Positions 1 through 51,921 of a DNA stretch of 51,921 nucleotides are shown here, one piece after another (positions within the stretch are counted from its first letter, which is position 1; each line of letters starts with the position of its first letter). The stretch covers positions 1 to 51,921 of the forward strand of contig WOUQ01000014.1 in the NCBI GenBank assembly GCA_009772925.1, written 5' to 3'. The notes beneath the pieces are model-generated. The model searched no databases and was not told the DNA's origin. It saw only the letters and a program-made list of their open reading frames with translations. Both the position numbers and the translations under genes were made by a program. Origin of the DNA: a bacterium. Lineage in GTDB: Bacteria; Pseudomonadota; Gammaproteobacteria; Burkholderiales; Thiobacillaceae.

Positions 1-628
1 CGGTATGCCCGAGGCGGCGATCCTCCCACACCAGTGCCAGGCCCTCCGCCGTCGCCGCCAGGGCCGGAAACGACTGGTCGTCGCGCGGCGGCGCGGCATC
101 GACGGGTCGCGCAGGCCCCGGCGACAAGGCCAGGCCGTCGATGCGCAGCGGCGCGCTCCACAGGCGCCGCCAGCGCCCCTCGGGCGCGGTCCAGACGGCC
201 ATCGCCCCCAGGCTGGGGTGATGGGCGACGGCGCCCTGGCCGCCGGCAGGCGCCAGCACCGAACTGGCGAGGGGACCATCGGCGCCGGCGATGCCGACCC
301 CGACGCCGGCCTCGTCCTCCCAGATGAGCAGGAAACGTCCGTCCGGCAGGGGGCTCAGGCCCGGCTCGAAACACTCGCCGCGACCGAATGGAAACACGCG
401 GAAGGCGGGCTCGGCGCGATGTTTCACACCCAGATGGCAGCGCGGCGCGCCACTCCGGTTGTCTTCCCAGACCAGGCCGACGCGGTCGGCGTAAACCGCC
501 AGGCTGGCGCGGCCGGAGGCCTCCAGGTGGATGAACACGGCGGCGTCCCCGGCCGCCACGTCGAGCGTCGCGGCGGCGAGGAGGGGAGAGGCGCAGGCGA
601 GCAGGCCGGCGAGCAGGGCGCGCCTCAT
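1..628 (-). CDS. Secreted WED-repeat protein of unknown function, 3' end beyond window
   Basis: An open frame of 209 codons runs from an ATG at 628 to the left edge without a stop, so the C-terminus is missing. The protein begins with a Sec-type signal peptide (MRRALLAGLLACASPLLAAA). The mature part repeatedly shows short W-E-D or W-x-x motifs about 50 residues apart (LVWEDNRSG, LIWEDEAG, AVWTAPEG, LVWEDRRLG). This spacing resembles beta-propeller or sialidase-like repeat proteins, but I do not recognise the family. Its ATG overlaps the stop of the upstream thioredoxin gene as ATGA, so the two are probably co-translated and both act outside the cytoplasm. Confidence 0.7.
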   Translation of the reverse strand, partial: MRRALLAGLLACASPLLAAATLDVAAGDAAVFIHLEASGRASLAVYADRVGLVWEDNRSGAPRCHLGVKHRAEPAFRVFPFGRGECFEPGLSPLPDGRFLLIWEDEAGVGVGIAGADGPLASSVLAPAGGQGAVAHHPSLGAMAVWTAPEGRWRRLWSAPLRIDGLALSPGPARPVDAAPPRDDQSFPALAATAEGLALVWEDRRLGHT

Positions 629-1122
629 GGCCGCCCACCGAGAAATTCCAGCAGGCTTTGCGTGCGGTGATGGCCGCCGCGCACGTAGCGGTCGTAGTCC
701 TGGAAATCCCGCACCGTCTTGTAGCCGGGAATGCGGGCGATGACCTTGCCCTCGGGGGTCATGAACACGAATAGCGGCGTGGCGTAGGCGCCCAGGCGCA
801 CGCCCAGTTCGGCTTCGCTGACGCGCTCGCCGCCGGGCAGGCGGATGCGCCGGCCGCCCTCGGCATCGACGTAGATCAGCGCATAGTGCTCGCCGAAAAT
901 GCGCCGGATTTCCGCATCGGCGAAGGTCGTGCGGTTGACCTGGTCGCACCAGGCGCAACCATAGCGCCCGAAGTACAGCAGGATGGGCTTGTTCTCCGCC
1001 TTCGCCAGGCGCAGGCCGGCGTCGTGATCGAGAAAGGCGTAGCCGGCTGGCGGGTCGGCCCGGGCGACGGCGGAGAGCGCCAACGTGACACCGGCGATGA
1101 GGGAGAATAGGAGTCCGCGCAT
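625..1122 (-). CDS. Periplasmic thioredoxin-fold protein
   Basis: The start at 1122 gives a clean Sec signal peptide (MRGLLFSLIAGVTLALSAVARA) with a likely cut after ARA; the longer in-frame start at 1182 would put 20 charged residues in front of it. The mature domain has a redox CAWC motif preceded by YFGRYG and a cis-proline segment (YATPLFVF), both hallmarks of thioredoxin folds. It resembles SoxW-like and other periplasmic thioredoxins that reduce or exchange protein disulfides. The last four bases overlap the start of the downstream secreted protein gene, and the gene is divergent from mog. The exact partner is unknown, so no gene symbol is given. Confidence 0.8.
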   Translation of the reverse strand: MRGLLFSLIAGVTLALSAVARADPPAGYAFLDHDAGLRLAKAENKPILLYFGRYGCAWCDQVNRTTFADAEIRRIFGEHYALIYVDAEGGRRIRLPGGERVSEAELGVRLGAYATPLFVFMTPEGKVIARIPGYKTVRDFQDYDRYVRGGHHRTQSLLEFLGGRP

Positions 1123-1184
1123 CGGTCTGCTCCGTGAGTTTCGCGGCATCTTCCATCCGACCCCGGCCAAGAGGAATCGCACAC

Positions 1185-1736
1185 ATGTACCAACCCGCCA
1201 CCATCGGCATCGTTTCCGTCAGCGACCGCGCCAGCAGCGGCCTCTACGAGGACAAGGGCCTGCCCGCCCTGAAGGCGTGGCTTGGTGCCGCCCTGCACAA
1301 TCCCATCGAATTCGTCGAGCGCCTGATTCCCGACGAACAGCCGGTCATCGAGCAGACCCTGATCGAACTGGCGCAGTCCTGCTGCCTGCTGCTCACCACC
1401 GGCGGTACCGGCCCCGCGCCGCGCGACGTGACGCCTGAGGCCACCCTGGCGGTGGCCGACAAGGTACTGCCCGGCTTCGGCGAGCAGATGCGCGCGGTGA
1501 GCCTGAAGTACGTGCCCACCGCCATCCTTTCGCGCCAGGTCGGCGTGGTGCGCGGCAGTTGCCTGATCCTCAACCTGCCGGGCCAGCCCAAGGCGATCCA
1601 GGAAACCCTGGACGGCGTCTTCGCCGCCGTGCCCTACGGTGTCGACCTCATTGGCGGCCCCTACCTGGAGACGCGGGAGGAAGTGGTGAAGGCGTTCCGA
1701 CCGAAGTCGGCGGTCAGGCCAGCAGCCGCTGGATGA
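1185..1736 (+). CDS. mog: Molybdopterin adenylyltransferase
   Basis: This 183-residue cytoplasmic protein matches MogA, which adenylates molybdopterin before molybdenum insertion. Visible features are the N-terminal IGIVSVSDRASSG strand, the TTGGTGPAPRDVTPEA loop that binds the cofactor phosphate, and the late NLPGQPKA segment. The ATG at 1185 follows a GAGGAA ribosome site; longer in-frame starts add residues unrelated to the family. The gene is alone on the plus strand and its last 23 bases overlap the end of the convergent tcdA. Confidence 0.9.
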   Translation: MYQPATIGIVSVSDRASSGLYEDKGLPALKAWLGAALHNPIEFVERLIPDEQPVIEQTLIELAQSCCLLLTTGGTGPAPRDVTPEATLAVADKVLPGFGEQMRAVSLKYVPTAILSRQVGVVRGSCLILNLPGQPKAIQETLDGVFAAVPYGVDLIGGPYLETREEVVKAFRPKSAVRPAAAG

Positions 1737-2433
1737 CGGCGCCGGCGAGCATGAAGCCGAACAGCGGCGGCAGATAGGAAAGGGTGCCGTTGACCGCGCG
1801 CGCCCGACCCTGACTCACCGGCTCGGGCGGTCGCGGCGGTCGCGCCGGTTCGTCCGACCACACCACCAGCACGCCGCGCTCGATGCCGCGCCGGCGCAGG
1901 CGCTTGCGTACCAGCCGGGCGAAGGGATCGACCTCGGTTTCCGACAGGTCGGACAGCCTCACCCGCGTCACGTCCAGGCGGTTGCCCGCGCCCATGCTGG
2001 CCGCCACCGGCAGGCCGCGGCTGTGGGCCTCGGCGATGAGCGCCACCTTGCAGTTGAGGGAATCGATGCAGTCGATGACGTAATCGGCGTCGCCGGGCAG
2101 CAGTGCGGGGATGTTGTCGGGAGTGAGGAAATCGGTGATCAGGGTGAGGCGGCAGTCCGGGTGGATGTCGCGGATGCGCTCCGCCATCACTTCCGCCTTG
2201 GGGCGGCCGACGGTGGAGAGCAGAGCGGGCAACTGGCGGTTGATGTTGGATTCCGCCACGCGGTCCATGTCCGCCAGGGTGAGGCGGCCCACCCCCGCCC
2301 GCGCCAGCGCTTCCGCGCACCAGGAGCCGACGCCGCCGAGGCCGGCGAGAAACACGTGGCTGCCGGCGAGTCGCTCCAGTCCCTGCGCGCCGATGAGAAT
2401 CTCGCTGCGCGCGAACTGCGGCGGCACATTCAT
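1714..2433 (-). CDS. tcdA: tRNA threonylcarbamoyladenosine dehydratase
   Basis: This 239-residue protein of the E1-like ThiF/MoeB superfamily best fits TcdA (CsdL), which uses ATP to cyclise the t6A of tRNA to ct6A. The nucleotide-binding motif [17 protein letters not shown] lies near residues 30-46, followed by [15 protein letters not shown] and [14 protein letters not shown], all typical of TcdA. The adenylation aspartate is in [13 protein letters not shown]. The start at 2433 forms an ATGA overlap with the stop of ubiA, implying coupled translation. A longer upstream frame overlaps ubiA and is not used. Confidence 0.88.
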
Positions 2434-3302
2434 CGCCAGACCGGCAACAGACTGGCGGCGATGCCGGCGAACACGGCGGCGCCGATCCAGTTGTTGTGCA
2501 GGAAGGCCTTGAAGCATCTGGCCGGTTCCCGCGTGCGGATCAGGGTGTAGTGGTAGCCGGCGACGCCGGCGGCGGCGGCCAGGCCGAGATAGAAGGGCCA
2601 GCCCAGATGCAGTTTCCAGCCGACCACGGCGAGCAGGCCGAGGGCCAGCGCGTAGCAGAGCATGACCGCGAGGACGTCGTAGCGGCCGAAGGTGATGGCC
2701 GAGGTCTTGATGCCGATCTTGAGGTCGTCGGCGCAGTCCACCATGGCGTATTCGGTGTCGTAGGCGATGGCCCAGAACACGTTGGCGGCCATCAGCCACC
2801 AGGCGATGGGCGGCACCGCGTCGAGATGCGCGGCGAAGCTCATGGGGATGCCGAAGCCGAAGGCGATGCCGAGGTAGGCCTGGGGAATGGCGAAGAAGCG
2901 CTTGGTGAACGGGTAGGAGGCGGCGAGGAAGGCGGCGGCGAAGGAGAGCTGGATGAGCAGGACGTTGCCCAGCGGCAGGATCATGAGGAAAGCCAGCAGG
3001 GCCAGCGTCGCCGCCAGGATCAGGGCCTCCTTCTCGCTGACGCGGCCGGCGGTGAGGGGGCGATTTTTCGTGCGTTCCACATGCCGGTCGAAGTTACGGT
3101 CGGCGTAGTCGTTGATGACGCAGCCGGCCGAGCGCATCAGCACCACGCCGAGGGCGAACACCCAGAACACCATGGGGTCCGGCGAGCCGGCGCTGGACAA
3201 CCACAGGCCCCATAGGGTGGGCCAGGCCAGCAGCAGGATGCCGATGGGCTTGTCCAGCCGCATCAGCTTCTCGTATTCGGTAAGGCGGTCGCGCAGGTTC
3301 AT
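2430..3302 (-). CDS. ubiA: 4-hydroxybenzoate octaprenyltransferase
   Basis: This 290-residue integral membrane prenyltransferase attaches the polyprenyl tail to 4-hydroxybenzoate in ubiquinone synthesis. The first aspartate-rich motif [20 protein letters not shown] and the second [12 protein letters not shown] are both present and would bind Mg-diphosphate. Between them lie several hydrophobic helices, consistent with the usual 8-9 membrane segments. The ATG at 3302 overlaps the ubiC stop by ATGA, so ubiC and ubiA form a coupled pair in pathway order. Confidence 0.95.
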
Positions 3303-3823
3303 CGCAGCAGCAGGGTCTCGGGCAGGAAGACTTCGGTGACCAGGATGGGGTGGCCTTCGAGGGTGAAGGGGGAACGCCTCGCCCACAGCGCGCGCGGCGG
3401 CCTCGCCAGGTGACGGATGGCGCCATGGTAGAGGGGATGGCGGCGATCCACCCGCTTGAACTCCAGGGCATGGCGGCCCACGCGCGGGTTGCTGAACAGG
3501 GCCGCGCCCAGCGGACGGTTGCCCAGGCCCGCCAACGCGGCCCAGGGGCCGAGCAGGCCGCTGAAAGGAATCACGCTGTGGGCGAAGACCAGGGGAGTGT
3601 CGGCATTCATCAGCAGGACCTCGCGGATTACGGCATTGTGGCCCGGCGCCAGGCCCAGTATGGCGAATTCATCGCGGTGCGGCACGCCGGTGCCCTGCGC
3701 CAGGCGCTTCACCCGGAAGTCCGGCGCCACGCGCTGCAGGCGCCAGGTCAGGGAGCCGTGGTCGGTGAGCCAGTGGCGCCAGGGTCCCGCCGGCCAGGCT
3801 GAAGCCAGCCACTCGGTCGTCAT
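3299..3823 (-). CDS. ubiC: Chorismate lyase
   Basis: The 174-residue product fits UbiC, which converts chorismate to 4-hydroxybenzoate and pyruvate, the committing step of ubiquinone synthesis. Family features include [13 protein letters not shown] near the N-terminus, REVLL with the substrate arginine in the middle, and the C-terminal glutamate segment VTEVFLPET. It lies 26 bp downstream of recG and overlaps ubiA by four bases, so it probably shares their transcript. The ATG at 3823 is the only start giving the usual family length. Confidence 0.92.
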
Positions 3824-3849
3824 GCCAGTTTCGTCGCGAAAAAAAGAGA

Positions 3850-5889
3850 TTATGCCCGCAGGTAATCGAGTCCGCGCGGCAACCAGCGTCGCAGATGGCG
3901 GTGGACGGCATCCATGTCGCGGCCCAGCAGATCGTCCGCCGCGGCGCGGGCCATCTCCAGCAGGTCCAAATCCATCTCCAGGTCGGCGAAGCGCAGCATG
4001 GGCACGCCGCTCTGGCGGGCGCCCAGGAATTCGCCGGGGCCGCGCAGCCGCAGATCCTCGCGGGCGATGGCGAAGCCGTCGGCGTTTTCCTTGATGACGC
4101 GCAGACGCTGTTTGGCGATGTCTGTCAGCGCCTCGCCATACATCAGCACACAGGTGGATTCGCGCGCGCCGCGGCCGACGCGGCCGCGCAGCTGGTGCAA
4201 CTGGGCGAGGCCGTAGCGCTCGGCGTGTTCGATCACCATGAGACCGGCATTGGGCACGTCCACCCCCACTTCGATGACCGTGGTGGCCACCAGCAGGTGC
4301 AGCCCGCCCGCCTTCAACGCCGCCATCACGGCCGCCTTGTCCTCCGCCTTCATGCGCCCGTGCACGAGGCCGATGGCCAGTTCCGGCAGCAGGGCGGAAA
4401 GCTCCGCGTGGCTTTCCTGGGCCGCGCGCAGTTGCAGCTTTTCCGATTCCTCGACCAGGGGGCAGACCCAATAGGCCTGGGCGCCGCCGCCGCAGTACTC
4501 GCGCAGACGCGCCACCACCTCGTCGCGGCGGGCGTGCGACACCAGCCGGGTGATGATGGGCGTGCGCCCCGGCGGCAGTTCGTCGATGACCGACACGTCC
4601 AGGTCCGCGTAGTAGCTCATCGCCAGGGAGCGGGGGATGGGGGTGGCGGACATCATCAGCAGGTGGGGGGTGTGGTCGCCGGTGGCAGAGGGGAGTTGCC
4701 CCTTCTCGCGGAGCGCCAGGCGCTGGGCGACGCCGAAACGGTGCTGTTCGTCGACGATGGCCAGGGCGAGGTCGCGGAACACGACGCCGGCCTGGAACAG
4801 GGCGTGGGTGCCCACCGCGACGCGGGCGCGGCCCTCGGCGAGGTCGGCGAGGGCCTGCCGTTTCGCCTTGCCCTTGCTGGCGGCGCTGAGGGCGAGCACG
4901 GGCAGGCCGAGCGGCTCCAGCCATTCGCGGAACTTGAGGAACAACTGCTCGGCGAGGATTTCCGTGGGCGCCATCACCGCTACCTGGCCGCCCGCGGCCA
5001 GTGCCGGCAGGGTGGCGAGGGCCGCCACCAGGGTCTTGCCGCTGCCGACGTCGCCCTGCAACAGGCGGTTCATGGGATGGGGGCTGGCCAGGTCGCGGCG
5101 GATTTCTTCCAGGACGCGGGCCTGGGCGGCTGTGAGCCGGAAGGGCAGGGCGGCCAGTAGCCGCTCGCCGAGGCCTCCGTCGCCGCTCAGCGGGCGGGCG
5201 GCCTGCTCGTGGCGGCGGCGCGCGGCCAGGCGCAGGGAGAGCTGCTGGGCGAGCAATTCGTCGAACTTGACGCGGCGCCAAGCCGGCTCCTGCCTGCCCT
5301 CCAGCAGGTTCGGGTCGGTGTCGGCCGGCGGAGCGTGCAGGTGCTCAAGCGCGGCGCGGAAGGCGGGCAGGCCCAGGCGATCGAGCATGGCCGCGGGCAG
5401 GCTGTCGTCCAAGTCCGCGTCGCGCAGAACGGTGGCCACCGCCTTGCGGATGGCGAGCTGGGACAGGCCGGCGACAGTGGGATAGACCGGCGTCAGGCGG
5501 TCCGGCAGGGGGGTGGCGTCGCCGACCACGCGCAGGGCCGGGTGCACCATCTCGGCGCCGAAGAAGCCGGGGCGCACCTCGCCCAGCAGGCGAACGCGCA
5601 CGCCGGGCCGCAACTGGGCGATCTGGCTGGGATAGAAATGCAGCAGGCGGAAGAACAGGCTGCGGCCGTTCTCCTCGATCTCGGCCACCAGTTGGCGGCG
5701 CGGCCGCGTCTGCACCTCGGCGTGGCGTATCCGGCCCTCCACCTGGACGTGACTGCCGGGGCGGGCTTCCTCCAGGGGGGTCAGGCGGGTCTCGTCGATA
5801 TAGCGCAGGGGCAGGTGCAGGATCAGGTCGCTGACCTGTTCCAGGCCCAGCCGGCGGGCGACCGCATCGGGGGATGGCGCGCCGGCCAT
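3850..5889 (-). CDS. recG: ATP-dependent DNA helicase RecG
   Basis: The 679-residue product is full length for RecG, the branch-migration helicase that reverses stalled forks and resolves recombination intermediates. The N-terminal wedge/OB region (HLPLRYIDETRL) is followed by the superfamily 2 helicase core: Walker A GDVGSGKT at about residue 280, the Walker B box DEQHRFGV, MSATPIPRSLAMS, and motif VI QLRGRVGRG. The C-terminal LRGPGEFLGARQSG segment is diagnostic of RecG. ridA lies 49 bp upstream and ubiC 26 bp downstream on the same strand. Confidence 0.96.
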   Translation of the reverse strand: MAGAPSPDAVARRLGLEQVSDLILHLPLRYIDETRLTPLEEARPGSHVQVEGRIRHAEVQTRPRRQLVAEIEENGRSLFFRLLHFYPSQIAQLRPGVRVRLLGEVRPGFFGAEMVHPALRVVGDATPLPDRLTPVYPTVAGLSQLAIRKAVATVLRDADLDDSLPAAMLDRLGLPAFRAALEHLHAPPADTDPNLLEGRQEPAWRRVKFDELLAQQLSLRLAARRRHEQAARPLSGDGGLGERLLAALPFRLTAAQARVLEEIRRDLASPHPMNRLLQGDVGSGKTLVAALATLPALAAGGQVAVMAPTEILAEQLFLKFREWLEPLGLPVLALSAASKGKAKRQALADLAEGRARVAVGTHALFQAGVVFRDLALAIVDEQHRFGVAQRLALREKGQLPSATGDHTPHLLMMSATPIPRSLAMSYYADLDVSVIDELPPGRTPIITRLVSHARRDEVVARLREYCGGGAQAYWVCPLVEESEKLQLRAAQESHAELSALLPELAIGLVHGRMKAEDKAAVMAALKAGGLHLLVATTVIEVGVDVPNAGLMVIEHAERYGLAQLHQLRGRVGRGARESTCVLMYGEALTDIAKQRLRVIKENADGFAIAREDLRLRGPGEFLGARQSGVPMLRFADLEMDLDLLEMARAAADDLLGRDMDAVHRHLRRWLPRGLDYLRA

Positions 5890-5938
5890 GCGGGGTCAGC
5901 GTCCGCGAGCCATCGCGGGGAAACGGGCCAGGCGCGGT

Positions 5939-6319
5939 TCAGCCCAGCACCAGAACACCGTCCGCCTCGACCTCGGCGCCCCTGGGCAGGGAGGCGACAC
6001 CGACCGCAGCGCGAGCGGGGTAGGGCTGGCTGAAGTACTGGGCCATGATTTCGTTGACCCTGCAGAAATGCGACAGGTCGGTCAGATAGATGTTCAGCTT
6101 CACCACGTCGGCAAGGCTGCCGCCCGCCGCCGTTGCCACCGCGCGCAGGTTCCTGAACACCTGGTGAATTTGCGTATCGACGCCTTGCACCAGTTCCATG
6201 CTGGCGGGGTCGAGGCCGATCTGGCCGGAAAGGTAGACCGTGTCGCCGATCTTGACGGCCTGGGAATAGGTGCCGATGGCCTGGGGCGCGTCGGCGGTGG
6301 AGATGATGGTCTTGTGCAC
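5939..6319 (-). CDS. ridA: RidA family reactive-imine deaminase
   Basis: The 126-residue cytoplasmic protein matches RidA/YjgF, a trimeric enzyme that hydrolyses reactive enamine and imine intermediates released by PLP enzymes. Typical segments are [28 protein letters not shown], the central KLNIYLTDL, and the C-terminal [19 protein letters not shown] containing the catalytic arginine. I chose the GTG at 6319 because a GGAG site lies about six bases upstream and the length then equals the usual 126-128; the ATG at 6349 would add ten unrelated residues. It heads the recG-ubiC-ubiA-tcdA run. Confidence 0.9.
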
Positions 6320-6366
6320 GCTGGCTCCGTTCGTTGCGGGGTATGCCACGCCGCGCCGCCGCCGCG

Positions 6367-6394
6367 TTGAATCGATACGTCCGCGGTTTACAAT
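6367..6394 (+). promoter_or_regulatory. Sigma-70 type promoter of tRNA-Ser
   Basis: TTGAAT and TACAAT are separated by 16 bp, ending 12 bp before the first base of tRNA-Ser. Spacing and position fit a housekeeping promoter with a very short leader. No other gene starts here on the plus strand. Confidence 0.6.
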
Positions 6395-6406
6395 GCGCGA
6401 CCCAGT

Positions 6407-6494
6407 GGAAGCGTGGCCGAGCGGTTTAAGGCACCGGTCTTGAAAACCGGCGATGGGTGACCATCCGTGAGTTCGAATCTCACCGCTTCCGCCA
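6407..6494 (+). tRNA. tRNA-Ser (anticodon TGA)
   Basis: The 88-nt gene folds as a class II tRNA. The acceptor stem GGAAGCG pairs with CGCTTCC, the discriminator is G, and the CCA end is encoded. The anticodon stem CCGGT/ACCGG closes the loop CTTGAAA with anticodon TGA, reading UCA serine codons. The long variable arm (CGATGGGTGACCATCCGT region) and the T loop GTTCGAATC are both present. It is transcribed alone between ridA and the cytochrome gene. Confidence 0.97.
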
Positions 6495-6546
6495 AGGCTT
6501 CGCCGCGTCAGTCTAACGTCTCGACGCTGTCCCGCAAGCGCGGGCG

Positions 6547-6571
6547 AAAAAAACGCGGGCAGCGCCCGCGT
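6547..6571 (-). terminator. Rho-independent terminator of the cytochrome c gene
   Basis: Read on the minus strand, an 8-bp stem (ACGCGGGC with GCCCGCGT) with a 3-base loop is followed by a run of seven T. It lies 19 bp after the stop of the cytochrome gene at 6590. Confidence 0.85.
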
Positions 6572-6589
6572 CTTCGGCCCGGACTCCGG

Positions 6590-6892
6590 TCAGAGGCTCA
6601 GAATCCATTTGGCCAGGGCGGCGGCGTCGGCCTGGGCCTTGGGCTGCGGCGGCATCGGTACCTTGTTGTACTTGTTCTTGCTGCCCTTGACGATGGCCTC
6701 GGTCACCACTTTCTCGGCATCCTTCTGGCCCTTGTTCTTGGCGGCGATGTCCTTCCAGGTCGGTCCCATCATCTTCTTGTCCATGGCGTGGCAGGTGTTG
6801 CACTTGTGCTTGGCGGCCAGGTCGGCGCTGGCGAGGGCAGTGCCGGAAACACCGAGGGTGGCGGCAAGGGCGAGGGCGGTCAGGGTTTTCAT
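6590..6892 (-). CDS. Small periplasmic class I cytochrome c
   Basis: This 100-residue monohaem cytochrome has a Sec signal peptide (about residues 1-22, ending ALAS), a CNTCH haem-binding motif at residues 31-35, and the distal methionine at M80 in KVPMPPQP. The size and the MPP motif fit the cytochrome c551/c5-like electron carriers of proteobacteria. It is monocistronic, with its own terminator at 6547-6571. A role as a small electron shuttle between periplasmic dehydrogenases and oxidases is inferred; the specific partner cannot be read from the sequence. Confidence 0.92.
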   Translation of the reverse strand: MKTLTALALAATLGVSGTALASADLAAKHKCNTCHAMDKKMMGPTWKDIAAKNKGQKDAEKVVTEAIVKGSKNKYNKVPMPPQPKAQADAAALAKWILSL

Positions 6893-7003
6893 GGGTTTCC
6901 TTCCATTGTGGGAGAGTGAATCGGGTAGCGTAGGGTATATAAGAATGCGCTGATGGGGTAATGACCAAGGTCAAGACGGGCTTGGCGCCAGTCCCGGCGG
7001 CTC

Positions 7004-7816
7004 TTACCACTGCACCACGTGGACGTTGTTCAGTCCCCGGCCGAGAAAGCGCTCGCCGATGGTCTGGAAGCGCAGGGGCACGTCGGTGACCCAGAAGTGG
7101 TAGGTCGGCGGGGTCCGCTCCGGGTTGCTCAGGTTGCGCTGGGCGAGCAGGGCGGCGGTCTGTTCCGCCATGGCCTCGGCGGAGTCGACTAGGGCCACAT
7201 CGGGGCCGACCACATCGCGCAACAGCGGCTTGAGCAAGGGGTAGTGGGTGCAGCCCAGCACCAGGCTGTCGATGTTCTCGGCCAGCACCGGCTTCAGGTA
7301 TTCCTGGGCGGTGAGGCGGGTGACCGGGTGATCCAGCCAGCCTTCCTCGACCAGGGGCACGAACAGGGCGCAGGCCTGCGAGGTGAGGCGCGCTTCCGGG
7401 TCGATGCCGTGGATGGCGCGGGCATAGGCGTTGCTGTTGATGGTGGTGGGGGTGCCGATGACGCCGATGCGCTTGCTCCGGCTGGCGGCCAGGGCCGATA
7501 CCGCGCCGGCATCGATGACGTCCAGTACCGGCGTGGGCGAGAGGTCGCGCACCAGTTGCGCGGCCACGGCGGCCATGGTGTTGCAGGCGATGATGAGCAG
7601 CTTGACCCGCTTCTCCAGCAGGAATTCGGCGATCTGCGTGGTGTAGTGGGCGATGGTCTGCACCGACTTGACGCCGTAGGGCACGCGCGCGGTATCGCCG
7701 AAATAATGGATGGATTCGAAGGGCAGCCGCTCCATGAGGGCGCGCACCACGGTGAGGCCGCCGACGCCGGAGTCGAACACGCCGATGGCACCGCGGGGGT
7801 CGAGATGTTCGCTCAT
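7004..7816 (-). CDS. murI: Glutamate racemase
   Basis: The 270-residue enzyme makes D-glutamate for peptidoglycan. Both catalytic cysteine motifs are visible: IACNTMAA in the N-terminal half and LGCTHYPLL in the C-terminal half. The substrate loop is FDSGVGGLTV near residue 15. The ATG at 7816 overlaps the queG stop as ATGA; the longer in-frame start at 7846 lies within queG and is less likely. Confidence 0.95.
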   Translation of the reverse strand: MSEHLDPRGAIGVFDSGVGGLTVVRALMERLPFESIHYFGDTARVPYGVKSVQTIAHYTTQIAEFLLEKRVKLLIIACNTMAAVAAQLVRDLSPTPVLDVIDAGAVSALAASRSKRIGVIGTPTTINSNAYARAIHGIDPEARLTSQACALFVPLVEEGWLDHPVTRLTAQEYLKPVLAENIDSLVLGCTHYPLLKPLLRDVVGPDVALVDSAEAMAEQTAALLAQRNLSNPERTPPTYHFWVTDVPLRFQTIGERFLGRGLNNVHVVQW

Positions 7817-8880
7817 GCCGGGCAACGTTGTTGGGAAAGCGCCCATTGTAAATGCTCCCGCACCAGGACCGAGGGATGCTCGGCGCGGGCTTCCAGGGCG
7901 CGCACCACGGCGGCGGAGGGCGGGGCGTTGCCGAGGGCCACGGCCAGGTTGCGCAGCCAGCGCTCATGACCGATGCGGCGGATGGCCGAGCCTGCGAATC
8001 GGGCCAGGAATTCTGCCTCGCTCCAGGCGAACAGTTCCACCAGGCTGGCGGCGTCGAGGCCATTGCGGGGCTGGAAATCGGGCATTCCGCCGGGGCGGGC
8101 GAAGCGGTTCCAGGGGCAGGCCAGTTGGCAGTCGTCGCAGCCGTAGATGCGGTTGCCCATGAGCGGCCGCAACTCGAGGGGAATCACGCCCTGGTGTTCG
8201 ATGGTGAGATAGGAGATGCAGCGGCGGGCATCCAGCAGATAAGGGGCCAGGATGGCGCGCGTCGGGCAGATTTCGATGCAGGCCTGGCAGTTGCCGCAGT
8301 GGCCGGTTTCGGGGGGGTCGGGCGGGAAGGGCAGGTCGGTGTAGAGCTCGCCCAGGAAGAACCAGGAGCCCTGCCGGGTCAGCAGCAGGGTGTGTTTGCC
8401 CTTCCAGCCCAGGCCGGCATTCGCGGCCAGCGCCACTTCCATGACCGGCGCGCTGTCGGCGAACGGGCGCTGGGCGAAGGGGCCGATGGCTCCGGCGATG
8501 CGCTCCGCCAGTTTGCGCAGACGCTCGCGCATGAGCTTGTGGTAGTCGCGGCCCAGCGCGTAGCGGGAGACGTAGGCCCGTTCGCCGTCGGCGAGATTGG
8601 CCCACGCATCGGCGGCCTCGGGCAGGTAGTCGAGGCGGGCGCTGAGGACGCTGAGCGTGCCCGGCACCAGTTCGGTGGGGCGGGCGCGGGTCGCGCCGTG
8701 GCGCGCCATATAATCCATGTCGCCGTGATATCCCGAGGCCAGCCAGTGCATCAGCCCTTGTTCCGCTTCCGCCAGTTCGACGGCGGCAAAGCCCACCGAC
8801 GACAAGCCGAGTTCCCGTCCCCAGGCGCGGATGGCGGGTTTCAGGGCTTCCAGTTGGGCGGGGCCGGGCTTCTGCGACAT
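7813..8880 (-). CDS. queG: Epoxyqueuosine reductase
   Basis: The 355-residue enzyme performs the last step of queuosine synthesis in tRNA using cobalamin and two [4Fe-4S] clusters. The cluster ligands lie in CGNCQACIEICPTRAI and CDDCQLACPWN. The GYHGDMDYMARHG segment near residue 50 is typical of QueG. The start at 8880 is two bases from the divergent tsaE start, so the promoters of each gene must lie inside the other. murI is coupled downstream by a four-base overlap. Confidence 0.95.
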   Translation of the reverse strand: MSQKPGPAQLEALKPAIRAWGRELGLSSVGFAAVELAEAEQGLMHWLASGYHGDMDYMARHGATRARPTELVPGTLSVLSARLDYLPEAADAWANLADGERAYVSRYALGRDYHKLMRERLRKLAERIAGAIGPFAQRPFADSAPVMEVALAANAGLGWKGKHTLLLTRQGSWFFLGELYTDLPFPPDPPETGHCGNCQACIEICPTRAILAPYLLDARRCISYLTIEHQGVIPLELRPLMGNRIYGCDDCQLACPWNRFARPGGMPDFQPRNGLDAASLVELFAWSEAEFLARFAGSAIRRIGHERWLRNLAVALGNAPPSAAVVRALEARAEHPSVLVREHLQWALSQQRCPA

Positions 8881-8882
8881 CG

Positions 8883-9374
8883 TTGGATGATAGCGTGAGC
8901 GCCGCCTTCCGCCTGGACCTGCCCGACGAGGCCGCCACCCTGGCCCTGGGTGCCCGCCTGGCCCGTGTCTTGGCGCCCGGCCTGGCGATCTGGCTGCGCG
9001 GCGACCTGGGGGCGGGCAAGACCACGCTGACGCGCGGCCTGTTGCGGGAACTGGGTTTTACTGGACGCGTCAAGAGTCCGACCTATACTCTGGTTGAACT
9101 TTATAGTTTTCCGAGGTTTAATCTCTATCACTTTGATTTGTATCGCTTTGCAGACCCGGATGAATGGGAAGACGCGGGCTTCCGCGAATACTTCAATCCT
9201 GGCAGTGTCTGCTTGGTGGAATGGCCGGACAAAGGCGGTGGCCTGTTGCCCGCGCCGGATCTGGTGGTTGGTCTGGACTTTTGCGGGGGAACGGATGGTC
9301 GCTCGGTGCGCATCGAGGGGTACACGGAGGCCGGCGCGGCATGCGTCGCTCGGCTGAACGCCTCGCCGGCCTGA
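8883..9374 (+). CDS. tsaE: tRNA t6A biosynthesis ATPase TsaE
   Basis: The 163-residue P-loop protein matches TsaE, which partners TsaB/TsaD in making threonylcarbamoyl-adenosine 37 of tRNA. The Walker A motif is RGDLGAGKTTLTRGLL near residue 40, followed by SPTYTLVE and the family signature YHFDLYRF. The start is uncertain: TTG at 8883 or GTG at 8895, neither with a strong ribosome site. The gene overlaps the downstream amidase by 34 bases, the classic tsaE-amidase arrangement of proteobacteria. Confidence 0.93.
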   Translation: MDDSVSAAFRLDLPDEAATLALGARLARVLAPGLAIWLRGDLGAGKTTLTRGLLRELGFTGRVKSPTYTLVELYSFPRFNLYHFDLYRFADPDEWEDAGFREYFNPGSVCLVEWPDKGGGLLPAPDLVVGLDFCGGTDGRSVRIEGYTEAGAACVARLNASPA

Positions 9375-10627
9375 TTCTCGGCCTGCTCCTGCTGTGCGCC
9401 GGGGTGGTCCAGGCCGCCAGCGTCAAGGCCACGCGTCTGTGGCCGTCGCCGGAGTACAGTCGCATCACCGTGGAGGTGGACGCGGCCATCACTTTCAAGC
9501 ATTTCAGCCTGGCTAATCCCAACAGGCTGGTCATCGACCTGGAGGGAGTCAATCCCGAGGCCGCCCTTACCGACATCAGCTCGAAGGTGGTGCCGCAGGA
9601 CGCCTATATCGCCGGCATCCGCGTGGCCCTCAACCGGCCCGGCGTGACTCGCCTGGTGGTGGAACTGAAAACCGAGGCGCGGCCGCAGGTGTTCACCCTC
9701 AAGCCCATGGGTGATTACGGCCACAGGCTGGTGATCGACCTTTATCCCGCCTCCGCCGAAACCCTGGAAAGCCTGGTGGAGAACGCCATCGGCCGGGCCG
9801 AACGCAAGGCCGACGCGGCGACTGCCGGCGACAAGGCGGCGCAGGCCGCGGGCGCCACCCGGGATGCGCGCGGCAACGCCGCCGCCAGGGCCGCCCAGCC
9901 GGATTACGTGCGGCTCATCACCATCGCCATCGATCCCGGTCACGGCGGCGAGGATCCGGGCGCCATCGGCGCGAACGGTTCGCGCGAGAAGGACATCACC
10001 CTGTCCATCGCCCGCCGTCTGAAGGGCATGATCGACAAGACCGAGAACATGCGCGCCTACCTGACCCGCGACGGCGACTATTTCCTGCCCCTGCACGAGC
10101 GCGTCAACCGGGCGCGCAAGGTGCAGGCCGACCTGTTCGTATCGGTGCACGCCGACGCCTTCATCAAGCCACACGCCCGCGGCTCCTCGGTGTTCGCGCT
10201 GTCGGAGAAGGGCGCCACCTCCGCCGCGGCGCGATGGCTGGCGAAGCGGGAGAACGATGCCGACCTGATCGGCGGCGTCAACATCGCGGTGAAAGACGTA
10301 TACCTGAAGCAGACCCTCATCGACCTCTCGCAGACCGCGCAGATCGCCGACAGCCTGCGCGTGGGCAAGGCGGTGCTGGAGGAACTGGGCGGCATCAACC
10401 GGCTGCACAAGCCTCACGTGGAGCAGGCCGGCTTCGCCGTGCTGAAGGCGCCGGACATTCCCTCCATCCTGGTGGAGACCGCCTTCATCTCCAACCCGGA
10501 GGAGGAGAAGCGCCTCAACGACGAGGCCTACCAGGACCAAATGGCGCGCGCCATCGTCGACGGCATCAAGCGTTACTTCGAGAAGAATCCGCCCCTCGCC
10601 CGCAACAAGCTCGCGCAGAACTTGTGA
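9341..10627 (+). CDS. amiC: N-acetylmuramoyl-L-alanine amidase (AmiC/AmiB type)
   Basis: The 428-residue periplasmic zinc amidase cleaves septal peptidoglycan for daughter-cell separation. A signal peptide (MRRSAERLAGLILGLLLLCAGVVQA) precedes an AMIN domain at about residues 28-130, an alanine-rich linker, and the Amidase_3 domain from about residue 190. Zinc and catalytic residues appear in IDPGHGGEDPGAIG, SREKDITL, VSVHADAF and LVETAFISNPEEE. The ATG at 9341 gives the signal peptide directly and lies within the tsaE frame; earlier starts are shadows. AmiB versus AmiC cannot be settled here. Confidence 0.92.
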   Translation: MRRSAERLAGLILGLLLLCAGVVQAASVKATRLWPSPEYSRITVEVDAAITFKHFSLANPNRLVIDLEGVNPEAALTDISSKVVPQDAYIAGIRVALNRPGVTRLVVELKTEARPQVFTLKPMGDYGHRLVIDLYPASAETLESLVENAIGRAERKADAATAGDKAAQAAGATRDARGNAAARAAQPDYVRLITIAIDPGHGGEDPGAIGANGSREKDITLSIARRLKGMIDKTENMRAYLTRDGDYFLPLHERVNRARKVQADLFVSVHADAFIKPHARGSSVFALSEKGATSAAARWLAKRENDADLIGGVNIAVKDVYLKQTLIDLSQTAQIADSLRVGKAVLEELGGINRLHKPHVEQAGFAVLKAPDIPSILVETAFISNPEEEKRLNDEAYQDQMARAIVDGIKRYFEKNPPLARNKLAQNL

Positions 10628-10701
10628 AGCGCTTTCAACCGGGGGTGCGTGTCCGCGCGCGGCTCCGTTACCATGCCGGTTCCGCCTGACGATCCGCAAG
10701 C

Positions 10702-11940
10702 GTGGAAACCTACCGCATTCCCCTCGACGCCATAGGCATGGCCAGCACCTCCCCGGAGCCCGGTGAACCGCCCGGAGCCGGCGGGGAGGGCGGCGATCGC
10801 CTGCCGGTCATCGAGGTGCTGGCGGAAATCGCCAGCAGCATGAGCGCGGAAGCCGACACCGAACAGATGCTCATGCGCTTCCTGGAAATCATGGTGCGCA
10901 TTTCCAGGGCCAAGGCCGGCGCGGTGCGCGTGCTCACCGCGGACGGCGCCCACCTGCGCATGGTGGGTTCCATCGGGCTTTCCCCCGCGCTGGTGGAAAA
11001 GGAGCGCTACGTGCCGCTCGAATGCGGCATCTGCGGCAAGGCCACGCTCACCCAGTCCTCGCAAAGCGAAAGCGTCATGGAGGTGTGCCAGAAGCAGGTG
11101 CGCCACATCTATTTCGCCCAGCATTGCAGCACGGTGTATGCCGTGCCCCTGCGCTACAAGGGCAAGGTGATGGGGGTGTACAACATCTTTCTGGACCACC
11201 CCGAGCCCCTGCCGAGCGACATCCGCACCTTGTTCAACTCGATCAGCGAACACCTGGGCATGGCCCTGGAGAACACCCGTCTGACGCGGGAGAACATGCG
11301 CATCTCGCTGATGAACGAGCGCACCATGCTGGCCAACCAGATCCACGATTCCCTGGCGCAGACCCTGGCCTACGCGAAGATGCGCCTGTCGGTGCTCAAC
11401 GAGGCCTTTGCCGAGGGCGATCAGGACCGCGCCAACCGCTACCTGGGCGATGTCGAGGAGGCGGTGGATATGGCCTATTCGGAACTGCGCAACCTCATCA
11501 CCCAGTTCCGCGACCGCATCGATCCGCGCGGTCTGGTGCCGGCACTGCAGGAGATGGCGGAGAGCTTCAGCAAGAAGGCCAACGCCGACGTCGATTTCCT
11601 CAACGTGGCGCAGGACGTGGTGCTGACCCCCGAGGAGGAAATCCAGGTCTTCCACATCATCCAGGAAGCGCTCTACAACATCTGCAAGCACTCCCGCGCC
11701 CGCCACGTGGTGGTGACCCTGGATCTGCATGAAAAGCAGTACGTGGTGAACGTGGCGGACGACGGTGTGGGTCTGGTTTCCCACGCCACCACCGACATGG
11801 GCAAGAGTTTCGGTCTCACCATCATGCGCGAACGTGCCGCCAAGCTGGGCGGGCGCCTCACCATCGAAAGCCGGCCGGCGGGCGGCACCATCGTCCGGCT
11901 GAGCTTCCCGGCTCGCCAGGGCATCGAGGAGAAATCTTGA
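10702..11940 (+). CDS. Soluble NarX-like histidine kinase with cysteine-rich GAF domain
   Basis: The 412-residue kinase has no membrane segment. A GAF domain (about residues 35-195) is followed by a HisKA_3 dimerisation domain with the phospho-acceptor H215 in NQIHDSLAQTLAYAK and a HATPase domain (NICKHSRA, NVADDGVGL, GLTIMRERAAKLGGRL). The GAF domain contains four cysteines, C108, C111, C129 and C142, spaced as C-x2-C-x17-C-x12-C, which could ligate a metal or Fe-S cluster; that is inference. The GTG at 10702 is the first start, with ATG at 10738 as alternative. The partner regulator overlaps its stop. Confidence 0.85.
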   Translation: METYRIPLDAIGMASTSPEPGEPPGAGGEGGDRLPVIEVLAEIASSMSAEADTEQMLMRFLEIMVRISRAKAGAVRVLTADGAHLRMVGSIGLSPALVEKERYVPLECGICGKATLTQSSQSESVMEVCQKQVRHIYFAQHCSTVYAVPLRYKGKVMGVYNIFLDHPEPLPSDIRTLFNSISEHLGMALENTRLTRENMRISLMNERTMLANQIHDSLAQTLAYAKMRLSVLNEAFAEGDQDRANRYLGDVEEAVDMAYSELRNLITQFRDRIDPRGLVPALQEMAESFSKKANADVDFLNVAQDVVLTPEEEIQVFHIIQEALYNICKHSRARHVVVTLDLHEKQYVVNVADDGVGLVSHATTDMGKSFGLTIMRERAAKLGGRLTIESRPAGGTIVRLSFPARQGIEEKS

Positions 11941-12593
11941 GCCGATTGAGCATCGTCCTGGTGGACGACCACACCCTGTTCCGCAAGGGCCTGGCCGAAC
12001 TCCTGGAAAGTCAGGGCGCGGTCAATGTCTCCGCCATCACCGGCAACCCGGCCGAAGTCTCCGATCTGCTGCGGGAGAAGACGCCGGACGTGCTGATCCT
12101 CGATCTCAACATCGGCGGCACCGACGGTATCCAGGTGATGCAGGCCCTGCGCGCCGAGGGCCATGACCTGCCGGTGCTCATCCTCACCGTCAGCGAGGCG
12201 GAGGAGGACATGGCGCGCGCCCTGCGCAATGGTGCCAAGGGTTACCTGCTGAAAAGCATGGAGCCGGACGAGGTGGTGGATGCCATCATTCGCGCCGCCC
12301 GCGGCGAGACCGTGGTGGCGCCGGGGATGACCGCGAAGCTGGTGCGCATGCTAGACAACAAGGGCAACAGCGCCACCTCCCTGCTGGAATCGCTGACGCA
12401 GCGCGAGCGGGAAATCCTTTCCCACCTGGCCAAGGGCGAGAGCAACAAGGCCATCGCCCGGCAACTCGACATCAGCTACGACACGGTGAAGCTGCACGTG
12501 CGCCACATCCTCGCCAAGCTGAATCTGTCCTCGCGGGTGGAGGCGGCGGTGTTCGCTGTGGAGCACAAGCTGGGGCCGGGCGGCAAGGGCTGA
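11937..12593 (+). CDS. NarL/FixJ-family response regulator
   Basis: The 218-residue regulator has a receiver domain (DD at residues 10-11, phospho-acceptor D56 in LILDLNIGG, K in YLLKSMEPDE) and a C-terminal LuxR-type helix-turn-helix (LTQREREILSHLAKGESNKAIARQLDIS, then VKLHVRHILAKLNLSSR). It starts with TTG overlapping the kinase TGA stop, so the two are translationally coupled as one two-component system. Target genes are unknown. Its nearness to the sulfur genes at 12.6-30 kb invites but does not prove a link. Confidence 0.9.
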   Translation: MSRLSIVLVDDHTLFRKGLAELLESQGAVNVSAITGNPAEVSDLLREKTPDVLILDLNIGGTDGIQVMQALRAEGHDLPVLILTVSEAEEDMARALRNGAKGYLLKSMEPDEVVDAIIRAARGETVVAPGMTAKLVRMLDNKGNSATSLLESLTQREREILSHLAKGESNKAIARQLDISYDTVKLHVRHILAKLNLSSRVEAAVFAVEHKLGPGGKG

Positions 12594-12629
12594 GTTTCCC
12601 CGCCCCACTCCCTACCCACCGCCCCGCAC

Positions 12630-13559
12630 TCAATCCCGCAGGTTGCGCAGGTGGTCGTGGTAGCGGGCGCGGTAGAGCAGGCGCCGATGCCCGGGCCGGT
12701 CGGTGAAGCCGGAGCGGGTGTGCAGCACGTTGTTGCAGATCAGGCCCATACCGGGCTGGAGCTTGAGGGTGAAGGTGCCGAAGGGCCGGCTGGCCAGTAA
12801 CTCCTCCAGCGCATGCAGCGCCGCCTGGGTGGCGGCATCCTGTTTCCAGGCGATGCTCTTGGTGCGCGCCGTGTAGCGCAGGTGCAGCAGCCCCTGATCG
12901 ACGCAGAAGGCGGGCCCGACTTCGTCTTCGCGGGCCACGCCGATCTCGTCCACCCGCGCCGGGATGGTCATGGCGTCTTCCGCCATGAGCGCGCGGATGT
13001 GCGCCGGATTGGCGTCGCGCAGGGCGATGTAGGCCAGTTCGTGGTCCATCAGGTCGTTCTCGCCACCCTCGTCCGCCTGCCGCACACAGTGCAGGGTCAT
13101 GGCCCAGATGCGCCGCTTAGGCGGGTTGTAGTAGCCGTCGGTGTGCCAGCGGATGCGGTGGTGCGTGTAGGGGATGTAGTCGCCGCGCTTGCCGGGGTCG
13201 GCGCCCGGCGCGCGACCGGCAGGGTCGCTGGTGTCTTCGTCACGCGGAGTCAGGCTGGAGATGCCGTCCTCGTCGGCGAGCCAGTTGGCGTCCAGATGGC
13301 TGAGGCCGAACTGGGCGGAGAGCAGGCGGGGGCCGTCCTTGTCCTCGGTTTCTCCCAGGTCGGTGGCGTAGATGGCCATGTTGGTCTTGGCGATCAGGCG
13401 CCAGATTGCGCGGTATTCGTCGTCGGCGAGACGTCTCGGGTCTTTCACCGGGACGATGAGTTCCTCGGCCCGGGTCGGATAGCCGGCCAGCTTGGCCTCG
13501 CGCCAGGCCTGGTAGCCGGTTTCGTTGTCAGGGTGGAACGGGCTGTCGATCGGAATCAA
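12630..13559 (-). CDS. TauD/TfdA-family Fe(II)/2-oxoglutarate dioxygenase
   Basis: The 309-residue protein carries the facial triad of this family: H139 and D141 in WHTDGYYNPP and H280 in NNVLHTRSGF, with an arginine pair shortly after (R292/R293) positioned to bind 2-oxoglutarate. Relatives oxidise sulfonates such as taurine or other small acids, but the substrate here is not evident. A TTG start at 13559 follows the upstream gene's stop by seven bases, and no ATG exists before residue 61. It is the last gene of the six-gene cluster divergent from dsr, and convergent with the response regulator. Confidence 0.82.
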   Translation of the reverse strand: MIPIDSPFHPDNETGYQAWREAKLAGYPTRAEELIVPVKDPRRLADDEYRAIWRLIAKTNMAIYATDLGETEDKDGPRLLSAQFGLSHLDANWLADEDGISSLTPRDEDTSDPAGRAPGADPGKRGDYIPYTHHRIRWHTDGYYNPPKRRIWAMTLHCVRQADEGGENDLMDHELAYIALRDANPAHIRALMAEDAMTIPARVDEIGVAREDEVGPAFCVDQGLLHLRYTARTKSIAWKQDAATQAALHALEELLASRPFGTFTLKLQPGMGLICNNVLHTRSGFTDRPGHRRLLYRARYHDHLRNLRD

Positions 13560-13566
13560 GGCCGAC

Positions 13567-14145
13567 TCACTGGGCGGATGCGGGTGGGTAGAACCCGTCC
13601 ATGTTCTTCTTCACCATGCCCATCATTTCCGGCACCTCGATGTCCATGAGCTGGTCCTGGATCCAGGTCTGGTCGGTTTTCTCCATGCCCTCCCGGATCA
13701 TCAGGGAGAGGAAGCGCAGGGCCTGGAAGCTGGCCTTGTCCTCGGGAAATTCGAACTCGGAATAATCCGACATGCGGCGGTTGAGCAGGTCGATGTAGCC
13801 GTCCTGGTAGTCGTAGTCCGGGTCCGTCTTGCCGTCGGTCATGTCCAGGATGTTCTGCTCCATGATTTCCGCCAGGCGCACGCCGACGGCGCTGACCAGG
13901 TTCTGGCGCTTGCTGTCGTCCATGCGTTCGAAGGCCAGGCGATCGACGTAATGAGTCAGGAAGCAGCTAAGTTCGCCGATGATCTTGAAGCCGCGTTCGG
14001 GGGTGACGATGTCGAAATTGGCCTTGGACAGGTTGTCGACGGCCTTGTCGGCCAGGCGCCAGATGGTCGAGGCCAGCACCGTGGCGACTTCCTCGGCGGG
14101 GCGCTCGCCTTCCTTCTTGAACCAGACGGTTTTTGCGCGCAGCAC
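13567..14145 (-). CDS. Unknown helical protein in the dsr-divergent cluster
   Basis: I do not recognise this 192-residue protein. It is rich in charged residues and predicted helices, lacks a signal peptide or membrane segment, and has a single cysteine (in GELSCFLTHYVDRLAFERMDD). An acidic tyrosine-rich stretch (TDPDYDYQDGYIDLLNRR) lies in the middle. The GTG at 14145 is preceded by GGAG with a seven-base spacer and begins two bases after the stop of the rhodanese gene, so I prefer it to the ATG at 14190. Its tight placement between the rhodanese and dioxygenase genes implies a shared transcript. Confidence 0.75.
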   Translation of the reverse strand: MLRAKTVWFKKEGERPAEEVATVLASTIWRLADKAVDNLSKANFDIVTPERGFKIIGELSCFLTHYVDRLAFERMDDSKRQNLVSAVGVRLAEIMEQNILDMTDGKTDPDYDYQDGYIDLLNRRMSDYSEFEFPEDKASFQALRFLSLMIREGMEKTDQTWIQDQLMDIEVPEMMGMVKKNMDGFYPPASAQ

Positions 14146-14147
14146 GT

Positions 14148-14996
14148 TTATTCTCCGGTGGCGACGGGCCGCGAGGGATCGCGGATCCACTCGCTCCAGG
14201 AGCCGGGGTAGAGGCGGGAACCGGGCAGGCCGGCGATTTCCATGGCCAGCAGGTTATGGCAGGCGGTGACGCCGGAGCCGCAGGTGTGAATGACCTGCCA
14301 GGGCGCGCGGCCCTTCAGCAGGGCCTGGAAGTTCTCGCGCAGGGCTTCCGGCGGCAGGTAGGTGCCGTCGATGTCCAGGTTTTCCTCGAAGGACCAGTTG
14401 ATGGAGCCGGGGATGTGCCCGGCGACCGGGTCCAGGGGTTCGAACTCGCCGCTGAAGCGGCGCTCCGGGCGGGCGTCGATGATGAGGGCGTCGGCAGTTT
14501 GCGAGGCGCGCAGCACGGTGTCGGCGTCGACGATCTGGCTGGGCTCGGGCAGGCAGGCGCAACTACCGCGCCGGCTATCCGGCACTTCGGCGGTGACCGG
14601 GCGTTTTTCGCGCTGCCACTTGGGGTAGCCGCCGTCCAGCAGGGCGACGCCGGGGTGGCCCAGCCAGCGCAGCATCCACCACATGCGCACGGCCATGGCG
14701 CCATAGCTGTCGTCGTAGACCACCACCTGCTTGTTGACGCCGACGCCCCAGCGGCAGACCTTCTCGGCGAAGGCCATCGGCTCCGGCAGGGGATGGCGGC
14801 CGGTGATCTCGGTGATGGGTGCCGACAGGTCGTCGTCCAGATGGACGTAGCGGGCGCCGGGGATGTGGTGTTTCCCGTAGGCTTCCCGGCCCGCGTTGGG
14901 GTCGGTCAGGGTGAAGCGGCAGTCGAACACGATCCAGTTGGGATCGTCGAGATGGGCCGCGAGATCTTCGGTGGTGACGAGGGTATTGGAAAACAT
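14148..14996 (-). CDS. sseA: Two-domain rhodanese, 3-mercaptopyruvate/thiosulfate sulfurtransferase
   Basis: The 282-residue protein has tandem rhodanese domains. The N-terminal domain (FDCRFTLTDPNAGREAYGKHHIPGARYVHLDD) lacks a catalytic cysteine loop, and the C-terminal domain carries the active site CGSGVTACHN. The CGSGVTA loop is typical of mercaptopyruvate sulfurtransferases. It would transfer sulfane sulfur to an acceptor such as a DsrC-like or DsrE-like protein; that is inference from the neighbourhood. No convincing ribosome site precedes the ATG at 14996; a palindromic element lies just upstream. Confidence 0.88.
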   Translation of the reverse strand: MFSNTLVTTEDLAAHLDDPNWIVFDCRFTLTDPNAGREAYGKHHIPGARYVHLDDDLSAPITEITGRHPLPEPMAFAEKVCRWGVGVNKQVVVYDDSYGAMAVRMWWMLRWLGHPGVALLDGGYPKWQREKRPVTAEVPDSRRGSCACLPEPSQIVDADTVLRASQTADALIIDARPERRFSGEFEPLDPVAGHIPGSINWSFEENLDIDGTYLPPEALRENFQALLKGRAPWQVIHTCGSGVTACHNLLAMEIAGLPGSRLYPGSWSEWIRDPSRPVATGE

Positions 14997-15004
14997 GGTG
15001 AGGG

Positions 15005-15053
15005 GTGAGGCGGAAAAGGGGGGGAGGCATGCGCCTCCCGCCTATCGCCTCAC
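15005..15053. repeat. REP-like palindromic element
   Basis: A 49-bp element has outer arms GTGAGGCG and CGCCTCAC and an inner perfect hairpin GGGAGGC-ATGC-GCCTCCC. It fills the gap between the RspA gene and the rhodanese gene. The GTGAGGCG word recurs in the element at 29361-29409. It may act as a transcript-stabilising or attenuating hairpin inside the operon. Confidence 0.6.
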
Positions 15054-15057
15054 GGGA

Positions 15058-15390
15058 TCAATATCCGCCCTTGCCGAAAGGCTTGGTCAGGCCGGCCACC
15101 TTGGCGGCCTGGCGGTTGGGCTGCAGGGGGAAGAGTTCATAGAGCTTCTTCTTCCAGTCCATGCCTTCGATTTCCTCGTCCAGTTCCGCCACCATGTTGC
15201 GGAAGTTCGGCGTGTGGCCGTCTTCCTGGTACTTGCGGCGCATGTAGTTGATGATCTGCCAGTGCTCGTCGGTCAGCGTGATGCCTTCGGCCTCGGCGAT
15301 GACGGGGACGATCTCGTCGCTGAAATTGGCTTCCAGCAGGAAACCATCGTCATCCACTTCCAGTTCTTCGCCGTTCAAAACGTATCCCAC
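15058..15390 (-). CDS. rspA: Cysteine-less DsrC paralogue (RspA type)
   Basis: The 110-residue protein is a clear DsrC/TusE homologue (EELEVDDDGFLLE, TDEHWQIINYMRRKYQEDG, KLYELFPLQPNRQ) but lacks both redox cysteines of the C-terminal arm. The position equal to DsrC C99 is A96 and that equal to C110 is K107, and the arm ends FGKGGY. Such proteins have been described as regulatory sulfur-related proteins (RspA) and cannot carry persulfide or trisulfide sulfur. The GTG at 15390 has a good GGAGAG ribosome site. A full DsrC is encoded 5 kb away in the dsr operon. Confidence 0.88.
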   Translation of the reverse strand: MGYVLNGEELEVDDDGFLLEANFSDEIVPVIAEAEGITLTDEHWQIINYMRRKYQEDGHTPNFRNMVAELDEEIEGMDWKKKLYELFPLQPNRQAAKVAGLTKPFGKGGY

Positions 15391-15442
15391 GGTTCTCTCC
15401 TATCAGACAAGTTGAAAATAACGTGTGCGGCGGCCGGATCGC

Positions 15443-16096
15443 TCAGCCGCCGCCCACTTCCTTGATGGATTTGTGCGGCACGAAGATGCCGCAGCCGTAA
15501 CCACGATGCAGGCCCAGACCGCGTTCCTGCACGGTCAGCGATTGCAGCAGACTGATATCGTGCAACATCAGGCTGAAGCCGCCAATAACCCCATTGGGGG
15601 TGTGCATGTCGCGCCGCTTGCCCGGGATCAGGCCGGCGCGGATGTCCATGGCCTCCAGTTCCCGCCGCGCCGCCTCGATGAAGGCCGCTTCATCGATGCT
15701 GCCCAGGTCGACGAAGTGGGCGTAGAGCGTGGCAAAGGGGGTCAGGGGCTTTTCCTTCACGGCGCCGATCAGGAGTTCGCCGGCGCCGGGATCGATACTG
15801 CGACCCTGCAGGGCGTGGGCCTCGGCAATGCGCTCGATGGGCAGGCGCAACACCAGCTTCACGCGCCGATTGATGACCAGGTTGGCATTGCGGCCGCTGG
15901 GTGCGCCGTGCACCGGATGCACGCCCGCCTCCGGCAGTTCCCGCAGCCAGGGCAGGTGTCGGGCCAGGGCTTCGAACAGGGCGTAGCCGTGGTCCTGAGG
16001 AAGCTCGAAGCCACTCAGGTCGAACTGGATCTCGCGGAATTTGGCGATGTGCTCGAAGTCCTTGATGGCTTCCCATTCCGGGCTGTACATGCGCAT
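15443..16096 (-). CDS. Cas6/Cmx6-family (type I-MYXAN Cas6-like) RNA-binding protein
   Basis: The 217-residue product resembles the Cmx6 variant of Cas6, a RAMP-fold RNA endonuclease family. It has the N-terminal ELPQDHGYALFEALARHLPWL segment with H36, GVHPVHGAPSG, a LVLRLPIERI strand, GGFSLMLHDIS, and the C-terminal glycine-rich loop QERGLGLHRGYGCGIFVPHK (residues 190-209). The family match is from memory of its pattern; RNA cleavage is not shown. No CRISPR array or other cas gene is present, and the neighbours are sulfur-related, so a non-CRISPR role is likely. It starts three bases after the 79-aa gene ends. Confidence 0.75.
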   Translation of the reverse strand: MRMYSPEWEAIKDFEHIAKFREIQFDLSGFELPQDHGYALFEALARHLPWLRELPEAGVHPVHGAPSGRNANLVINRRVKLVLRLPIERIAEAHALQGRSIDPGAGELLIGAVKEKPLTPFATLYAHFVDLGSIDEAAFIEAARRELEAMDIRAGLIPGKRRDMHTPNGVIGGFSLMLHDISLLQSLTVQERGLGLHRGYGCGIFVPHKSIKEVGGG

Positions 16097-16099
16097 GGG

Positions 16100-16339
16100 T
16101 CAGGTCTCCCCGTTGGTCGGCGACGCGGTGTCCAGGGGGGGGGCCCACTTGAGCATTTCCTCGGCCCAGTAGCGCGCGGTGACCGGATCGATGTCGAAGA
16201 TCGTGAAGCGCGCGCCACGCTCGCGGATGCGCAGCCGCAGCATGGGCGTGCCTCCCGCCTCGTAGCGCACGTCCTGAAATTCGATTTCCTGGTTGCCATA
16301 AGGATTTCTGAACTTCGCAAGCGAGGTGATCTGGTCCAT
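16100..16339 (-). CDS. Small unknown protein heading the dsr-divergent cluster
   Basis: This 79-residue protein is not recognised. It looks like a small alpha/beta domain (FRNPYGNQEIEFQDVRYEAGG, then MLRLRIRERGARFTIFDIDPVTARYWAEEMLKWA) with no cysteine and no signal peptide. It is the first gene of the minus-strand cluster and shares the 263-bp divergent control region with dsrA. The stop lies three bases before the Cas6-like ATG, so the two are almost certainly co-expressed. The arginine-rich strand could bind nucleic acid, but this is speculative. Confidence 0.7.
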   Translation of the reverse strand: MDQITSLAKFRNPYGNQEIEFQDVRYEAGGTPMLRLRIRERGARFTIFDIDPVTARYWAEEMLKWAPPLDTASPTNGET

Positions 16340-16602
16340 AATCTATAAGCTTTCGTTGATTTGCTAATTATCTGACATTTTAAGTCGGGTATTTACAGTT
16401 CCGAGTTGGATTATCCAGAACCTACCCGTTCGGGTAGGTCGAGGATACCCGAGTGAAGGACCCGGTTACCCCATCGGAATGATGGAAGGCTCGATTAGGG
16501 CTCACTAATATGCGATGACTGGACCGTGCGGTCTGAAGCCGGCGGCAAGGTGCTGTTAGTTGTGACGACACCCGTAGTTCAAGACTTCAAGGAGAAAGAC
16601 AG
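16340..16602. promoter_or_regulatory. Divergent control region of dsr operon and Cas6-like/RspA cluster
   Basis: This 263-bp noncoding region separates the two divergent operons. Its centre is a perfect inverted repeat, ACCTACCCG-TT-CGGGTAGGT at 16420-16439, a likely operator. Further GGGTA or TACCC words occur at about 16387, 16446 and 16464. The half next to the minus-strand gene is AT-rich (16340-16400). A TAATAT at 16506-16511 could be a -10 element for dsrA, without a clear -35. A strong AAGGAG ribosome site precedes dsrA. Confidence 0.6.
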
Positions 16603-17904
16603 ATGGCTAAGCAACAGTATAAAACGCCCAACCTGGACGATTTGGAGAAGGGTCCCTGGCCCTCTTTCGTCACCGGCCTGAAGCGCCTGGCCAACGAGAA
16701 CGACATGATGGTCGACCTCATGGGCCAGCTCGAAACCTCCTATGAGACCAAGTTCGGCTACTGGAAGGGCGGCACCGTCGGCGTGGTGGGCTACGGTGGC
16801 GGCGTCATCCCCCGCTTCACCGAACTGAAAAATTCCGACGGCACCCCCAAGTTCCCCGAGTCCGCCGAATTCCACACCCTGCGCATCCAGCCTCCCGCCG
16901 GCATGCACTACACCTCCGACCTGCTGCGCCAGATGTGCGACGCCTGGCTGGAGACCGGTGGTTCCGGTCTGATCGCCTTCCACGGCCAGTCCGGCGACAT
17001 CATGTTCCAGGGCATCAAGACCGAGGACGTGCAGCGTTCCTTCGACAAGTTCAACGAGATGGGCTTCGACCTCGGTGGCGCCGGTCCCGCCCTGCGCACC
17101 TCCATGTCCTGCGTCGGCGCCGCGCGTTGCGAGATGTCCTGCTATGACGAGGCCCGCGCCCTGCGCACCGTCATCAACAACAACCTGGACGACATGCACC
17201 GTCCGTCCCTGCCGTACAAGTTCAAGTTCAAGTTCTCCGGCTGCCCGAACGACTGCGTCAACGCCATCCAGCGTTCCGACATGGCCACCATCGGCACCTG
17301 GCGCGACAGCATGCGCGCGGACGAGAAGATCGCCCGTGAATGGATGGCTGCGCACAGCATGGAAGACCTGACCAACATGGTCGTTTCCATGTGTCCCACC
17401 CGCGCCATCCGCCTGGTGAAGAACGACGGCGCCGCCGCCGGCGAGGGCATCACCAAGGTGGCGGTGTCCGACGCCAACTGCCTGGAGATCGACAACCACA
17501 ACTGCGTGCGCTGCATGCACTGCCTGAACGTCATGCCCGGCGCCCTGCTTCCCGGCAAGGACAAGGGCGTCACCATCCTGGTCGGCGGCAAGGGTGTGCT
17601 GAAGATCGGCGCCACCATGGGTACCGTGGTGATCCCGTTCATGAAGATGGAGTCCGACGAGGACTTCGAGAAGCTGAACGAGCTGTCCCGCAACATCCTC
17701 GACTTCTTCGCCGAGAATGCCCTCGAGCACGAGCGTACCGGCGAGATGATCGATCGCATCGGCCTGGTCAACTTCCTGGAGGGCATCGGCCTCGAGGTGG
17801 ATGCCAACATGATCGTGCATCCCCGCAGCAACCCCTACGTGCGCATGGATGGCTGGGACGAGGAAGCCGAGAAGTGGTTCGAGCGCAAGCAGGCCGCGGC
17901 CTGA
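16603..17904 (+). CDS. dsrA: Reverse dissimilatory sulfite reductase, alpha subunit
   Basis: The 433-residue subunit pairs with DsrB to form the cytoplasmic siroheme/Fe-S reductase that in sulfur oxidisers runs in reverse, oxidising DsrC-bound sulfur to sulfite. Siroheme-[4Fe-4S] ligands are C170 and C176 in CVGAARCEMSC and C214/C218 in GCPNDC. The inserted ferredoxin domain begins at C293 with C301, C304 and C307 (CLEIDNHNCVRCMHC). Length and order match DsrA. It leads the dsr operon behind a good ribosome site; a strong hairpin separates it from dsrB. Oxidative type is inferred from the accompanying dsrL and dsrEFH. Confidence 0.97.
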   Translation: MAKQQYKTPNLDDLEKGPWPSFVTGLKRLANENDMMVDLMGQLETSYETKFGYWKGGTVGVVGYGGGVIPRFTELKNSDGTPKFPESAEFHTLRIQPPAGMHYTSDLLRQMCDAWLETGGSGLIAFHGQSGDIMFQGIKTEDVQRSFDKFNEMGFDLGGAGPALRTSMSCVGAARCEMSCYDEARALRTVINNNLDDMHRPSLPYKFKFKFSGCPNDCVNAIQRSDMATIGTWRDSMRADEKIAREWMAAHSMEDLTNMVVSMCPTRAIRLVKNDGAAAGEGITKVAVSDANCLEIDNHNCVRCMHCLNVMPGALLPGKDKGVTILVGGKGVLKIGATMGTVVIPFMKMESDEDFEKLNELSRNILDFFAENALEHERTGEMIDRIGLVNFLEGIGLEVDANMIVHPRSNPYVRMDGWDEEAEKWFERKQAAA

Positions 17905-17914
17905 TTCCGGTGTT

Positions 17915-17938
17915 CCGGCCCGCCTTCGCGCGGGCCGG
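17915..17938 (+). promoter_or_regulatory. Intercistronic hairpin between dsrA and dsrB
   Basis: A perfect 9-bp stem (CCGGCCCGC with GCGGGCCGG) and a 6-base loop begin 10 bp after the dsrA stop. No T-run follows, so it is more likely an mRNA stability or partial attenuation element than a terminator. Confidence 0.65.
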
Positions 17939-17979
17939 GGTAAAGCAAGGTTTTCGATCTCAATAGGTTGGAGATAAGC

Positions 17980-19053
17980 ATGGCTGAAAGAACTCACGAG
18001 ACCATCGAATCCGGCGCGCCGGACCCGATGCCCTACATGCACCCCGTCATGAAGAATAATTATGGGAAGTGGATCTACCACTCCCATCCCAAGCCGGGTG
18101 TGCTGTACCACCGCGCCGAGGGCGGCGCCGAAGTCTGGACCGTCAAGGCGGGCACCCAGCGCCAGATGGATCACTACACCGTGCGCAAGCTGGCCGACAT
18201 CGCCGACCAGTTCGCCGACGGCTTCGTGCGCTTCACCACCCGTTCCAACATCGAGTACATGGTCACCGACCAGTCCAAGGTCGAGCCCCTGATCAAGGCC
18301 CTTTCCGACAATGGCTTCCCGGTCGGCGGCACCGCCAACTCGGTGTCCATGATCGCCCACACCCAGGGCTGGCTGCACTGTGACATCCCCGGCACCGACG
18401 CCTCCGGCGTGGTGAAGGCGCTGATGGATGAGTTGTACGACGAATTCGTCAAGTGCGAGATGCCCAACCGGGTCAAGCTGTCCACCTCCTGCTGCGAGAT
18501 CAACTGCGGCGGCCAGGCCGACATCGCCATCATCGTCCAGCACACCAAGCCGCCGAAGATCAACCACGACCTGGTTGCCAACATCTGCGAGCGTCCCTCC
18601 GTCGTCGCCCGCTGTCCGGTGGCCGCCATCCGTCCCGCCCTGGTGAACGGGAAGCCCTCGCTGGAAGTGGACGAGAAGAAGTGCATCTGCTGCGGTGCCT
18701 GCTTCCCTCCCTGCCCGCCCATGCAGATCAACGACCCCGAGCATTCGAAGATCGCCATCTGGGTCGGCGGCAAGAACTCCAACGCCCGTTCGCGCCCCAC
18801 TTTCCACAAGCTGGTGGCCGCCGGCCTGCCCAACAACGCCCCGCGTTGGCCCGAAGTTGCCGAGGTGGTCATGAAGATCCTGGCCGTCTACAAGGCCGAT
18901 GGCCGTCCCTGGGAGCGCATGACCGACTGGATCGATCGTATCGGTTGGCCCGCGTTCTTCGAGAAGACCGGTCTGCCCTTCACCAAGTACCACATCGACA
19001 ACTGGCGTGGTGGTCGCAGCAGCCTGAACGCTTCCGCGCACATCCGCTTCTGA
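17980..19053 (+). CDS. dsrB: Reverse dissimilatory sulfite reductase, beta subunit
   Basis: The 357-residue beta subunit completes the alpha2beta2 DsrAB enzyme. Cluster ligands are visible in STSCCEINCGGQ (about residues 168-178) and CERPSVVARCPVAAI, followed by the ferredoxin insert KKCICCGACFPPCPPMQI. I chose ATG 17980, preceded by GGAG, over an in-frame TTG four codons upstream. Strong hairpins occur both before and after the gene. dsrE begins 66 bp downstream. Confidence 0.97.
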   Translation: MAERTHETIESGAPDPMPYMHPVMKNNYGKWIYHSHPKPGVLYHRAEGGAEVWTVKAGTQRQMDHYTVRKLADIADQFADGFVRFTTRSNIEYMVTDQSKVEPLIKALSDNGFPVGGTANSVSMIAHTQGWLHCDIPGTDASGVVKALMDELYDEFVKCEMPNRVKLSTSCCEINCGGQADIAIIVQHTKPPKINHDLVANICERPSVVARCPVAAIRPALVNGKPSLEVDEKKCICCGACFPPCPPMQINDPEHSKIAIWVGGKNSNARSRPTFHKLVAAGLPNNAPRWPEVAEVVMKILAVYKADGRPWERMTDWIDRIGWPAFFEKTGLPFTKYHIDNWRGGRSSLNASAHIRF

Positions 19054-19061
19054 TCCTTCAC

Positions 19062-19081
19062 GGCCCCGGCATGCCGGGGCC
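19062..19081 (+). promoter_or_regulatory. Intercistronic hairpin between dsrB and dsrE
   Basis: GGCCCCGGC-AT-GCCGGGGCC is a perfect palindrome starting eight bases after the dsrB stop. GGTTTTGTT follows, so it might cause partial termination, reducing expression of genes after dsrAB. Confidence 0.65.
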
Positions 19082-19119
19082 CGGAGGCGGTTTTGTTATT
19101 CGGAGATAGGGATATTTAA

Positions 19120-19479
19120 ATGAAGATCGGCATTATGGTTAGCGAAGGCCCGTATAACCATCAGGCGAGCGATACCGCGTATCTCTTCGCCCGTACGGCT
19201 ATCGAGAAGGGCCATAAAGTGCCTCGCGTGTTCTTTTATCACGACGGCGTCAACAACTCGACCAAGCTCACCGAGCCCCCCCAGGATGACCGTCACGTGG
19301 TCAACCGCTGGTCCAAGCTGGCGGAAGACCACGGCGTCGATCTGGTGGTGTGCGTCGCCGCCGGCATGCGCCGCGGCATCAAGGACGAGATTCTGGCTCC
19401 CGGATTCCGCATTTCCGGCCTGGGCCAGTTGGTGGAAGCCGGCATCCAGTGTGATCGCCTGGTGACCTTCGGCGATTAA
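19120..19479 (+). CDS. dsrE: Sulfur relay protein DsrE
   Basis: The 119-residue protein is the catalytic subunit of the DsrE2F2H2 hexamer, which passes persulfide sulfur to DsrC in sulfur oxidisers. The conserved active cysteine falls at C78 in DLVVCVAAGMRRG, the position known from characterised DsrE. It is homologous to TusD. A GGAGATAGGG ribosome site precedes the ATG. dsrF follows after ten bases. Confidence 0.95.
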   Translation: MKIGIMVSEGPYNHQASDTAYLFARTAIEKGHKVPRVFFYHDGVNNSTKLTEPPQDDRHVVNRWSKLAEDHGVDLVVCVAAGMRRGIKDEILAPGFRISGLGQLVEAGIQCDRLVTFGD

Positions 19480-19489
19480 GGGGAACGCA

Positions 19490-19888
19490 ATGAGCGACAT
19501 GATGGATGACATGGAAGGCGGCGAAGGCGTCGTCAAGAAATTCATGTTCGTCAACCGCAAGGCGCCGCACGGCACCGTTTACGCCCTGGAAGGCCTGGAA
19601 GTGGTGTTGATTTCCGCTGCCTTCGATCAGGACGTGAGCATGGTGTTCACCGACGATGGCGTGTACGAACTGATCAAGGGCATGAACACCAAGGGTATCG
19701 AGGTCAAGGACTTCTCCAAGACCTACCGCGCTCTCGAAGGCTACGACATCGAGAAACTATATGTCGAGAAAGCGTCCATGGACGCCCGCGGTCTTTCCGA
19801 GGACGACCTGATCGTGGATGTGACCGTGCTCGACAGCGCCGAGATGGCCAGCCTCATGGCTGAGCAGGACGTCGTCATCAGCTTCTGA
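19490..19888 (+). CDS. dsrF: Sulfur relay protein DsrF
   Basis: The 132-residue protein is the TusC-like structural subunit of DsrEFH. It shows KKFMFVNRKAPHGTVYALEGLEVVLISAAFDQDVSMVFTDDGVY, the usual DsrF core, after an acidic methionine-rich N-terminal leader (MSDMMDDMEGGEG). It contains no cysteine, as expected for the non-catalytic subunit. A GGGGAA ribosome site precedes the start. Confidence 0.94.
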   Translation: MSDMMDDMEGGEGVVKKFMFVNRKAPHGTVYALEGLEVVLISAAFDQDVSMVFTDDGVYELIKGMNTKGIEVKDFSKTYRALEGYDIEKLYVEKASMDARGLSEDDLIVDVTVLDSAEMASLMAEQDVVISF

Positions 19889-19899
19889 GGAAAACGAAC

Positions 19900-20199
19900 A
19901 TGCTGCATATCGTCAATAAGTCGGCCACCGAGCGGAACTCCCTGGAGAGCTGCCTGCGCATGGCCACCAAAGGTTCCGCAGTGTTGCTGATCGAGGATGC
20001 CGTTTATGCGGCGACCCAGGGCAACGAGGCGGCGGCGAAAATCCAGGCGGCCATGGCCGACCTTCAGCTTTATGCCCTGGGGCCCGACATGGAAGCGCGC
20101 GGCATGGCCGGGCGTGTTCTGGATGGGGTGAAACTGGTGGATTACGGCGGTTTTGTGGATCTGGTGACGGAACACAGCACCTGTCAGTCCTGGCTGTAA
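19900..20199 (+). CDS. dsrH: Sulfur relay protein DsrH
   Basis: The 99-residue TusB-like subunit completes the DsrEFH hexamer. It begins MLHIVNKSATERNSLESCLRMA with a conserved cysteine at C18, near the position of the DsrH active cysteine. The C-terminus DYGGFVDLVTEHSTCQSWL is typical. It is spaced 11 bp after dsrF and 25 bp before dsrC. Confidence 0.94.
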   Translation: MLHIVNKSATERNSLESCLRMATKGSAVLLIEDAVYAATQGNEAAAKIQAAMADLQLYALGPDMEARGMAGRVLDGVKLVDYGGFVDLVTEHSTCQSWL

Positions 20200-20224
20200 T
20201 TTTTGTTCTTTAAGGAGAAATGCT

Positions 20225-20560
20225 ATGCCTATGGTCGAAGTTGCTGGCAAGTCGTTCGAAGTCGATGAAGAGGGTTACCTGACCAATCTGGCCGACTGGA
20301 CTAGGGAAATCGGGGAATACCTGGCCAAGGATGAAAAGGTTGAGTTGACCGATAGCCACTGGGAAGTGATCAACTTCCTGCGCGAGTACTACGAGGAGTA
20401 TCAAATCGCTCCCGCCGTGCGCGTGCTGACCAAGGCTGTCGCCAAGAAGCTCGGTCCGGACAAGGGCAACAACAAGTATCTGTACGAACTGTTCCCCTAC
20501 GGTCCCGCCAAGCAGGCTTGCAAGATCGCCGGCCTGCCCAAGCCGACCGGCTGCATCTGA
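20225..20560 (+). CDS. dsrC: Sulfur carrier protein DsrC
   Basis: The 111-residue carrier has both redox cysteines of the flexible C-terminal arm, C99 and the penultimate C110 (KQACKIAGLPKPTGCI). These carry persulfide or trisulfide sulfur between DsrEFH, DsrAB and the DsrMKJOP complex. The YLYELFPYGPAKQ segment and TDSHWEVINFLREYYEEY helix are diagnostic. An AAGGAG site lies upstream. Contrast the cysteine-less paralogue at 15058-15390. Confidence 0.97.
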   Translation: MPMVEVAGKSFEVDEEGYLTNLADWTREIGEYLAKDEKVELTDSHWEVINFLREYYEEYQIAPAVRVLTKAVAKKLGPDKGNNKYLYELFPYGPAKQACKIAGLPKPTGCI

Positions 20561-20582
20561 TCGCTCTACGGAGCCGCATCAA

Positions 20583-20604
20583 CCCGGCGGGTGCGCCCGC
20601 CGGG
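20583..20604 (+). promoter_or_regulatory. Intercistronic hairpin between dsrC and dsrM
   Basis: CCCGGCGGG-TGCG-CCCGCCGGG is a perfect 9-bp stem with a 4-base loop, 22 bp after the dsrC stop and without a T-run. It could protect the upstream message and allow higher DsrC than membrane-complex levels. Confidence 0.65.
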
Positions 20605-20699
20605 CGCTGTTCGAAGGTGTTTGAGCCAGTGTGAATCCAGCCGCCCGGAAGCTTTTTTCGGCTCCGGTGAGGTGTTCTGCCCGACATGCAGAGGTGGGG

Positions 20700-21437
20700 A
20701 TGACTTCGTTGACGATTTTTTACTCGGTGCTGTTTTACATCGCCACTCTGGTGTTGCTTGGCGGAGTCGCCTATCGCATCTACGAGTATGCCCGTACGCC
20801 GGCTCCCCTGAATATTCCCACCACGCCCGCGCCCACCAGCAAGGGTGGCGTGGCGGTGCGCATGGCCCGTGAGGTCGTGCTGTTCGAATCCCTGTTCAAG
20901 TCCAACAAATGGATCTGGCTGTTCGGCTGGCTGTTCCATGTCGGCCTGGCTCTGGTCCTGTTGCGACATCTGCGCTATTTCCAGGAACCCGTATGGTTCT
21001 GGGTCGAGTTCATCCAGCCTTTCGGTAAATACGCCAGTTTTGCCATGGTCGCCGGCCTCGCCGGACTGTGGGCGCGCCGTTTCCTGGTGGACCGCGTGCG
21101 CTACATCTCCACCCCCTCCGATCACCTGATGCTGGCCCTGCTCATCGCCATCGGCCTGTCCGGCATGCTGATGACCTTCGTCGCGCATACCGACATCGTC
21201 GCCGTCAAGGCATTCATGCTCGGCCTGATGACCTTCAATTTCCATCCCATGCCCGCGGACCCGGTGTTGATGGCCCACCTGTTCCTGGTGGCGGTGCTGA
21301 TGATCATCTTCCCGGTAAGCAAGCTGCTGCACGCTCCGGGTATCTTCTTCAGCCCGACCCGCAATCAGGCCGACGATCCGCGTGAAACCCGCCATATCGC
21401 GCCCTGGGCCGCGGCCCTGGAACGCGACAGGGCCTGA
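20700..21437 (+). CDS. dsrM: DsrM, membrane cytochrome b subunit of DsrMKJOP
   Basis: The 245-residue NarI-like integral membrane protein binds b haem and exchanges electrons with the quinone pool for the DsrMKJOP complex. About six hydrophobic segments are visible, including TIFYSVLFYIATLVLLGGVAY at the N-terminus. Candidate haem-ligand histidines lie in GWLFHVGLALV and PVLMAHLFLVAV. ATG 20700 is preceded by GAGGTGGGG; the GTG at 20631 would add a soluble leader and is rejected. Confidence 0.93.
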   Translation: MTSLTIFYSVLFYIATLVLLGGVAYRIYEYARTPAPLNIPTTPAPTSKGGVAVRMAREVVLFESLFKSNKWIWLFGWLFHVGLALVLLRHLRYFQEPVWFWVEFIQPFGKYASFAMVAGLAGLWARRFLVDRVRYISTPSDHLMLALLIAIGLSGMLMTFVAHTDIVAVKAFMLGLMTFNFHPMPADPVLMAHLFLVAVLMIIFPVSKLLHAPGIFFSPTRNQADDPRETRHIAPWAAALERDRA

Positions 21438-21490
21438 GTCCGCCCGCTGACGCACGATGCGAACCGAGCTGAGAGAGATAAGGAGCTAAC

Positions 21491-23014
21491 GTGGCTGGTC
21501 CCGAGTTCGAAGTCCCCGCGCTGACCGAATACACGGAAGTCCCCAAGATCAAGGAGGGGGCGACCGCGCACCTGAAGTCCTTCATCGCCGCCGAGGCTTC
21601 CCAGTCCTACCTGGGCTATCCGCATCAGTTGCCCGCGGACTGGAAGGAACGCGTCCTCGATCGCATGGGCCAGGTGCTGGAGAAGTACCGCTCGGTGCGC
21701 GTGTTCATGGATGCCTGCGTGCATTGCGGCGCCTGCACCGACAAATGCCATTACTTCCTGGGTACCGCCGACCCCAACAACATGCCGGTGGCGCGCCAGG
21801 AACTGATGCGCAAGGTCTACCGCCGCTATTTCACCCTGCCGGGCAAGATCGCCCCCTGGCTGGTGGGCGCCGAGGACCTGACCGAGGACACCCTCAACAA
21901 GTGGTACAACTACTACCACCAGTGCTCCGAATGCCGGCGCTGCTCGGTCTACTGCCCCTATGGCATCGACACCGCCGAGATCACCATGGCCGGGCGCGAG
22001 ATCCTCAACCACGTGGGCATCGGCCAGAAGTATTCCAGCGAAATCCTGGTGAAGGTGCAGAAGATCGGCAATAACCTGGGCCTGCCCGGGCCGGCTCTGG
22101 AAGACACCCTGCTGGGTCTGGAGGAGGATATCGAGGCCGATACCGGCGTGCCGGTGAAGATGCCGCTGGACGTCGAAGGCGCCGAAATCCTGTTGGTCAC
22201 GCCCTCCGCCGATTTCTTCTCCGAACCCCACGTCGAGTCGCTGATCGGCTATGCCAAGGTGTTCCATGCCGCCGGCGCGTCCTGGACCCTGTCCAGCAAG
22301 GCGTCCGAGGCCGGTAATTTCGGCCTGTTCAACGGCAATTACGAAACCATGCGCGCCATCGCCATGCGCATCCGCGATGCCGCCCTGGAACTGGGCGTCA
22401 AGCGCATCATCGTCGGCGAGTGCGGGCACGCCTGGCGCGTGGCCTACGCCTTCTGGAACACCCTGACCGGCATCGGCTACGGCGGCGACGATCCCTTCTC
22501 CGTCGAACTGCAGAAGCGGCTCGACCCGCGTTACCCGCAGCCCATGCACATCTGCGAATACACCTGGGATCTCATCGAGAAGGGCGTGCTCAAGTTCGAC
22601 AAGTCCCTCAACGACGACCGCGTCATCACCTTCCACGATTCCTGCAACGTCGCGCGCGGTTCGCGCATGGGCACGGAACCGGGCGGCCAGTTCACCATTC
22701 CGCGCAACATCATCCGCGCGGTGGCCAACAACTACCAGGACATGGCGGCGGAAACCATCGGTGAATCCACCTTCTGCTGCGGTGGCGGCGGCGGCCTGCT
22801 GACCGACGACCTCATCGAGGTGCGGGTGAAGGGTGCGTTACCGCGCATGAATGCCTACAACAACGTGGTGCAGGGCCAGAGCGTCAACTTCCTGGCGCTC
22901 ATCTGCGCCATCTGCAAGGCGCAGTTCACCAAGGTTCTGCCTTATTACGGATTCGACCGCAACATGGTCGGTGGCGTGCACCAGCTCGTCGGCACGGCCA
23001 TCAAGCTGGATTGA
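21491..23014 (+). CDS. dsrK: DsrK, HdrD-like iron-sulfur subunit
   Basis: The 507-residue cytoplasmic subunit of DsrMKJOP resembles the catalytic subunit of heterodisulfide reductase. Two [4Fe-4S] ferredoxin motifs (CVHCGACTDKC, CSECRRCSVYCPYG) precede the CCG-type catalytic cluster elements HDSCNVARGSRM and TFCCGGGGGLLTDD. It is thought to interact with DsrC disulfide or trisulfide. It starts with GTG at 21491 behind an AAGGAG site. A long 107-bp gap with a hairpin follows before dsrL. Confidence 0.95.
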   Translation: MAGPEFEVPALTEYTEVPKIKEGATAHLKSFIAAEASQSYLGYPHQLPADWKERVLDRMGQVLEKYRSVRVFMDACVHCGACTDKCHYFLGTADPNNMPVARQELMRKVYRRYFTLPGKIAPWLVGAEDLTEDTLNKWYNYYHQCSECRRCSVYCPYGIDTAEITMAGREILNHVGIGQKYSSEILVKVQKIGNNLGLPGPALEDTLLGLEEDIEADTGVPVKMPLDVEGAEILLVTPSADFFSEPHVESLIGYAKVFHAAGASWTLSSKASEAGNFGLFNGNYETMRAIAMRIRDAALELGVKRIIVGECGHAWRVAYAFWNTLTGIGYGGDDPFSVELQKRLDPRYPQPMHICEYTWDLIEKGVLKFDKSLNDDRVITFHDSCNVARGSRMGTEPGGQFTIPRNIIRAVANNYQDMAAETIGESTFCCGGGGGLLTDDLIEVRVKGALPRMNAYNNVVQGQSVNFLALICAICKAQFTKVLPYYGFDRNMVGGVHQLVGTAIKLD

Positions 23015-23041
23015 TGTATCGATATTGACGCAACACATGGC

Positions 23042-23059
23042 GGCACGGGCTTCCGTGCC
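23042..23059 (+). promoter_or_regulatory. Intercistronic hairpin between dsrK and dsrL
   Basis: GGCACGG-GCTT-CCGTGCC, a perfect 7-bp stem, lies 27 bp after the dsrK stop in the 107-bp spacer. No T-run follows. Confidence 0.5.
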
Positions 23060-23121
23060 AACCCGAGTAGCAAAGTGGTTTGGCGCACGCGCCGCACGAA
23101 ATTGACGATAGGAGAGCGAAG

Positions 23122-25080
23122 ATGGCTGTCACATCCAAGGATGTCAAAAAAACCGAAGGTCTGACCTGGCGCCGTTACAAGGATGGCGAAACGGAAGAGA
23201 ACTATCGCCGTTCCCAGGAAATGATTTTCCAGGCCAGCTGGACGCACAAGTGCCCCGAGTACGTGCACTCCACCCCGCCTTGCCAGGGTTCCTGCCCCGC
23301 CGGCGAGGATATTCGCGGCTATCTCAACATCGTGCGCGGCATCGAGAAGCCCACCGGTGGTCAGAGCTGGCAGGAATACGCCTGGCGCCGGCTGACCAGC
23401 GCCAACCCCTTCCCCGCCGTCATGGGCCGGGTTTGTCCCGCCCCCTGCGAGTCCGGTTGCAACCGCAACATGGTGGAGGAGAACGTCGGCATCAATTCCG
23501 TCGAACACTTCCTGGGTAACTGGGCGCTGGACAACAACATGGCTTTCGCCAAGCCCGAGACCGAGTCCGGCAAGAAGATCGCCATCATCGGTGGCGGCCC
23601 CGCCGGTCTGGCCGCCGCCTACCAGCTGCGCCGCATGGGCCATGGCTGCACCATTTTCGACGACCACGCCGAACTCGGCGGCATGATGCGCTACGGCATC
23701 CCCGGCTTCCGCACCCCCCGTGAAGTGCTGGACGGCGAGATCAAGCGCATTCTCGACATGGGCGTGGAAACCCGCATGAACTGCCGCGTCGGCACCGACT
23801 TCCCCATGGAGCAGATCGAGAAGGACTTCGACGCCGTGCTGATCGCCCTGGGCGCCCAGGGTGGTCGCAGCCTGCCGGTGGACGGCGCCGACGCGCCCAA
23901 CTGCGTCACCGCCATGTCCTTCCTGCGGGCCTTCAACGAAGGCCGCCTGCAGCACGTGGGCGACCGGGTGGTGGTCATCGGCGGTGGCGACACCTCCATC
24001 GACGTGGCCACGGTCGCGCGCCGCCTCGGCAAGGTCACCAACGCCTCCAAGTCCGACCTGCCCGAGATGGTGCTGGCCGGCCATGCCGCCCATGATGTGG
24101 CTTCCATCGCTGCCCGCCAGGGTGTCGAGGTGGTGCTGATCTCCCGCGCCACCATCGACAAGATGGCCGCCAACAAGCACGAAGTGGAACAGGCCAAGTC
24201 CGAGGGTATCGAGATCATCGGCGGTGTCACCCCCGTCGCCGTGATCAAGGGCCCGGACGGTCGCGCCATCGCCCTGCGCGTGGCCGAGTTCGAGATGGTC
24301 GGCAACGAGACCAAGATCAAGGCAGGCACCGAGTACGACATCCATGGCGACCTCATCGTCTCCGCCATCGGCCAGGCCGTGGACTTTACCGGTCTGGAGA
24401 CGTTCAACAACAACAAGGGCCTGATCCGCGCCGACAAGAACTACCGCTTCCCCGGCAAGGAGAACGTGTTCATCGCCGGCGACGTCATCCGTCCGCACCT
24501 GCTGACCACCGCCATCGGCCATGCCCGCATCTGCGCCGAGGGCATCGACGTTTTCCTCAAGGGCGAGGAACAGGATCGCCGTCCCAAGGTGGATGTGGCG
24601 CATTGGGATCAAGTGCGCAAGTGGGTGGAATCCGGCCATGAGTACAAGGAGCATCACGGTCAGACCTGGGGTACCGACTCCTGGAAGGACACCCTGCACA
24701 ACTACGAGGATCGTTCCGGCCGTTACGTGATCCCCTCCACCGAGATGTTCCTTGGCCACTTCGTCAACGTGCCCCGCAATCAACGTGGCGTCACGGTGCT
24801 GGACAAGGATTCCGCCCTGGGCAACTTCGAGGACCGCCTGCACGCCCTGGACGAGAAGCAGACCGTGGCGGAAGCCAAGCGCTGCATGTCCTGCGGCCTC
24901 TGCTTCGAATGCGACAACTGCGTGGTGTACTGCCCGCAGACCGCCGTGTTCAAGGTGAAGAAGAAGGACAACCCCACCACCGGCCGCTACGTGGATACCG
25001 ACTATGCCAAATGCATCGGCTGCCACATCTGCGCCGATGTGTGCCCCACCGGCTACATCGTCATGGGTATGGGCGAGTAA
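23122..25080 (+). CDS. dsrL: DsrL, iron-sulfur flavoprotein NAD(P)H oxidoreductase
   Basis: The 652-residue cytoplasmic protein resembles the small subunit of glutamate synthase fused to ferredoxin. The N-terminal cysteine region (KCPEYVHSTPPCQGSCPAGED) is followed by an FAD fold (IIGGGPAGLAAAYQLRRMGHG, about residue 155), an NAD(P)H fold (VVIGGGDTSIDVATVARRLG), and two C-terminal [4Fe-4S] motifs (CMSCGLCFECDNC, CIGCHICADVCPTG). DsrL accepts electrons from DsrAB during sulfur oxidation, so it marks the oxidative type of pathway. ATG 23122 follows GGAGAG; the upstream start at 23080 is unsupported. Confidence 0.95.
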   Translation: MAVTSKDVKKTEGLTWRRYKDGETEENYRRSQEMIFQASWTHKCPEYVHSTPPCQGSCPAGEDIRGYLNIVRGIEKPTGGQSWQEYAWRRLTSANPFPAVMGRVCPAPCESGCNRNMVEENVGINSVEHFLGNWALDNNMAFAKPETESGKKIAIIGGGPAGLAAAYQLRRMGHGCTIFDDHAELGGMMRYGIPGFRTPREVLDGEIKRILDMGVETRMNCRVGTDFPMEQIEKDFDAVLIALGAQGGRSLPVDGADAPNCVTAMSFLRAFNEGRLQHVGDRVVVIGGGDTSIDVATVARRLGKVTNASKSDLPEMVLAGHAAHDVASIAARQGVEVVLISRATIDKMAANKHEVEQAKSEGIEIIGGVTPVAVIKGPDGRAIALRVAEFEMVGNETKIKAGTEYDIHGDLIVSAIGQAVDFTGLETFNNNKGLIRADKNYRFPGKENVFIAGDVIRPHLLTTAIGHARICAEGIDVFLKGEEQDRRPKVDVAHWDQVRKWVESGHEYKEHHGQTWGTDSWKDTLHNYEDRSGRYVIPSTEMFLGHFVNVPRNQRGVTVLDKDSALGNFEDRLHALDEKQTVAEAKRCMSCGLCFECDNCVVYCPQTAVFKVKKKDNPTTGRYVDTDYAKCIGCHICADVCPTGYIVMGMGE

Positions 25081-25097
25081 TCAGAAGGATGAACGGC

Positions 25098-25556
25098 ATG
25101 GCAAAACTGGCCGATTGGTTGCGTCTGGTCGTCCTGGCGGGGGTGGCGGCGGTATTGGCCGTACCCTCCTTCCAGGCGGCGGCGGGCGTGGGCTTGCCCA
25201 AGCTGGAGCGGGGCAAGGGCGAGAAATGCGTGGAAGACACGCAGTTCATGCGCCGCAACCACATGGAACTGCTCAAGCATCAGCGCGATGACACCATGCG
25301 CAAGGGCATCCGCACCACCAAGCACAGCCTCAAGGGCTGCGTCGAGTGCCACGCCGGCAGCCAGAGCGGCAGCGTCGCGGCCGGCAAGGATGACTTCTGC
25401 ATGGCCTGCCATGTGTATACCGGCACCCGGCTGGACTGCTGGGACTGCCACGCCACCAAACCCGGCAAGCAATCGTTCTTCGGCACCGGCGCTGCCGCCG
25501 GACAGGCGGCCGCTTCGCCTCGGAATCCCGCCCACAACCAGGGAGGCGGACAATGA
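25098..25556 (+). CDS. dsrJ: DsrJ, triheme periplasmic cytochrome c
   Basis: The 152-residue cytochrome has an N-terminal hydrophobic anchor or signal (WLRLVVLAGVAAVLAVPSF) and three CxxCH motifs (CVECHAG, CMACHVY, CWDCHAT), as in characterised DsrJ of the DsrMKJOP complex. The ATG at 25098 has AAGGA about eight bases upstream; the in-frame ATG at 25089 is too close to that site. Its stop overlaps dsrO by ATGA. Confidence 0.94.
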   Translation: MAKLADWLRLVVLAGVAAVLAVPSFQAAAGVGLPKLERGKGEKCVEDTQFMRRNHMELLKHQRDDTMRKGIRTTKHSLKGCVECHAGSQSGSVAAGKDDFCMACHVYTGTRLDCWDCHATKPGKQSFFGTGAAAGQAAASPRNPAHNQGGGQ

Positions 25557-26299
25557 GCGCACCCGAGAAGCAGGAAACCCTGCAGGAACGTCGTGAATTC
25601 CTGAAAGCCGGGGCGGTCGTCGCCGGCGCCGGCCTCGCATCCGGCGTATTGGTCTTCGGCGCGGCCCATAGCCGTCCCCCGGAACAGGCCGCTACGGCCG
25701 ACCGGCGCTGGGGCATGCTGATCGACACCAAGCAATGTGGCGACGGCTGCAACGATTGCGTCACCGCCTGCAACACCGAGAACGGCCTGGACGGCAAGAC
25801 CGGCCCGCAGGACAGCCAGTGGATCCGCAAGCTGAACATCAAGGATCTGCGCAACGGCCGCGTGCATGAACTGCCCATGCTCTGCCAGCACTGCGAGCAC
25901 CCGCCCTGTGTCGACGTATGCCCCACGGGTGCCTCAATGAAGCGCGCCGACGGCATCGTCCTCGTCGACCGCCACACCTGCATCGGCTGCCGCTACTGCA
26001 TGATGGCCTGTCCCTACAAGGCGCGTTCCTTCGTGCACGAGCCGCTCACCGAGCAGAACCCCGAGGTGCCGCGCGGCAAGGGTTGCGTGGAGTCCTGCAC
26101 CTTCTGCGTGCAGCGTGTGGATCGCGACGAGCAGCCCGCCTGCGTCGAGGCCTGCAACGCCAAGGGCCACCAGGCCATGATCTTCGGCGATCTCATGGAT
26201 CCCGAGAGCGCCTTGTCGAAAGCGCTGAAGAGCCAGGCCAGCACCGAGGTGCGCGCCGACCTGGGCCTCAACACCGGCGTGCGTTACCAGGGAATCTGA
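25553..26299 (+). CDS. dsrO: DsrO, periplasmic iron-sulfur protein
   Basis: The 248-residue ferredoxin-like subunit carries a twin-arginine signal (RREFLKAGAVVAGAGLASG), so it is exported folded with its clusters. Four cysteine groups are present: CGDGCNDCVTAC, CQHCEHPPCVDVCPTG, CIGCRYCMMACPYK and CTFCVQRVDRDEQPACVEAC. It transfers electrons between DsrJ and DsrP on the periplasmic side. It is coupled to dsrJ by a four-base overlap. Confidence 0.95.
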   Translation: MSAPEKQETLQERREFLKAGAVVAGAGLASGVLVFGAAHSRPPEQAATADRRWGMLIDTKQCGDGCNDCVTACNTENGLDGKTGPQDSQWIRKLNIKDLRNGRVHELPMLCQHCEHPPCVDVCPTGASMKRADGIVLVDRHTCIGCRYCMMACPYKARSFVHEPLTEQNPEVPRGKGCVESCTFCVQRVDRDEQPACVEACNAKGHQAMIFGDLMDPESALSKALKSQASTEVRADLGLNTGVRYQGI

Positions 26300-26302
26300 A
26301 CC

Positions 26303-27508
26303 ATGGCCAACGAAAACTGCATCAACCAAGCCGCCTGCCGCACGCCCCAGTTCCTCATGCTGCTCGCCCTCGGCGGGCTGGTGATGCTGGGTACGCTGTA
26401 TGCCTTCTTCACCCTGGAGCATTATGGTCACGTGCTGACCGGCATGAACAACCAGATCGTCTGGGGTCTGCCGCACGTGTTCGCGGTGTTCCTCATCGTC
26501 GCCGCTTCGGGGGTGCTCAACGTCGCCTCCATCGGCTCCGTCTTCGGCAAGAAGCTCTACAAGGCGCGCGCGCCGCTGTCCGGAATGCTGGCCCTGGCCA
26601 TGATGGCCGGCGGTCTGGCCGTGCTGGTGCTGGACCTGGGGCGACCCGATCGGCTGATCGTGGCGATGACGCACTACAACTTCAAGTCCATCTTCGCCTG
26701 GAACATGATTTTCTATAACGGCTTCTTCGTCATCGTCGGTCTGTATCTGATCACGCTGATGGATCGCAAGCTGAAGGGCTATTCCACGCCGGTCGGCTTC
26801 GTCGCCTTCCTCTGGCGTCTGGCGCTGACCACGGCAACCGGTTCCATCTTCGGCTTCCTCGTCGCCCGCGCCGGCTACAACTCCGCCCTCATGGCGCCGA
26901 TGTTCGTCATCATGTCCTTTGCCTATGGCCTGGCGGTGTTCCTGCTGGTGCAGACAGCGATGTACTGGTGGAACGGCCTGACCCTGGACGAGCGCGTCCA
27001 GGCGCGCATGGAGAAGCTGCTGGCGGTGTTCGTGGCGGCCTCGCTCTACTTCACCGTGGTGTTCCATATCACCAACCTCTATTTCGCCAAGCAGTGGGAA
27101 TTCGAGCGCTTCATCCTGCTCGACGGCGGTATCTACACCGTGCTCTTCTGGGTGGGCCAGATCCTCGTCGGCGGCATCATCCCTCTGGTTCTGCTCTTCA
27201 GTTCCGCCGCGCGCAAGTCCATGGCTCTGGTGGCCCTGGCGGCCCTGTTGGTGATCCTTGGCGGCCACGCGCAGATGTACGTGACCATCGTCGGCGGGCA
27301 GGCCTTCCCGCTGGAGATGTTCCCCGGTTACGCGGAGAGCAGCAGCTTCCACGACGGGGTCGTCGCCCAGTACAGTCCCAGCATCTGGGAATTCATGCTG
27401 GGCATCGGAGGCATCGGCATTGCCTTCCTGGCGACCACCGTTGCCGTGCGCACCTTCAAGTTCATGCCCCAGGACGATTTCCACGCCCTGGAGAGCGGGA
27501 AAGACTGA
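26303..27508 (+). CDS. dsrP: DsrP, NrfD-like membrane subunit
   Basis: The 401-residue polytopic membrane protein of the NrfD/PsrC family has about ten hydrophobic segments and completes DsrMKJOP as a quinone-interacting subunit. Clear segments include FLMLLALGGLVMLGTLYAFF and IVWGLPHVFAVFLIVAASGV. It starts four bases after the dsrO stop and is followed 19 bp later by a strong terminator, so it is the last gene of the main dsr transcript. Confidence 0.94.
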   Translation: MANENCINQAACRTPQFLMLLALGGLVMLGTLYAFFTLEHYGHVLTGMNNQIVWGLPHVFAVFLIVAASGVLNVASIGSVFGKKLYKARAPLSGMLALAMMAGGLAVLVLDLGRPDRLIVAMTHYNFKSIFAWNMIFYNGFFVIVGLYLITLMDRKLKGYSTPVGFVAFLWRLALTTATGSIFGFLVARAGYNSALMAPMFVIMSFAYGLAVFLLVQTAMYWWNGLTLDERVQARMEKLLAVFVAASLYFTVVFHITNLYFAKQWEFERFILLDGGIYTVLFWVGQILVGGIIPLVLLFSSAARKSMALVALAALLVILGGHAQMYVTIVGGQAFPLEMFPGYAESSSFHDGVVAQYSPSIWEFMLGIGGIGIAFLATTVAVRTFKFMPQDDFHALESGKD

Positions 27509-27526
27509 AGCCGGCCGCAATCCGAC

Positions 27527-27558
27527 AAAAGCCGACTAAATCTGTCGGCTTTTTGTTT
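27527..27558 (+). terminator. Rho-independent terminator after dsrP
   Basis: A 10-bp stem AAAAGCCGAC/GTCGGCTTTT with a 7-base loop (TAAATCT) is followed by a T-rich tract. It lies between dsrP and dsrN, 22 bp before the dsrN start, implying a separate or reduced dsrN transcript. Confidence 0.88.
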
Positions 27559-27579
27559 TTGCACGGGTAAAATGCCGCC

Positions 27580-28968
27580 ATGCCGCATCTCTTTATTTCC
27601 GCCGCCCACAAGTCATCCGGCAAGACCACGCTGACGCTGGGCCTGTGCCGCGCCTTGCGCGCGCGGGGCCTGCGCGTGCAGGCCTTCAAGAAGGGGCCGG
27701 ACTACATCGATCCGATCTGGCATGGCCTGGCCTCGGGCCGGCCCAGCTACAACCTGGATTTCCACATGATGGCGACGCCGGAGATCGAGGCGCTGTTCGC
27801 ACGCCATGCGGCGTCCGCCGACCTCAGCCTGATCGAGGGCAACAAGGGGCTCTACGACGGCCTCGACCTGGAAGGCAGCAACAGCAATGCCGCCCTCGCC
27901 AAGCTCCTGGGATCGCCGGTCGTGCTGGTGCTGGACAGCGTTGGCGTCACCCGCGGCGTGGCGCCCCTGATCCTTGGCTATCAGGCTTTCGATGCGCGGG
28001 TGGACATCGCCGGGGTCATCCTCAACAAGGTGGGCGGCCCGCGCCACGAGGACAAGCTGCGCGCAGTGATCGAGCGCTATACCGACGTCAAGGTGCTCGG
28101 TGCGGTGCGCCTGGACGCGGGCCTGGCCATTGTCGAACGCCATCTCGGCCTGGTCCCGGGCAACGAGGCGGAGGCAGCCGAAGCGCGCATCGAGGCCATC
28201 GCCGCGCGTGTCGCCGAGCAGGTCGACCTCGACGCCGTGCTGGCTGTCGCCAGCCGCGCCGCGGCGCCGCGCGCTGCCGCACCCCGGCTGCCCGCCAATA
28301 CTTTCGCGGGACTGCGACTGGCCTATGCGCTGGACCGCGCCTTCGGTTTCTATTACCAGGAAGACCTGGATACCCTGCGCGACCTCGGGGTGCGCCTCGT
28401 TCCCGTCGACACCCTGCGTGATGTGCGCCTACCCGAGTGCGACGGCCTGCTGCTGGGTGGCGGCTTTCCGGAGATGTTCATCGAGGACCTGGAAGCCAAT
28501 GCCACCCTGCGCGCCGACATCCGCCGGGCGGTGCAGGCGGGCCTGCCGACCTACGCCGAATGCGGCGGCCTCATGTACCTGTCGCGCTCCATCCAGTGGA
28601 ACGGACGACGCGGCGAAATGGTCGGTCTGGTGCCCGGCGACGCCGTCATGGGCCAGCGTCCGGTCGGTCGCGGCTATGCCCTGCTGGAGGCGACGCAGGA
28701 GACGCCGTGGCCATCGCCAGCGGGTGAGATGCCCGCCCATGAATTCCACTACTCGCGCCTGGAAAAACTGCCCGAAGACCTCGCCTGCGCCTATCGCGTG
28801 TTGCGCGGGCACGGCATCGACGGCAGCCGGGACGGTTATGTACGCGACAACCTGCTGGCCGCCTATTGCCACCGCCGCGGCAGCGGCGAGCACGGCTGGA
28901 TCCTGCCATTTCTGCGCAAGATGGCGGCCCGCGCCGAACCCCTGAACGCGGCCCGCCTCGCCGCCTGA
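27580..28968 (+). CDS. dsrN: DsrN, siroheme amidase (cobyrinate a,c-diamide synthase family)
   Basis: The 462-residue protein matches CobB/CbiA glutamine amidotransferases. The P-loop SAAHKSSGKTTLTLGLCRALRARG is at the N-terminus, GPDYIDPIWH and EGNKGLYDGLD follow, and the class I amidotransferase domain occupies the C-terminal half with the catalytic cysteine in PTYAECGGLMYLS. In dsr loci it is thought to amidate siroheme to the form used by DsrAB. It follows the terminator after dsrP; a short leader precedes ATG 27580. Confidence 0.93.
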   Translation: MPHLFISAAHKSSGKTTLTLGLCRALRARGLRVQAFKKGPDYIDPIWHGLASGRPSYNLDFHMMATPEIEALFARHAASADLSLIEGNKGLYDGLDLEGSNSNAALAKLLGSPVVLVLDSVGVTRGVAPLILGYQAFDARVDIAGVILNKVGGPRHEDKLRAVIERYTDVKVLGAVRLDAGLAIVERHLGLVPGNEAEAAEARIEAIAARVAEQVDLDAVLAVASRAAAPRAAAPRLPANTFAGLRLAYALDRAFGFYYQEDLDTLRDLGVRLVPVDTLRDVRLPECDGLLLGGGFPEMFIEDLEANATLRADIRRAVQAGLPTYAECGGLMYLSRSIQWNGRRGEMVGLVPGDAVMGQRPVGRGYALLEATQETPWPSPAGEMPAHEFHYSRLEKLPEDLACAYRVLRGHGIDGSRDGYVRDNLLAAYCHRRGSGEHGWILPFLRKMAARAEPLNAARLAA

Positions 28969-28991
28969 CTTTTTTTCACAAGGAGCAAGAC

Positions 28992-29357
28992 ATGATCAGT
29001 TTGACCAAGGAAGCCGCCGAGCAGATTCGCGTCGCCGCGGAACAGTCCGGCGCCGGCAACATGGGCCTGCGCGTCGCCGCCCGCGTCAACGACGCCGGCA
29101 TGCTGGAGTTCGGCATGGGCTTCGACGATGAGCGCAGCAACGACGCCGCCGTCGATGTCTGGGGTGTGACCCTGCTCGTCAACGCCCAGTCCGCGCCGTA
29201 TCTGGACGACGTCACCATCGATTTCAGCGAGGTGGAGCCGGGCCACTCCCGCTTCGTCTTCATGAAGGCCAGCGCCGGCGGCTGCGGTTCCGGCGGTGGT
29301 GGTGGTGGCTGCGGTTCCGGCGGTTGCGGCTCGGGTGGATGCGGCAGTGGTTCGTGA
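28992..29357 (+). CDS. dsrR: DsrR, IscA/HesB-like protein with Cys/Gly-rich tail
   Basis: The 121-residue protein has an A-type carrier fold (ISLTKEAAEQIRVAAEQSG, GLRVAARVNDAGM, SAPYLDDVTIDFSEV). The first Fe-S cysteine of IscA is absent (NDAGM in its place), as known for DsrR. The normal C-G-C end is replaced by a 26-residue tail of glycine, serine and four regularly spaced cysteines, beginning GGCGSGG. A role in DsrAB or dsr gene expression is known for purple sulfur bacterial DsrR; the tail's role is unknown. ATG 28992 has an AAGGAG site. Confidence 0.88.
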   Translation: MISLTKEAAEQIRVAAEQSGAGNMGLRVAARVNDAGMLEFGMGFDDERSNDAAVDVWGVTLLVNAQSAPYLDDVTIDFSEVEPGHSRFVFMKASAGGCGSGGGGGGCGSGGCGSGGCGSGS

Positions 29358-29360
29358 GGC

Positions 29361-29409
29361 GCAAGGCGTGAGGCGTGAGGTGTAAACCTCAGCCCCACGC
29401 CCGCCTTGC
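29361..29409. repeat. REP-like palindromic element between dsrR and cysG
   Basis: Outer arms GCAAGGCG and CGCCTTGC enclose imperfect inner arms built from GTGAGG and CCTCAG/CCACGCC. The word GTGAGGCG occurs twice here in tandem (29354, 29368) and again in the element at 15005. The element is 49 bp, the same length as that one. Confidence 0.55.
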
Positions 29410-29446
29410 AGTTCGCCTAACTCCTAATGCCTCTCGCTTCACGCTT

Positions 29447-30892
29447 ATGGACTACTTACCCATCTTCCTCGACCTGCGCGGCCGCAAGGGCCTGGTGGTC
29501 GGCGGCGGCGACACCGCCGCGCGCAAGGCCGCGCTGATGCTCAATGCCGGCGCCTGGGTCACGGCGGTCGCCGCCGAAGACCTGTCGGAGGCCTTCGCGG
29601 CACACGCCGGTACCGATCGCCTCATCCACCTGCGCGCCCATTTCCGCCCCGAACACCTCGAAGGCATGGACGTGGTGTTCGCCGCTAGCGAGGACGCGGG
29701 CCTGGACCAGGCCGTGCACGACGCGGCGCGCGCCCGCCATGTGCCTGTCAACGTGGTGGACCGGCCCGGCCAGTGTTCCTTCATCATGCCCTCCATCATC
29801 GACCGCTCGCCGGTCATGGTGGCGGTATCCAGCGGCGGCGAGGCGCCGGTGCTGTCGCGCTTGCTGCGCGCCCGCCTGGAAACCCTCATCCCCGCCGCCT
29901 ATGGCCGCCTGGCCGCCCTCGCCGGCCGCTTCAAGCAGGACGTGCGGCGCCGCTTCTCGACCACCGAGACGCGCCGCAAGTTCTGGGAAAAGGCGTTCCT
30001 CTCGCCCATCGCGGAAATGGTGTTCTCCGGTCGCGAGCAGGAGGCCGAGGCCAGCCTCCGGTCGATGCTGGACGCCGAAGACAACGCGCCGGGCAGCGGC
30101 GAGGTCTATCTGGTCGGCGCCGGCCCCGGCAATCCGGACCTGCTCACCTTCCGCGCCCTGCGCCTCATGCAGCAGGCCGATGTGGTGGTGTACGACCGCC
30201 TGGTCAGCCCGCCCATCCTCGACATGTGCCGGCGCGACGCCGACCGTCTCTACGTGGGCAAGGAGCGTGACCACCACGCCGTGCCGCAGGACGAGATCAA
30301 CCTGGTGCTGGTGCGCCTGGCCAAGGAGGGCAAGCGCGTGCTGCGCCTGAAGGGCGGCGATCCCTTCATCTTCGGCCGTGGCGGCGAGGAGATCGAGACC
30401 CTGCGCGAGCATGGCGTGCCCTTTCAGGTAGTGCCGGCGGTGACGGCGGCGGCGGGCGTGGCTTCCTACGCCGGCATCCCGCTCACCCATCGCGACCATG
30501 CCCAGGCCCTCATCCTGGTCACCGGCCATCTCAAGGATGGCACCATGGACCTGGATTGGGACATGCTCTGCCGGCCGCGCCAGACCATCGTCATCTACAT
30601 GGGCCTGAAGGGCCTGGTCACCCTGTGCGACGAGATGAAGAAGCACGGCATGCCGGGCGACACGCCGGCCGCCATCGTGCAGCAGGGCACCACGCTCAAC
30701 CAGAAGACCGTCACCGGCACACTGGACACGCTGCCCGCCCTGGCGGCGCAGGCGGAGTTGAAGCCGCCCACGCTGATCATAGTCGGCAGCGTGGTCAGCC
30801 TGCACGAGAAGCTGAACTGGTTCCATCCGGACCCGGCCGCCGACGACCACTGGCACACACCACTGGACAAGCCGGCGGCGCTGGGGGTGTAG
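29447..30892 (+). CDS. cysG: Siroheme synthase, trifunctional CysG
   Basis: The 481-residue fusion makes siroheme from uroporphyrinogen III. The N-terminal precorrin-2 dehydrogenase/ferrochelatase part has a Rossmann motif (LVVGGGDTAARKAALMLNAG) and the NVVDRPGQCSFIMPSII segment. The C-terminal methyltransferase has YLVGAGPGNPDLLTFRALRLMQQADVVV, RLKGGDPFIFGRGGEE and GIPLTHRDHA. Siroheme is the cofactor of DsrAB, so its location beside dsrN and dsrR is functional. ATG 29447 begins exactly at the known N-terminus; the GTG-region start at 29375 lies in the palindrome. Confidence 0.95.
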   Translation: MDYLPIFLDLRGRKGLVVGGGDTAARKAALMLNAGAWVTAVAAEDLSEAFAAHAGTDRLIHLRAHFRPEHLEGMDVVFAASEDAGLDQAVHDAARARHVPVNVVDRPGQCSFIMPSIIDRSPVMVAVSSGGEAPVLSRLLRARLETLIPAAYGRLAALAGRFKQDVRRRFSTTETRRKFWEKAFLSPIAEMVFSGREQEAEASLRSMLDAEDNAPGSGEVYLVGAGPGNPDLLTFRALRLMQQADVVVYDRLVSPPILDMCRRDADRLYVGKERDHHAVPQDEINLVLVRLAKEGKRVLRLKGGDPFIFGRGGEEIETLREHGVPFQVVPAVTAAAGVASYAGIPLTHRDHAQALILVTGHLKDGTMDLDWDMLCRPRQTIVIYMGLKGLVTLCDEMKKHGMPGDTPAAIVQQGTTLNQKTVTGTLDTLPALAAQAELKPPTLIIVGSVVSLHEKLNWFHPDPAADDHWHTPLDKPAALGV

Positions 30893-30902
30893 GCGTCCAT
30901 CC

Positions 30903-30956
30903 TCGCGGGCGAAGCCGCTCCCGCAAGCCAATGCGCAGGAGCGGGCTGGCCCGCGA
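30903..30956. repeat. REP-like palindrome between convergent genes
   Basis: Outer arms TCGCGGGC and GCCCGCGA enclose inner arms CCGCTCC and GGAGCGG, giving a near-continuous 54-bp hairpin. The sequence resembles REP elements seen in other proteobacteria. It fills the gap between convergent cysG and the acetyltransferase gene and may serve as a bidirectional terminator. Confidence 0.65.
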
Positions 30957-30964
30957 TCAAGGTC

Positions 30965-33643
30965 CTATAGTTCCCGCGAGATCTTGCGGATGCTGTCGTC
31001 CTCGGGATGGACCTCGACGCGGAAGCCCAGGCTTTCAGAAAGCTTGAGCATGCGCCGGTTGGCCTTCAGCACTTCGCCCTCCATGAAGCGCAGGCCTTTG
31101 GCGCGGGCGACGTCCATGAGCACGTCCATGAGCTTGTGGCCGATGCCCTGCTTCTGCCATTGGTCGTCGATCACCAGGGCGAATTCGCAGGATTCGCCAT
31201 CCGGGTTGATGGCGTAGCGCGCCACGCCCAGTTCGACCTCCTTGTCCTCCACCTGGGTCACCGCCAGCAGGGCCATTTCCCGGCTGTAGTCGATCTGCGT
31301 CAGGCGCACCAGCATGGACTGCGAGAGTTCGCGCACGGCGTCCATGTAGCGGAAATACTTGGTTTCCTCGGACAGATTGCGCACGAACTCCTGGGTGAGG
31401 TCCGCGTCCTCCGGGCGGATGGGGCGGATCACCACGTTGGCGCCGCTGGGCAGTTGCCAGTGGGTGACCAGATGCGAGGGATAGGGATGGATTGCCATGT
31501 GGCCGTAGCGGTCCGCGGTGGGCACGCGCGGCGCGATGACGATGCGCGCGTCCAGGGCCAGGCCGCCCTGCTCGTCGATCAGCAGGGGATTGATGTCCAG
31601 TTCGGACAGCCAGGGCAGTTCGCAGACCATTTCCGACAGCCGCAGCAGGATGCACTCCAGGGCATTCATGTCCACCGGCGGGCGGTTGCGGAAGGCGTCC
31701 AGCAGGGTGGCGACGCGGGTGCGCCGGATCAGATCGCGGGCCAGGTAGCGATTCAGCGGCGGCAGGGTGACGGCGCGGTCCTGGAAGGCTTCCACGTCCA
31801 CGCCACCGGCGCCGAAGACGATGACCGGGCCCAGCACGGGATCGGAGGTCATGCCCAACAACACTTCGCGGGCATGCGGGCGGCTCACCATGGGTTCGAT
31901 GACCACGCCGTCGAGGGTGGCGTCGGGACGCTTGCGCTTCACCTCGGTGAGCATCTCGCCGAAGGCCGAGCGCACCGCCTGGCCGCTCGACAGGCCGAGG
32001 CGGACGCCGTGCACGTCGGACTTGTGGGTGATGTCCGGCGAGTTGATCTTCATCGCCACCGGGAAGCCCATCTGCTGGGCCATGAGCATGGCCTCGGTGG
32101 GGTTGCGGGCGATCAGGGTCTGCGCCACGGGAATGCGGAAGGCGGACAGCAGCGCCTTCGACTCCACCTCGTTAAGCAGGTGGCGGCCCTGCGCCAGGGC
32201 GCCCTCGATGATCAGGCGGGCGCCCTCCACGTCCGGCTCGGCCTGCTGCGACAGGGGACCCGGCGTCTGCGTGAGCTGGCGTTGGTTCTCATAGAAGGCG
32301 GAGAGGAAGGAGAACACCTCCACCGCCGGTTCCGGCGTGGTGAAGTAGGGGATGCGCGCCTCCTTGAAGCGGGCGCGTCCCTCCACCACCTGGGCCTGAC
32401 CCATCCAGCAGGTGATGACCGGCTTGCTCGATGTCTTCGACACCTCGATGACCGCGTCCGCCGCCTCGGTGGGCCGGGTCATTGCCTGCGGCGTCAGCAT
32501 GACCAGCACGCCATCGACGCCCTCGTCGCGCAGGCAGGCATCCACGGCGTGGCGGTAGCGCTCGGCGGGCGCGTCGCCGATGATGTCCACCGGATTGCCG
32601 TGCGACCAGGCGGCTGGCAGGACCTCGTCGAGACGGCTGACAGTCACCGGCGCCAGTTCGGCGATGCGTACCCCCAGGTCCACCGCGCGGTCGGTGGCCA
32701 TGACGCCGGGGCCGCCGCCGTTGGTGACGATGGCCAGCCTGTTGCCGGTGGGCTTGACGTGGGTGGACAGGGCCTGGGCGCAGGAGAACAACTGCAGGAT
32801 GGTGTTCACCCGCACCACGCCGGCGCGCCGCACCAGGGCGTCGAACACCGCGTCGGAGCCGACCAGGGCGCCGGTGTGCGACTGCACCGCCCTGGAGCCG
32901 GCCTCGTGGCGGCCCACCTTGACCAGCACCACCGGCTTGAAGCGGGCGGTAGCACGCAGAGCGCTCATGAAGCGGCGGGCATCGCGAATGCCCTCGATGT
33001 ACAGCAGGATGCCCTTGGTGGCGCTGTCGTAGGCGAGGAAATCCAGAATCTCGCCAAAATCCAGGTCCGCCGAGGCGCCGGTGGAAATCACGCTGGAGAA
33101 GCCGATGCCGTTGGCTTCCGCCCAGTCCAGCATCGACGTGCACAGGGCGCCGGACTGCGACACCAGGGCGAGATCGCCGGCCAGGGTGGCGCCCTGGCTG
33201 AAGGTGGCGTTGAGGCCGATGGACGGCCGCTGGATGCCCAGGCAGTTGGGGCCGATGAAGCGGATGTCGTGCTTGCGCGCCACCGCCTGCACGCTTTCCT
33301 CCAGCGCGGCGCCCTTGGCGCCCACCTCGCGGAAGCCGGCGGACAGCACCACGGCGTGGCGGATGCCGCGCGCGCCGCATTCCTCCAGCACCTGCGCCAC
33401 CGTTGGCGCGGGCGTGGCGATCAGCGCCAGTTCCGGGGTCTCCGGCAGTTCGCTGGCGTAGCCGTAGCAGCGCTCGCCGAAAATGATCTCGTGCTTGGGG
33501 TTGACCGGGTAGACCGGGCCGGCGTAGCCGGATTTGCGCAGGTTGCGGAACAGCGTGCCGGCGACCGAATTCTCCTTCTCGCTGACACCGAAGACGGCGA
33601 CGGAACGTGGCGTGAACAGGGGGTGCAGATAATGGCGTGACAT
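30965..33643 (-). CDS. Pat-type protein lysine acetyltransferase (NDP-forming acyl-CoA synthetase fused to GNAT)
   Basis: The 892-residue protein has a CoA-binding domain (VAVFGVSEKENSVAGTLFRNL), a succinyl-CoA-ligase-like region with SHTGALVGSDAVFDA, an ATP-grasp domain from about residue 485, and a C-terminal GNAT domain from about residue 735 (VIRPIRPEDADL, IDDQWQKQGIGHKLMDVLM). This architecture is that of Pat/PatZ, which acetylates and inactivates enzymes such as acetyl-CoA synthetase. The ligase histidine in QSHTG is kept, so ADP-forming activity cannot be excluded. It is divergent from an HDAC-family deacetylase gene. Confidence 0.9.
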   Translation of the reverse strand: MSRHYLHPLFTPRSVAVFGVSEKENSVAGTLFRNLRKSGYAGPVYPVNPKHEIIFGERCYGYASELPETPELALIATPAPTVAQVLEECGARGIRHAVVLSAGFREVGAKGAALEESVQAVARKHDIRFIGPNCLGIQRPSIGLNATFSQGATLAGDLALVSQSGALCTSMLDWAEANGIGFSSVISTGASADLDFGEILDFLAYDSATKGILLYIEGIRDARRFMSALRATARFKPVVLVKVGRHEAGSRAVQSHTGALVGSDAVFDALVRRAGVVRVNTILQLFSCAQALSTHVKPTGNRLAIVTNGGGPGVMATDRAVDLGVRIAELAPVTVSRLDEVLPAAWSHGNPVDIIGDAPAERYRHAVDACLRDEGVDGVLVMLTPQAMTRPTEAADAVIEVSKTSSKPVITCWMGQAQVVEGRARFKEARIPYFTTPEPAVEVFSFLSAFYENQRQLTQTPGPLSQQAEPDVEGARLIIEGALAQGRHLLNEVESKALLSAFRIPVAQTLIARNPTEAMLMAQQMGFPVAMKINSPDITHKSDVHGVRLGLSSGQAVRSAFGEMLTEVKRKRPDATLDGVVIEPMVSRPHAREVLLGMTSDPVLGPVIVFGAGGVDVEAFQDRAVTLPPLNRYLARDLIRRTRVATLLDAFRNRPPVDMNALECILLRLSEMVCELPWLSELDINPLLIDEQGGLALDARIVIAPRVPTADRYGHMAIHPYPSHLVTHWQLPSGANVVIRPIRPEDADLTQEFVRNLSEETKYFRYMDAVRELSQSMLVRLTQIDYSREMALLAVTQVEDKEVELGVARYAINPDGESCEFALVIDDQWQKQGIGHKLMDVLMDVARAKGLRFMEGEVLKANRRMLKLSESLGFRVEVHPEDDSIRKISREL

Positions 33644-33700
33644 GATTGTGCGAAGCTGAGCAGGGGTCTGTTGTTGCTTTGCAGCATAGACTGCACATTG

Positions 33701-33728
33701 TTACGGCGCCATTGCACGGGCGTATAGT
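33701..33728 (+). promoter_or_regulatory. Possible promoter of the deacetylase gene
   Basis: TTACGG and TATAGT, 16 bp apart, lie within the 121-bp divergent spacer, 37 bp before the deacetylase start. The -35 match is weak. Nothing else stands out in the spacer. Confidence 0.3.
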
Positions 33729-33764
33729 GAGCATTGGTTTTGATGCGATCACGCTCTGCCCGCC

Positions 33765-34688
33765 ATGCATACCGCCTACATCACCCACCCCGAATGTCGC
33801 AAGCACGAGATGGGCCACTGGCATCCCGAAAGTCCCGCCCGACTGCGCGCCATCGAGGATCGCCTGCATGCCGCCCACCTTTTCGACTATCTGGAACACC
33901 ATGAAGCCCCCCTGGTGCACCGCAGCCAGCTCAAGCGGGTCCACGATCCGGCCTACATCGATGCCATCGAGGCGGCCGCGCCCTACGAGGGCATGAAGGA
34001 ACTCGACCACGACACCATCATGAACCCCCACACCCTGGACGCGGCCTACCACGCCGCCGGCGGCGCCGTCATGGCCGTGGATCGGGTGATCGGGAGCGAT
34101 TGCCGGAACGCCTTCGTCGCCTGCCGGCCGCCCGGTCACCATGCCACGCGCGACCAGGCCATGGGTTTCTGCATCTTCAACAACGTCGCCGTGGCTGCCG
34201 CCCATGCCCTGGAACAGCATGGCCTGGCGCGCGTCGCGGTGGTCGATTTTGACGTGCACCATGGCAATGGCACCGAGGACATTTTCCGCGAGGATTCGCG
34301 GGTGATGCTGTGTTCCACGTTCCAGCATCCCTTCTATCCTTTCTGTGGCGCCGATTCCGCCAACGAGCACATCGTCAACGTGCCTCTGTCGGCGGGGACC
34401 ACCGGCAAGCGCTACCGCGAGGTGTTCGAGGCGGAAGTGCTGTCCCGCCTGGAAGCCTTCCGGCCGGAGATGCTGTTCATCTCCGCCGGCTTCGACGCCC
34501 ATCGGGAAGACGACATGGGTCAGTTCGGCCTCATGGAATCCGATTACATCTGGATCACCGAGCGGCTCATGGAGATCGCGCGGCGCCACGCTGGCGAGCG
34601 CATCGTCTCGGTGCTGGAGGGGGGCTACGATCTGAGTTCCCTGGGCCGCAGCGTGGCCGCGCACATCAAGGTGCTGGCCGAGCTCTGA
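33765..34688 (+). CDS. HDAC-family zinc deacetylase
   Basis: The 307-residue protein matches class II HDAC-like bacterial deacetylases (acetylpolyamine amidohydrolase/AcuC superfamily). Catalytic residues appear in CRPPGHHATRDQAMGFCIFNN, the zinc ligands in VVDFDVHHGNGTEDIF and SAGFDAHREDDMG, and a glycine-rich end in VLEGGYDLSSLG. The substrate could be acetyl-lysine proteins or acetylated polyamines. Being divergent from a Pat-type acetyltransferase favours a protein acetylation switch, which is inference. Confidence 0.9.
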   Translation: MHTAYITHPECRKHEMGHWHPESPARLRAIEDRLHAAHLFDYLEHHEAPLVHRSQLKRVHDPAYIDAIEAAAPYEGMKELDHDTIMNPHTLDAAYHAAGGAVMAVDRVIGSDCRNAFVACRPPGHHATRDQAMGFCIFNNVAVAAAHALEQHGLARVAVVDFDVHHGNGTEDIFREDSRVMLCSTFQHPFYPFCGADSANEHIVNVPLSAGTTGKRYREVFEAEVLSRLEAFRPEMLFISAGFDAHREDDMGQFGLMESDYIWITERLMEIARRHAGERIVSVLEGGYDLSSLGRSVAAHIKVLAEL

Positions 34689-34829
34689 AGCCTCCCGGCC
34701 CGCGCAGGCAAGCCGCGCCGGCGGATAAGCCTTTCAATCCATAGGGTTATACGCGGTCGCACACCGCATCGCCGTTCAAGACCCGCCCTCTGCCTGCCGA
34801 TAAGCGTGTACCTCCGGCATGGACGGGCA

Positions 34830-37739
34830 ATGAAACTTCGCAACAAGCTCTGGCTCGGCATGGGCGCCGCGTTTCTGGCGCTGTTTGTGCTGTTCGAATG
34901 GAACGACTACCGGGAAAGCCGCGCCAACATCCTCAGCGAGCTGCGCGAGCAGGCGCAGATCCTGCACGGTGTGCTGGTGGCCACCCGGCGCACCTATCAG
35001 CATGTCTTCCTGGAAAGCGGTGTACCGCTCAACGAACAGACGCTCCACTTCCTGCCGGCCCATGCCATGGGCAAGATATCGAATAATTTCCGCGAGTGGA
35101 TGGGTAACGGCATCGGCTTCAACAATGTCTCCGACCGGCCGCGCAATCCCGCCAACCAGGCGGATGCCGTCGAGCTGGAGGCGATGGCCTATTTCCGCGC
35201 GTCACCGCAAAGCACTCAGCGTTTCGTGCCCTTCACCGCCGCCGACGGCGCTGCCTACTACCATTACTCCGCGCCGCTGTGGATGGAGCCGCATTGCTTG
35301 AAATGTCATGGCGACCCGGCCGACGCACCGCGGGTGATCAGCCAGCGCTATCCCGATGCTTTCGGCTACCGGGCCGGCGAGCTGCGCGGCCTGATCAGCA
35401 TCAAGGTGCCGGTCTCGACGGTCGAAGAACGGGTCATGAGCGTGTGGCGCAAGCAGTTGCTGCAAAACCTCGGGCTCATGCTGGCGGCCTTTGTTTCCGT
35501 GGCCCTGCTCACCCAGCTGTTTGTCATCCGCAAGCTCAAGCGCATTCGCCGCGCCGCCGACCGGCTGGCGGCGGGAGACCTGAAGGCGCGCGCCGAACTG
35601 CCCGGCGGCGATGAATTGGCCCACCTGGGACAGGCTTTCGACGGCATGGCCCAGGCCATCGGGGGGCGTGAACACGCGTTGCAGGAACGCGAAGAACTGG
35701 TGCGGCTGTTGCTTGAATCCACCGCCGAGGCGATCTACGGCATCGATCCGGAAGGGCGTTGCATTTTTGCCAATCCGGCCTGTGCCCGCCTGCTTGGCTA
35801 CGCCGACAGCGAGGCATTGATGGGCCGGCAAATGCACGAACTGGTGCATCACCACCATGCGGATGGACGCGCCTATGCCGGGGCGGAATGCCCGATTCAT
35901 AGGTCCTTCCGCGAGGAACGCCCGGTGCATGTCGACAACGAGGTGTTCTGGCGCGCCGACGGCGGCATGCTGCCGGTGGAATACTGGTCCTATCCGATGC
36001 GCCGATCGGGCCGCGTGGTGGGCACGGTGGTGACCTTCTTCGACATCAGCGAGCGGCTGCAGCACGAGGCCAAGTCGCGCCTGGCGGCGACGGTGTTCGA
36101 GAGCACCCACGAAGGCATCATGATCACCGATCCGCACAGCCGGATCCTGGCGGTGAACCAGGCCTTCACGCGGGTGACCGGTTACGAGGAGGAGGAGGTT
36201 GTCGGACAGACGCCGGTGATGCTGCGCTCGGGTCGGCACGATCCCGATTTCTACGCGGTGATCTGGCGTGCCCTGCGCGAGGCCGGCCATTGGCAGGGCG
36301 AGATCTGGAACCGTCGCAAGTCCGGCGAGGTATATCCGGAACTGCTGTCCATCAGCGCGGTGCACGATTCCCGGGGCGACGTCAGCCACTATGTCGGCAT
36401 GTTCACCGATATCAGCAAGATCAAGGAATCGGAAGCCCGGCTCGCCCACCTGGCCCACTACGATCCCCTCACCGATCTGCCCAACCGCCTGCTGCTGAGT
36501 TCACGCCTCAGGCACGCCATCGAGCAGGCGCAGCGTCAGCAGACACGCCTGGCCGTGCTGTTCCTGGATCTGGACCGTTTCAAGAACGTCAACGACAGCC
36601 TGGGGCACCAGGTGGGTGACGAACTGCTGCGGGCGGTCACCGATCGCATGGGCGAGCGCCTAAGGGCGGAAGATACCCTGGCCCGGCTGGGTGGAGACGA
36701 ATTCATCGCCCTGCTCGAACGCATCCATGAGCCGCGCGACGCCGCCATGGTGGCGCGCAGCCTGCTGGAGGCTCTGGCGCAGCCCTTCACCCTGTCGCAA
36801 GGACACGAGGTATACATCGGCGCCAGCATCGGCATCAGCCTCTATCCCGAGGATGGCGCCAGCGACAGCGAACTCATCATGCATGCCGATGTGGCCATGT
36901 ATCAGGCCAAGGACCAGGGCCGCAACGCCTATGGTTTCTATACCCAGGCCCTCTCCGACAATGCCAACCAGCGCCTGGAGATGGAGACCAAGCTGCGCCG
37001 GGCGCTGGAACGGGGCGAGTTCGTGCTGCACTTCCAGCCCCAGGTCGGCCTGGCGGACGGCCGCCTGATCGGCGCCGAGGCCCTGGTGCGCTGGCTGCAT
37101 CCGGGGCAGGGCCTGATTCCGCCCAACCAGTTCATCCCCCTGGCGGAGGAAACCGGCCTCATCGTGCCCTTGGGCGAATGGGTCCTGCGGCAGGCTTGCG
37201 AACAGTGGCTGCGCTGGCGCGACGCGGGCTTGGCACCAGTCCCCCTGGCGGTCAACATCTCGCCGCGCCAGTTCCGCCAGCAGGATCTCGCCCAAGTGGT
37301 GCGGCGGGTGCTCGAGGAGACCGGCGTGCCGGCCTCGGCGCTGGAACTGGAACTCACCGAGGGCGCCCTGATGCACCAGGGCGAAGACGCGGAAACCGCC
37401 CTGCGCGGCCTCAAGCAACTGGGGGTCAGCCTGGCCATCGACGATTTCGGCACCGGCTATTCCTCGCTGGCCTATCTCAAGCGTTTCCCCCTCGACCAGC
37501 TCAAGATCGACCAGAGTTTCGTGCGCGACCTCACGCACGATACCGGCGATCGGGAACTTGTCTCCACCATCATCGCCATGGCGCGCAAACTGCGTCTCAA
37601 GGTGTTGGCGGAAGGCGTGGAGACGCGCGAGCAGTTCGACTATCTGGTGGAACAGGGCTGCGACGCCTACCAGGGCTATCTCTACAGTCGCCCGGTACCC
37701 GCCGACGAATTCGAGACCCTGCTGCGCGGCCGAGGCTGA
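34830..37739 (+). CDS. Haem-binding DUF3365 sensor with HAMP, two PAS, GGDEF and EAL domains
   Basis: The 969-residue membrane protein has a first transmembrane helix at about residues 8-26, a periplasmic DUF3365-like domain containing a c-type haem motif CLKCH near residue 156, and a second helix near 210-232. HAMP, two PAS domains, a GGDEF domain with intact GGDEF at about 620, and an EAL domain with EALVRW near 748 follow. It likely adjusts cyclic-di-GMP in response to a redox or gas signal. Both catalytic motifs look intact. ATG 34830 puts the first helix directly at the N-terminus; GTG 34806 is an alternative. Confidence 0.9.
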   Translation: MKLRNKLWLGMGAAFLALFVLFEWNDYRESRANILSELREQAQILHGVLVATRRTYQHVFLESGVPLNEQTLHFLPAHAMGKISNNFREWMGNGIGFNNVSDRPRNPANQADAVELEAMAYFRASPQSTQRFVPFTAADGAAYYHYSAPLWMEPHCLKCHGDPADAPRVISQRYPDAFGYRAGELRGLISIKVPVSTVEERVMSVWRKQLLQNLGLMLAAFVSVALLTQLFVIRKLKRIRRAADRLAAGDLKARAELPGGDELAHLGQAFDGMAQAIGGREHALQEREELVRLLLESTAEAIYGIDPEGRCIFANPACARLLGYADSEALMGRQMHELVHHHHADGRAYAGAECPIHRSFREERPVHVDNEVFWRADGGMLPVEYWSYPMRRSGRVVGTVVTFFDISERLQHEAKSRLAATVFESTHEGIMITDPHSRILAVNQAFTRVTGYEEEEVVGQTPVMLRSGRHDPDFYAVIWRALREAGHWQGEIWNRRKSGEVYPELLSISAVHDSRGDVSHYVGMFTDISKIKESEARLAHLAHYDPLTDLPNRLLLSSRLRHAIEQAQRQQTRLAVLFLDLDRFKNVNDSLGHQVGDELLRAVTDRMGERLRAEDTLARLGGDEFIALLERIHEPRDAAMVARSLLEALAQPFTLSQGHEVYIGASIGISLYPEDGASDSELIMHADVAMYQAKDQGRNAYGFYTQALSDNANQRLEMETKLRRALERGEFVLHFQPQVGLADGRLIGAEALVRWLHPGQGLIPPNQFIPLAEETGLIVPLGEWVLRQACEQWLRWRDAGLAPVPLAVNISPRQFRQQDLAQVVRRVLEETGVPASALELELTEGALMHQGEDAETALRGLKQLGVSLAIDDFGTGYSSLAYLKRFPLDQLKIDQSFVRDLTHDTGDRELVSTIIAMARKLRLKVLAEGVETREQFDYLVEQGCDAYQGYLYSRPVPADEFETLLRGRG

Positions 37740-37778
37740 GGGCCGGCGCGGCGCCGCGCAACAGCGGCGGCGGCCGCC

Positions 37779-39125
37779 TCACATCCCCGGCATCATGCCC
37801 TTCATGCCGCGCATCATCTTGGCGAGCCCGCCCTTGCCCATCGACTTCATCATCTTCTGGGCCTGCTCGAACTGATTCAGCAGGCGGTTGACGTCCTGCA
37901 CCTGGACGCCGGCGCCGGCGGCGATGCGGCGCTTGCGGCTGGCCTTGAGGATCTCCGGCCGACGCCGTTCCTCCGGGGTCATGCTGTTGATGATGCCCTC
38001 GATGCGCTGCATCTGCTTCTCGCCCTGGGCCAGTTCGCCGGCGCCGATCTTGCCGGCGCCGGGCAGCTTGTCCACCAGCGAGGAGAGGCCGCCGAGCTTC
38101 TTCATCTGCTGCATCTGCGCCTTGAAGTCCTCCAGGTCGAAGCCCTTGCCGCTCTTCAGCTTCTGCACCGTCTTCATGGCCTCGGCGTGATCCACCGAGC
38201 GCTGCGCCTCCTCGATCAGGGAGAGCACGTCGCCCATGCCCAGCACGCGGCTGGCCATGCGCTCCGGGTGGAACACCTCGATGCCGGTGAGCTTCTCGCC
38301 CACGCCCACCAGCTTGATGGGCTTGCCGGTGATGTGCCGCACCGACAGCGCGGCGCCGCCGCGGGCGTCGCCGTCCAGCTTGGTGAGGATGACGCCGGTG
38401 AGCGGCAGGACGTCGTTGAAGGCCTTGGCCGTGTTGACCGCATCCTGGCCCTGCATGGCGTCCACCACGAACAGGGTCTCGATGGGCTGCAACAGGGTGT
38501 GCAGGTCCTTGATCTCGTCCATCATCGCCGCGTCGACGTGCAGGCGGCCGGCGGTATCGACGATGAGCACGTCGTATAGATGCTTCCTGGCATGGTCCAG
38601 GGCGGCGACGGCGATGGCGGCGGGCTTCTGCTCGCTCGAGGAGGGGAAGAAATCCACGCCGGCCTGGCCGGCCACGGTCTTCAACTGCTCGATGGCGGCG
38701 GGGCGGTAGACGTCGCAGCTCACCACCAGAATCTTCTTCTTGCCGGCCTCGCGGATGATGCGACAGAGCTTGCCGGTGGAGGTGGTCTTGCCGGCGCCCT
38801 GCAGGCCCGCCATGAGGAACACGGCGGGGGGTTGCGTGGCGAAATCAAGCGGCGCGGCCTGCTCGCCCATGAGGGCGGTGAGCTCCTTGTGCACCACGCC
38901 GATGAGTTGCTGGCCGGGGGTGAGGCTTTGCAGCACCTCCTGGCCCATGGCCTTTTCCTTCACCCTGGCGATGAAGTCCCGCACCACGGGCAGGGCCACG
39001 TCGGCCTCCAGCAGGGCCACGCGCACTTCGCGCAAGGTGTCCTGGATGTTGGCTTCGGTCAGGCGGCCCTGGCCGCGCAGGTTCTTGACGACTTTGGAAA
39101 GGCGATCGCTGAGATTCTCGAACAT
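37779..39125 (-). CDS. ffh: Signal recognition particle protein Ffh
   Basis: The 448-residue SRP54 GTPase targets membrane proteins co-translationally. The N domain (MFENLSDRLSKVVKNLRGQGRLTE), P-loop GLQGAGKTTSTGKL, DTAGRLHVD, TKLDGDARGGAALS and the methionine-rich M domain ending MKGMMPGM are all present. The gene is divergent from a CcsA-like gene, a common arrangement in proteobacteria. Confidence 0.97.
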   Translation of the reverse strand: MFENLSDRLSKVVKNLRGQGRLTEANIQDTLREVRVALLEADVALPVVRDFIARVKEKAMGQEVLQSLTPGQQLIGVVHKELTALMGEQAAPLDFATQPPAVFLMAGLQGAGKTTSTGKLCRIIREAGKKKILVVSCDVYRPAAIEQLKTVAGQAGVDFFPSSSEQKPAAIAVAALDHARKHLYDVLIVDTAGRLHVDAAMMDEIKDLHTLLQPIETLFVVDAMQGQDAVNTAKAFNDVLPLTGVILTKLDGDARGGAALSVRHITGKPIKLVGVGEKLTGIEVFHPERMASRVLGMGDVLSLIEEAQRSVDHAEAMKTVQKLKSGKGFDLEDFKAQMQQMKKLGGLSSLVDKLPGAGKIGAGELAQGEKQMQRIEGIINSMTPEERRRPEILKASRKRRIAAGAGVQVQDVNRLLNQFEQAQKMMKSMGKGGLAKMMRGMKGMMPGM

Positions 39126-39189
39126 GATTTAGGGGGATCAATCGGGATGCGCTAGACTTCGGCCACAAGTCTAACAGTCCTGACCCGTC

Positions 39190-39993
39190 ATGCCGGACAC
39201 CTTGCTTTTTCTGCTCAGCATTCTCGGCTATTTCGCACTGGCGGCCTGGTATTGGCCAGGCCGGCCGGGCTGTTGCCGCACGGACTGGATGCCCCGCCTG
39301 TTGCCCGTGCTGCCGCTGGCCCTGCATCTCTACCTGCTATATGGCGGCGTGCATGGCGGCGGGGGCATTCACATCGGTTTTTCCACCTCCCTGTCGGCGG
39401 TTGCCGCCCTCACCGTGATGGTCTACGCGGTGGCGTCCTGGCGCTATCACCTGGGCGGGCTGCAGGCCTTCGTCATGATCTTCGCCGGCGCCGCGGTGGC
39501 CATCGAGGCGATCTTGCCCGTGCCCCAGGCCGTCCAGCACAGCGCCTCGACGCTGTTCAAGGTGCACCTGGCCATGGCCTTCGCCGCCTACAGCCTGTTC
39601 ACCATCGCCGCCCTGCACGCGATGCTCATCGCCCTCGCGGAAAAGCACCTGCACAAGGCCGTGTCGCCCAACATCGTCGCCGGCCTGCCGCCGCTGCTCA
39701 CCCTGGAGAAGCTGTTGTTCCGCATGATCCAGGCCGGTTTCGCCCTGCTTACCCTGACCCTGCTCTCCGGCGTGTTCTTCGCCGAGGAGATCTTCGGCAA
39801 GGCCCTGCCTTTCAACCACAAGACCGTGTTCGGCATGGCCGCCTGGCTGATCTTCGCCGCCCTGCTGCTGGGCCGGCGCATCTACGGCTGGCGCGGGCGC
39901 ACCGCCATTTCCTGGACCCTGGCCGGCTTCATGAGCCTGCTGCTCGCCTATGTCGGGGTGAAGTTCGTGCTGGAAGTGATCCTGGGGCGCTGA
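39190..39993 (+). CDS. CcsA/YpjD-like cytochrome c assembly membrane protein
   Basis: The 267-residue protein has about eight membrane segments and belongs to the CcmC/CcsA-related family often found beside ffh. Conserved histidines sit in STLFKVHLAMAFAAYSLFTIAALHAML and PFNHKTVFGMAAWLIFAALLLGRR, positions that bind haem in relatives. Exact function in haem handling is not established for this subgroup. The last base lies 13 bp from the convergent ArfA-like gene. Confidence 0.85.
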   Translation: MPDTLLFLLSILGYFALAAWYWPGRPGCCRTDWMPRLLPVLPLALHLYLLYGGVHGGGGIHIGFSTSLSAVAALTVMVYAVASWRYHLGGLQAFVMIFAGAAVAIEAILPVPQAVQHSASTLFKVHLAMAFAAYSLFTIAALHAMLIALAEKHLHKAVSPNIVAGLPPLLTLEKLLFRMIQAGFALLTLTLLSGVFFAEEIFGKALPFNHKTVFGMAAWLIFAALLLGRRIYGWRGRTAISWTLAGFMSLLLAYVGVKFVLEVILGR

Positions 39994-40006
39994 CCCCGGC
40001 GGCCGC

Positions 40007-40183
40007 TCAGACTTCCGGCTTTTCGTCCTCGGGCGGCGTTTCCCGTGCCGTCTTCTCCACATCCTCCAGCTTCGTTTTCCAGCGCTTGTCCGGTACTACC
40101 CGCTGCTTGAAGGCGGGCGTGCGCACCGCCTTGGCCACCGGGTTGCGGGGTCGGCGGGGCGGGCCGGAGGCGCGCTTGTTCAT
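40007..40183 (-). CDS. arfA: ArfA-like alternative ribosome-rescue factor
   Basis: The 58-residue basic protein has the ArfA-type core NPVAKAVRTPAFKQRVVPDKRWKTK. ArfA recruits release factor 2 to stalled ribosomes when tmRNA fails. It begins at ATG 40183, overlapping the rmlD stop by ATGA, so it is the last gene of the sugar nucleotide operon. The acidic tail after the core is longer than in the enterobacterial protein. The identification rests on the short motif only. Confidence 0.6.
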   Translation of the reverse strand: MNKRASGPPRRPRNPVAKAVRTPAFKQRVVPDKRWKTKLEDVEKTARETPPEDEKPEV

Positions 40184-41064
40184 TTGTCCAGGCACAACCG
40201 CAGCGCTTCACGCCACTCGGGCAGGCGCACGCCGAACACCCGCTCCAGCTTGCCGTTGTCCAGGCGGGAATTGAGGGGCCGCCTGGCCGGCGTCGGGTAG
40301 TCGCTGCTCGGGATGGGCAGCAGCCGGGCGGGCGTCTGCGGCGGGTCCAGTTCCTGAATGGCGCTGGCGAAGCCGTGCCAGGAAGTATCGCCGGCATTGG
40401 TCATGTGGTACACGCCCCAGGGCTCGGGCCGGTCGGCACCGCGCGAGGGCGCCTCGACCTGGGCCAGCGCCTGGGCCGTGGCTTCCGCCAGATGGCGACA
40501 CCAGGTGGGGGCGCCGATCTGGTCGGCGACGATCTTCAGTTCCGGCCGTTCCCGCATCAGCCGGCGCATGGTCAGCAGGAAGTTGGCGCCGCGCGCGCCA
40601 TACACCCAGGAGGTGCGGAAGATCAGGTGGCGCCGGCAGCGTTCGCGGATGGACTGTTCGCCGCCGAGCTTGCTGGCGCCGTACACGTTGAGGGGGCCGG
40701 TGGCATCGTCCTCGCGCCAGGGCACGTCGCCCGAACCGTCGAAGACGTAGTCGGTGGAGTAGTGCACCAGCAGGGCGCCGAGCTTCTCCGCTTCTTCCGC
40801 CAGAATGCCCGGGGCGATGGCGTTGATGGCGTGGGCCCGGTCCGCCTCGCTTTCCGCCTTGTCCACGGCGGTGTAGGCGGCCGGGTTGACGACGATGCGG
40901 GGACGCACCTCGGCCATGACGCGGCGGATGGCGTCCGGGTTGGCGAGGTCGAGGGATTGGCTGTCCGTCGCCACCACCTCGCCGAGGCTGGACAGGGTAC
41001 GCGCCAGTTCCCAGCCCACCTGCCCGTTGCAACCGGTGAGCAGGATGCGGGGCGCGGTACTCAC
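40180..41064 (-). CDS. rmlD: dTDP-4-dehydrorhamnose reductase
   Basis: The 294-residue enzyme reduces dTDP-4-keto-rhamnose to dTDP-L-rhamnose. The Rossmann motif LLTGCNGQVGWELARTL, STDYVFDGSG and the catalytic YGASKLGGE are present. GTG 41064 overlaps the rmlC stop (GTGA). It completes the RmlABCD pathway encoded in the same operon. Confidence 0.95.
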   Translation of the reverse strand: MSTAPRILLTGCNGQVGWELARTLSSLGEVVATDSQSLDLANPDAIRRVMAEVRPRIVVNPAAYTAVDKAESEADRAHAINAIAPGILAEEAEKLGALLVHYSTDYVFDGSGDVPWREDDATGPLNVYGASKLGGEQSIRERCRRHLIFRTSWVYGARGANFLLTMRRLMRERPELKIVADQIGAPTWCRHLAEATAQALAQVEAPSRGADRPEPWGVYHMTNAGDTSWHGFASAIQELDPPQTPARLLPIPSSDYPTPARRPLNSRLDNGKLERVFGVRLPEWREALRLCLDK

Positions 41065-41603
41065 GGGTACACCTCGGCGTCCTTCAGCAGGGGCGCGACC
41101 GCGTCCTTGGCGGACAGCTGTGGCTCGCCTTCGAGCGGCCATTGCACGCCGATGTCCGGGGCGTTCCAGCGCACCCCCCGGTCCCACTGCGGCGCGTAAT
41201 AGGCGGTGGTCTTGTAGAGGAAGTCTGCGGCTTCCGACAGCACCAGGAAGCCGTGGCCAAAGCCGGGGGGAATCCACATCATGCGCCGGTTCTCGGCGGA
41301 GAGCTCGAAGCCCACCCATTTGCCGAAGTGGGGCGAGGATTTGCGCAGGTCCACGGCCACGTCGAACACGGCACCGCTGACCACACGCACCAGCTTGCCT
41401 TGGGGCTCGTTCAACTGGTAATGCAGGCCGCGCAGCACACCCTTCGCGGAGCGGGAGTGGTTGTCCTGCACGAAGTCCACGTCCAGGCCCAGGCCGGCGA
41501 AGGTCTGCCGGTTCCAGCATTCCAGGAAGAAGCCGCGGGCATCGCCGAACACCTTGGGTTCGAGAAGCAGGACGCCGGGCAGGGCGGTTTCGATCACGTT
41601 CAT
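41061..41603 (-). CDS. rmlC: dTDP-4-dehydrorhamnose 3,5-epimerase
   Basis: The 180-residue cupin epimerises dTDP-4-keto-6-deoxyglucose. Family motifs are FFLECWNRQTFAGLG, QDNHSRSAKGVLRGLHYQ with the catalytic histidine, and WIPPGFGHGFLVLSE. Its ATG shares one base with the rmlA stop (TGATG). It is the third step of the rhamnose pathway. Confidence 0.95.
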   Translation of the reverse strand: MNVIETALPGVLLLEPKVFGDARGFFLECWNRQTFAGLGLDVDFVQDNHSRSAKGVLRGLHYQLNEPQGKLVRVVSGAVFDVAVDLRKSSPHFGKWVGFELSAENRRMMWIPPGFGHGFLVLSEAADFLYKTTAYYAPQWDRGVRWNAPDIGVQWPLEGEPQLSAKDAVAPLLKDAEVYP

Positions 41604-42481
41604 CAGAACACCCGTTCGGTAAGCATGGCCAGCAGATACTGGCCGTAGGCGTTCTTCTTCAGCGGCTCGGCCAGCCGCGCCACCTGTTCGGCATCGATGT
41701 AACCCTGACGGTAGGCGATTTCCTCCGGACAGGCGATCTTCAGGCCCTGGCGTTTCTCGATGGTCTCGATGAACAGGCCCGCCTCCAGCAGCGATTCGTG
41801 GGTGCCGGTGTCGAGCCAGGCATGGCCGCGTCCCATGATGGAGACGTTGAGATCGCCCCACTGCAGGTATTGCCGGTTGACGTCGGTGATTTCCAGTTCA
41901 CCGCGTGGCGAGGGCTTCAGGTTACGCGCCACCTCCAGCACCCGCTGGTCGTAGAAGTACAGACCGGTGACGGCGTAGTTGGACTTGGGCTGCTTCGGTT
42001 TTTCCTCGAGGCTGATGGCGCGGCCCTGGGCGTCGAATTCGACGACGCCGTAGCGTTCCGGATCGTGCACCCGGTAGGCGAACACCGTGGCGCCCGACGG
42101 CTGGGCGCTGGCAGCCTGCAAATCCTGGGCCATCTCGTGGCCGTAAAAGATGTTGTCGCCCAGGACCAGGGCGCTGGGGTGATCGCCGACGAAATCGGCG
42201 CCGATGATGAAGGCCTGCGCCAGGCCGTCCGGACTGGGCTGCACGGCGTACTCGAGATGGATGCCCCATTGTCCGCCATCACCCAGCAATTGCTCGAAGC
42301 GAGGCGTGTCCTGGGGCGTCGAGATGATCAGGATGTCGCGGATACCCGCCAGCATGAGCGTGGTGAGCGGGTGGTAGATCATGGGCTTGTCGTAGATCGG
42401 CAGCAGTTGCTTCGACACCGCCAGGGTAGCGGGGTAGAGGCGGGTGCCGGAACCGCCGGCCAATATGATTCCCTTGCGCAT
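41603..42481 (-). CDS. rmlA: Glucose-1-phosphate thymidylyltransferase
   Basis: The 292-residue nucleotidyltransferase makes dTDP-glucose, the first step to dTDP-rhamnose. [33 protein letters not shown] is the signature, with the catalytic aspartate in [14 protein letters not shown] 42481 has GAGG eight bases upstream; ATG 42487, which overlaps the rmlB stop, is nearly as likely and adds two residues. Confidence 0.95.
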
Positions 42482-42486
42482 GGTCA

Positions 42487-43553
<1,067 letters not shown>

Positions 43554-43557
<4 letters not shown>

Positions 43558-44582
43558 GCTTGTTCTCCTTCAAAACCCTTGGGATTCAAGGACTGCCAGC
43601 GCCAGGTGTCCTCGCACATTTCCTCCAGGCCGCGTCGGGCCTTCCAGCCCAGTTCCCGTTCCGCCTTGGCCGGATCGGCCCAGCATTGGGCGATGTCGCC
43701 AGCGCGGCGTGGCGCGAAGCGGTAGGGCACCGGCCGGCCGCTGGCCTGCTCGAACGCCTTGGCCATTTCCACCACGCTGTAGCCGCAACCGGTGCCCAGG
43801 TTCCAGACGCGCACGCCGGGGCCTTCGTCCAGTTTTTCCACCGCTTTCACGTGGCCCTGGGCCAGGTCCACTACGTGGATGTAATCGCGCACGCCGGTGC
43901 CGTCCGGGGTGGGGTAGTCGTTGCCGAACACGTTGAGGTGCTCGCGCCGGCCCACCGCCACCTGGGAGATGTAGGGCATCAGGTTGTTGGGGATGCCGCG
44001 CGGGTCCTCGCCGATGCGGCCGCTCCTGTGGGCGCCCACCGGGTTGAAGTAGCGCAGCAGGGCGATCGACCAGGCAGGGTCGGCGATGGCCACGTCCTGA
44101 AGAATCTTTTCGATGAACAGCTTGCTGGTGCCGTAGGGGTTGGTGGTGCCGCCCACCGGGAAATCCTCGCGGATGGGCACGGAAGCCGGATCGCCGTAGA
44201 CCGTGGCGGAGGAGCTGAAAACGATGGTCCTGACCCCCGCCGCCTGCATGGCCTCGAACAGGGTGACGCTGCCGGCGATGTTGTTGTCGTAATAGAGCAG
44301 GGGCTTCTCCACCGACTCGCCCACCGCCTTCAGGCCGGCGAAATGGATTACCGCGTCGATGTCGTGTTCGCGGAACAGGGCGTCCAGGGCCGCGCGGTCG
44401 CGGATGTCGCCGCGTACGAAGGGAAAGTCCTGTCCGGTGAGTTCGCGTGCCCGATCCAGGGAAGCCGCACTGCTGTTGCACAGGTTGTCGAGCACGACGA
44501 TGTCGTAGCCGGCTTCGAGGAATTCGACGCAGGCGTGGGAGCCGATGTAGCCGGCGCCGCCGGTGATGAGGATGGTCTTCAT
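43554..44582 (-). CDS. galE: UDP-glucose 4-epimerase
   Basis: The 342-residue epimerase interconverts UDP-glucose and UDP-galactose for surface polysaccharide. It shows [31 protein letters not shown] and [12 protein letters not shown] with the catalytic tyrosine. It heads the galE-rmlBACD-arfA chain in which every junction overlaps or nearly overlaps, indicating one transcript for sugar precursors of O-antigen or exopolysaccharide. Confidence 0.95.
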
Positions 44583-44646
44583 GGGTACTCCGCGGGTTTT
44601 TCCTGGTATCGGATATTTCCCGCCGGTCTTGAATTGCCGATGACAG

Positions 44647-45501
44647 TCAGTCGAATACCACCGTCTTGTTGCCGTAGACCAGGATGCGGTTGTCGATGTG
44701 CCACTTCACCGCCCGCGACAGCACCACTTTCTCCAGGTCGGCACCCTTCTGCACCAGGTTGTCGAGGTCGTCGCGGTGGCTGATGCGGGTGACGTCCTGC
44801 TCGATGATGGGGCCATCGTCCAACACTTCGGTGACGTAATGGCTGGTGGCGCCGATCAGCTTCACGCCCCGCTCGAAGGCGCGCTGGTAGGGCTTGGCGC
44901 CGTGGAAGGCGGGCAGGAAGGAGTGGTGGATGTTGATGATGCGGTTGGGGTAGTGGCGGATGAAGTCCTGCGACAGCACCTGCATGTAGCGGGCCAATAC
45001 AAAGAAATCGACGTGGTGGGCTTCGAGCAGGGCGCGTTGCTGGGCTTCCGCCTCAGGCTTGTTGTCCTTGCTCACCTGGATGTGCTGGAAGGGGATCTTG
45101 TAGGCCTCCGCCAGCCAGTGGGTGTCCGGGTGGTTGCTGAGGATCAGCGGGATGTCGCAATACAGCTCGCCGGCGTGGTGGCGGTAGAGCAGGTCGGCCA
45201 GGCAGTGGTCGAACTTGCTGACGAAGATGGCCATGCGCGGCTTCACGCTGGACAGCGACAGGCGCCACTCCATGCAGTGTTCGGCGGCGATGGGGCCGAA
45301 GGTCTCATCGAACTTGTGCAGGCCCAGGTCGAATCCTTCCAGCGCCCACTCCACGCGCATCAGGAAGAGGCCGGCTTCGCTGTCCTGGTGCTGGTCGGCG
45401 TGCAGGATGTTGGCGTTGTGCTTGAGCAGGAAATTGGCGATGGCGGCGACCAGGCCCTTCTTGTCGGGGCAGGCGATGAGCAGGACGGCGGTATTGCGCA
45501 T
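44647..45501 (-). CDS. purU: Formyltetrahydrofolate deformylase
   Basis: The 284-residue enzyme releases formate from 10-formyl-tetrahydrofolate. An N-terminal ACT domain ([26 protein letters not shown]) precedes the hydrolase domain with [21 protein letters not shown] and the catalytic aspartate in [13 protein letters not shown] 45501 matches the family N-terminus; the start at 45525 adds eight residues. It lies 64 bp upstream of galE on the same strand and is divergent from nrdA. Confidence 0.95.
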
Positions 45502-45566
45502 GGTGTTATGGGCTGTGCAGTGCAATAAAACGAGCCGCCATGATACCCGACCGAGGCTGTGGACTC

Positions 45567-45652
45567 TGTGGATAAGTCTGAAAACAGTAATGGAATCTGT
45601 GGGTTTCCGAAGACGCTTGCTGTCGATAAGGCGGTGGACAAATTGTGCATAA
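45567..45652. promoter_or_regulatory. DnaA-box-like sites upstream of nrdA
   Basis: TGTGGATAA at 45567-45575 is the exact complement of the DnaA box TTATCCACA. One-mismatch copies in the same orientation are TGTCGATAA (45621-45629) and TGTGCATAA (45644-45652). DnaA control of nrdAB is known in Escherichia coli, so a similar link of nucleotide supply to replication is plausible here. Confidence 0.6.
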
Positions 45653-45660
45653 AAAAAGTG

Positions 45661-45725
45661 TTGACGAGGTGGGCTCGGACACTAGAATTAGTGCCAACAA
45701 CACAGCTAAACACTATATTTAGTGT
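45661..45725 (+). promoter_or_regulatory. nrdA promoter with two NrdR boxes
   Basis: TTGACG (45661-45666) and TAGAAT (45683-45688), 16 bp apart, form a good sigma-70 promoter. Two 16-bp NrdR-type boxes, ACACTAGAATTAGTGC (45679-45694) and ACACTATATTTAGTGT (45710-45725), start 31 bp apart, three helical turns as usual for NrdR. Box 1 covers the -10 element, so repression by NrdR when dATP is high is expected. Confidence 0.88.
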
Positions 45726-45786
45726 TTTCTAATACACCAACGGATGCCGGGCACGTCACCGGCGCCATACCGAAGGAGACGCTCCG

Positions 45787-48666
45787 ATGCAATCCGCCGC
45801 CGATTTCCAGCCCGCTTCCGGTCTCGCCCCGATTCCCCCCTTGTCCCTCGACGAATCCCCCGCCGCCTCGCCCTATGCCGGCCACAAGATCATCCGCCGC
45901 AACGGCGCTGTCGTGGCCTTCGAGCCGTCCAAGATCTCCATCGCTCTGACCAAGGCTTTCATCGCCGTCAACGGCGGCCAGGCCGCGGCCAGTGCCCGCA
46001 TCCGCGACCTGGTGGAGAACCTGACCGGCAACGTGGTGAACGCCCTGATCCGCCGCCAGCCCGAGGGCGGCACCTTCCACATCGAGGACATCCAGGACCA
46101 GGTGGAACTGGCCCTGATGCGTTCCGGCGAGCACGAAGTGGCGCGCGCCTACGTGCTCTACCGCGAGAAGCGCAACGAGGAGCGGGCCAAGCAGAAGCGT
46201 CAGCAGGCCAAGGACCACGCCCTGTTCTGCCTGGAAAACGGCGAACGCCGGCCCCTCAACCTGGACCACCTCGCCACCATCGTCGCCGCCGCCTGCGAGG
46301 GCCTGCCGGAAACCAATCCGCAAGCCATCCTGCAGGCCACCCTGCGCGACATCTACGATGGCGTGCCCATGGACGAGGTGCGCAAGTCCCTCATCCTGTC
46401 CGCCCGCTCCCTCATCGAGAAGGACCCCGACTACACCTACGTCACCTCCCGCCTGCTCATGCATTCCATCCGCCGCGAGGTGCTGGGCGAGGAGGTGGAC
46501 CAGGCCGACATGGCCGCCCGCTACATCGACTACTTCCCCGCCTACGTGAAGCGGGGCATCGAGGCCGAACTGCTGGACGAGCGTCTGCTGCATTTTGACT
46601 TGGACCGTCTCGCCGCCGTGCTGGACGCCAGGTGGGACCTGCAATTCCAGTACCTGGGCCTGCAAACCCTGTACGACCGTTACTTCCTGCATATCGAGGA
46701 GCGCCGCATCGAACTGCCCCAGGCCTTCTTCATGCGCGTCGCCATGGGCCTGGCCCTGAACGAGATCGACCGGGAAGCCCGCGCCATCGAGTTCTACGAG
46801 GTGCTGTCGAAGTTCGACTACATGAGCAGCACGCCCACCCTGTTCAACGCCGGCACCCGCCACAGCCAGCTTTCCTCCTGCTACCTCACCACCATCCCCG
46901 ACGACCTGGACGGCATCTACCAGGGCATCAAGGAAAACGCCCTGTTGCAGAAATACGCCGGCGGCCTCGGCAACGACTGGACCCGGGTGCGCAGCCTGGG
47001 CGCCTACATCAAGGGCACCAACGGCAAGAGCCAGGGCGTGGTGCCCTTCCTCAAGGTGGCCAACGATACCGCCGTCGCGGTGAACCAGGGCGGCAAGCGC
47101 AAGGGGGCGGTGTGCGCCTTCCTGGAAACCTGGCACATGGACATCGAGGAGTTCCTGGAGCTGCGCAAGAACACCGGCGACGACCGCCGCCGCACGCACG
47201 ACATGAACACCGCCAACTGGGTGCCGGACCTGTTCATGAAGCGCGTGATGGAAAACAGCGAGTGGACCCTGTTCTCCCCCTCCGACTGCCCGGACCTGCA
47301 CGACCTCACCGGCCGTGCCTTCGAAGCCGCTTATCTGCGCTACGAGGACAAGGCGGCCCGCGGCGAGATCAAGGTGTTCAAGAAGATTGCCGCCGTCGGC
47401 CTGTGGCGCAAGATGCTGTCCATGCTGTTCGAGACTGGCCATCCCTGGATCACCTTCAAGGACGCCTGCAACGTGCGCTACACCAACCAGCACGTGGGTG
47501 TGGTGCACAGCTCCAACCTCTGCACCGAGATCACCCTGCACACCAACGACAACGAGATCGCCGTGTGCAACCTGGGTTCGGTGAACCTGGCCAACCACCT
47601 GAAGGATGGCGGCCTCGACCACGACAAGCTGAAGAAGACCATCTGCACCGCCATGCGCATGCTGGACAACGTCATCGACATCAACTTCTACAACGTCGGC
47701 AAGGCGCGCAACTCCAACCTCAAGCACCGTCCCGTCGGCATGGGTACCATGGCCTTCCAGGACGCTTTGCACCTCCTGCGCATCCCCTACGCCAGCGCCG
47801 AGGCGGTGGAGTTCGCCGACCGGGCCATGGAAGCCGTCGCCTACTACGCCTACTGGGCCAGCACCGAGCTGGCCGAGGAGCGGGGCCGCTTCAGCACCTT
47901 CAACGGGTCCCTGTGGAGCCAGGGCATCCTGCCGCAAGACTCCCTGAAGAAACTGGCCGAGGAGCGCGGCGGCTACCTGGAGGCCGACTTCTCCGAGACC
48001 CTGGATTGGGACGCCCTGCGCAGCCGCATCCTCAGCGTGGGCATGCGCAACTCCAACTGCCTGGCCATCGCCCCCACCGCCACCATCGCCAACATCGTCG
48101 GCGTCTCCGCCAGCATCGAACCCACCTACCAGAACCTGTTCGTCAAATCGAACCTGTCCGGCGAGTTCACCGTGGTCAACCATTACCTGGTGCGCGACCT
48201 CAAGGCCCTGAACCTGTGGGACGAGGTCATGGTGGGCGACATCAAGTACTTCGACGGCTCCCTGGCCAAGATCGACCGCATCCCCGCCGAACTGCGCGCC
48301 CTCTACGCCACCGCCTTCGAAGTCGATCCGGTCTGGCTGATCGAAGCCGGCGCCCGCCGGCAGAAGTGGATCGACCAGGCGCAGAGCCTCAACCTCTACT
48401 TCCACGGCGCTTCCGGCAAGAAGCTGGACGAGACCTACAAGCTGGCCTGGATCCGCGGCCTGAAGACCACCTACTACCTGCGCTCCATGGGCGCCACCGC
48501 CGCCGAGAAGTCGACCGGTCGGGGCGGCGAACTGAACGCGGTGTCGAGCGGTGGCGGCGGCGGCTACGTCGCCGCACCCGCCCTGCCGGAGCCGGAGATC
48601 GTCGGCCGTGCCTGCACCCTGCGCCCCGGCGATCCCGGCTTCGAGGAATGCGAGGCTTGCCAGTAA
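45787..48666 (+). CDS. nrdA: Ribonucleoside-diphosphate reductase class Ia, alpha subunit
   Basis: The 959-residue catalytic subunit reduces ribonucleotides to deoxyribonucleotides. An N-terminal ATP-cone domain (KIIRRNGAVVAFEPSKISIALTKAF) follows a 30-residue leader. Active-site elements include NAGTRHSQLSSC, SSNLCTEITLHT with the radical cysteine, and AVCNLGSVNL, and the C-terminus ends in the thioredoxin-reducible pair CEAC. It starts the nrdA-HDOD-nrdB operon under a NrdR-box promoter. Confidence 0.97.
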   Translation: MQSAADFQPASGLAPIPPLSLDESPAASPYAGHKIIRRNGAVVAFEPSKISIALTKAFIAVNGGQAAASARIRDLVENLTGNVVNALIRRQPEGGTFHIEDIQDQVELALMRSGEHEVARAYVLYREKRNEERAKQKRQQAKDHALFCLENGERRPLNLDHLATIVAAACEGLPETNPQAILQATLRDIYDGVPMDEVRKSLILSARSLIEKDPDYTYVTSRLLMHSIRREVLGEEVDQADMAARYIDYFPAYVKRGIEAELLDERLLHFDLDRLAAVLDARWDLQFQYLGLQTLYDRYFLHIEERRIELPQAFFMRVAMGLALNEIDREARAIEFYEVLSKFDYMSSTPTLFNAGTRHSQLSSCYLTTIPDDLDGIYQGIKENALLQKYAGGLGNDWTRVRSLGAYIKGTNGKSQGVVPFLKVANDTAVAVNQGGKRKGAVCAFLETWHMDIEEFLELRKNTGDDRRRTHDMNTANWVPDLFMKRVMENSEWTLFSPSDCPDLHDLTGRAFEAAYLRYEDKAARGEIKVFKKIAAVGLWRKMLSMLFETGHPWITFKDACNVRYTNQHVGVVHSSNLCTEITLHTNDNEIAVCNLGSVNLANHLKDGGLDHDKLKKTICTAMRMLDNVIDINFYNVGKARNSNLKHRPVGMGTMAFQDALHLLRIPYASAEAVEFADRAMEAVAYYAYWASTELAEERGRFSTFNGSLWSQGILPQDSLKKLAEERGGYLEADFSETLDWDALRSRILSVGMRNSNCLAIAPTATIANIVGVSASIEPTYQNLFVKSNLSGEFTVVNHYLVRDLKALNLWDEVMVGDIKYFDGSLAKIDRIPAELRALYATAFEVDPVWLIEAGARRQKWIDQAQSLNLYFHGASGKKLDETYKLAWIRGLKTTYYLRSMGATAAEKSTGRGGELNAVSSGGGGGYVAAPALPEPEIVGRACTLRPGDPGFEECEACQ

Positions 48667-48676
48667 GGGGCCGGCC

Positions 48677-49549
48677 ATGACGCCCCGCGAACTGGCGGAG
48701 GAGGTTTCCAGCCTCTTCAGCCTGCCCGACCTGGTGGTGCGTGCCTGCGCGGTGATGGATTCGCCGTCCTCCACCGCCGATGACCTCATCGAGGTCATCG
48801 AACTGGACGCCAACCTGGTCGCCACCGTGCTGCGGCTGTCCAACTCGGTGCTCTACGCCGGCCGCGGCAACATCGCCACCCTGCACCGCGCCGTCGCCCT
48901 CATCGGCCAGAACGCGGTGCGCGATCTGGTGCTGGCCACCGCCGCGGTGAACACCTTCCGCGACATCCCGGAAGAGTTCGTCGACATGGACACCTTCTGG
49001 GACAACAGCGTCACCTGCGCCGTGCTCGCCCGCCTCATCGCCGGCCGCCTGCGCGTGCGCGACGCCGAGGGCCTGTTCCTGGCCGGCCTGCTGCACGGCG
49101 TCGGCCGCCTGGTGTTCTACGCGCGGTGCCCCGAGGAATATCGCGCCGCCCTGCGCCTGGCGCGGGAAGGCTCGTGGCTGCTGACCGACGCCGAGCAGGC
49201 CGTGTTCGGCTTCAGCCATGCCGAGGTCGGCGCCGCCCTGCTGGAGACCTGGGGACTGCCGGAGTCCTTGACCGTCCCCGTGCGTCACCAGTTCGACCCC
49301 GCCATGGCCGCCTCGCACCCGCGCGAAGTGGCCATCGTCCACCTCGCCGCCGACATGGCCGCCCACCTGGCGCCCTGCCTGAAGACCAACCGCGAAGCCG
49401 AAACCTACGTGCCCGACACCCGCGCCGCCGCGAGCATGCGGACGCTGGAGCTGAACCCGGCCGCGCTGCTGGAGATCACCGCCGACGCCCTGGCCGCCAG
49501 CCTGGAAGTCACCGAAATCATCCATCCCACCAGCAGCATCATCTACTGA
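48677..49549 (+). CDS. HDOD-domain protein
   Basis: The 290-residue protein is a stand-alone HDOD domain, a metal-independent relative of HD phosphohydrolases found in signalling. Signature segments are [45 protein letters not shown] and [16 protein letters not shown]. The ATG at 48677 lies ten bases after the nrdA stop, and nrdB follows 28 bp downstream, so it is expressed with ribonucleotide reductase. Its role there is unknown. Confidence 0.88.
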
Positions 49550-49577
49550 ACCCGGAAATCACCGAGGAGACCACAAC

Positions 49578-50819
49578 ATGCTGAACTTCGAGGAAGACAT
49601 CCCCGCCACCCCCGCCATGCCTCCCATGGGCATGTCCTCCGGCATGGACGCCCTGCCGCGCCTGCAACCCCGCATGCCCGAAACCCACCCGGCCTGGATG
49701 CCCGGCGCACCCGTCTCCCCCTTGTACAAAGGAGGGCTAGGTGGGATTCCTCGGGAGTCGGAAACGACGGGCATCACCCCCCCCGACCAGGACATCTCCC
49801 GCCGCCGTGTCCGCGTCGAGGACAAGCTCATCATCAACGCCAAGGCCGACGTCAACCAGCTCGTCCCCTTCAAGTACAAGTGGGCTTGGGAAAAGTACAT
49901 CGCCGCCTGCGCCAACCACTGGATGCCGCAGGAAGTGAACATGAACCGCGACATCGCCACCTGGAAGGACCCCAACGGCTTGTCCGACGACGAGCGCCTC
50001 ATCGTCAAGCGCAACCTGGGCTTCTTCGTCACCGCCGACTCCCTCGCCGCCAACAACATCGTGCTCGGCACCTACCGCCAGATCACCGCCCCCGAGTGCC
50101 GCCAGTACCTGCTGCGCCAGGCCTTCGAGGAAGCCATCCACACCCACGCCTACCAGTACATCGTGGAAAGCCTGGGCCTGGACGAAGGCGAAATCTTCAA
50201 CGCCTACCACGAGGTGAGCAGCATCAAGGCCAAGGACGAATTCCTGCTGCCCTTCATCGACGTGCTCTCCAACCCCAACTTCAAGACCGGCACCCCCGAG
50301 GACGACCAGACCTTCCTCAAGAGCCTCATCGCCTTCGCCTGCATCATGGAAGGCCTGTTCTTCTACGTCGGCTTCGTACAGATCCTGGCCATGGGCCGCC
50401 AGAACAAGATGACCGGCGCCGCCGAGCAGTACCAGTACATCCTGCGCGACGAGTCCATGCACTGCAATTTCGGCATCGACATGATCAACCAGATCAAGCT
50501 GGAGGAGCCCTACCTCTGGACCCCCGAGTTCAAGGTCGAACTCAAGGGCATGTTCCAGAAGGCCGTGGAACTGGAATACCAGTACGCCGAGGACACCATG
50601 CCGCGCGGCGTGCTGGGGCTGAATGCGCCCATGTTCAAGGAATACCTGCGCTTCATCGCCAACCGCCGCGCCACCCAGATCGGCCTGGACGAACTCTTCC
50701 CCGGCGCCAACAACCCCTTCCCCTGGATGGCGGAGATGATCGATCTGAAGAAGGAGAAGAACTTCTTCGAGACGCGGGTCACCGAGTACCAGACCGGCGG
50801 CGCCCTGGCCTGGGATTGA
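49578..50819 (+). CDS. nrdB: Ribonucleoside-diphosphate reductase class Ia, beta subunit
   Basis: The 413-residue subunit houses the diiron-tyrosyl radical. Iron ligands and core segments are visible in [35 protein letters not shown] and [14 protein letters not shown], and the C-terminus ends in the acidic stretch expected to bind NrdA ([16 protein letters not shown]). The first 75 residues are a low-complexity extension, and a short palindromic repeat has been taken up in frame there ([15 protein letters not shown]). The catalytic core appears intact. Confidence 0.96.
49714..49745 (+). repeat. Palindromic repeat element inside nrdB
   Basis: The segment contains CCCCCTTGTACAAAGGAGGG followed by CTAGGTGGGATT, encoding [11 protein letters not shown]. 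This nucleotide and peptide pattern is a widespread small repeat of the PPLxKGGLGGI kind, usually intergenic. Here it keeps the frame and falls in the disordered N-terminal region of NrdB. Confidence 0.7.
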
Positions 50820-50854
50820 GAACTCCGGTTGGCAAACTGAGGAAGGATTTCTAC

Positions 50855-51430
50855 ATGGCTAGATGTACAGCACCAGTTTACGGTCATCGCACAGCGAGCG
50901 GTGCCGCAGCCTGCCCTGTATGCAGTAGCCGCTATGGCCGCTACAGCGGCTATAGCGGCTACGGGTCGTACACGTCCCCGTCCTACTCCTCATTGGGAAG
51001 CAGCGGCGGCGGGTCCGGTAGCAGCCCAAGGCCCCGCTGGTCGCGAGCAGGTTCGGCTGTGGTGTACACGCCTGCCGAGGTAAGGGCGCTCACGCCGGTT
51101 CGAGACAGCATCGAGAAACGGGTGCCCTTGCCTGATCCTCGGGACATCTTTCTCTGCCACGCGTGGGACGACCGAGGAGGGGCCGCCAAGGAACTGCACG
51201 ATCTCCTCGAGTCGCGCGGTGTTTCGGTATGGTTCAGCGAGAAGGACGTCGCCCTCGGCACGCCGTTACTTCGCGAAATCGATAAGGGACTGGCGAAGTC
51301 GCGAGTTGGGATCGTGTTGGTGACCCCTGCGCTGCTGCGTCGTCTCCAAGGAGAGGGCATCGCTGACAAAGAGCTATCGGCACTCCTAGGGATGCTCTGC
51401 ACAGCCGTGCATTTCAGGGGGCACGAGTGA
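50855..51430 (+). pseudogene. TIR-domain protein interrupted by an insertion sequence
   Basis: The N-terminus carries a small zinc-ribbon-like cysteine set (ARCTAPV, AACPVC) and a Tyr/Gly/Ser-rich linker. A TIR domain follows from about residue 97 (IFLCHAWDDRGGAAKELHDLLESRGVSVWF) with E129 of FSEKD a likely NADase catalytic residue. The domain breaks off after ADKELSALL at residue 178; the next 13 codons to the stop at 51428-51430 appear to come from an IS end. The original gene probably continued beyond the IS, outside the window. Intact relatives act in NAD-depleting antiphage or signalling systems. Confidence 0.75.
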
Positions 51431-51921
51431 TCGTAAATCAGTTGCCGAATCACGCGGCCCAGCCTGGGTTCCGAGATTGCACAATAAATGTGCGATTTCC
51501 GGTTCCAATCGCCCGGATTCGGGCCGATATCCGGCCCTCCCGCGCTTCATGGGCGCACCCCTCCCATGAGCCCCAACAAGAGATGCCGCGCCTGGAACAG
51601 ATTGGCCAGGGCAAACAGCGTGACGATCTGCCCGGTGTTCTTCCTCAGGCCCCGGTAGCGGGTCTTCAGGTAGCCGAACTGCCGCTTGACGATGCGGAAC
51701 GGGTGTTCGCCCTTGGCGCGGATGCTGGCCTTGGCATGTTCAATCTTCTCCGCAAGTTCACCCCAGGCCGTCTTCGGCAAGCCCTTGCGCTTGCCGGGCT
51801 TCATGGCCACATGCCAGGTGACCGCCTTGTCCTGGTTCTCTTCCCGTTTCTCCACCCCCTGGTAGCCGGCATCCCCAAACACGTCGGTCTCCTTGCCATG
51901 CAGCAGGGCGTGGGCCTGGGT
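51390..51921 (-). mobile_element. IS5-like insertion sequence, partial
   Basis: The element carries an IS5-type transposase gene on the minus strand and runs off the right edge. Its left boundary is inferred at 51390, directly after CTAG (51386-51389), a target used by the IS5 subgroup, and where the TIR reading frame loses family resemblance. The presumed terminal bases are GGATGCTCTGCACA. The other end and target duplication are not in the window. A small hairpin GCACA-ATAAA-TGTGC lies at 51479-51493 inside it. Confidence 0.6.
51547..51921 (-). CDS. IS5-family transposase, C-terminal part
   Basis: The frame is open from the right edge to the stop at 51547, giving 124 residues of the C-terminal part. 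A DDE-type aspartate lies in DVFGDAGYQGVEKRE. EHPFRIVKRQFGYLKTRYRGLRKNTGQIVTLFALANLFQARH is the typical IS5 end with the catalytic glutamate in the region preceding the YRGL motif. The N-terminal half is outside the window. Confidence 0.9.
   Translation of the reverse strand, partial: TQAHALLHGKETDVFGDAGYQGVEKREENQDKAVTWHVAMKPGKRKGLPKTAWGELAEKIEHAKASIRAKGEHPFRIVKRQFGYLKTRYRGLRKNTGQIVTLFALANLFQARHLLLGLMGGVRP

Follow-up and report, generated by a model that had tools for sequence, protein, structure and literature searches.

What does a gene of the CRISPR-associated Cas6 family do beside the dsr operon of a Thiobacillaceae genome, and does it still belong to CRISPR? The question arises from contig WOUQ01000014.1 (GCA_009772925.1), of which a stretch of 51,921 nt, here called the window, was analysed. 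The original prediction described six minus-strand ORFs running together and divergent from dsr, and all six are present at the positions it gave (Table 1).

Locus and gene order

The dsr genes were assigned with NCBIfam models, by which dsrA, dsrB, DsrE/TusD, the DsrC family protein and DsrK score above their cut-offs and DsrM below its own. The L-, N- and CysG-like genes match generic models only, and the protein at position P has no NCBIfam match at 1e-20. We take genes F, H, J, O and P to be what their position and general knowledge of dsr operons suggest. Within the cluster, the conserved protein of no named family has no Pfam family and no convincing PDB match. Its GTG start at 14145 is more likely than the one at 14190, judging from the sequence context, because it follows the rhodanese stop directly and is preceded by GGAGAA.

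Table 1 Features of the Cas6-like gene cluster and the neighboring dsr operon in the window.
Feature	Position	Strand	Support
DUF6967 protein, 79 aa	16100..16339	-	PF22295 E 5.4e-29
Cas6/Cmx6-family protein, 217 aa	15443..16096	-	PF09559 E 3.8e-55; TIGR02807
DsrC-like protein without Cys, tail GKGGY	15058..15390	-	PF04358 E 2.3e-31
Two-domain rhodanese, active loop CGSGVTAC	14148..14996	-	PF00581 E 9.4e-29
Conserved protein, no family name	13567..14145	-	111/114 assessable loci
TauD-like Fe(II)/2-oxoglutarate dioxygenase, HTD motif	12630..13559	-	PF02668 E 5e-18
Intergenic control region common to cluster and dsrA, 263 bp	16340..16602	.	
Inverted repeat, operator-like	16412..16447	.	core at 16421-16438
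dsrA, divergent from cluster	16603..17904	+	TIGR02064 504.9 bits
dsrB	17968..19053	+	TIGR02066 505.1 bits
Remaining dsr operon (E, F, H, C, M, K, L, J, O, P, N by position)	19120..28968	+	

The Cas6-like protein

By profile and predicted structure, the Cas6-like protein is a full Cas6 with two ferredoxin-like (RAMP) domains. It scores 187.3 bits against PF09559 (cut-off 26.7) and 151 against TIGR02807 (cut-off 98.85). The AF2 model (pLDDT 90.1) has 8fcj_B and 8fcu_B as best Foldseek matches (TM 0.82-0.83 over 202-204 columns), followed by other Cas6 proteins. The protein thus shares profile scores and the double RAMP fold (TM 0.83) with CRISPR Cas6/Cmx6 proteins of type I-MYXAN and with the I-B CAST Cas6 (PDB 8fcj), as well as a D-H pair at helix 1 (D35-H36) and a glycine-rich loop with Cys. 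This loop reads G193-x-G195-xx-R198-xx-G201-C202-G203 and is followed by P207-H208-K209. G193, G195, G201, C202, G203, P207, H208 and K209 do not vary across 122 of the 123 aligned rows, and the remaining row (L049) stops ahead of the loop. The fold and the loop, to which the original prediction had pointed as checks, are therefore both borne out.

The dsr-linked proteins form a clade apart from seven cyanobacterial plasmid Cas6 (SH-aLRT 99, quick tree). The loop Cys is also found in seven of eight cyanobacterial plasmid proteins, whereas the PHK motif after the loop, present in 122/123 dsr-linked rows, occurs in none of the eight. His36 is not fixed in the dsr-linked proteins: residue 36 is H in 84 rows, Y in 27, N in 5, S in 3, A in 3 and D in 1. 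It is thus lost in 39/123 rows, its catalytic assignment being by position alone. At least nine changes at this residue are seen on the tree, a quick one that carries a long-branch warning and does not give their direction. According to the available parts of PMC3727216, a catalytic His in the N-terminal domain is common among Cas6 proteins but not universal.

The replacement of His36 and two broken genes, L130 with an in-frame stop and L049 (G048) with its remainder in another frame, would suit a fossil Cas6 without function that is merely carried along in the operon. The frame is, however, free of internal stops in 168 of 169 loci (one genome's copies counted too), and 13 columns are invariant among 51 divergent sequences. 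We regard a functionless relic as highly improbable.

Conservation of the cluster and its tie to dsr

The arrangement was found in 124 distinct loci, with dsrA divergent in all 117 that could be assessed. The conservation in other sulfur-oxidizer genomes that the original prediction called for is thus evident, and a chance neighborhood was set aside because the arrangement recurs so often. Among assessable loci, DUF6967 accompanies the Cas6-like gene in 116/121, the DsrC-like gene in 118/124, the conserved protein of no named family in 111/114 and TauD in 106/112. Carriers include the named strains Sulfurisoma sediminicola BSN1 and Hydrogenophaga aromaticivorans D2P1.

Across 398 genomes of the phylum, all five PF09559 genes adjoin dsr. 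Among 101 genomes, 58 have both the Cas6-like gene and DsrB, three the Cas6-like gene alone, two DsrB alone and 38 neither. PF09559 is absent from five of ten sampled genomes with oxidative-type DsrB, which indicates that dsr is able to work without the Cas6-like gene. PF22295, the DUF6967 family, was present in all 10 sampled genomes whose DsrB match was near full length and reached ≥68% identity, and absent from the other 388 of the 398, making DUF6967 a candidate marker gene of oxidative dsr. Three loci (L197, L198 and L200) have TauD and DUF6967 divergent from dsrA without Cas6, and the next ORF in L197 (5996-7441) resembles, by eye, a siroheme synthase. A search for viral carriage of the cluster yielded 600 pattern stretches, none of which was confirmed.

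No description of the cluster was found in the open-access literature searched. It is not shown in the available parts of PMC3397948, PMC6397845, PMC8730458, PMC10952691, PMC8889020, PMC5944118 and PMC3727216, and a term search of the accessible portion of PMC11406059 gave no occurrence.

Independence from the CRISPR partners tested

The original prediction stated that the 52 kb hold neither CRISPR repeats nor other cas genes, and our searches agree. A k-mer scan of the window and of the examined dsr-linked loci of at least 3 kb detected no array, nothing in the window matches the repeat core of the genome's array at ≤3 mismatches, and PADLOC, run on 16 window proteins (of 48 chosen ORFs), recognized no further Cas protein. 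The match of a window response regulator to CARF models (E 1e-8) is confined to its HTH part. Unlike a CRISPR Cas6, then, the window gene has no adjoining cas genes or array, and in place of the cas3/cas8/cas7/cas5 of a type I-MYXAN system it has sulfur-type neighbors. Seven of the eight cyanobacterial plasmid Cas6, by comparison, have cas neighbors.

The Cas6-like gene could alternatively serve an array elsewhere in the genome, a situation that the original prediction had named as speaking against its reading. The genome does have an array, but the one found in a less than genome-wide search (L072) is part of a type I-C system that includes a Cas5c, and in type I-C it is Cas5c that does the Cas6 step (PMC3727216, available parts). 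Among the 101 genomes, cas1 occurs in 51 and is more common in carriers of the Cas6-like gene (39/61 versus 12/40, Fisher p 0.0011), an association that kinship may confound. Conversely, 22 of the 61 carriers lack cas1, ten of these being listed as at least 98% complete. Strong Cas10 matches exist in some relatives, whereas the match in the genome itself lies under the cut-off, and DevR-type Cas7 (PF01905) was found in none of the 101 genomes, this one included. There is very little chance that the gene works for CRISPR in trans.

Given the linkage to dsr, the carriers without cas1, the lack of DevR in all 101 genomes and an own array of type I-C with Cas5c, a CRISPR-family Cas6 appears to have been recruited to sulfur oxidation. 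CRISPR proteins outside plain immunity are known from CAST, STAND-linked I-E and CreTA (PMC8730458 and PMC9458426, available parts). As described there, such exapted systems still come with several cas genes or with CRISPR-like RNAs, whereas here a lone Cas6 sits within a metabolic operon.

Partner proteins

The DUF6967 protein was modeled by AF2 as four strands followed by a helix (pLDDT 88.0). No Foldseek match was obtained at 0.001, and a PDB sequence search with the DUF6967 profile gave nothing useful. PURA, Pur-alpha and a PC4 homologue make up the top six Foldseek matches, all weak (E 0.039-0.2), with rmsd values of 3.6-9.0 and 7.4 for the best match. The model resembles the PC4 and PUR-alpha single-strand nucleic-acid binders in its four-strand sheet and helix, but no sequence-family link between these and DUF6967 was found. 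We see in DUF6967 a candidate for a PC4/PUR-like protein that binds single-stranded nucleic acid.

PF04358 and TIGR03342 both place the DsrC-like protein in the DsrC family, and it has an arm around AGLxKPxG similar to that of DsrC/TusE proteins. Among 116 full-length relatives, none has a Cys in the last three residues and 109 end in GKGGY; a Cys at the other position is kept in 13, with 15 unplaced by the pattern used. This protein may resemble RspA, a name given to DsrC-like regulators without both Cys. The C-terminal loss sets it apart from DsrC proper, in which the penultimate sulfur-carrying Cys is strictly conserved (PMC3397948, available parts). According to the available parts of a genome paper (PMC5944118), the DNA upstream of dsr is bound by DsrC in Allochromatium vinosum, which provides a precedent for control of dsr by the DsrC family.

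The sulfurtransferase of the cluster varies: across 116 assessable loci, 58 have a rhodanese, 39 a tandem TusA (assigned by PF01206 in a single protein tested), 19 neither and none both. The rhodanese active-loop pattern is intact in 58/58. The window protein scores 149.1 bits against the NCBIfam equivalog for 3-mercaptopyruvate sulfurtransferase, below the required 250, and on sequence is placed in the rhodanese family only. WH[TS]D is found in 105/106 TauD-like relatives and the distal-His pattern in 86/106.

These partners could be taken as components of a sulfur-dependent RNA modification pathway, in which the Cas6-like and DUF6967 proteins hold an RNA such as tRNA, rhodanese or TusA passes on persulfide sulfur, the DsrC-like protein is a TusE-family scaffold and TauD is a second modifying enzyme. 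The mutually exclusive occurrence of rhodanese and TusA, the intact rhodanese loops and TauD HxD motifs and the placement of the DsrC-like protein within the TusE/DsrC family would fit. On the other hand, 19 loci have neither sulfurtransferase, the carrier Cys is missing from all 116 DsrC-like proteins, no known thiolation enzyme is found among the six cluster proteins and tRNA work needs no tight linkage to dsr. We consider such a pathway unlikely.

The cluster might instead act on proteins, assembling, modifying or protecting DsrAB/DsrC, for example through hydroxylation by TauD or a Cys-less DsrC as placeholder, with the Cas6 fold serving as a protein-binding scaffold without RNA. This would agree with the GKGGY tail, with the three loci in which TauD and DUF6967 face dsrA without Cas6 and with the apparent siroheme synthase next to one of them. 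It is harder to reconcile with the conservation of the Cas6-like protein, which peaks in the predicted RNA-binding loop, and with the weak resemblance of DUF6967 to nucleic-acid binders. A role at the protein level is somewhat unlikely.

Search for RNA targets

Hairpins with z < -2 are present in the dsrA-B, B-E and C-M gaps of 16/36, 12/33 and 20/30 Hydrogenophilaceae-like loci, respectively, and of 8/45, 3/47 and 7/34 other Cas6-positive loci (L108-L171), relative to lenient controls of 30 or 60 mononucleotide shuffles. They share no motif that we could see and also occur in the Cas6-negative loci L197, L198 and L199. Intercistronic dsr hairpins were therefore rejected as a general target of the Cas6-like protein, as they do not track the gene.

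The inverted repeat in the common control region has the core CCTACCCG(N)2CGGGTAGG, which is near-invariant in the family alignment and occurs at one site in the genome at ≤1 mismatch, compared with three per strand for a control pattern. Its outer arms pair in some genomes only, and few loci of other families have the repeat. In 41 intergenic rows, RNAalifold recovered the invariant core but otherwise nothing beyond small, weak stems, with no covariation; its z values are unreliable because the shuffles were nearly without spread. A Cas6 stem-loop was rejected on the grounds that the core is nearly invariant in sequence and the arms pair in some genomes only, and we read the palindrome as operator-like.

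Proposed role of the Cas6-like protein

Synteny, co-occurrence and the missing CRISPR partners give good support to the non-CRISPR, dsr-tied role suggested by the original prediction; the RNA side of that proposal fared less well, as a search for a conserved RNA target found none. RNA-level control or sulfur-dependent RNA modification would nevertheless fit with DUF6967 as a second predicted nucleic-acid-binding fold (a weak match) and with the alternative sulfur carrier TusA.

We tentatively favor the explanation that Cas6 was recruited into a dsr accessory operon, where it serves oxidative dsr in an RNA-binding, post-transcriptional accessory role. Recruitment would apparently have been a single event, into an operon of DUF6967, Cas6, DsrC-like protein, conserved protein and TauD, to which tandem TusA or a rhodanese is often added. 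The Cas6-like protein would bind RNA via its invariant glycine-rich loop, beside DUF6967, and adjust dsr expression at the post-transcriptional level. The Cys-less DsrC-like protein, retaining the DsrC arm, may act as a decoy for DsrC partners or sense them, and in loci that have a sulfurtransferase this enzyme could supply a sulfur signal. Several observations weigh against this explanation: the TauD and sulfurtransferase neighbors imply a chemistry that it covers poorly, the searches made found no RNA target, His36 is lost in 39/123 rows, dsr can work without the Cas6-like gene, two genes are broken and the DUF6967 match is weak. A bolder version, in which Cas6 has been domesticated as a sulfur-responsive processor or stabilizer of dsr transcripts with a PC4/PUR-like partner, persulfide from rhodanese or TusA acting as a switch, possibly via the invariant Cys202 of the predicted RNA-binding loop, and the Cys-less DsrC reporting pathway load, seems doubtful to us.

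The NCBIfam model that names such proteins is called "type I-MYXAN CRISPR-associated protein Cas6/Cmx6", a CRISPR name under which the dsr-linked clade is easily hidden. If the proposed RNA role is true, a CRISPR nuclease family would be at work inside a purely metabolic operon, which would open up post-transcriptional control of dissimilatory sulfur oxidation.

A conserved Cas6-like gene cluster divergent from dsr

The Cas6-like gene belongs to a cluster of closely spaced genes on contig C27 of a 3.22 Mb draft genome (76 contigs, listed completeness 100), with dsrA starting on the plus strand 263 bp away. The named records closest to the window are betaproteobacterial and Hydrogenophilus or Thiobacillus MAGs. 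One cluster gene matched no family in the Pfam or NCBIfam search and most likely starts at 14145.

Features of the window and of related loci (G, genome; G000, own genome; L, locus, a stretch of a relative's or record's DNA)
Feature	Position	Strand	Evidence or content
Cluster, six genes	12630-16339	-	ORFs, Pfam and NCBIfam
DUF6967 gene	in cluster	-	PF22295, 5.4e-29
Cas6-like gene	15443-16096	-	PF09559 3.8e-55; TIGR02807 151 bits, cut-off 98.85
DsrC-like gene	in cluster	-	family match 2.3e-31 (Pfam/NCBIfam)
Rhodanese gene	in cluster	-	family match 9.4e-29 (Pfam/NCBIfam)
Conserved gene without Pfam family	13567-14145	-	
TauD gene	in cluster	-	family match 5e-18 (Pfam/NCBIfam)
Palindrome	16412-16447		CCTACCCGNNCGGGTAGG; cluster-dsrA intergenic region
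Two-component pair	10702-12593		GAF/HisKA_3 histidine kinase, LuxR-type response regulator
Acyl-CoA-ligase/GNAT acetyltransferase gene adjoining histone-deacetylase-like gene	30965-34688		
Type I-C CRISPR-Cas locus, own genome	L072 863-13075		Cas3c, Cas5c, Cas8c, Cas7c, Cas1c, Cas2c, long array
dsr-linked PF09559, phylum sample	G000 window; G024 L034; G080 L070; G342 L185; G084		
cas6/cmx6, Gloeobacter plasmid pGMOR1	L177 5968-8540		near PAPS-reductase-family gene

Among 101 genomes, comprising our own and 100 relatives, the Cas6-like protein was found in 61, DsrB in 60 and DUF6967 in 61. Cas6-like protein and DsrB occur together in 58 genomes and are both absent from 38, leaving three with Cas6-like protein alone (G025, G055, G060) and two with DsrB alone (G005, G040). 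Fragmented assembly explains all five exceptions well: each genome is in 220 to 880 contigs, dsrA lies at or near a contig end beside the cluster in the first three, and DsrB is only partial in the other two. The genome-contig scan retained 80 of 103 confirmed Cas6-like loci. In total, 140 loci with flanks were reduced to 124 distinct ones by comparing the initial 150 residues of each matched Cas6-like protein; since the window protein served as query, this sample is skewed toward its kin. In loci with enough flanking contig to judge, a divergent dsrA lies within 4 kb in 117/117, and DUF6967 adjoins the Cas6-like gene in 116/121. Co-oriented genes no more than 4.5 kb away are the DsrC-like gene (118/124), the gene without Pfam family (111/114), TauD (106/112) and rhodanese (58/110). 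The cluster, originally described from the window, is conserved beyond it, and the Cas6-like gene is also present in records titled gammaproteobacterial, Chromatiales or Acidiferrobacteraceae (L139, L141, L151, L167).

The two-component pair is convergent to the cluster and adjoins it in several relatives too. The palindrome is near-invariant across Hydrogenophilaceae-like intergenic regions and occurs once in our own genome; it is a possible site for this response regulator. GC-rich intercistronic hairpins occur in the dsrA-dsrB and dsrC-dsrM gaps and are common in the window's family, rarer in others. At locus L109, the dsrA-DUF6967 intergenic region is unusually long (747 bp) and carries three REP-like hairpins with similar stems.

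Sequence and structure of the Cas6-like protein

Alignment drew on 171 loci, 169 of them at least 2.5 kb long with a match, and gave 123 distinct sequences of 150-330 residues; L130 was excluded because a stop interrupts its matched frame. The glycine-rich loop is present: G193, G195, G201, C202, G203, P207, H208 and K209 (window protein numbering) are identical in 122/123 rows, and R198 is R in 118. The remaining row, L049 (G048), stops before the loop and continues in another frame; the broken reading of L130 and L049 may reflect sequencing error or decay. At the place of the N-terminal catalytic histidine, the window protein has His36, but a histidine is kept there in only 84 of the 123 rows, the others having Y (27), N (5), S (3), A (3) or D (1). 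Loss of this histidine does not prove loss of cleavage, because Sulfolobus Cas6 enzymes work with neither a general acid nor a general base (PMC3727216).

Eight cyanobacterial plasmid Cas6 sequences, seven of which lie among cas genes, served for comparison. Seven carry the histidine (the eighth lacks that end) and seven the loop cysteine, whereas none has the PHK motif. A quick tree separated 97 dsr-linked sequences (<85% mutual identity) from seven plasmid sequences with SH-aLRT 99, subject to a long-branch warning, and implied at least nine changes between His and other residues at position 36. On pGMOR1, no other cas gene is named near cas6/cmx6. The predicted model (pLDDT 90.1) reaches TM 0.83 to the CAST Cas6 8fcj_B. 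The protein therefore has Cas6 family membership, Cas6 fold and dsr linkage. The protein family is already known; what appears new is the system, not the fold, and its function is putative. Searches of the open literature found no description of a lone Cas6 in a conserved metabolic operon.

Independence from the CRISPR partners tested

That the Cas6-like protein serves CRISPR in trans is very unlikely, although type III systems can borrow a Cas6 in this way. Strong Cas10 matches in some relatives and the higher frequency of cas1 in carriers (39/61) than in non-carriers (12/40) favor such use, although the cas1 excess may reflect kinship. Against it, the array of our own genome (commonest 20-mer 29 times) belongs to a type I-C system with its own Cas5c, which in type I-C makes the pre-crRNA cut (PMC3727216), and the only cas1 lies inside that locus. 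Further, cas1 is absent from 22/61 carriers, including ten listed as at least 98% complete (G003, G020, G026, G027, G035, G044, G074, G084, G088, G094), and DevR-type Cas7 was found in 0/101 genomes. The sole Cas10-palm match in our own genome scored 25.4 bits, below the cut-off of 27; such weak matches mean little because the model also scores in E. coli. The Cas6-like protein is independent of the CRISPR partners tested, in agreement with the non-CRISPR role originally suggested.

Cluster partners and putative function

The DUF6967 model, a fold of four strands plus one helix (pLDDT 88.0), resembles PURA, Pur-alpha and a PC4 homologue in its best six PDB matches, a likeness that is only a lead given E-values of 0.039 to 0.2 and rmsd of 3.6 to 9.0. 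The DsrC-like protein, originally described as cysteine-less in the window, retains the arm of DsrC, but its last three residues are Cys-free in 116/116 full-length relatives, 109 of which end in GKGGY. A cysteine at the other position is kept in 13, and 15 were unplaceable. The penultimate cysteine is strictly conserved in DsrC (PMC3397948), and A. vinosum DsrC is reported to bind DNA upstream of dsr (PMC5944118). Across the 124 loci, the sulfurtransferase is rhodanese in 58 and tandem TusA in 39, both in 0 and neither in 19, with 8 cut by contig ends; at L117, TusA (PF01206, 8.9e-36) lies between the Cas6 and DsrC-like genes. This split follows kinship and so need not represent many replacements. 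The rhodanese loop is intact in 58/58, and TauD retains HxD in 105/106 and, by pattern search, the distal His in 86/106.

We tentatively favor RNA-level control, in which the Cas6-like protein would bind RNA through its conserved glycine-rich loop, acting jointly with DUF6967, while the Cys-less DsrC-like protein might be a sensor and rhodanese or TusA might supply a sulfur signal. Of the originally suggested non-CRISPR role, dsr linkage and independence from the tested CRISPR partners stand, but searches of the intercistronic hairpins and the cluster-dsrA intergenic region found no RNA target. Protein-level help to Dsr is rather unlikely, and sulfur-dependent RNA modification still less probable. 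A persulfide switch at Cys202 is speculation; this cysteine is also found in 7/8 plasmid sequences.

Phylum-wide distribution and proposed order of recruitment

In a less biased sample of 398 genomes drawn evenly across the phylum, PF09559 occurs in five, always beside dsr; in G084, it shares a contig with DsrB about 1.9 kb away. DsrB was detected at E 1e-20 or better in 53 genomes. The ten with DsrB matches of at least 340/361 residues and at least 68% identity are exactly the ten with DUF6967, which is found in none of the other 388. The other 43 DsrB genomes have identities of at most 65% and neither DUF6967 nor PF09559, G185 being exceptional in identity only (a 135-residue piece at 69%).

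PF09559 is absent from five of the ten DUF6967 genomes. At L197, L198 and L200, TauD and DUF6967 are divergent from dsrA without Cas6; at L199, the DUF6967 match adjoins TauD, and in G386 (L196), DUF6967 and dsr lie on separate contigs. We infer that TauD and DUF6967 form an older core to which Cas6 was recruited later; its absence from Cas6-less dsr loci could possibly represent loss instead. DUF6967 is a candidate marker of oxidative dsr.
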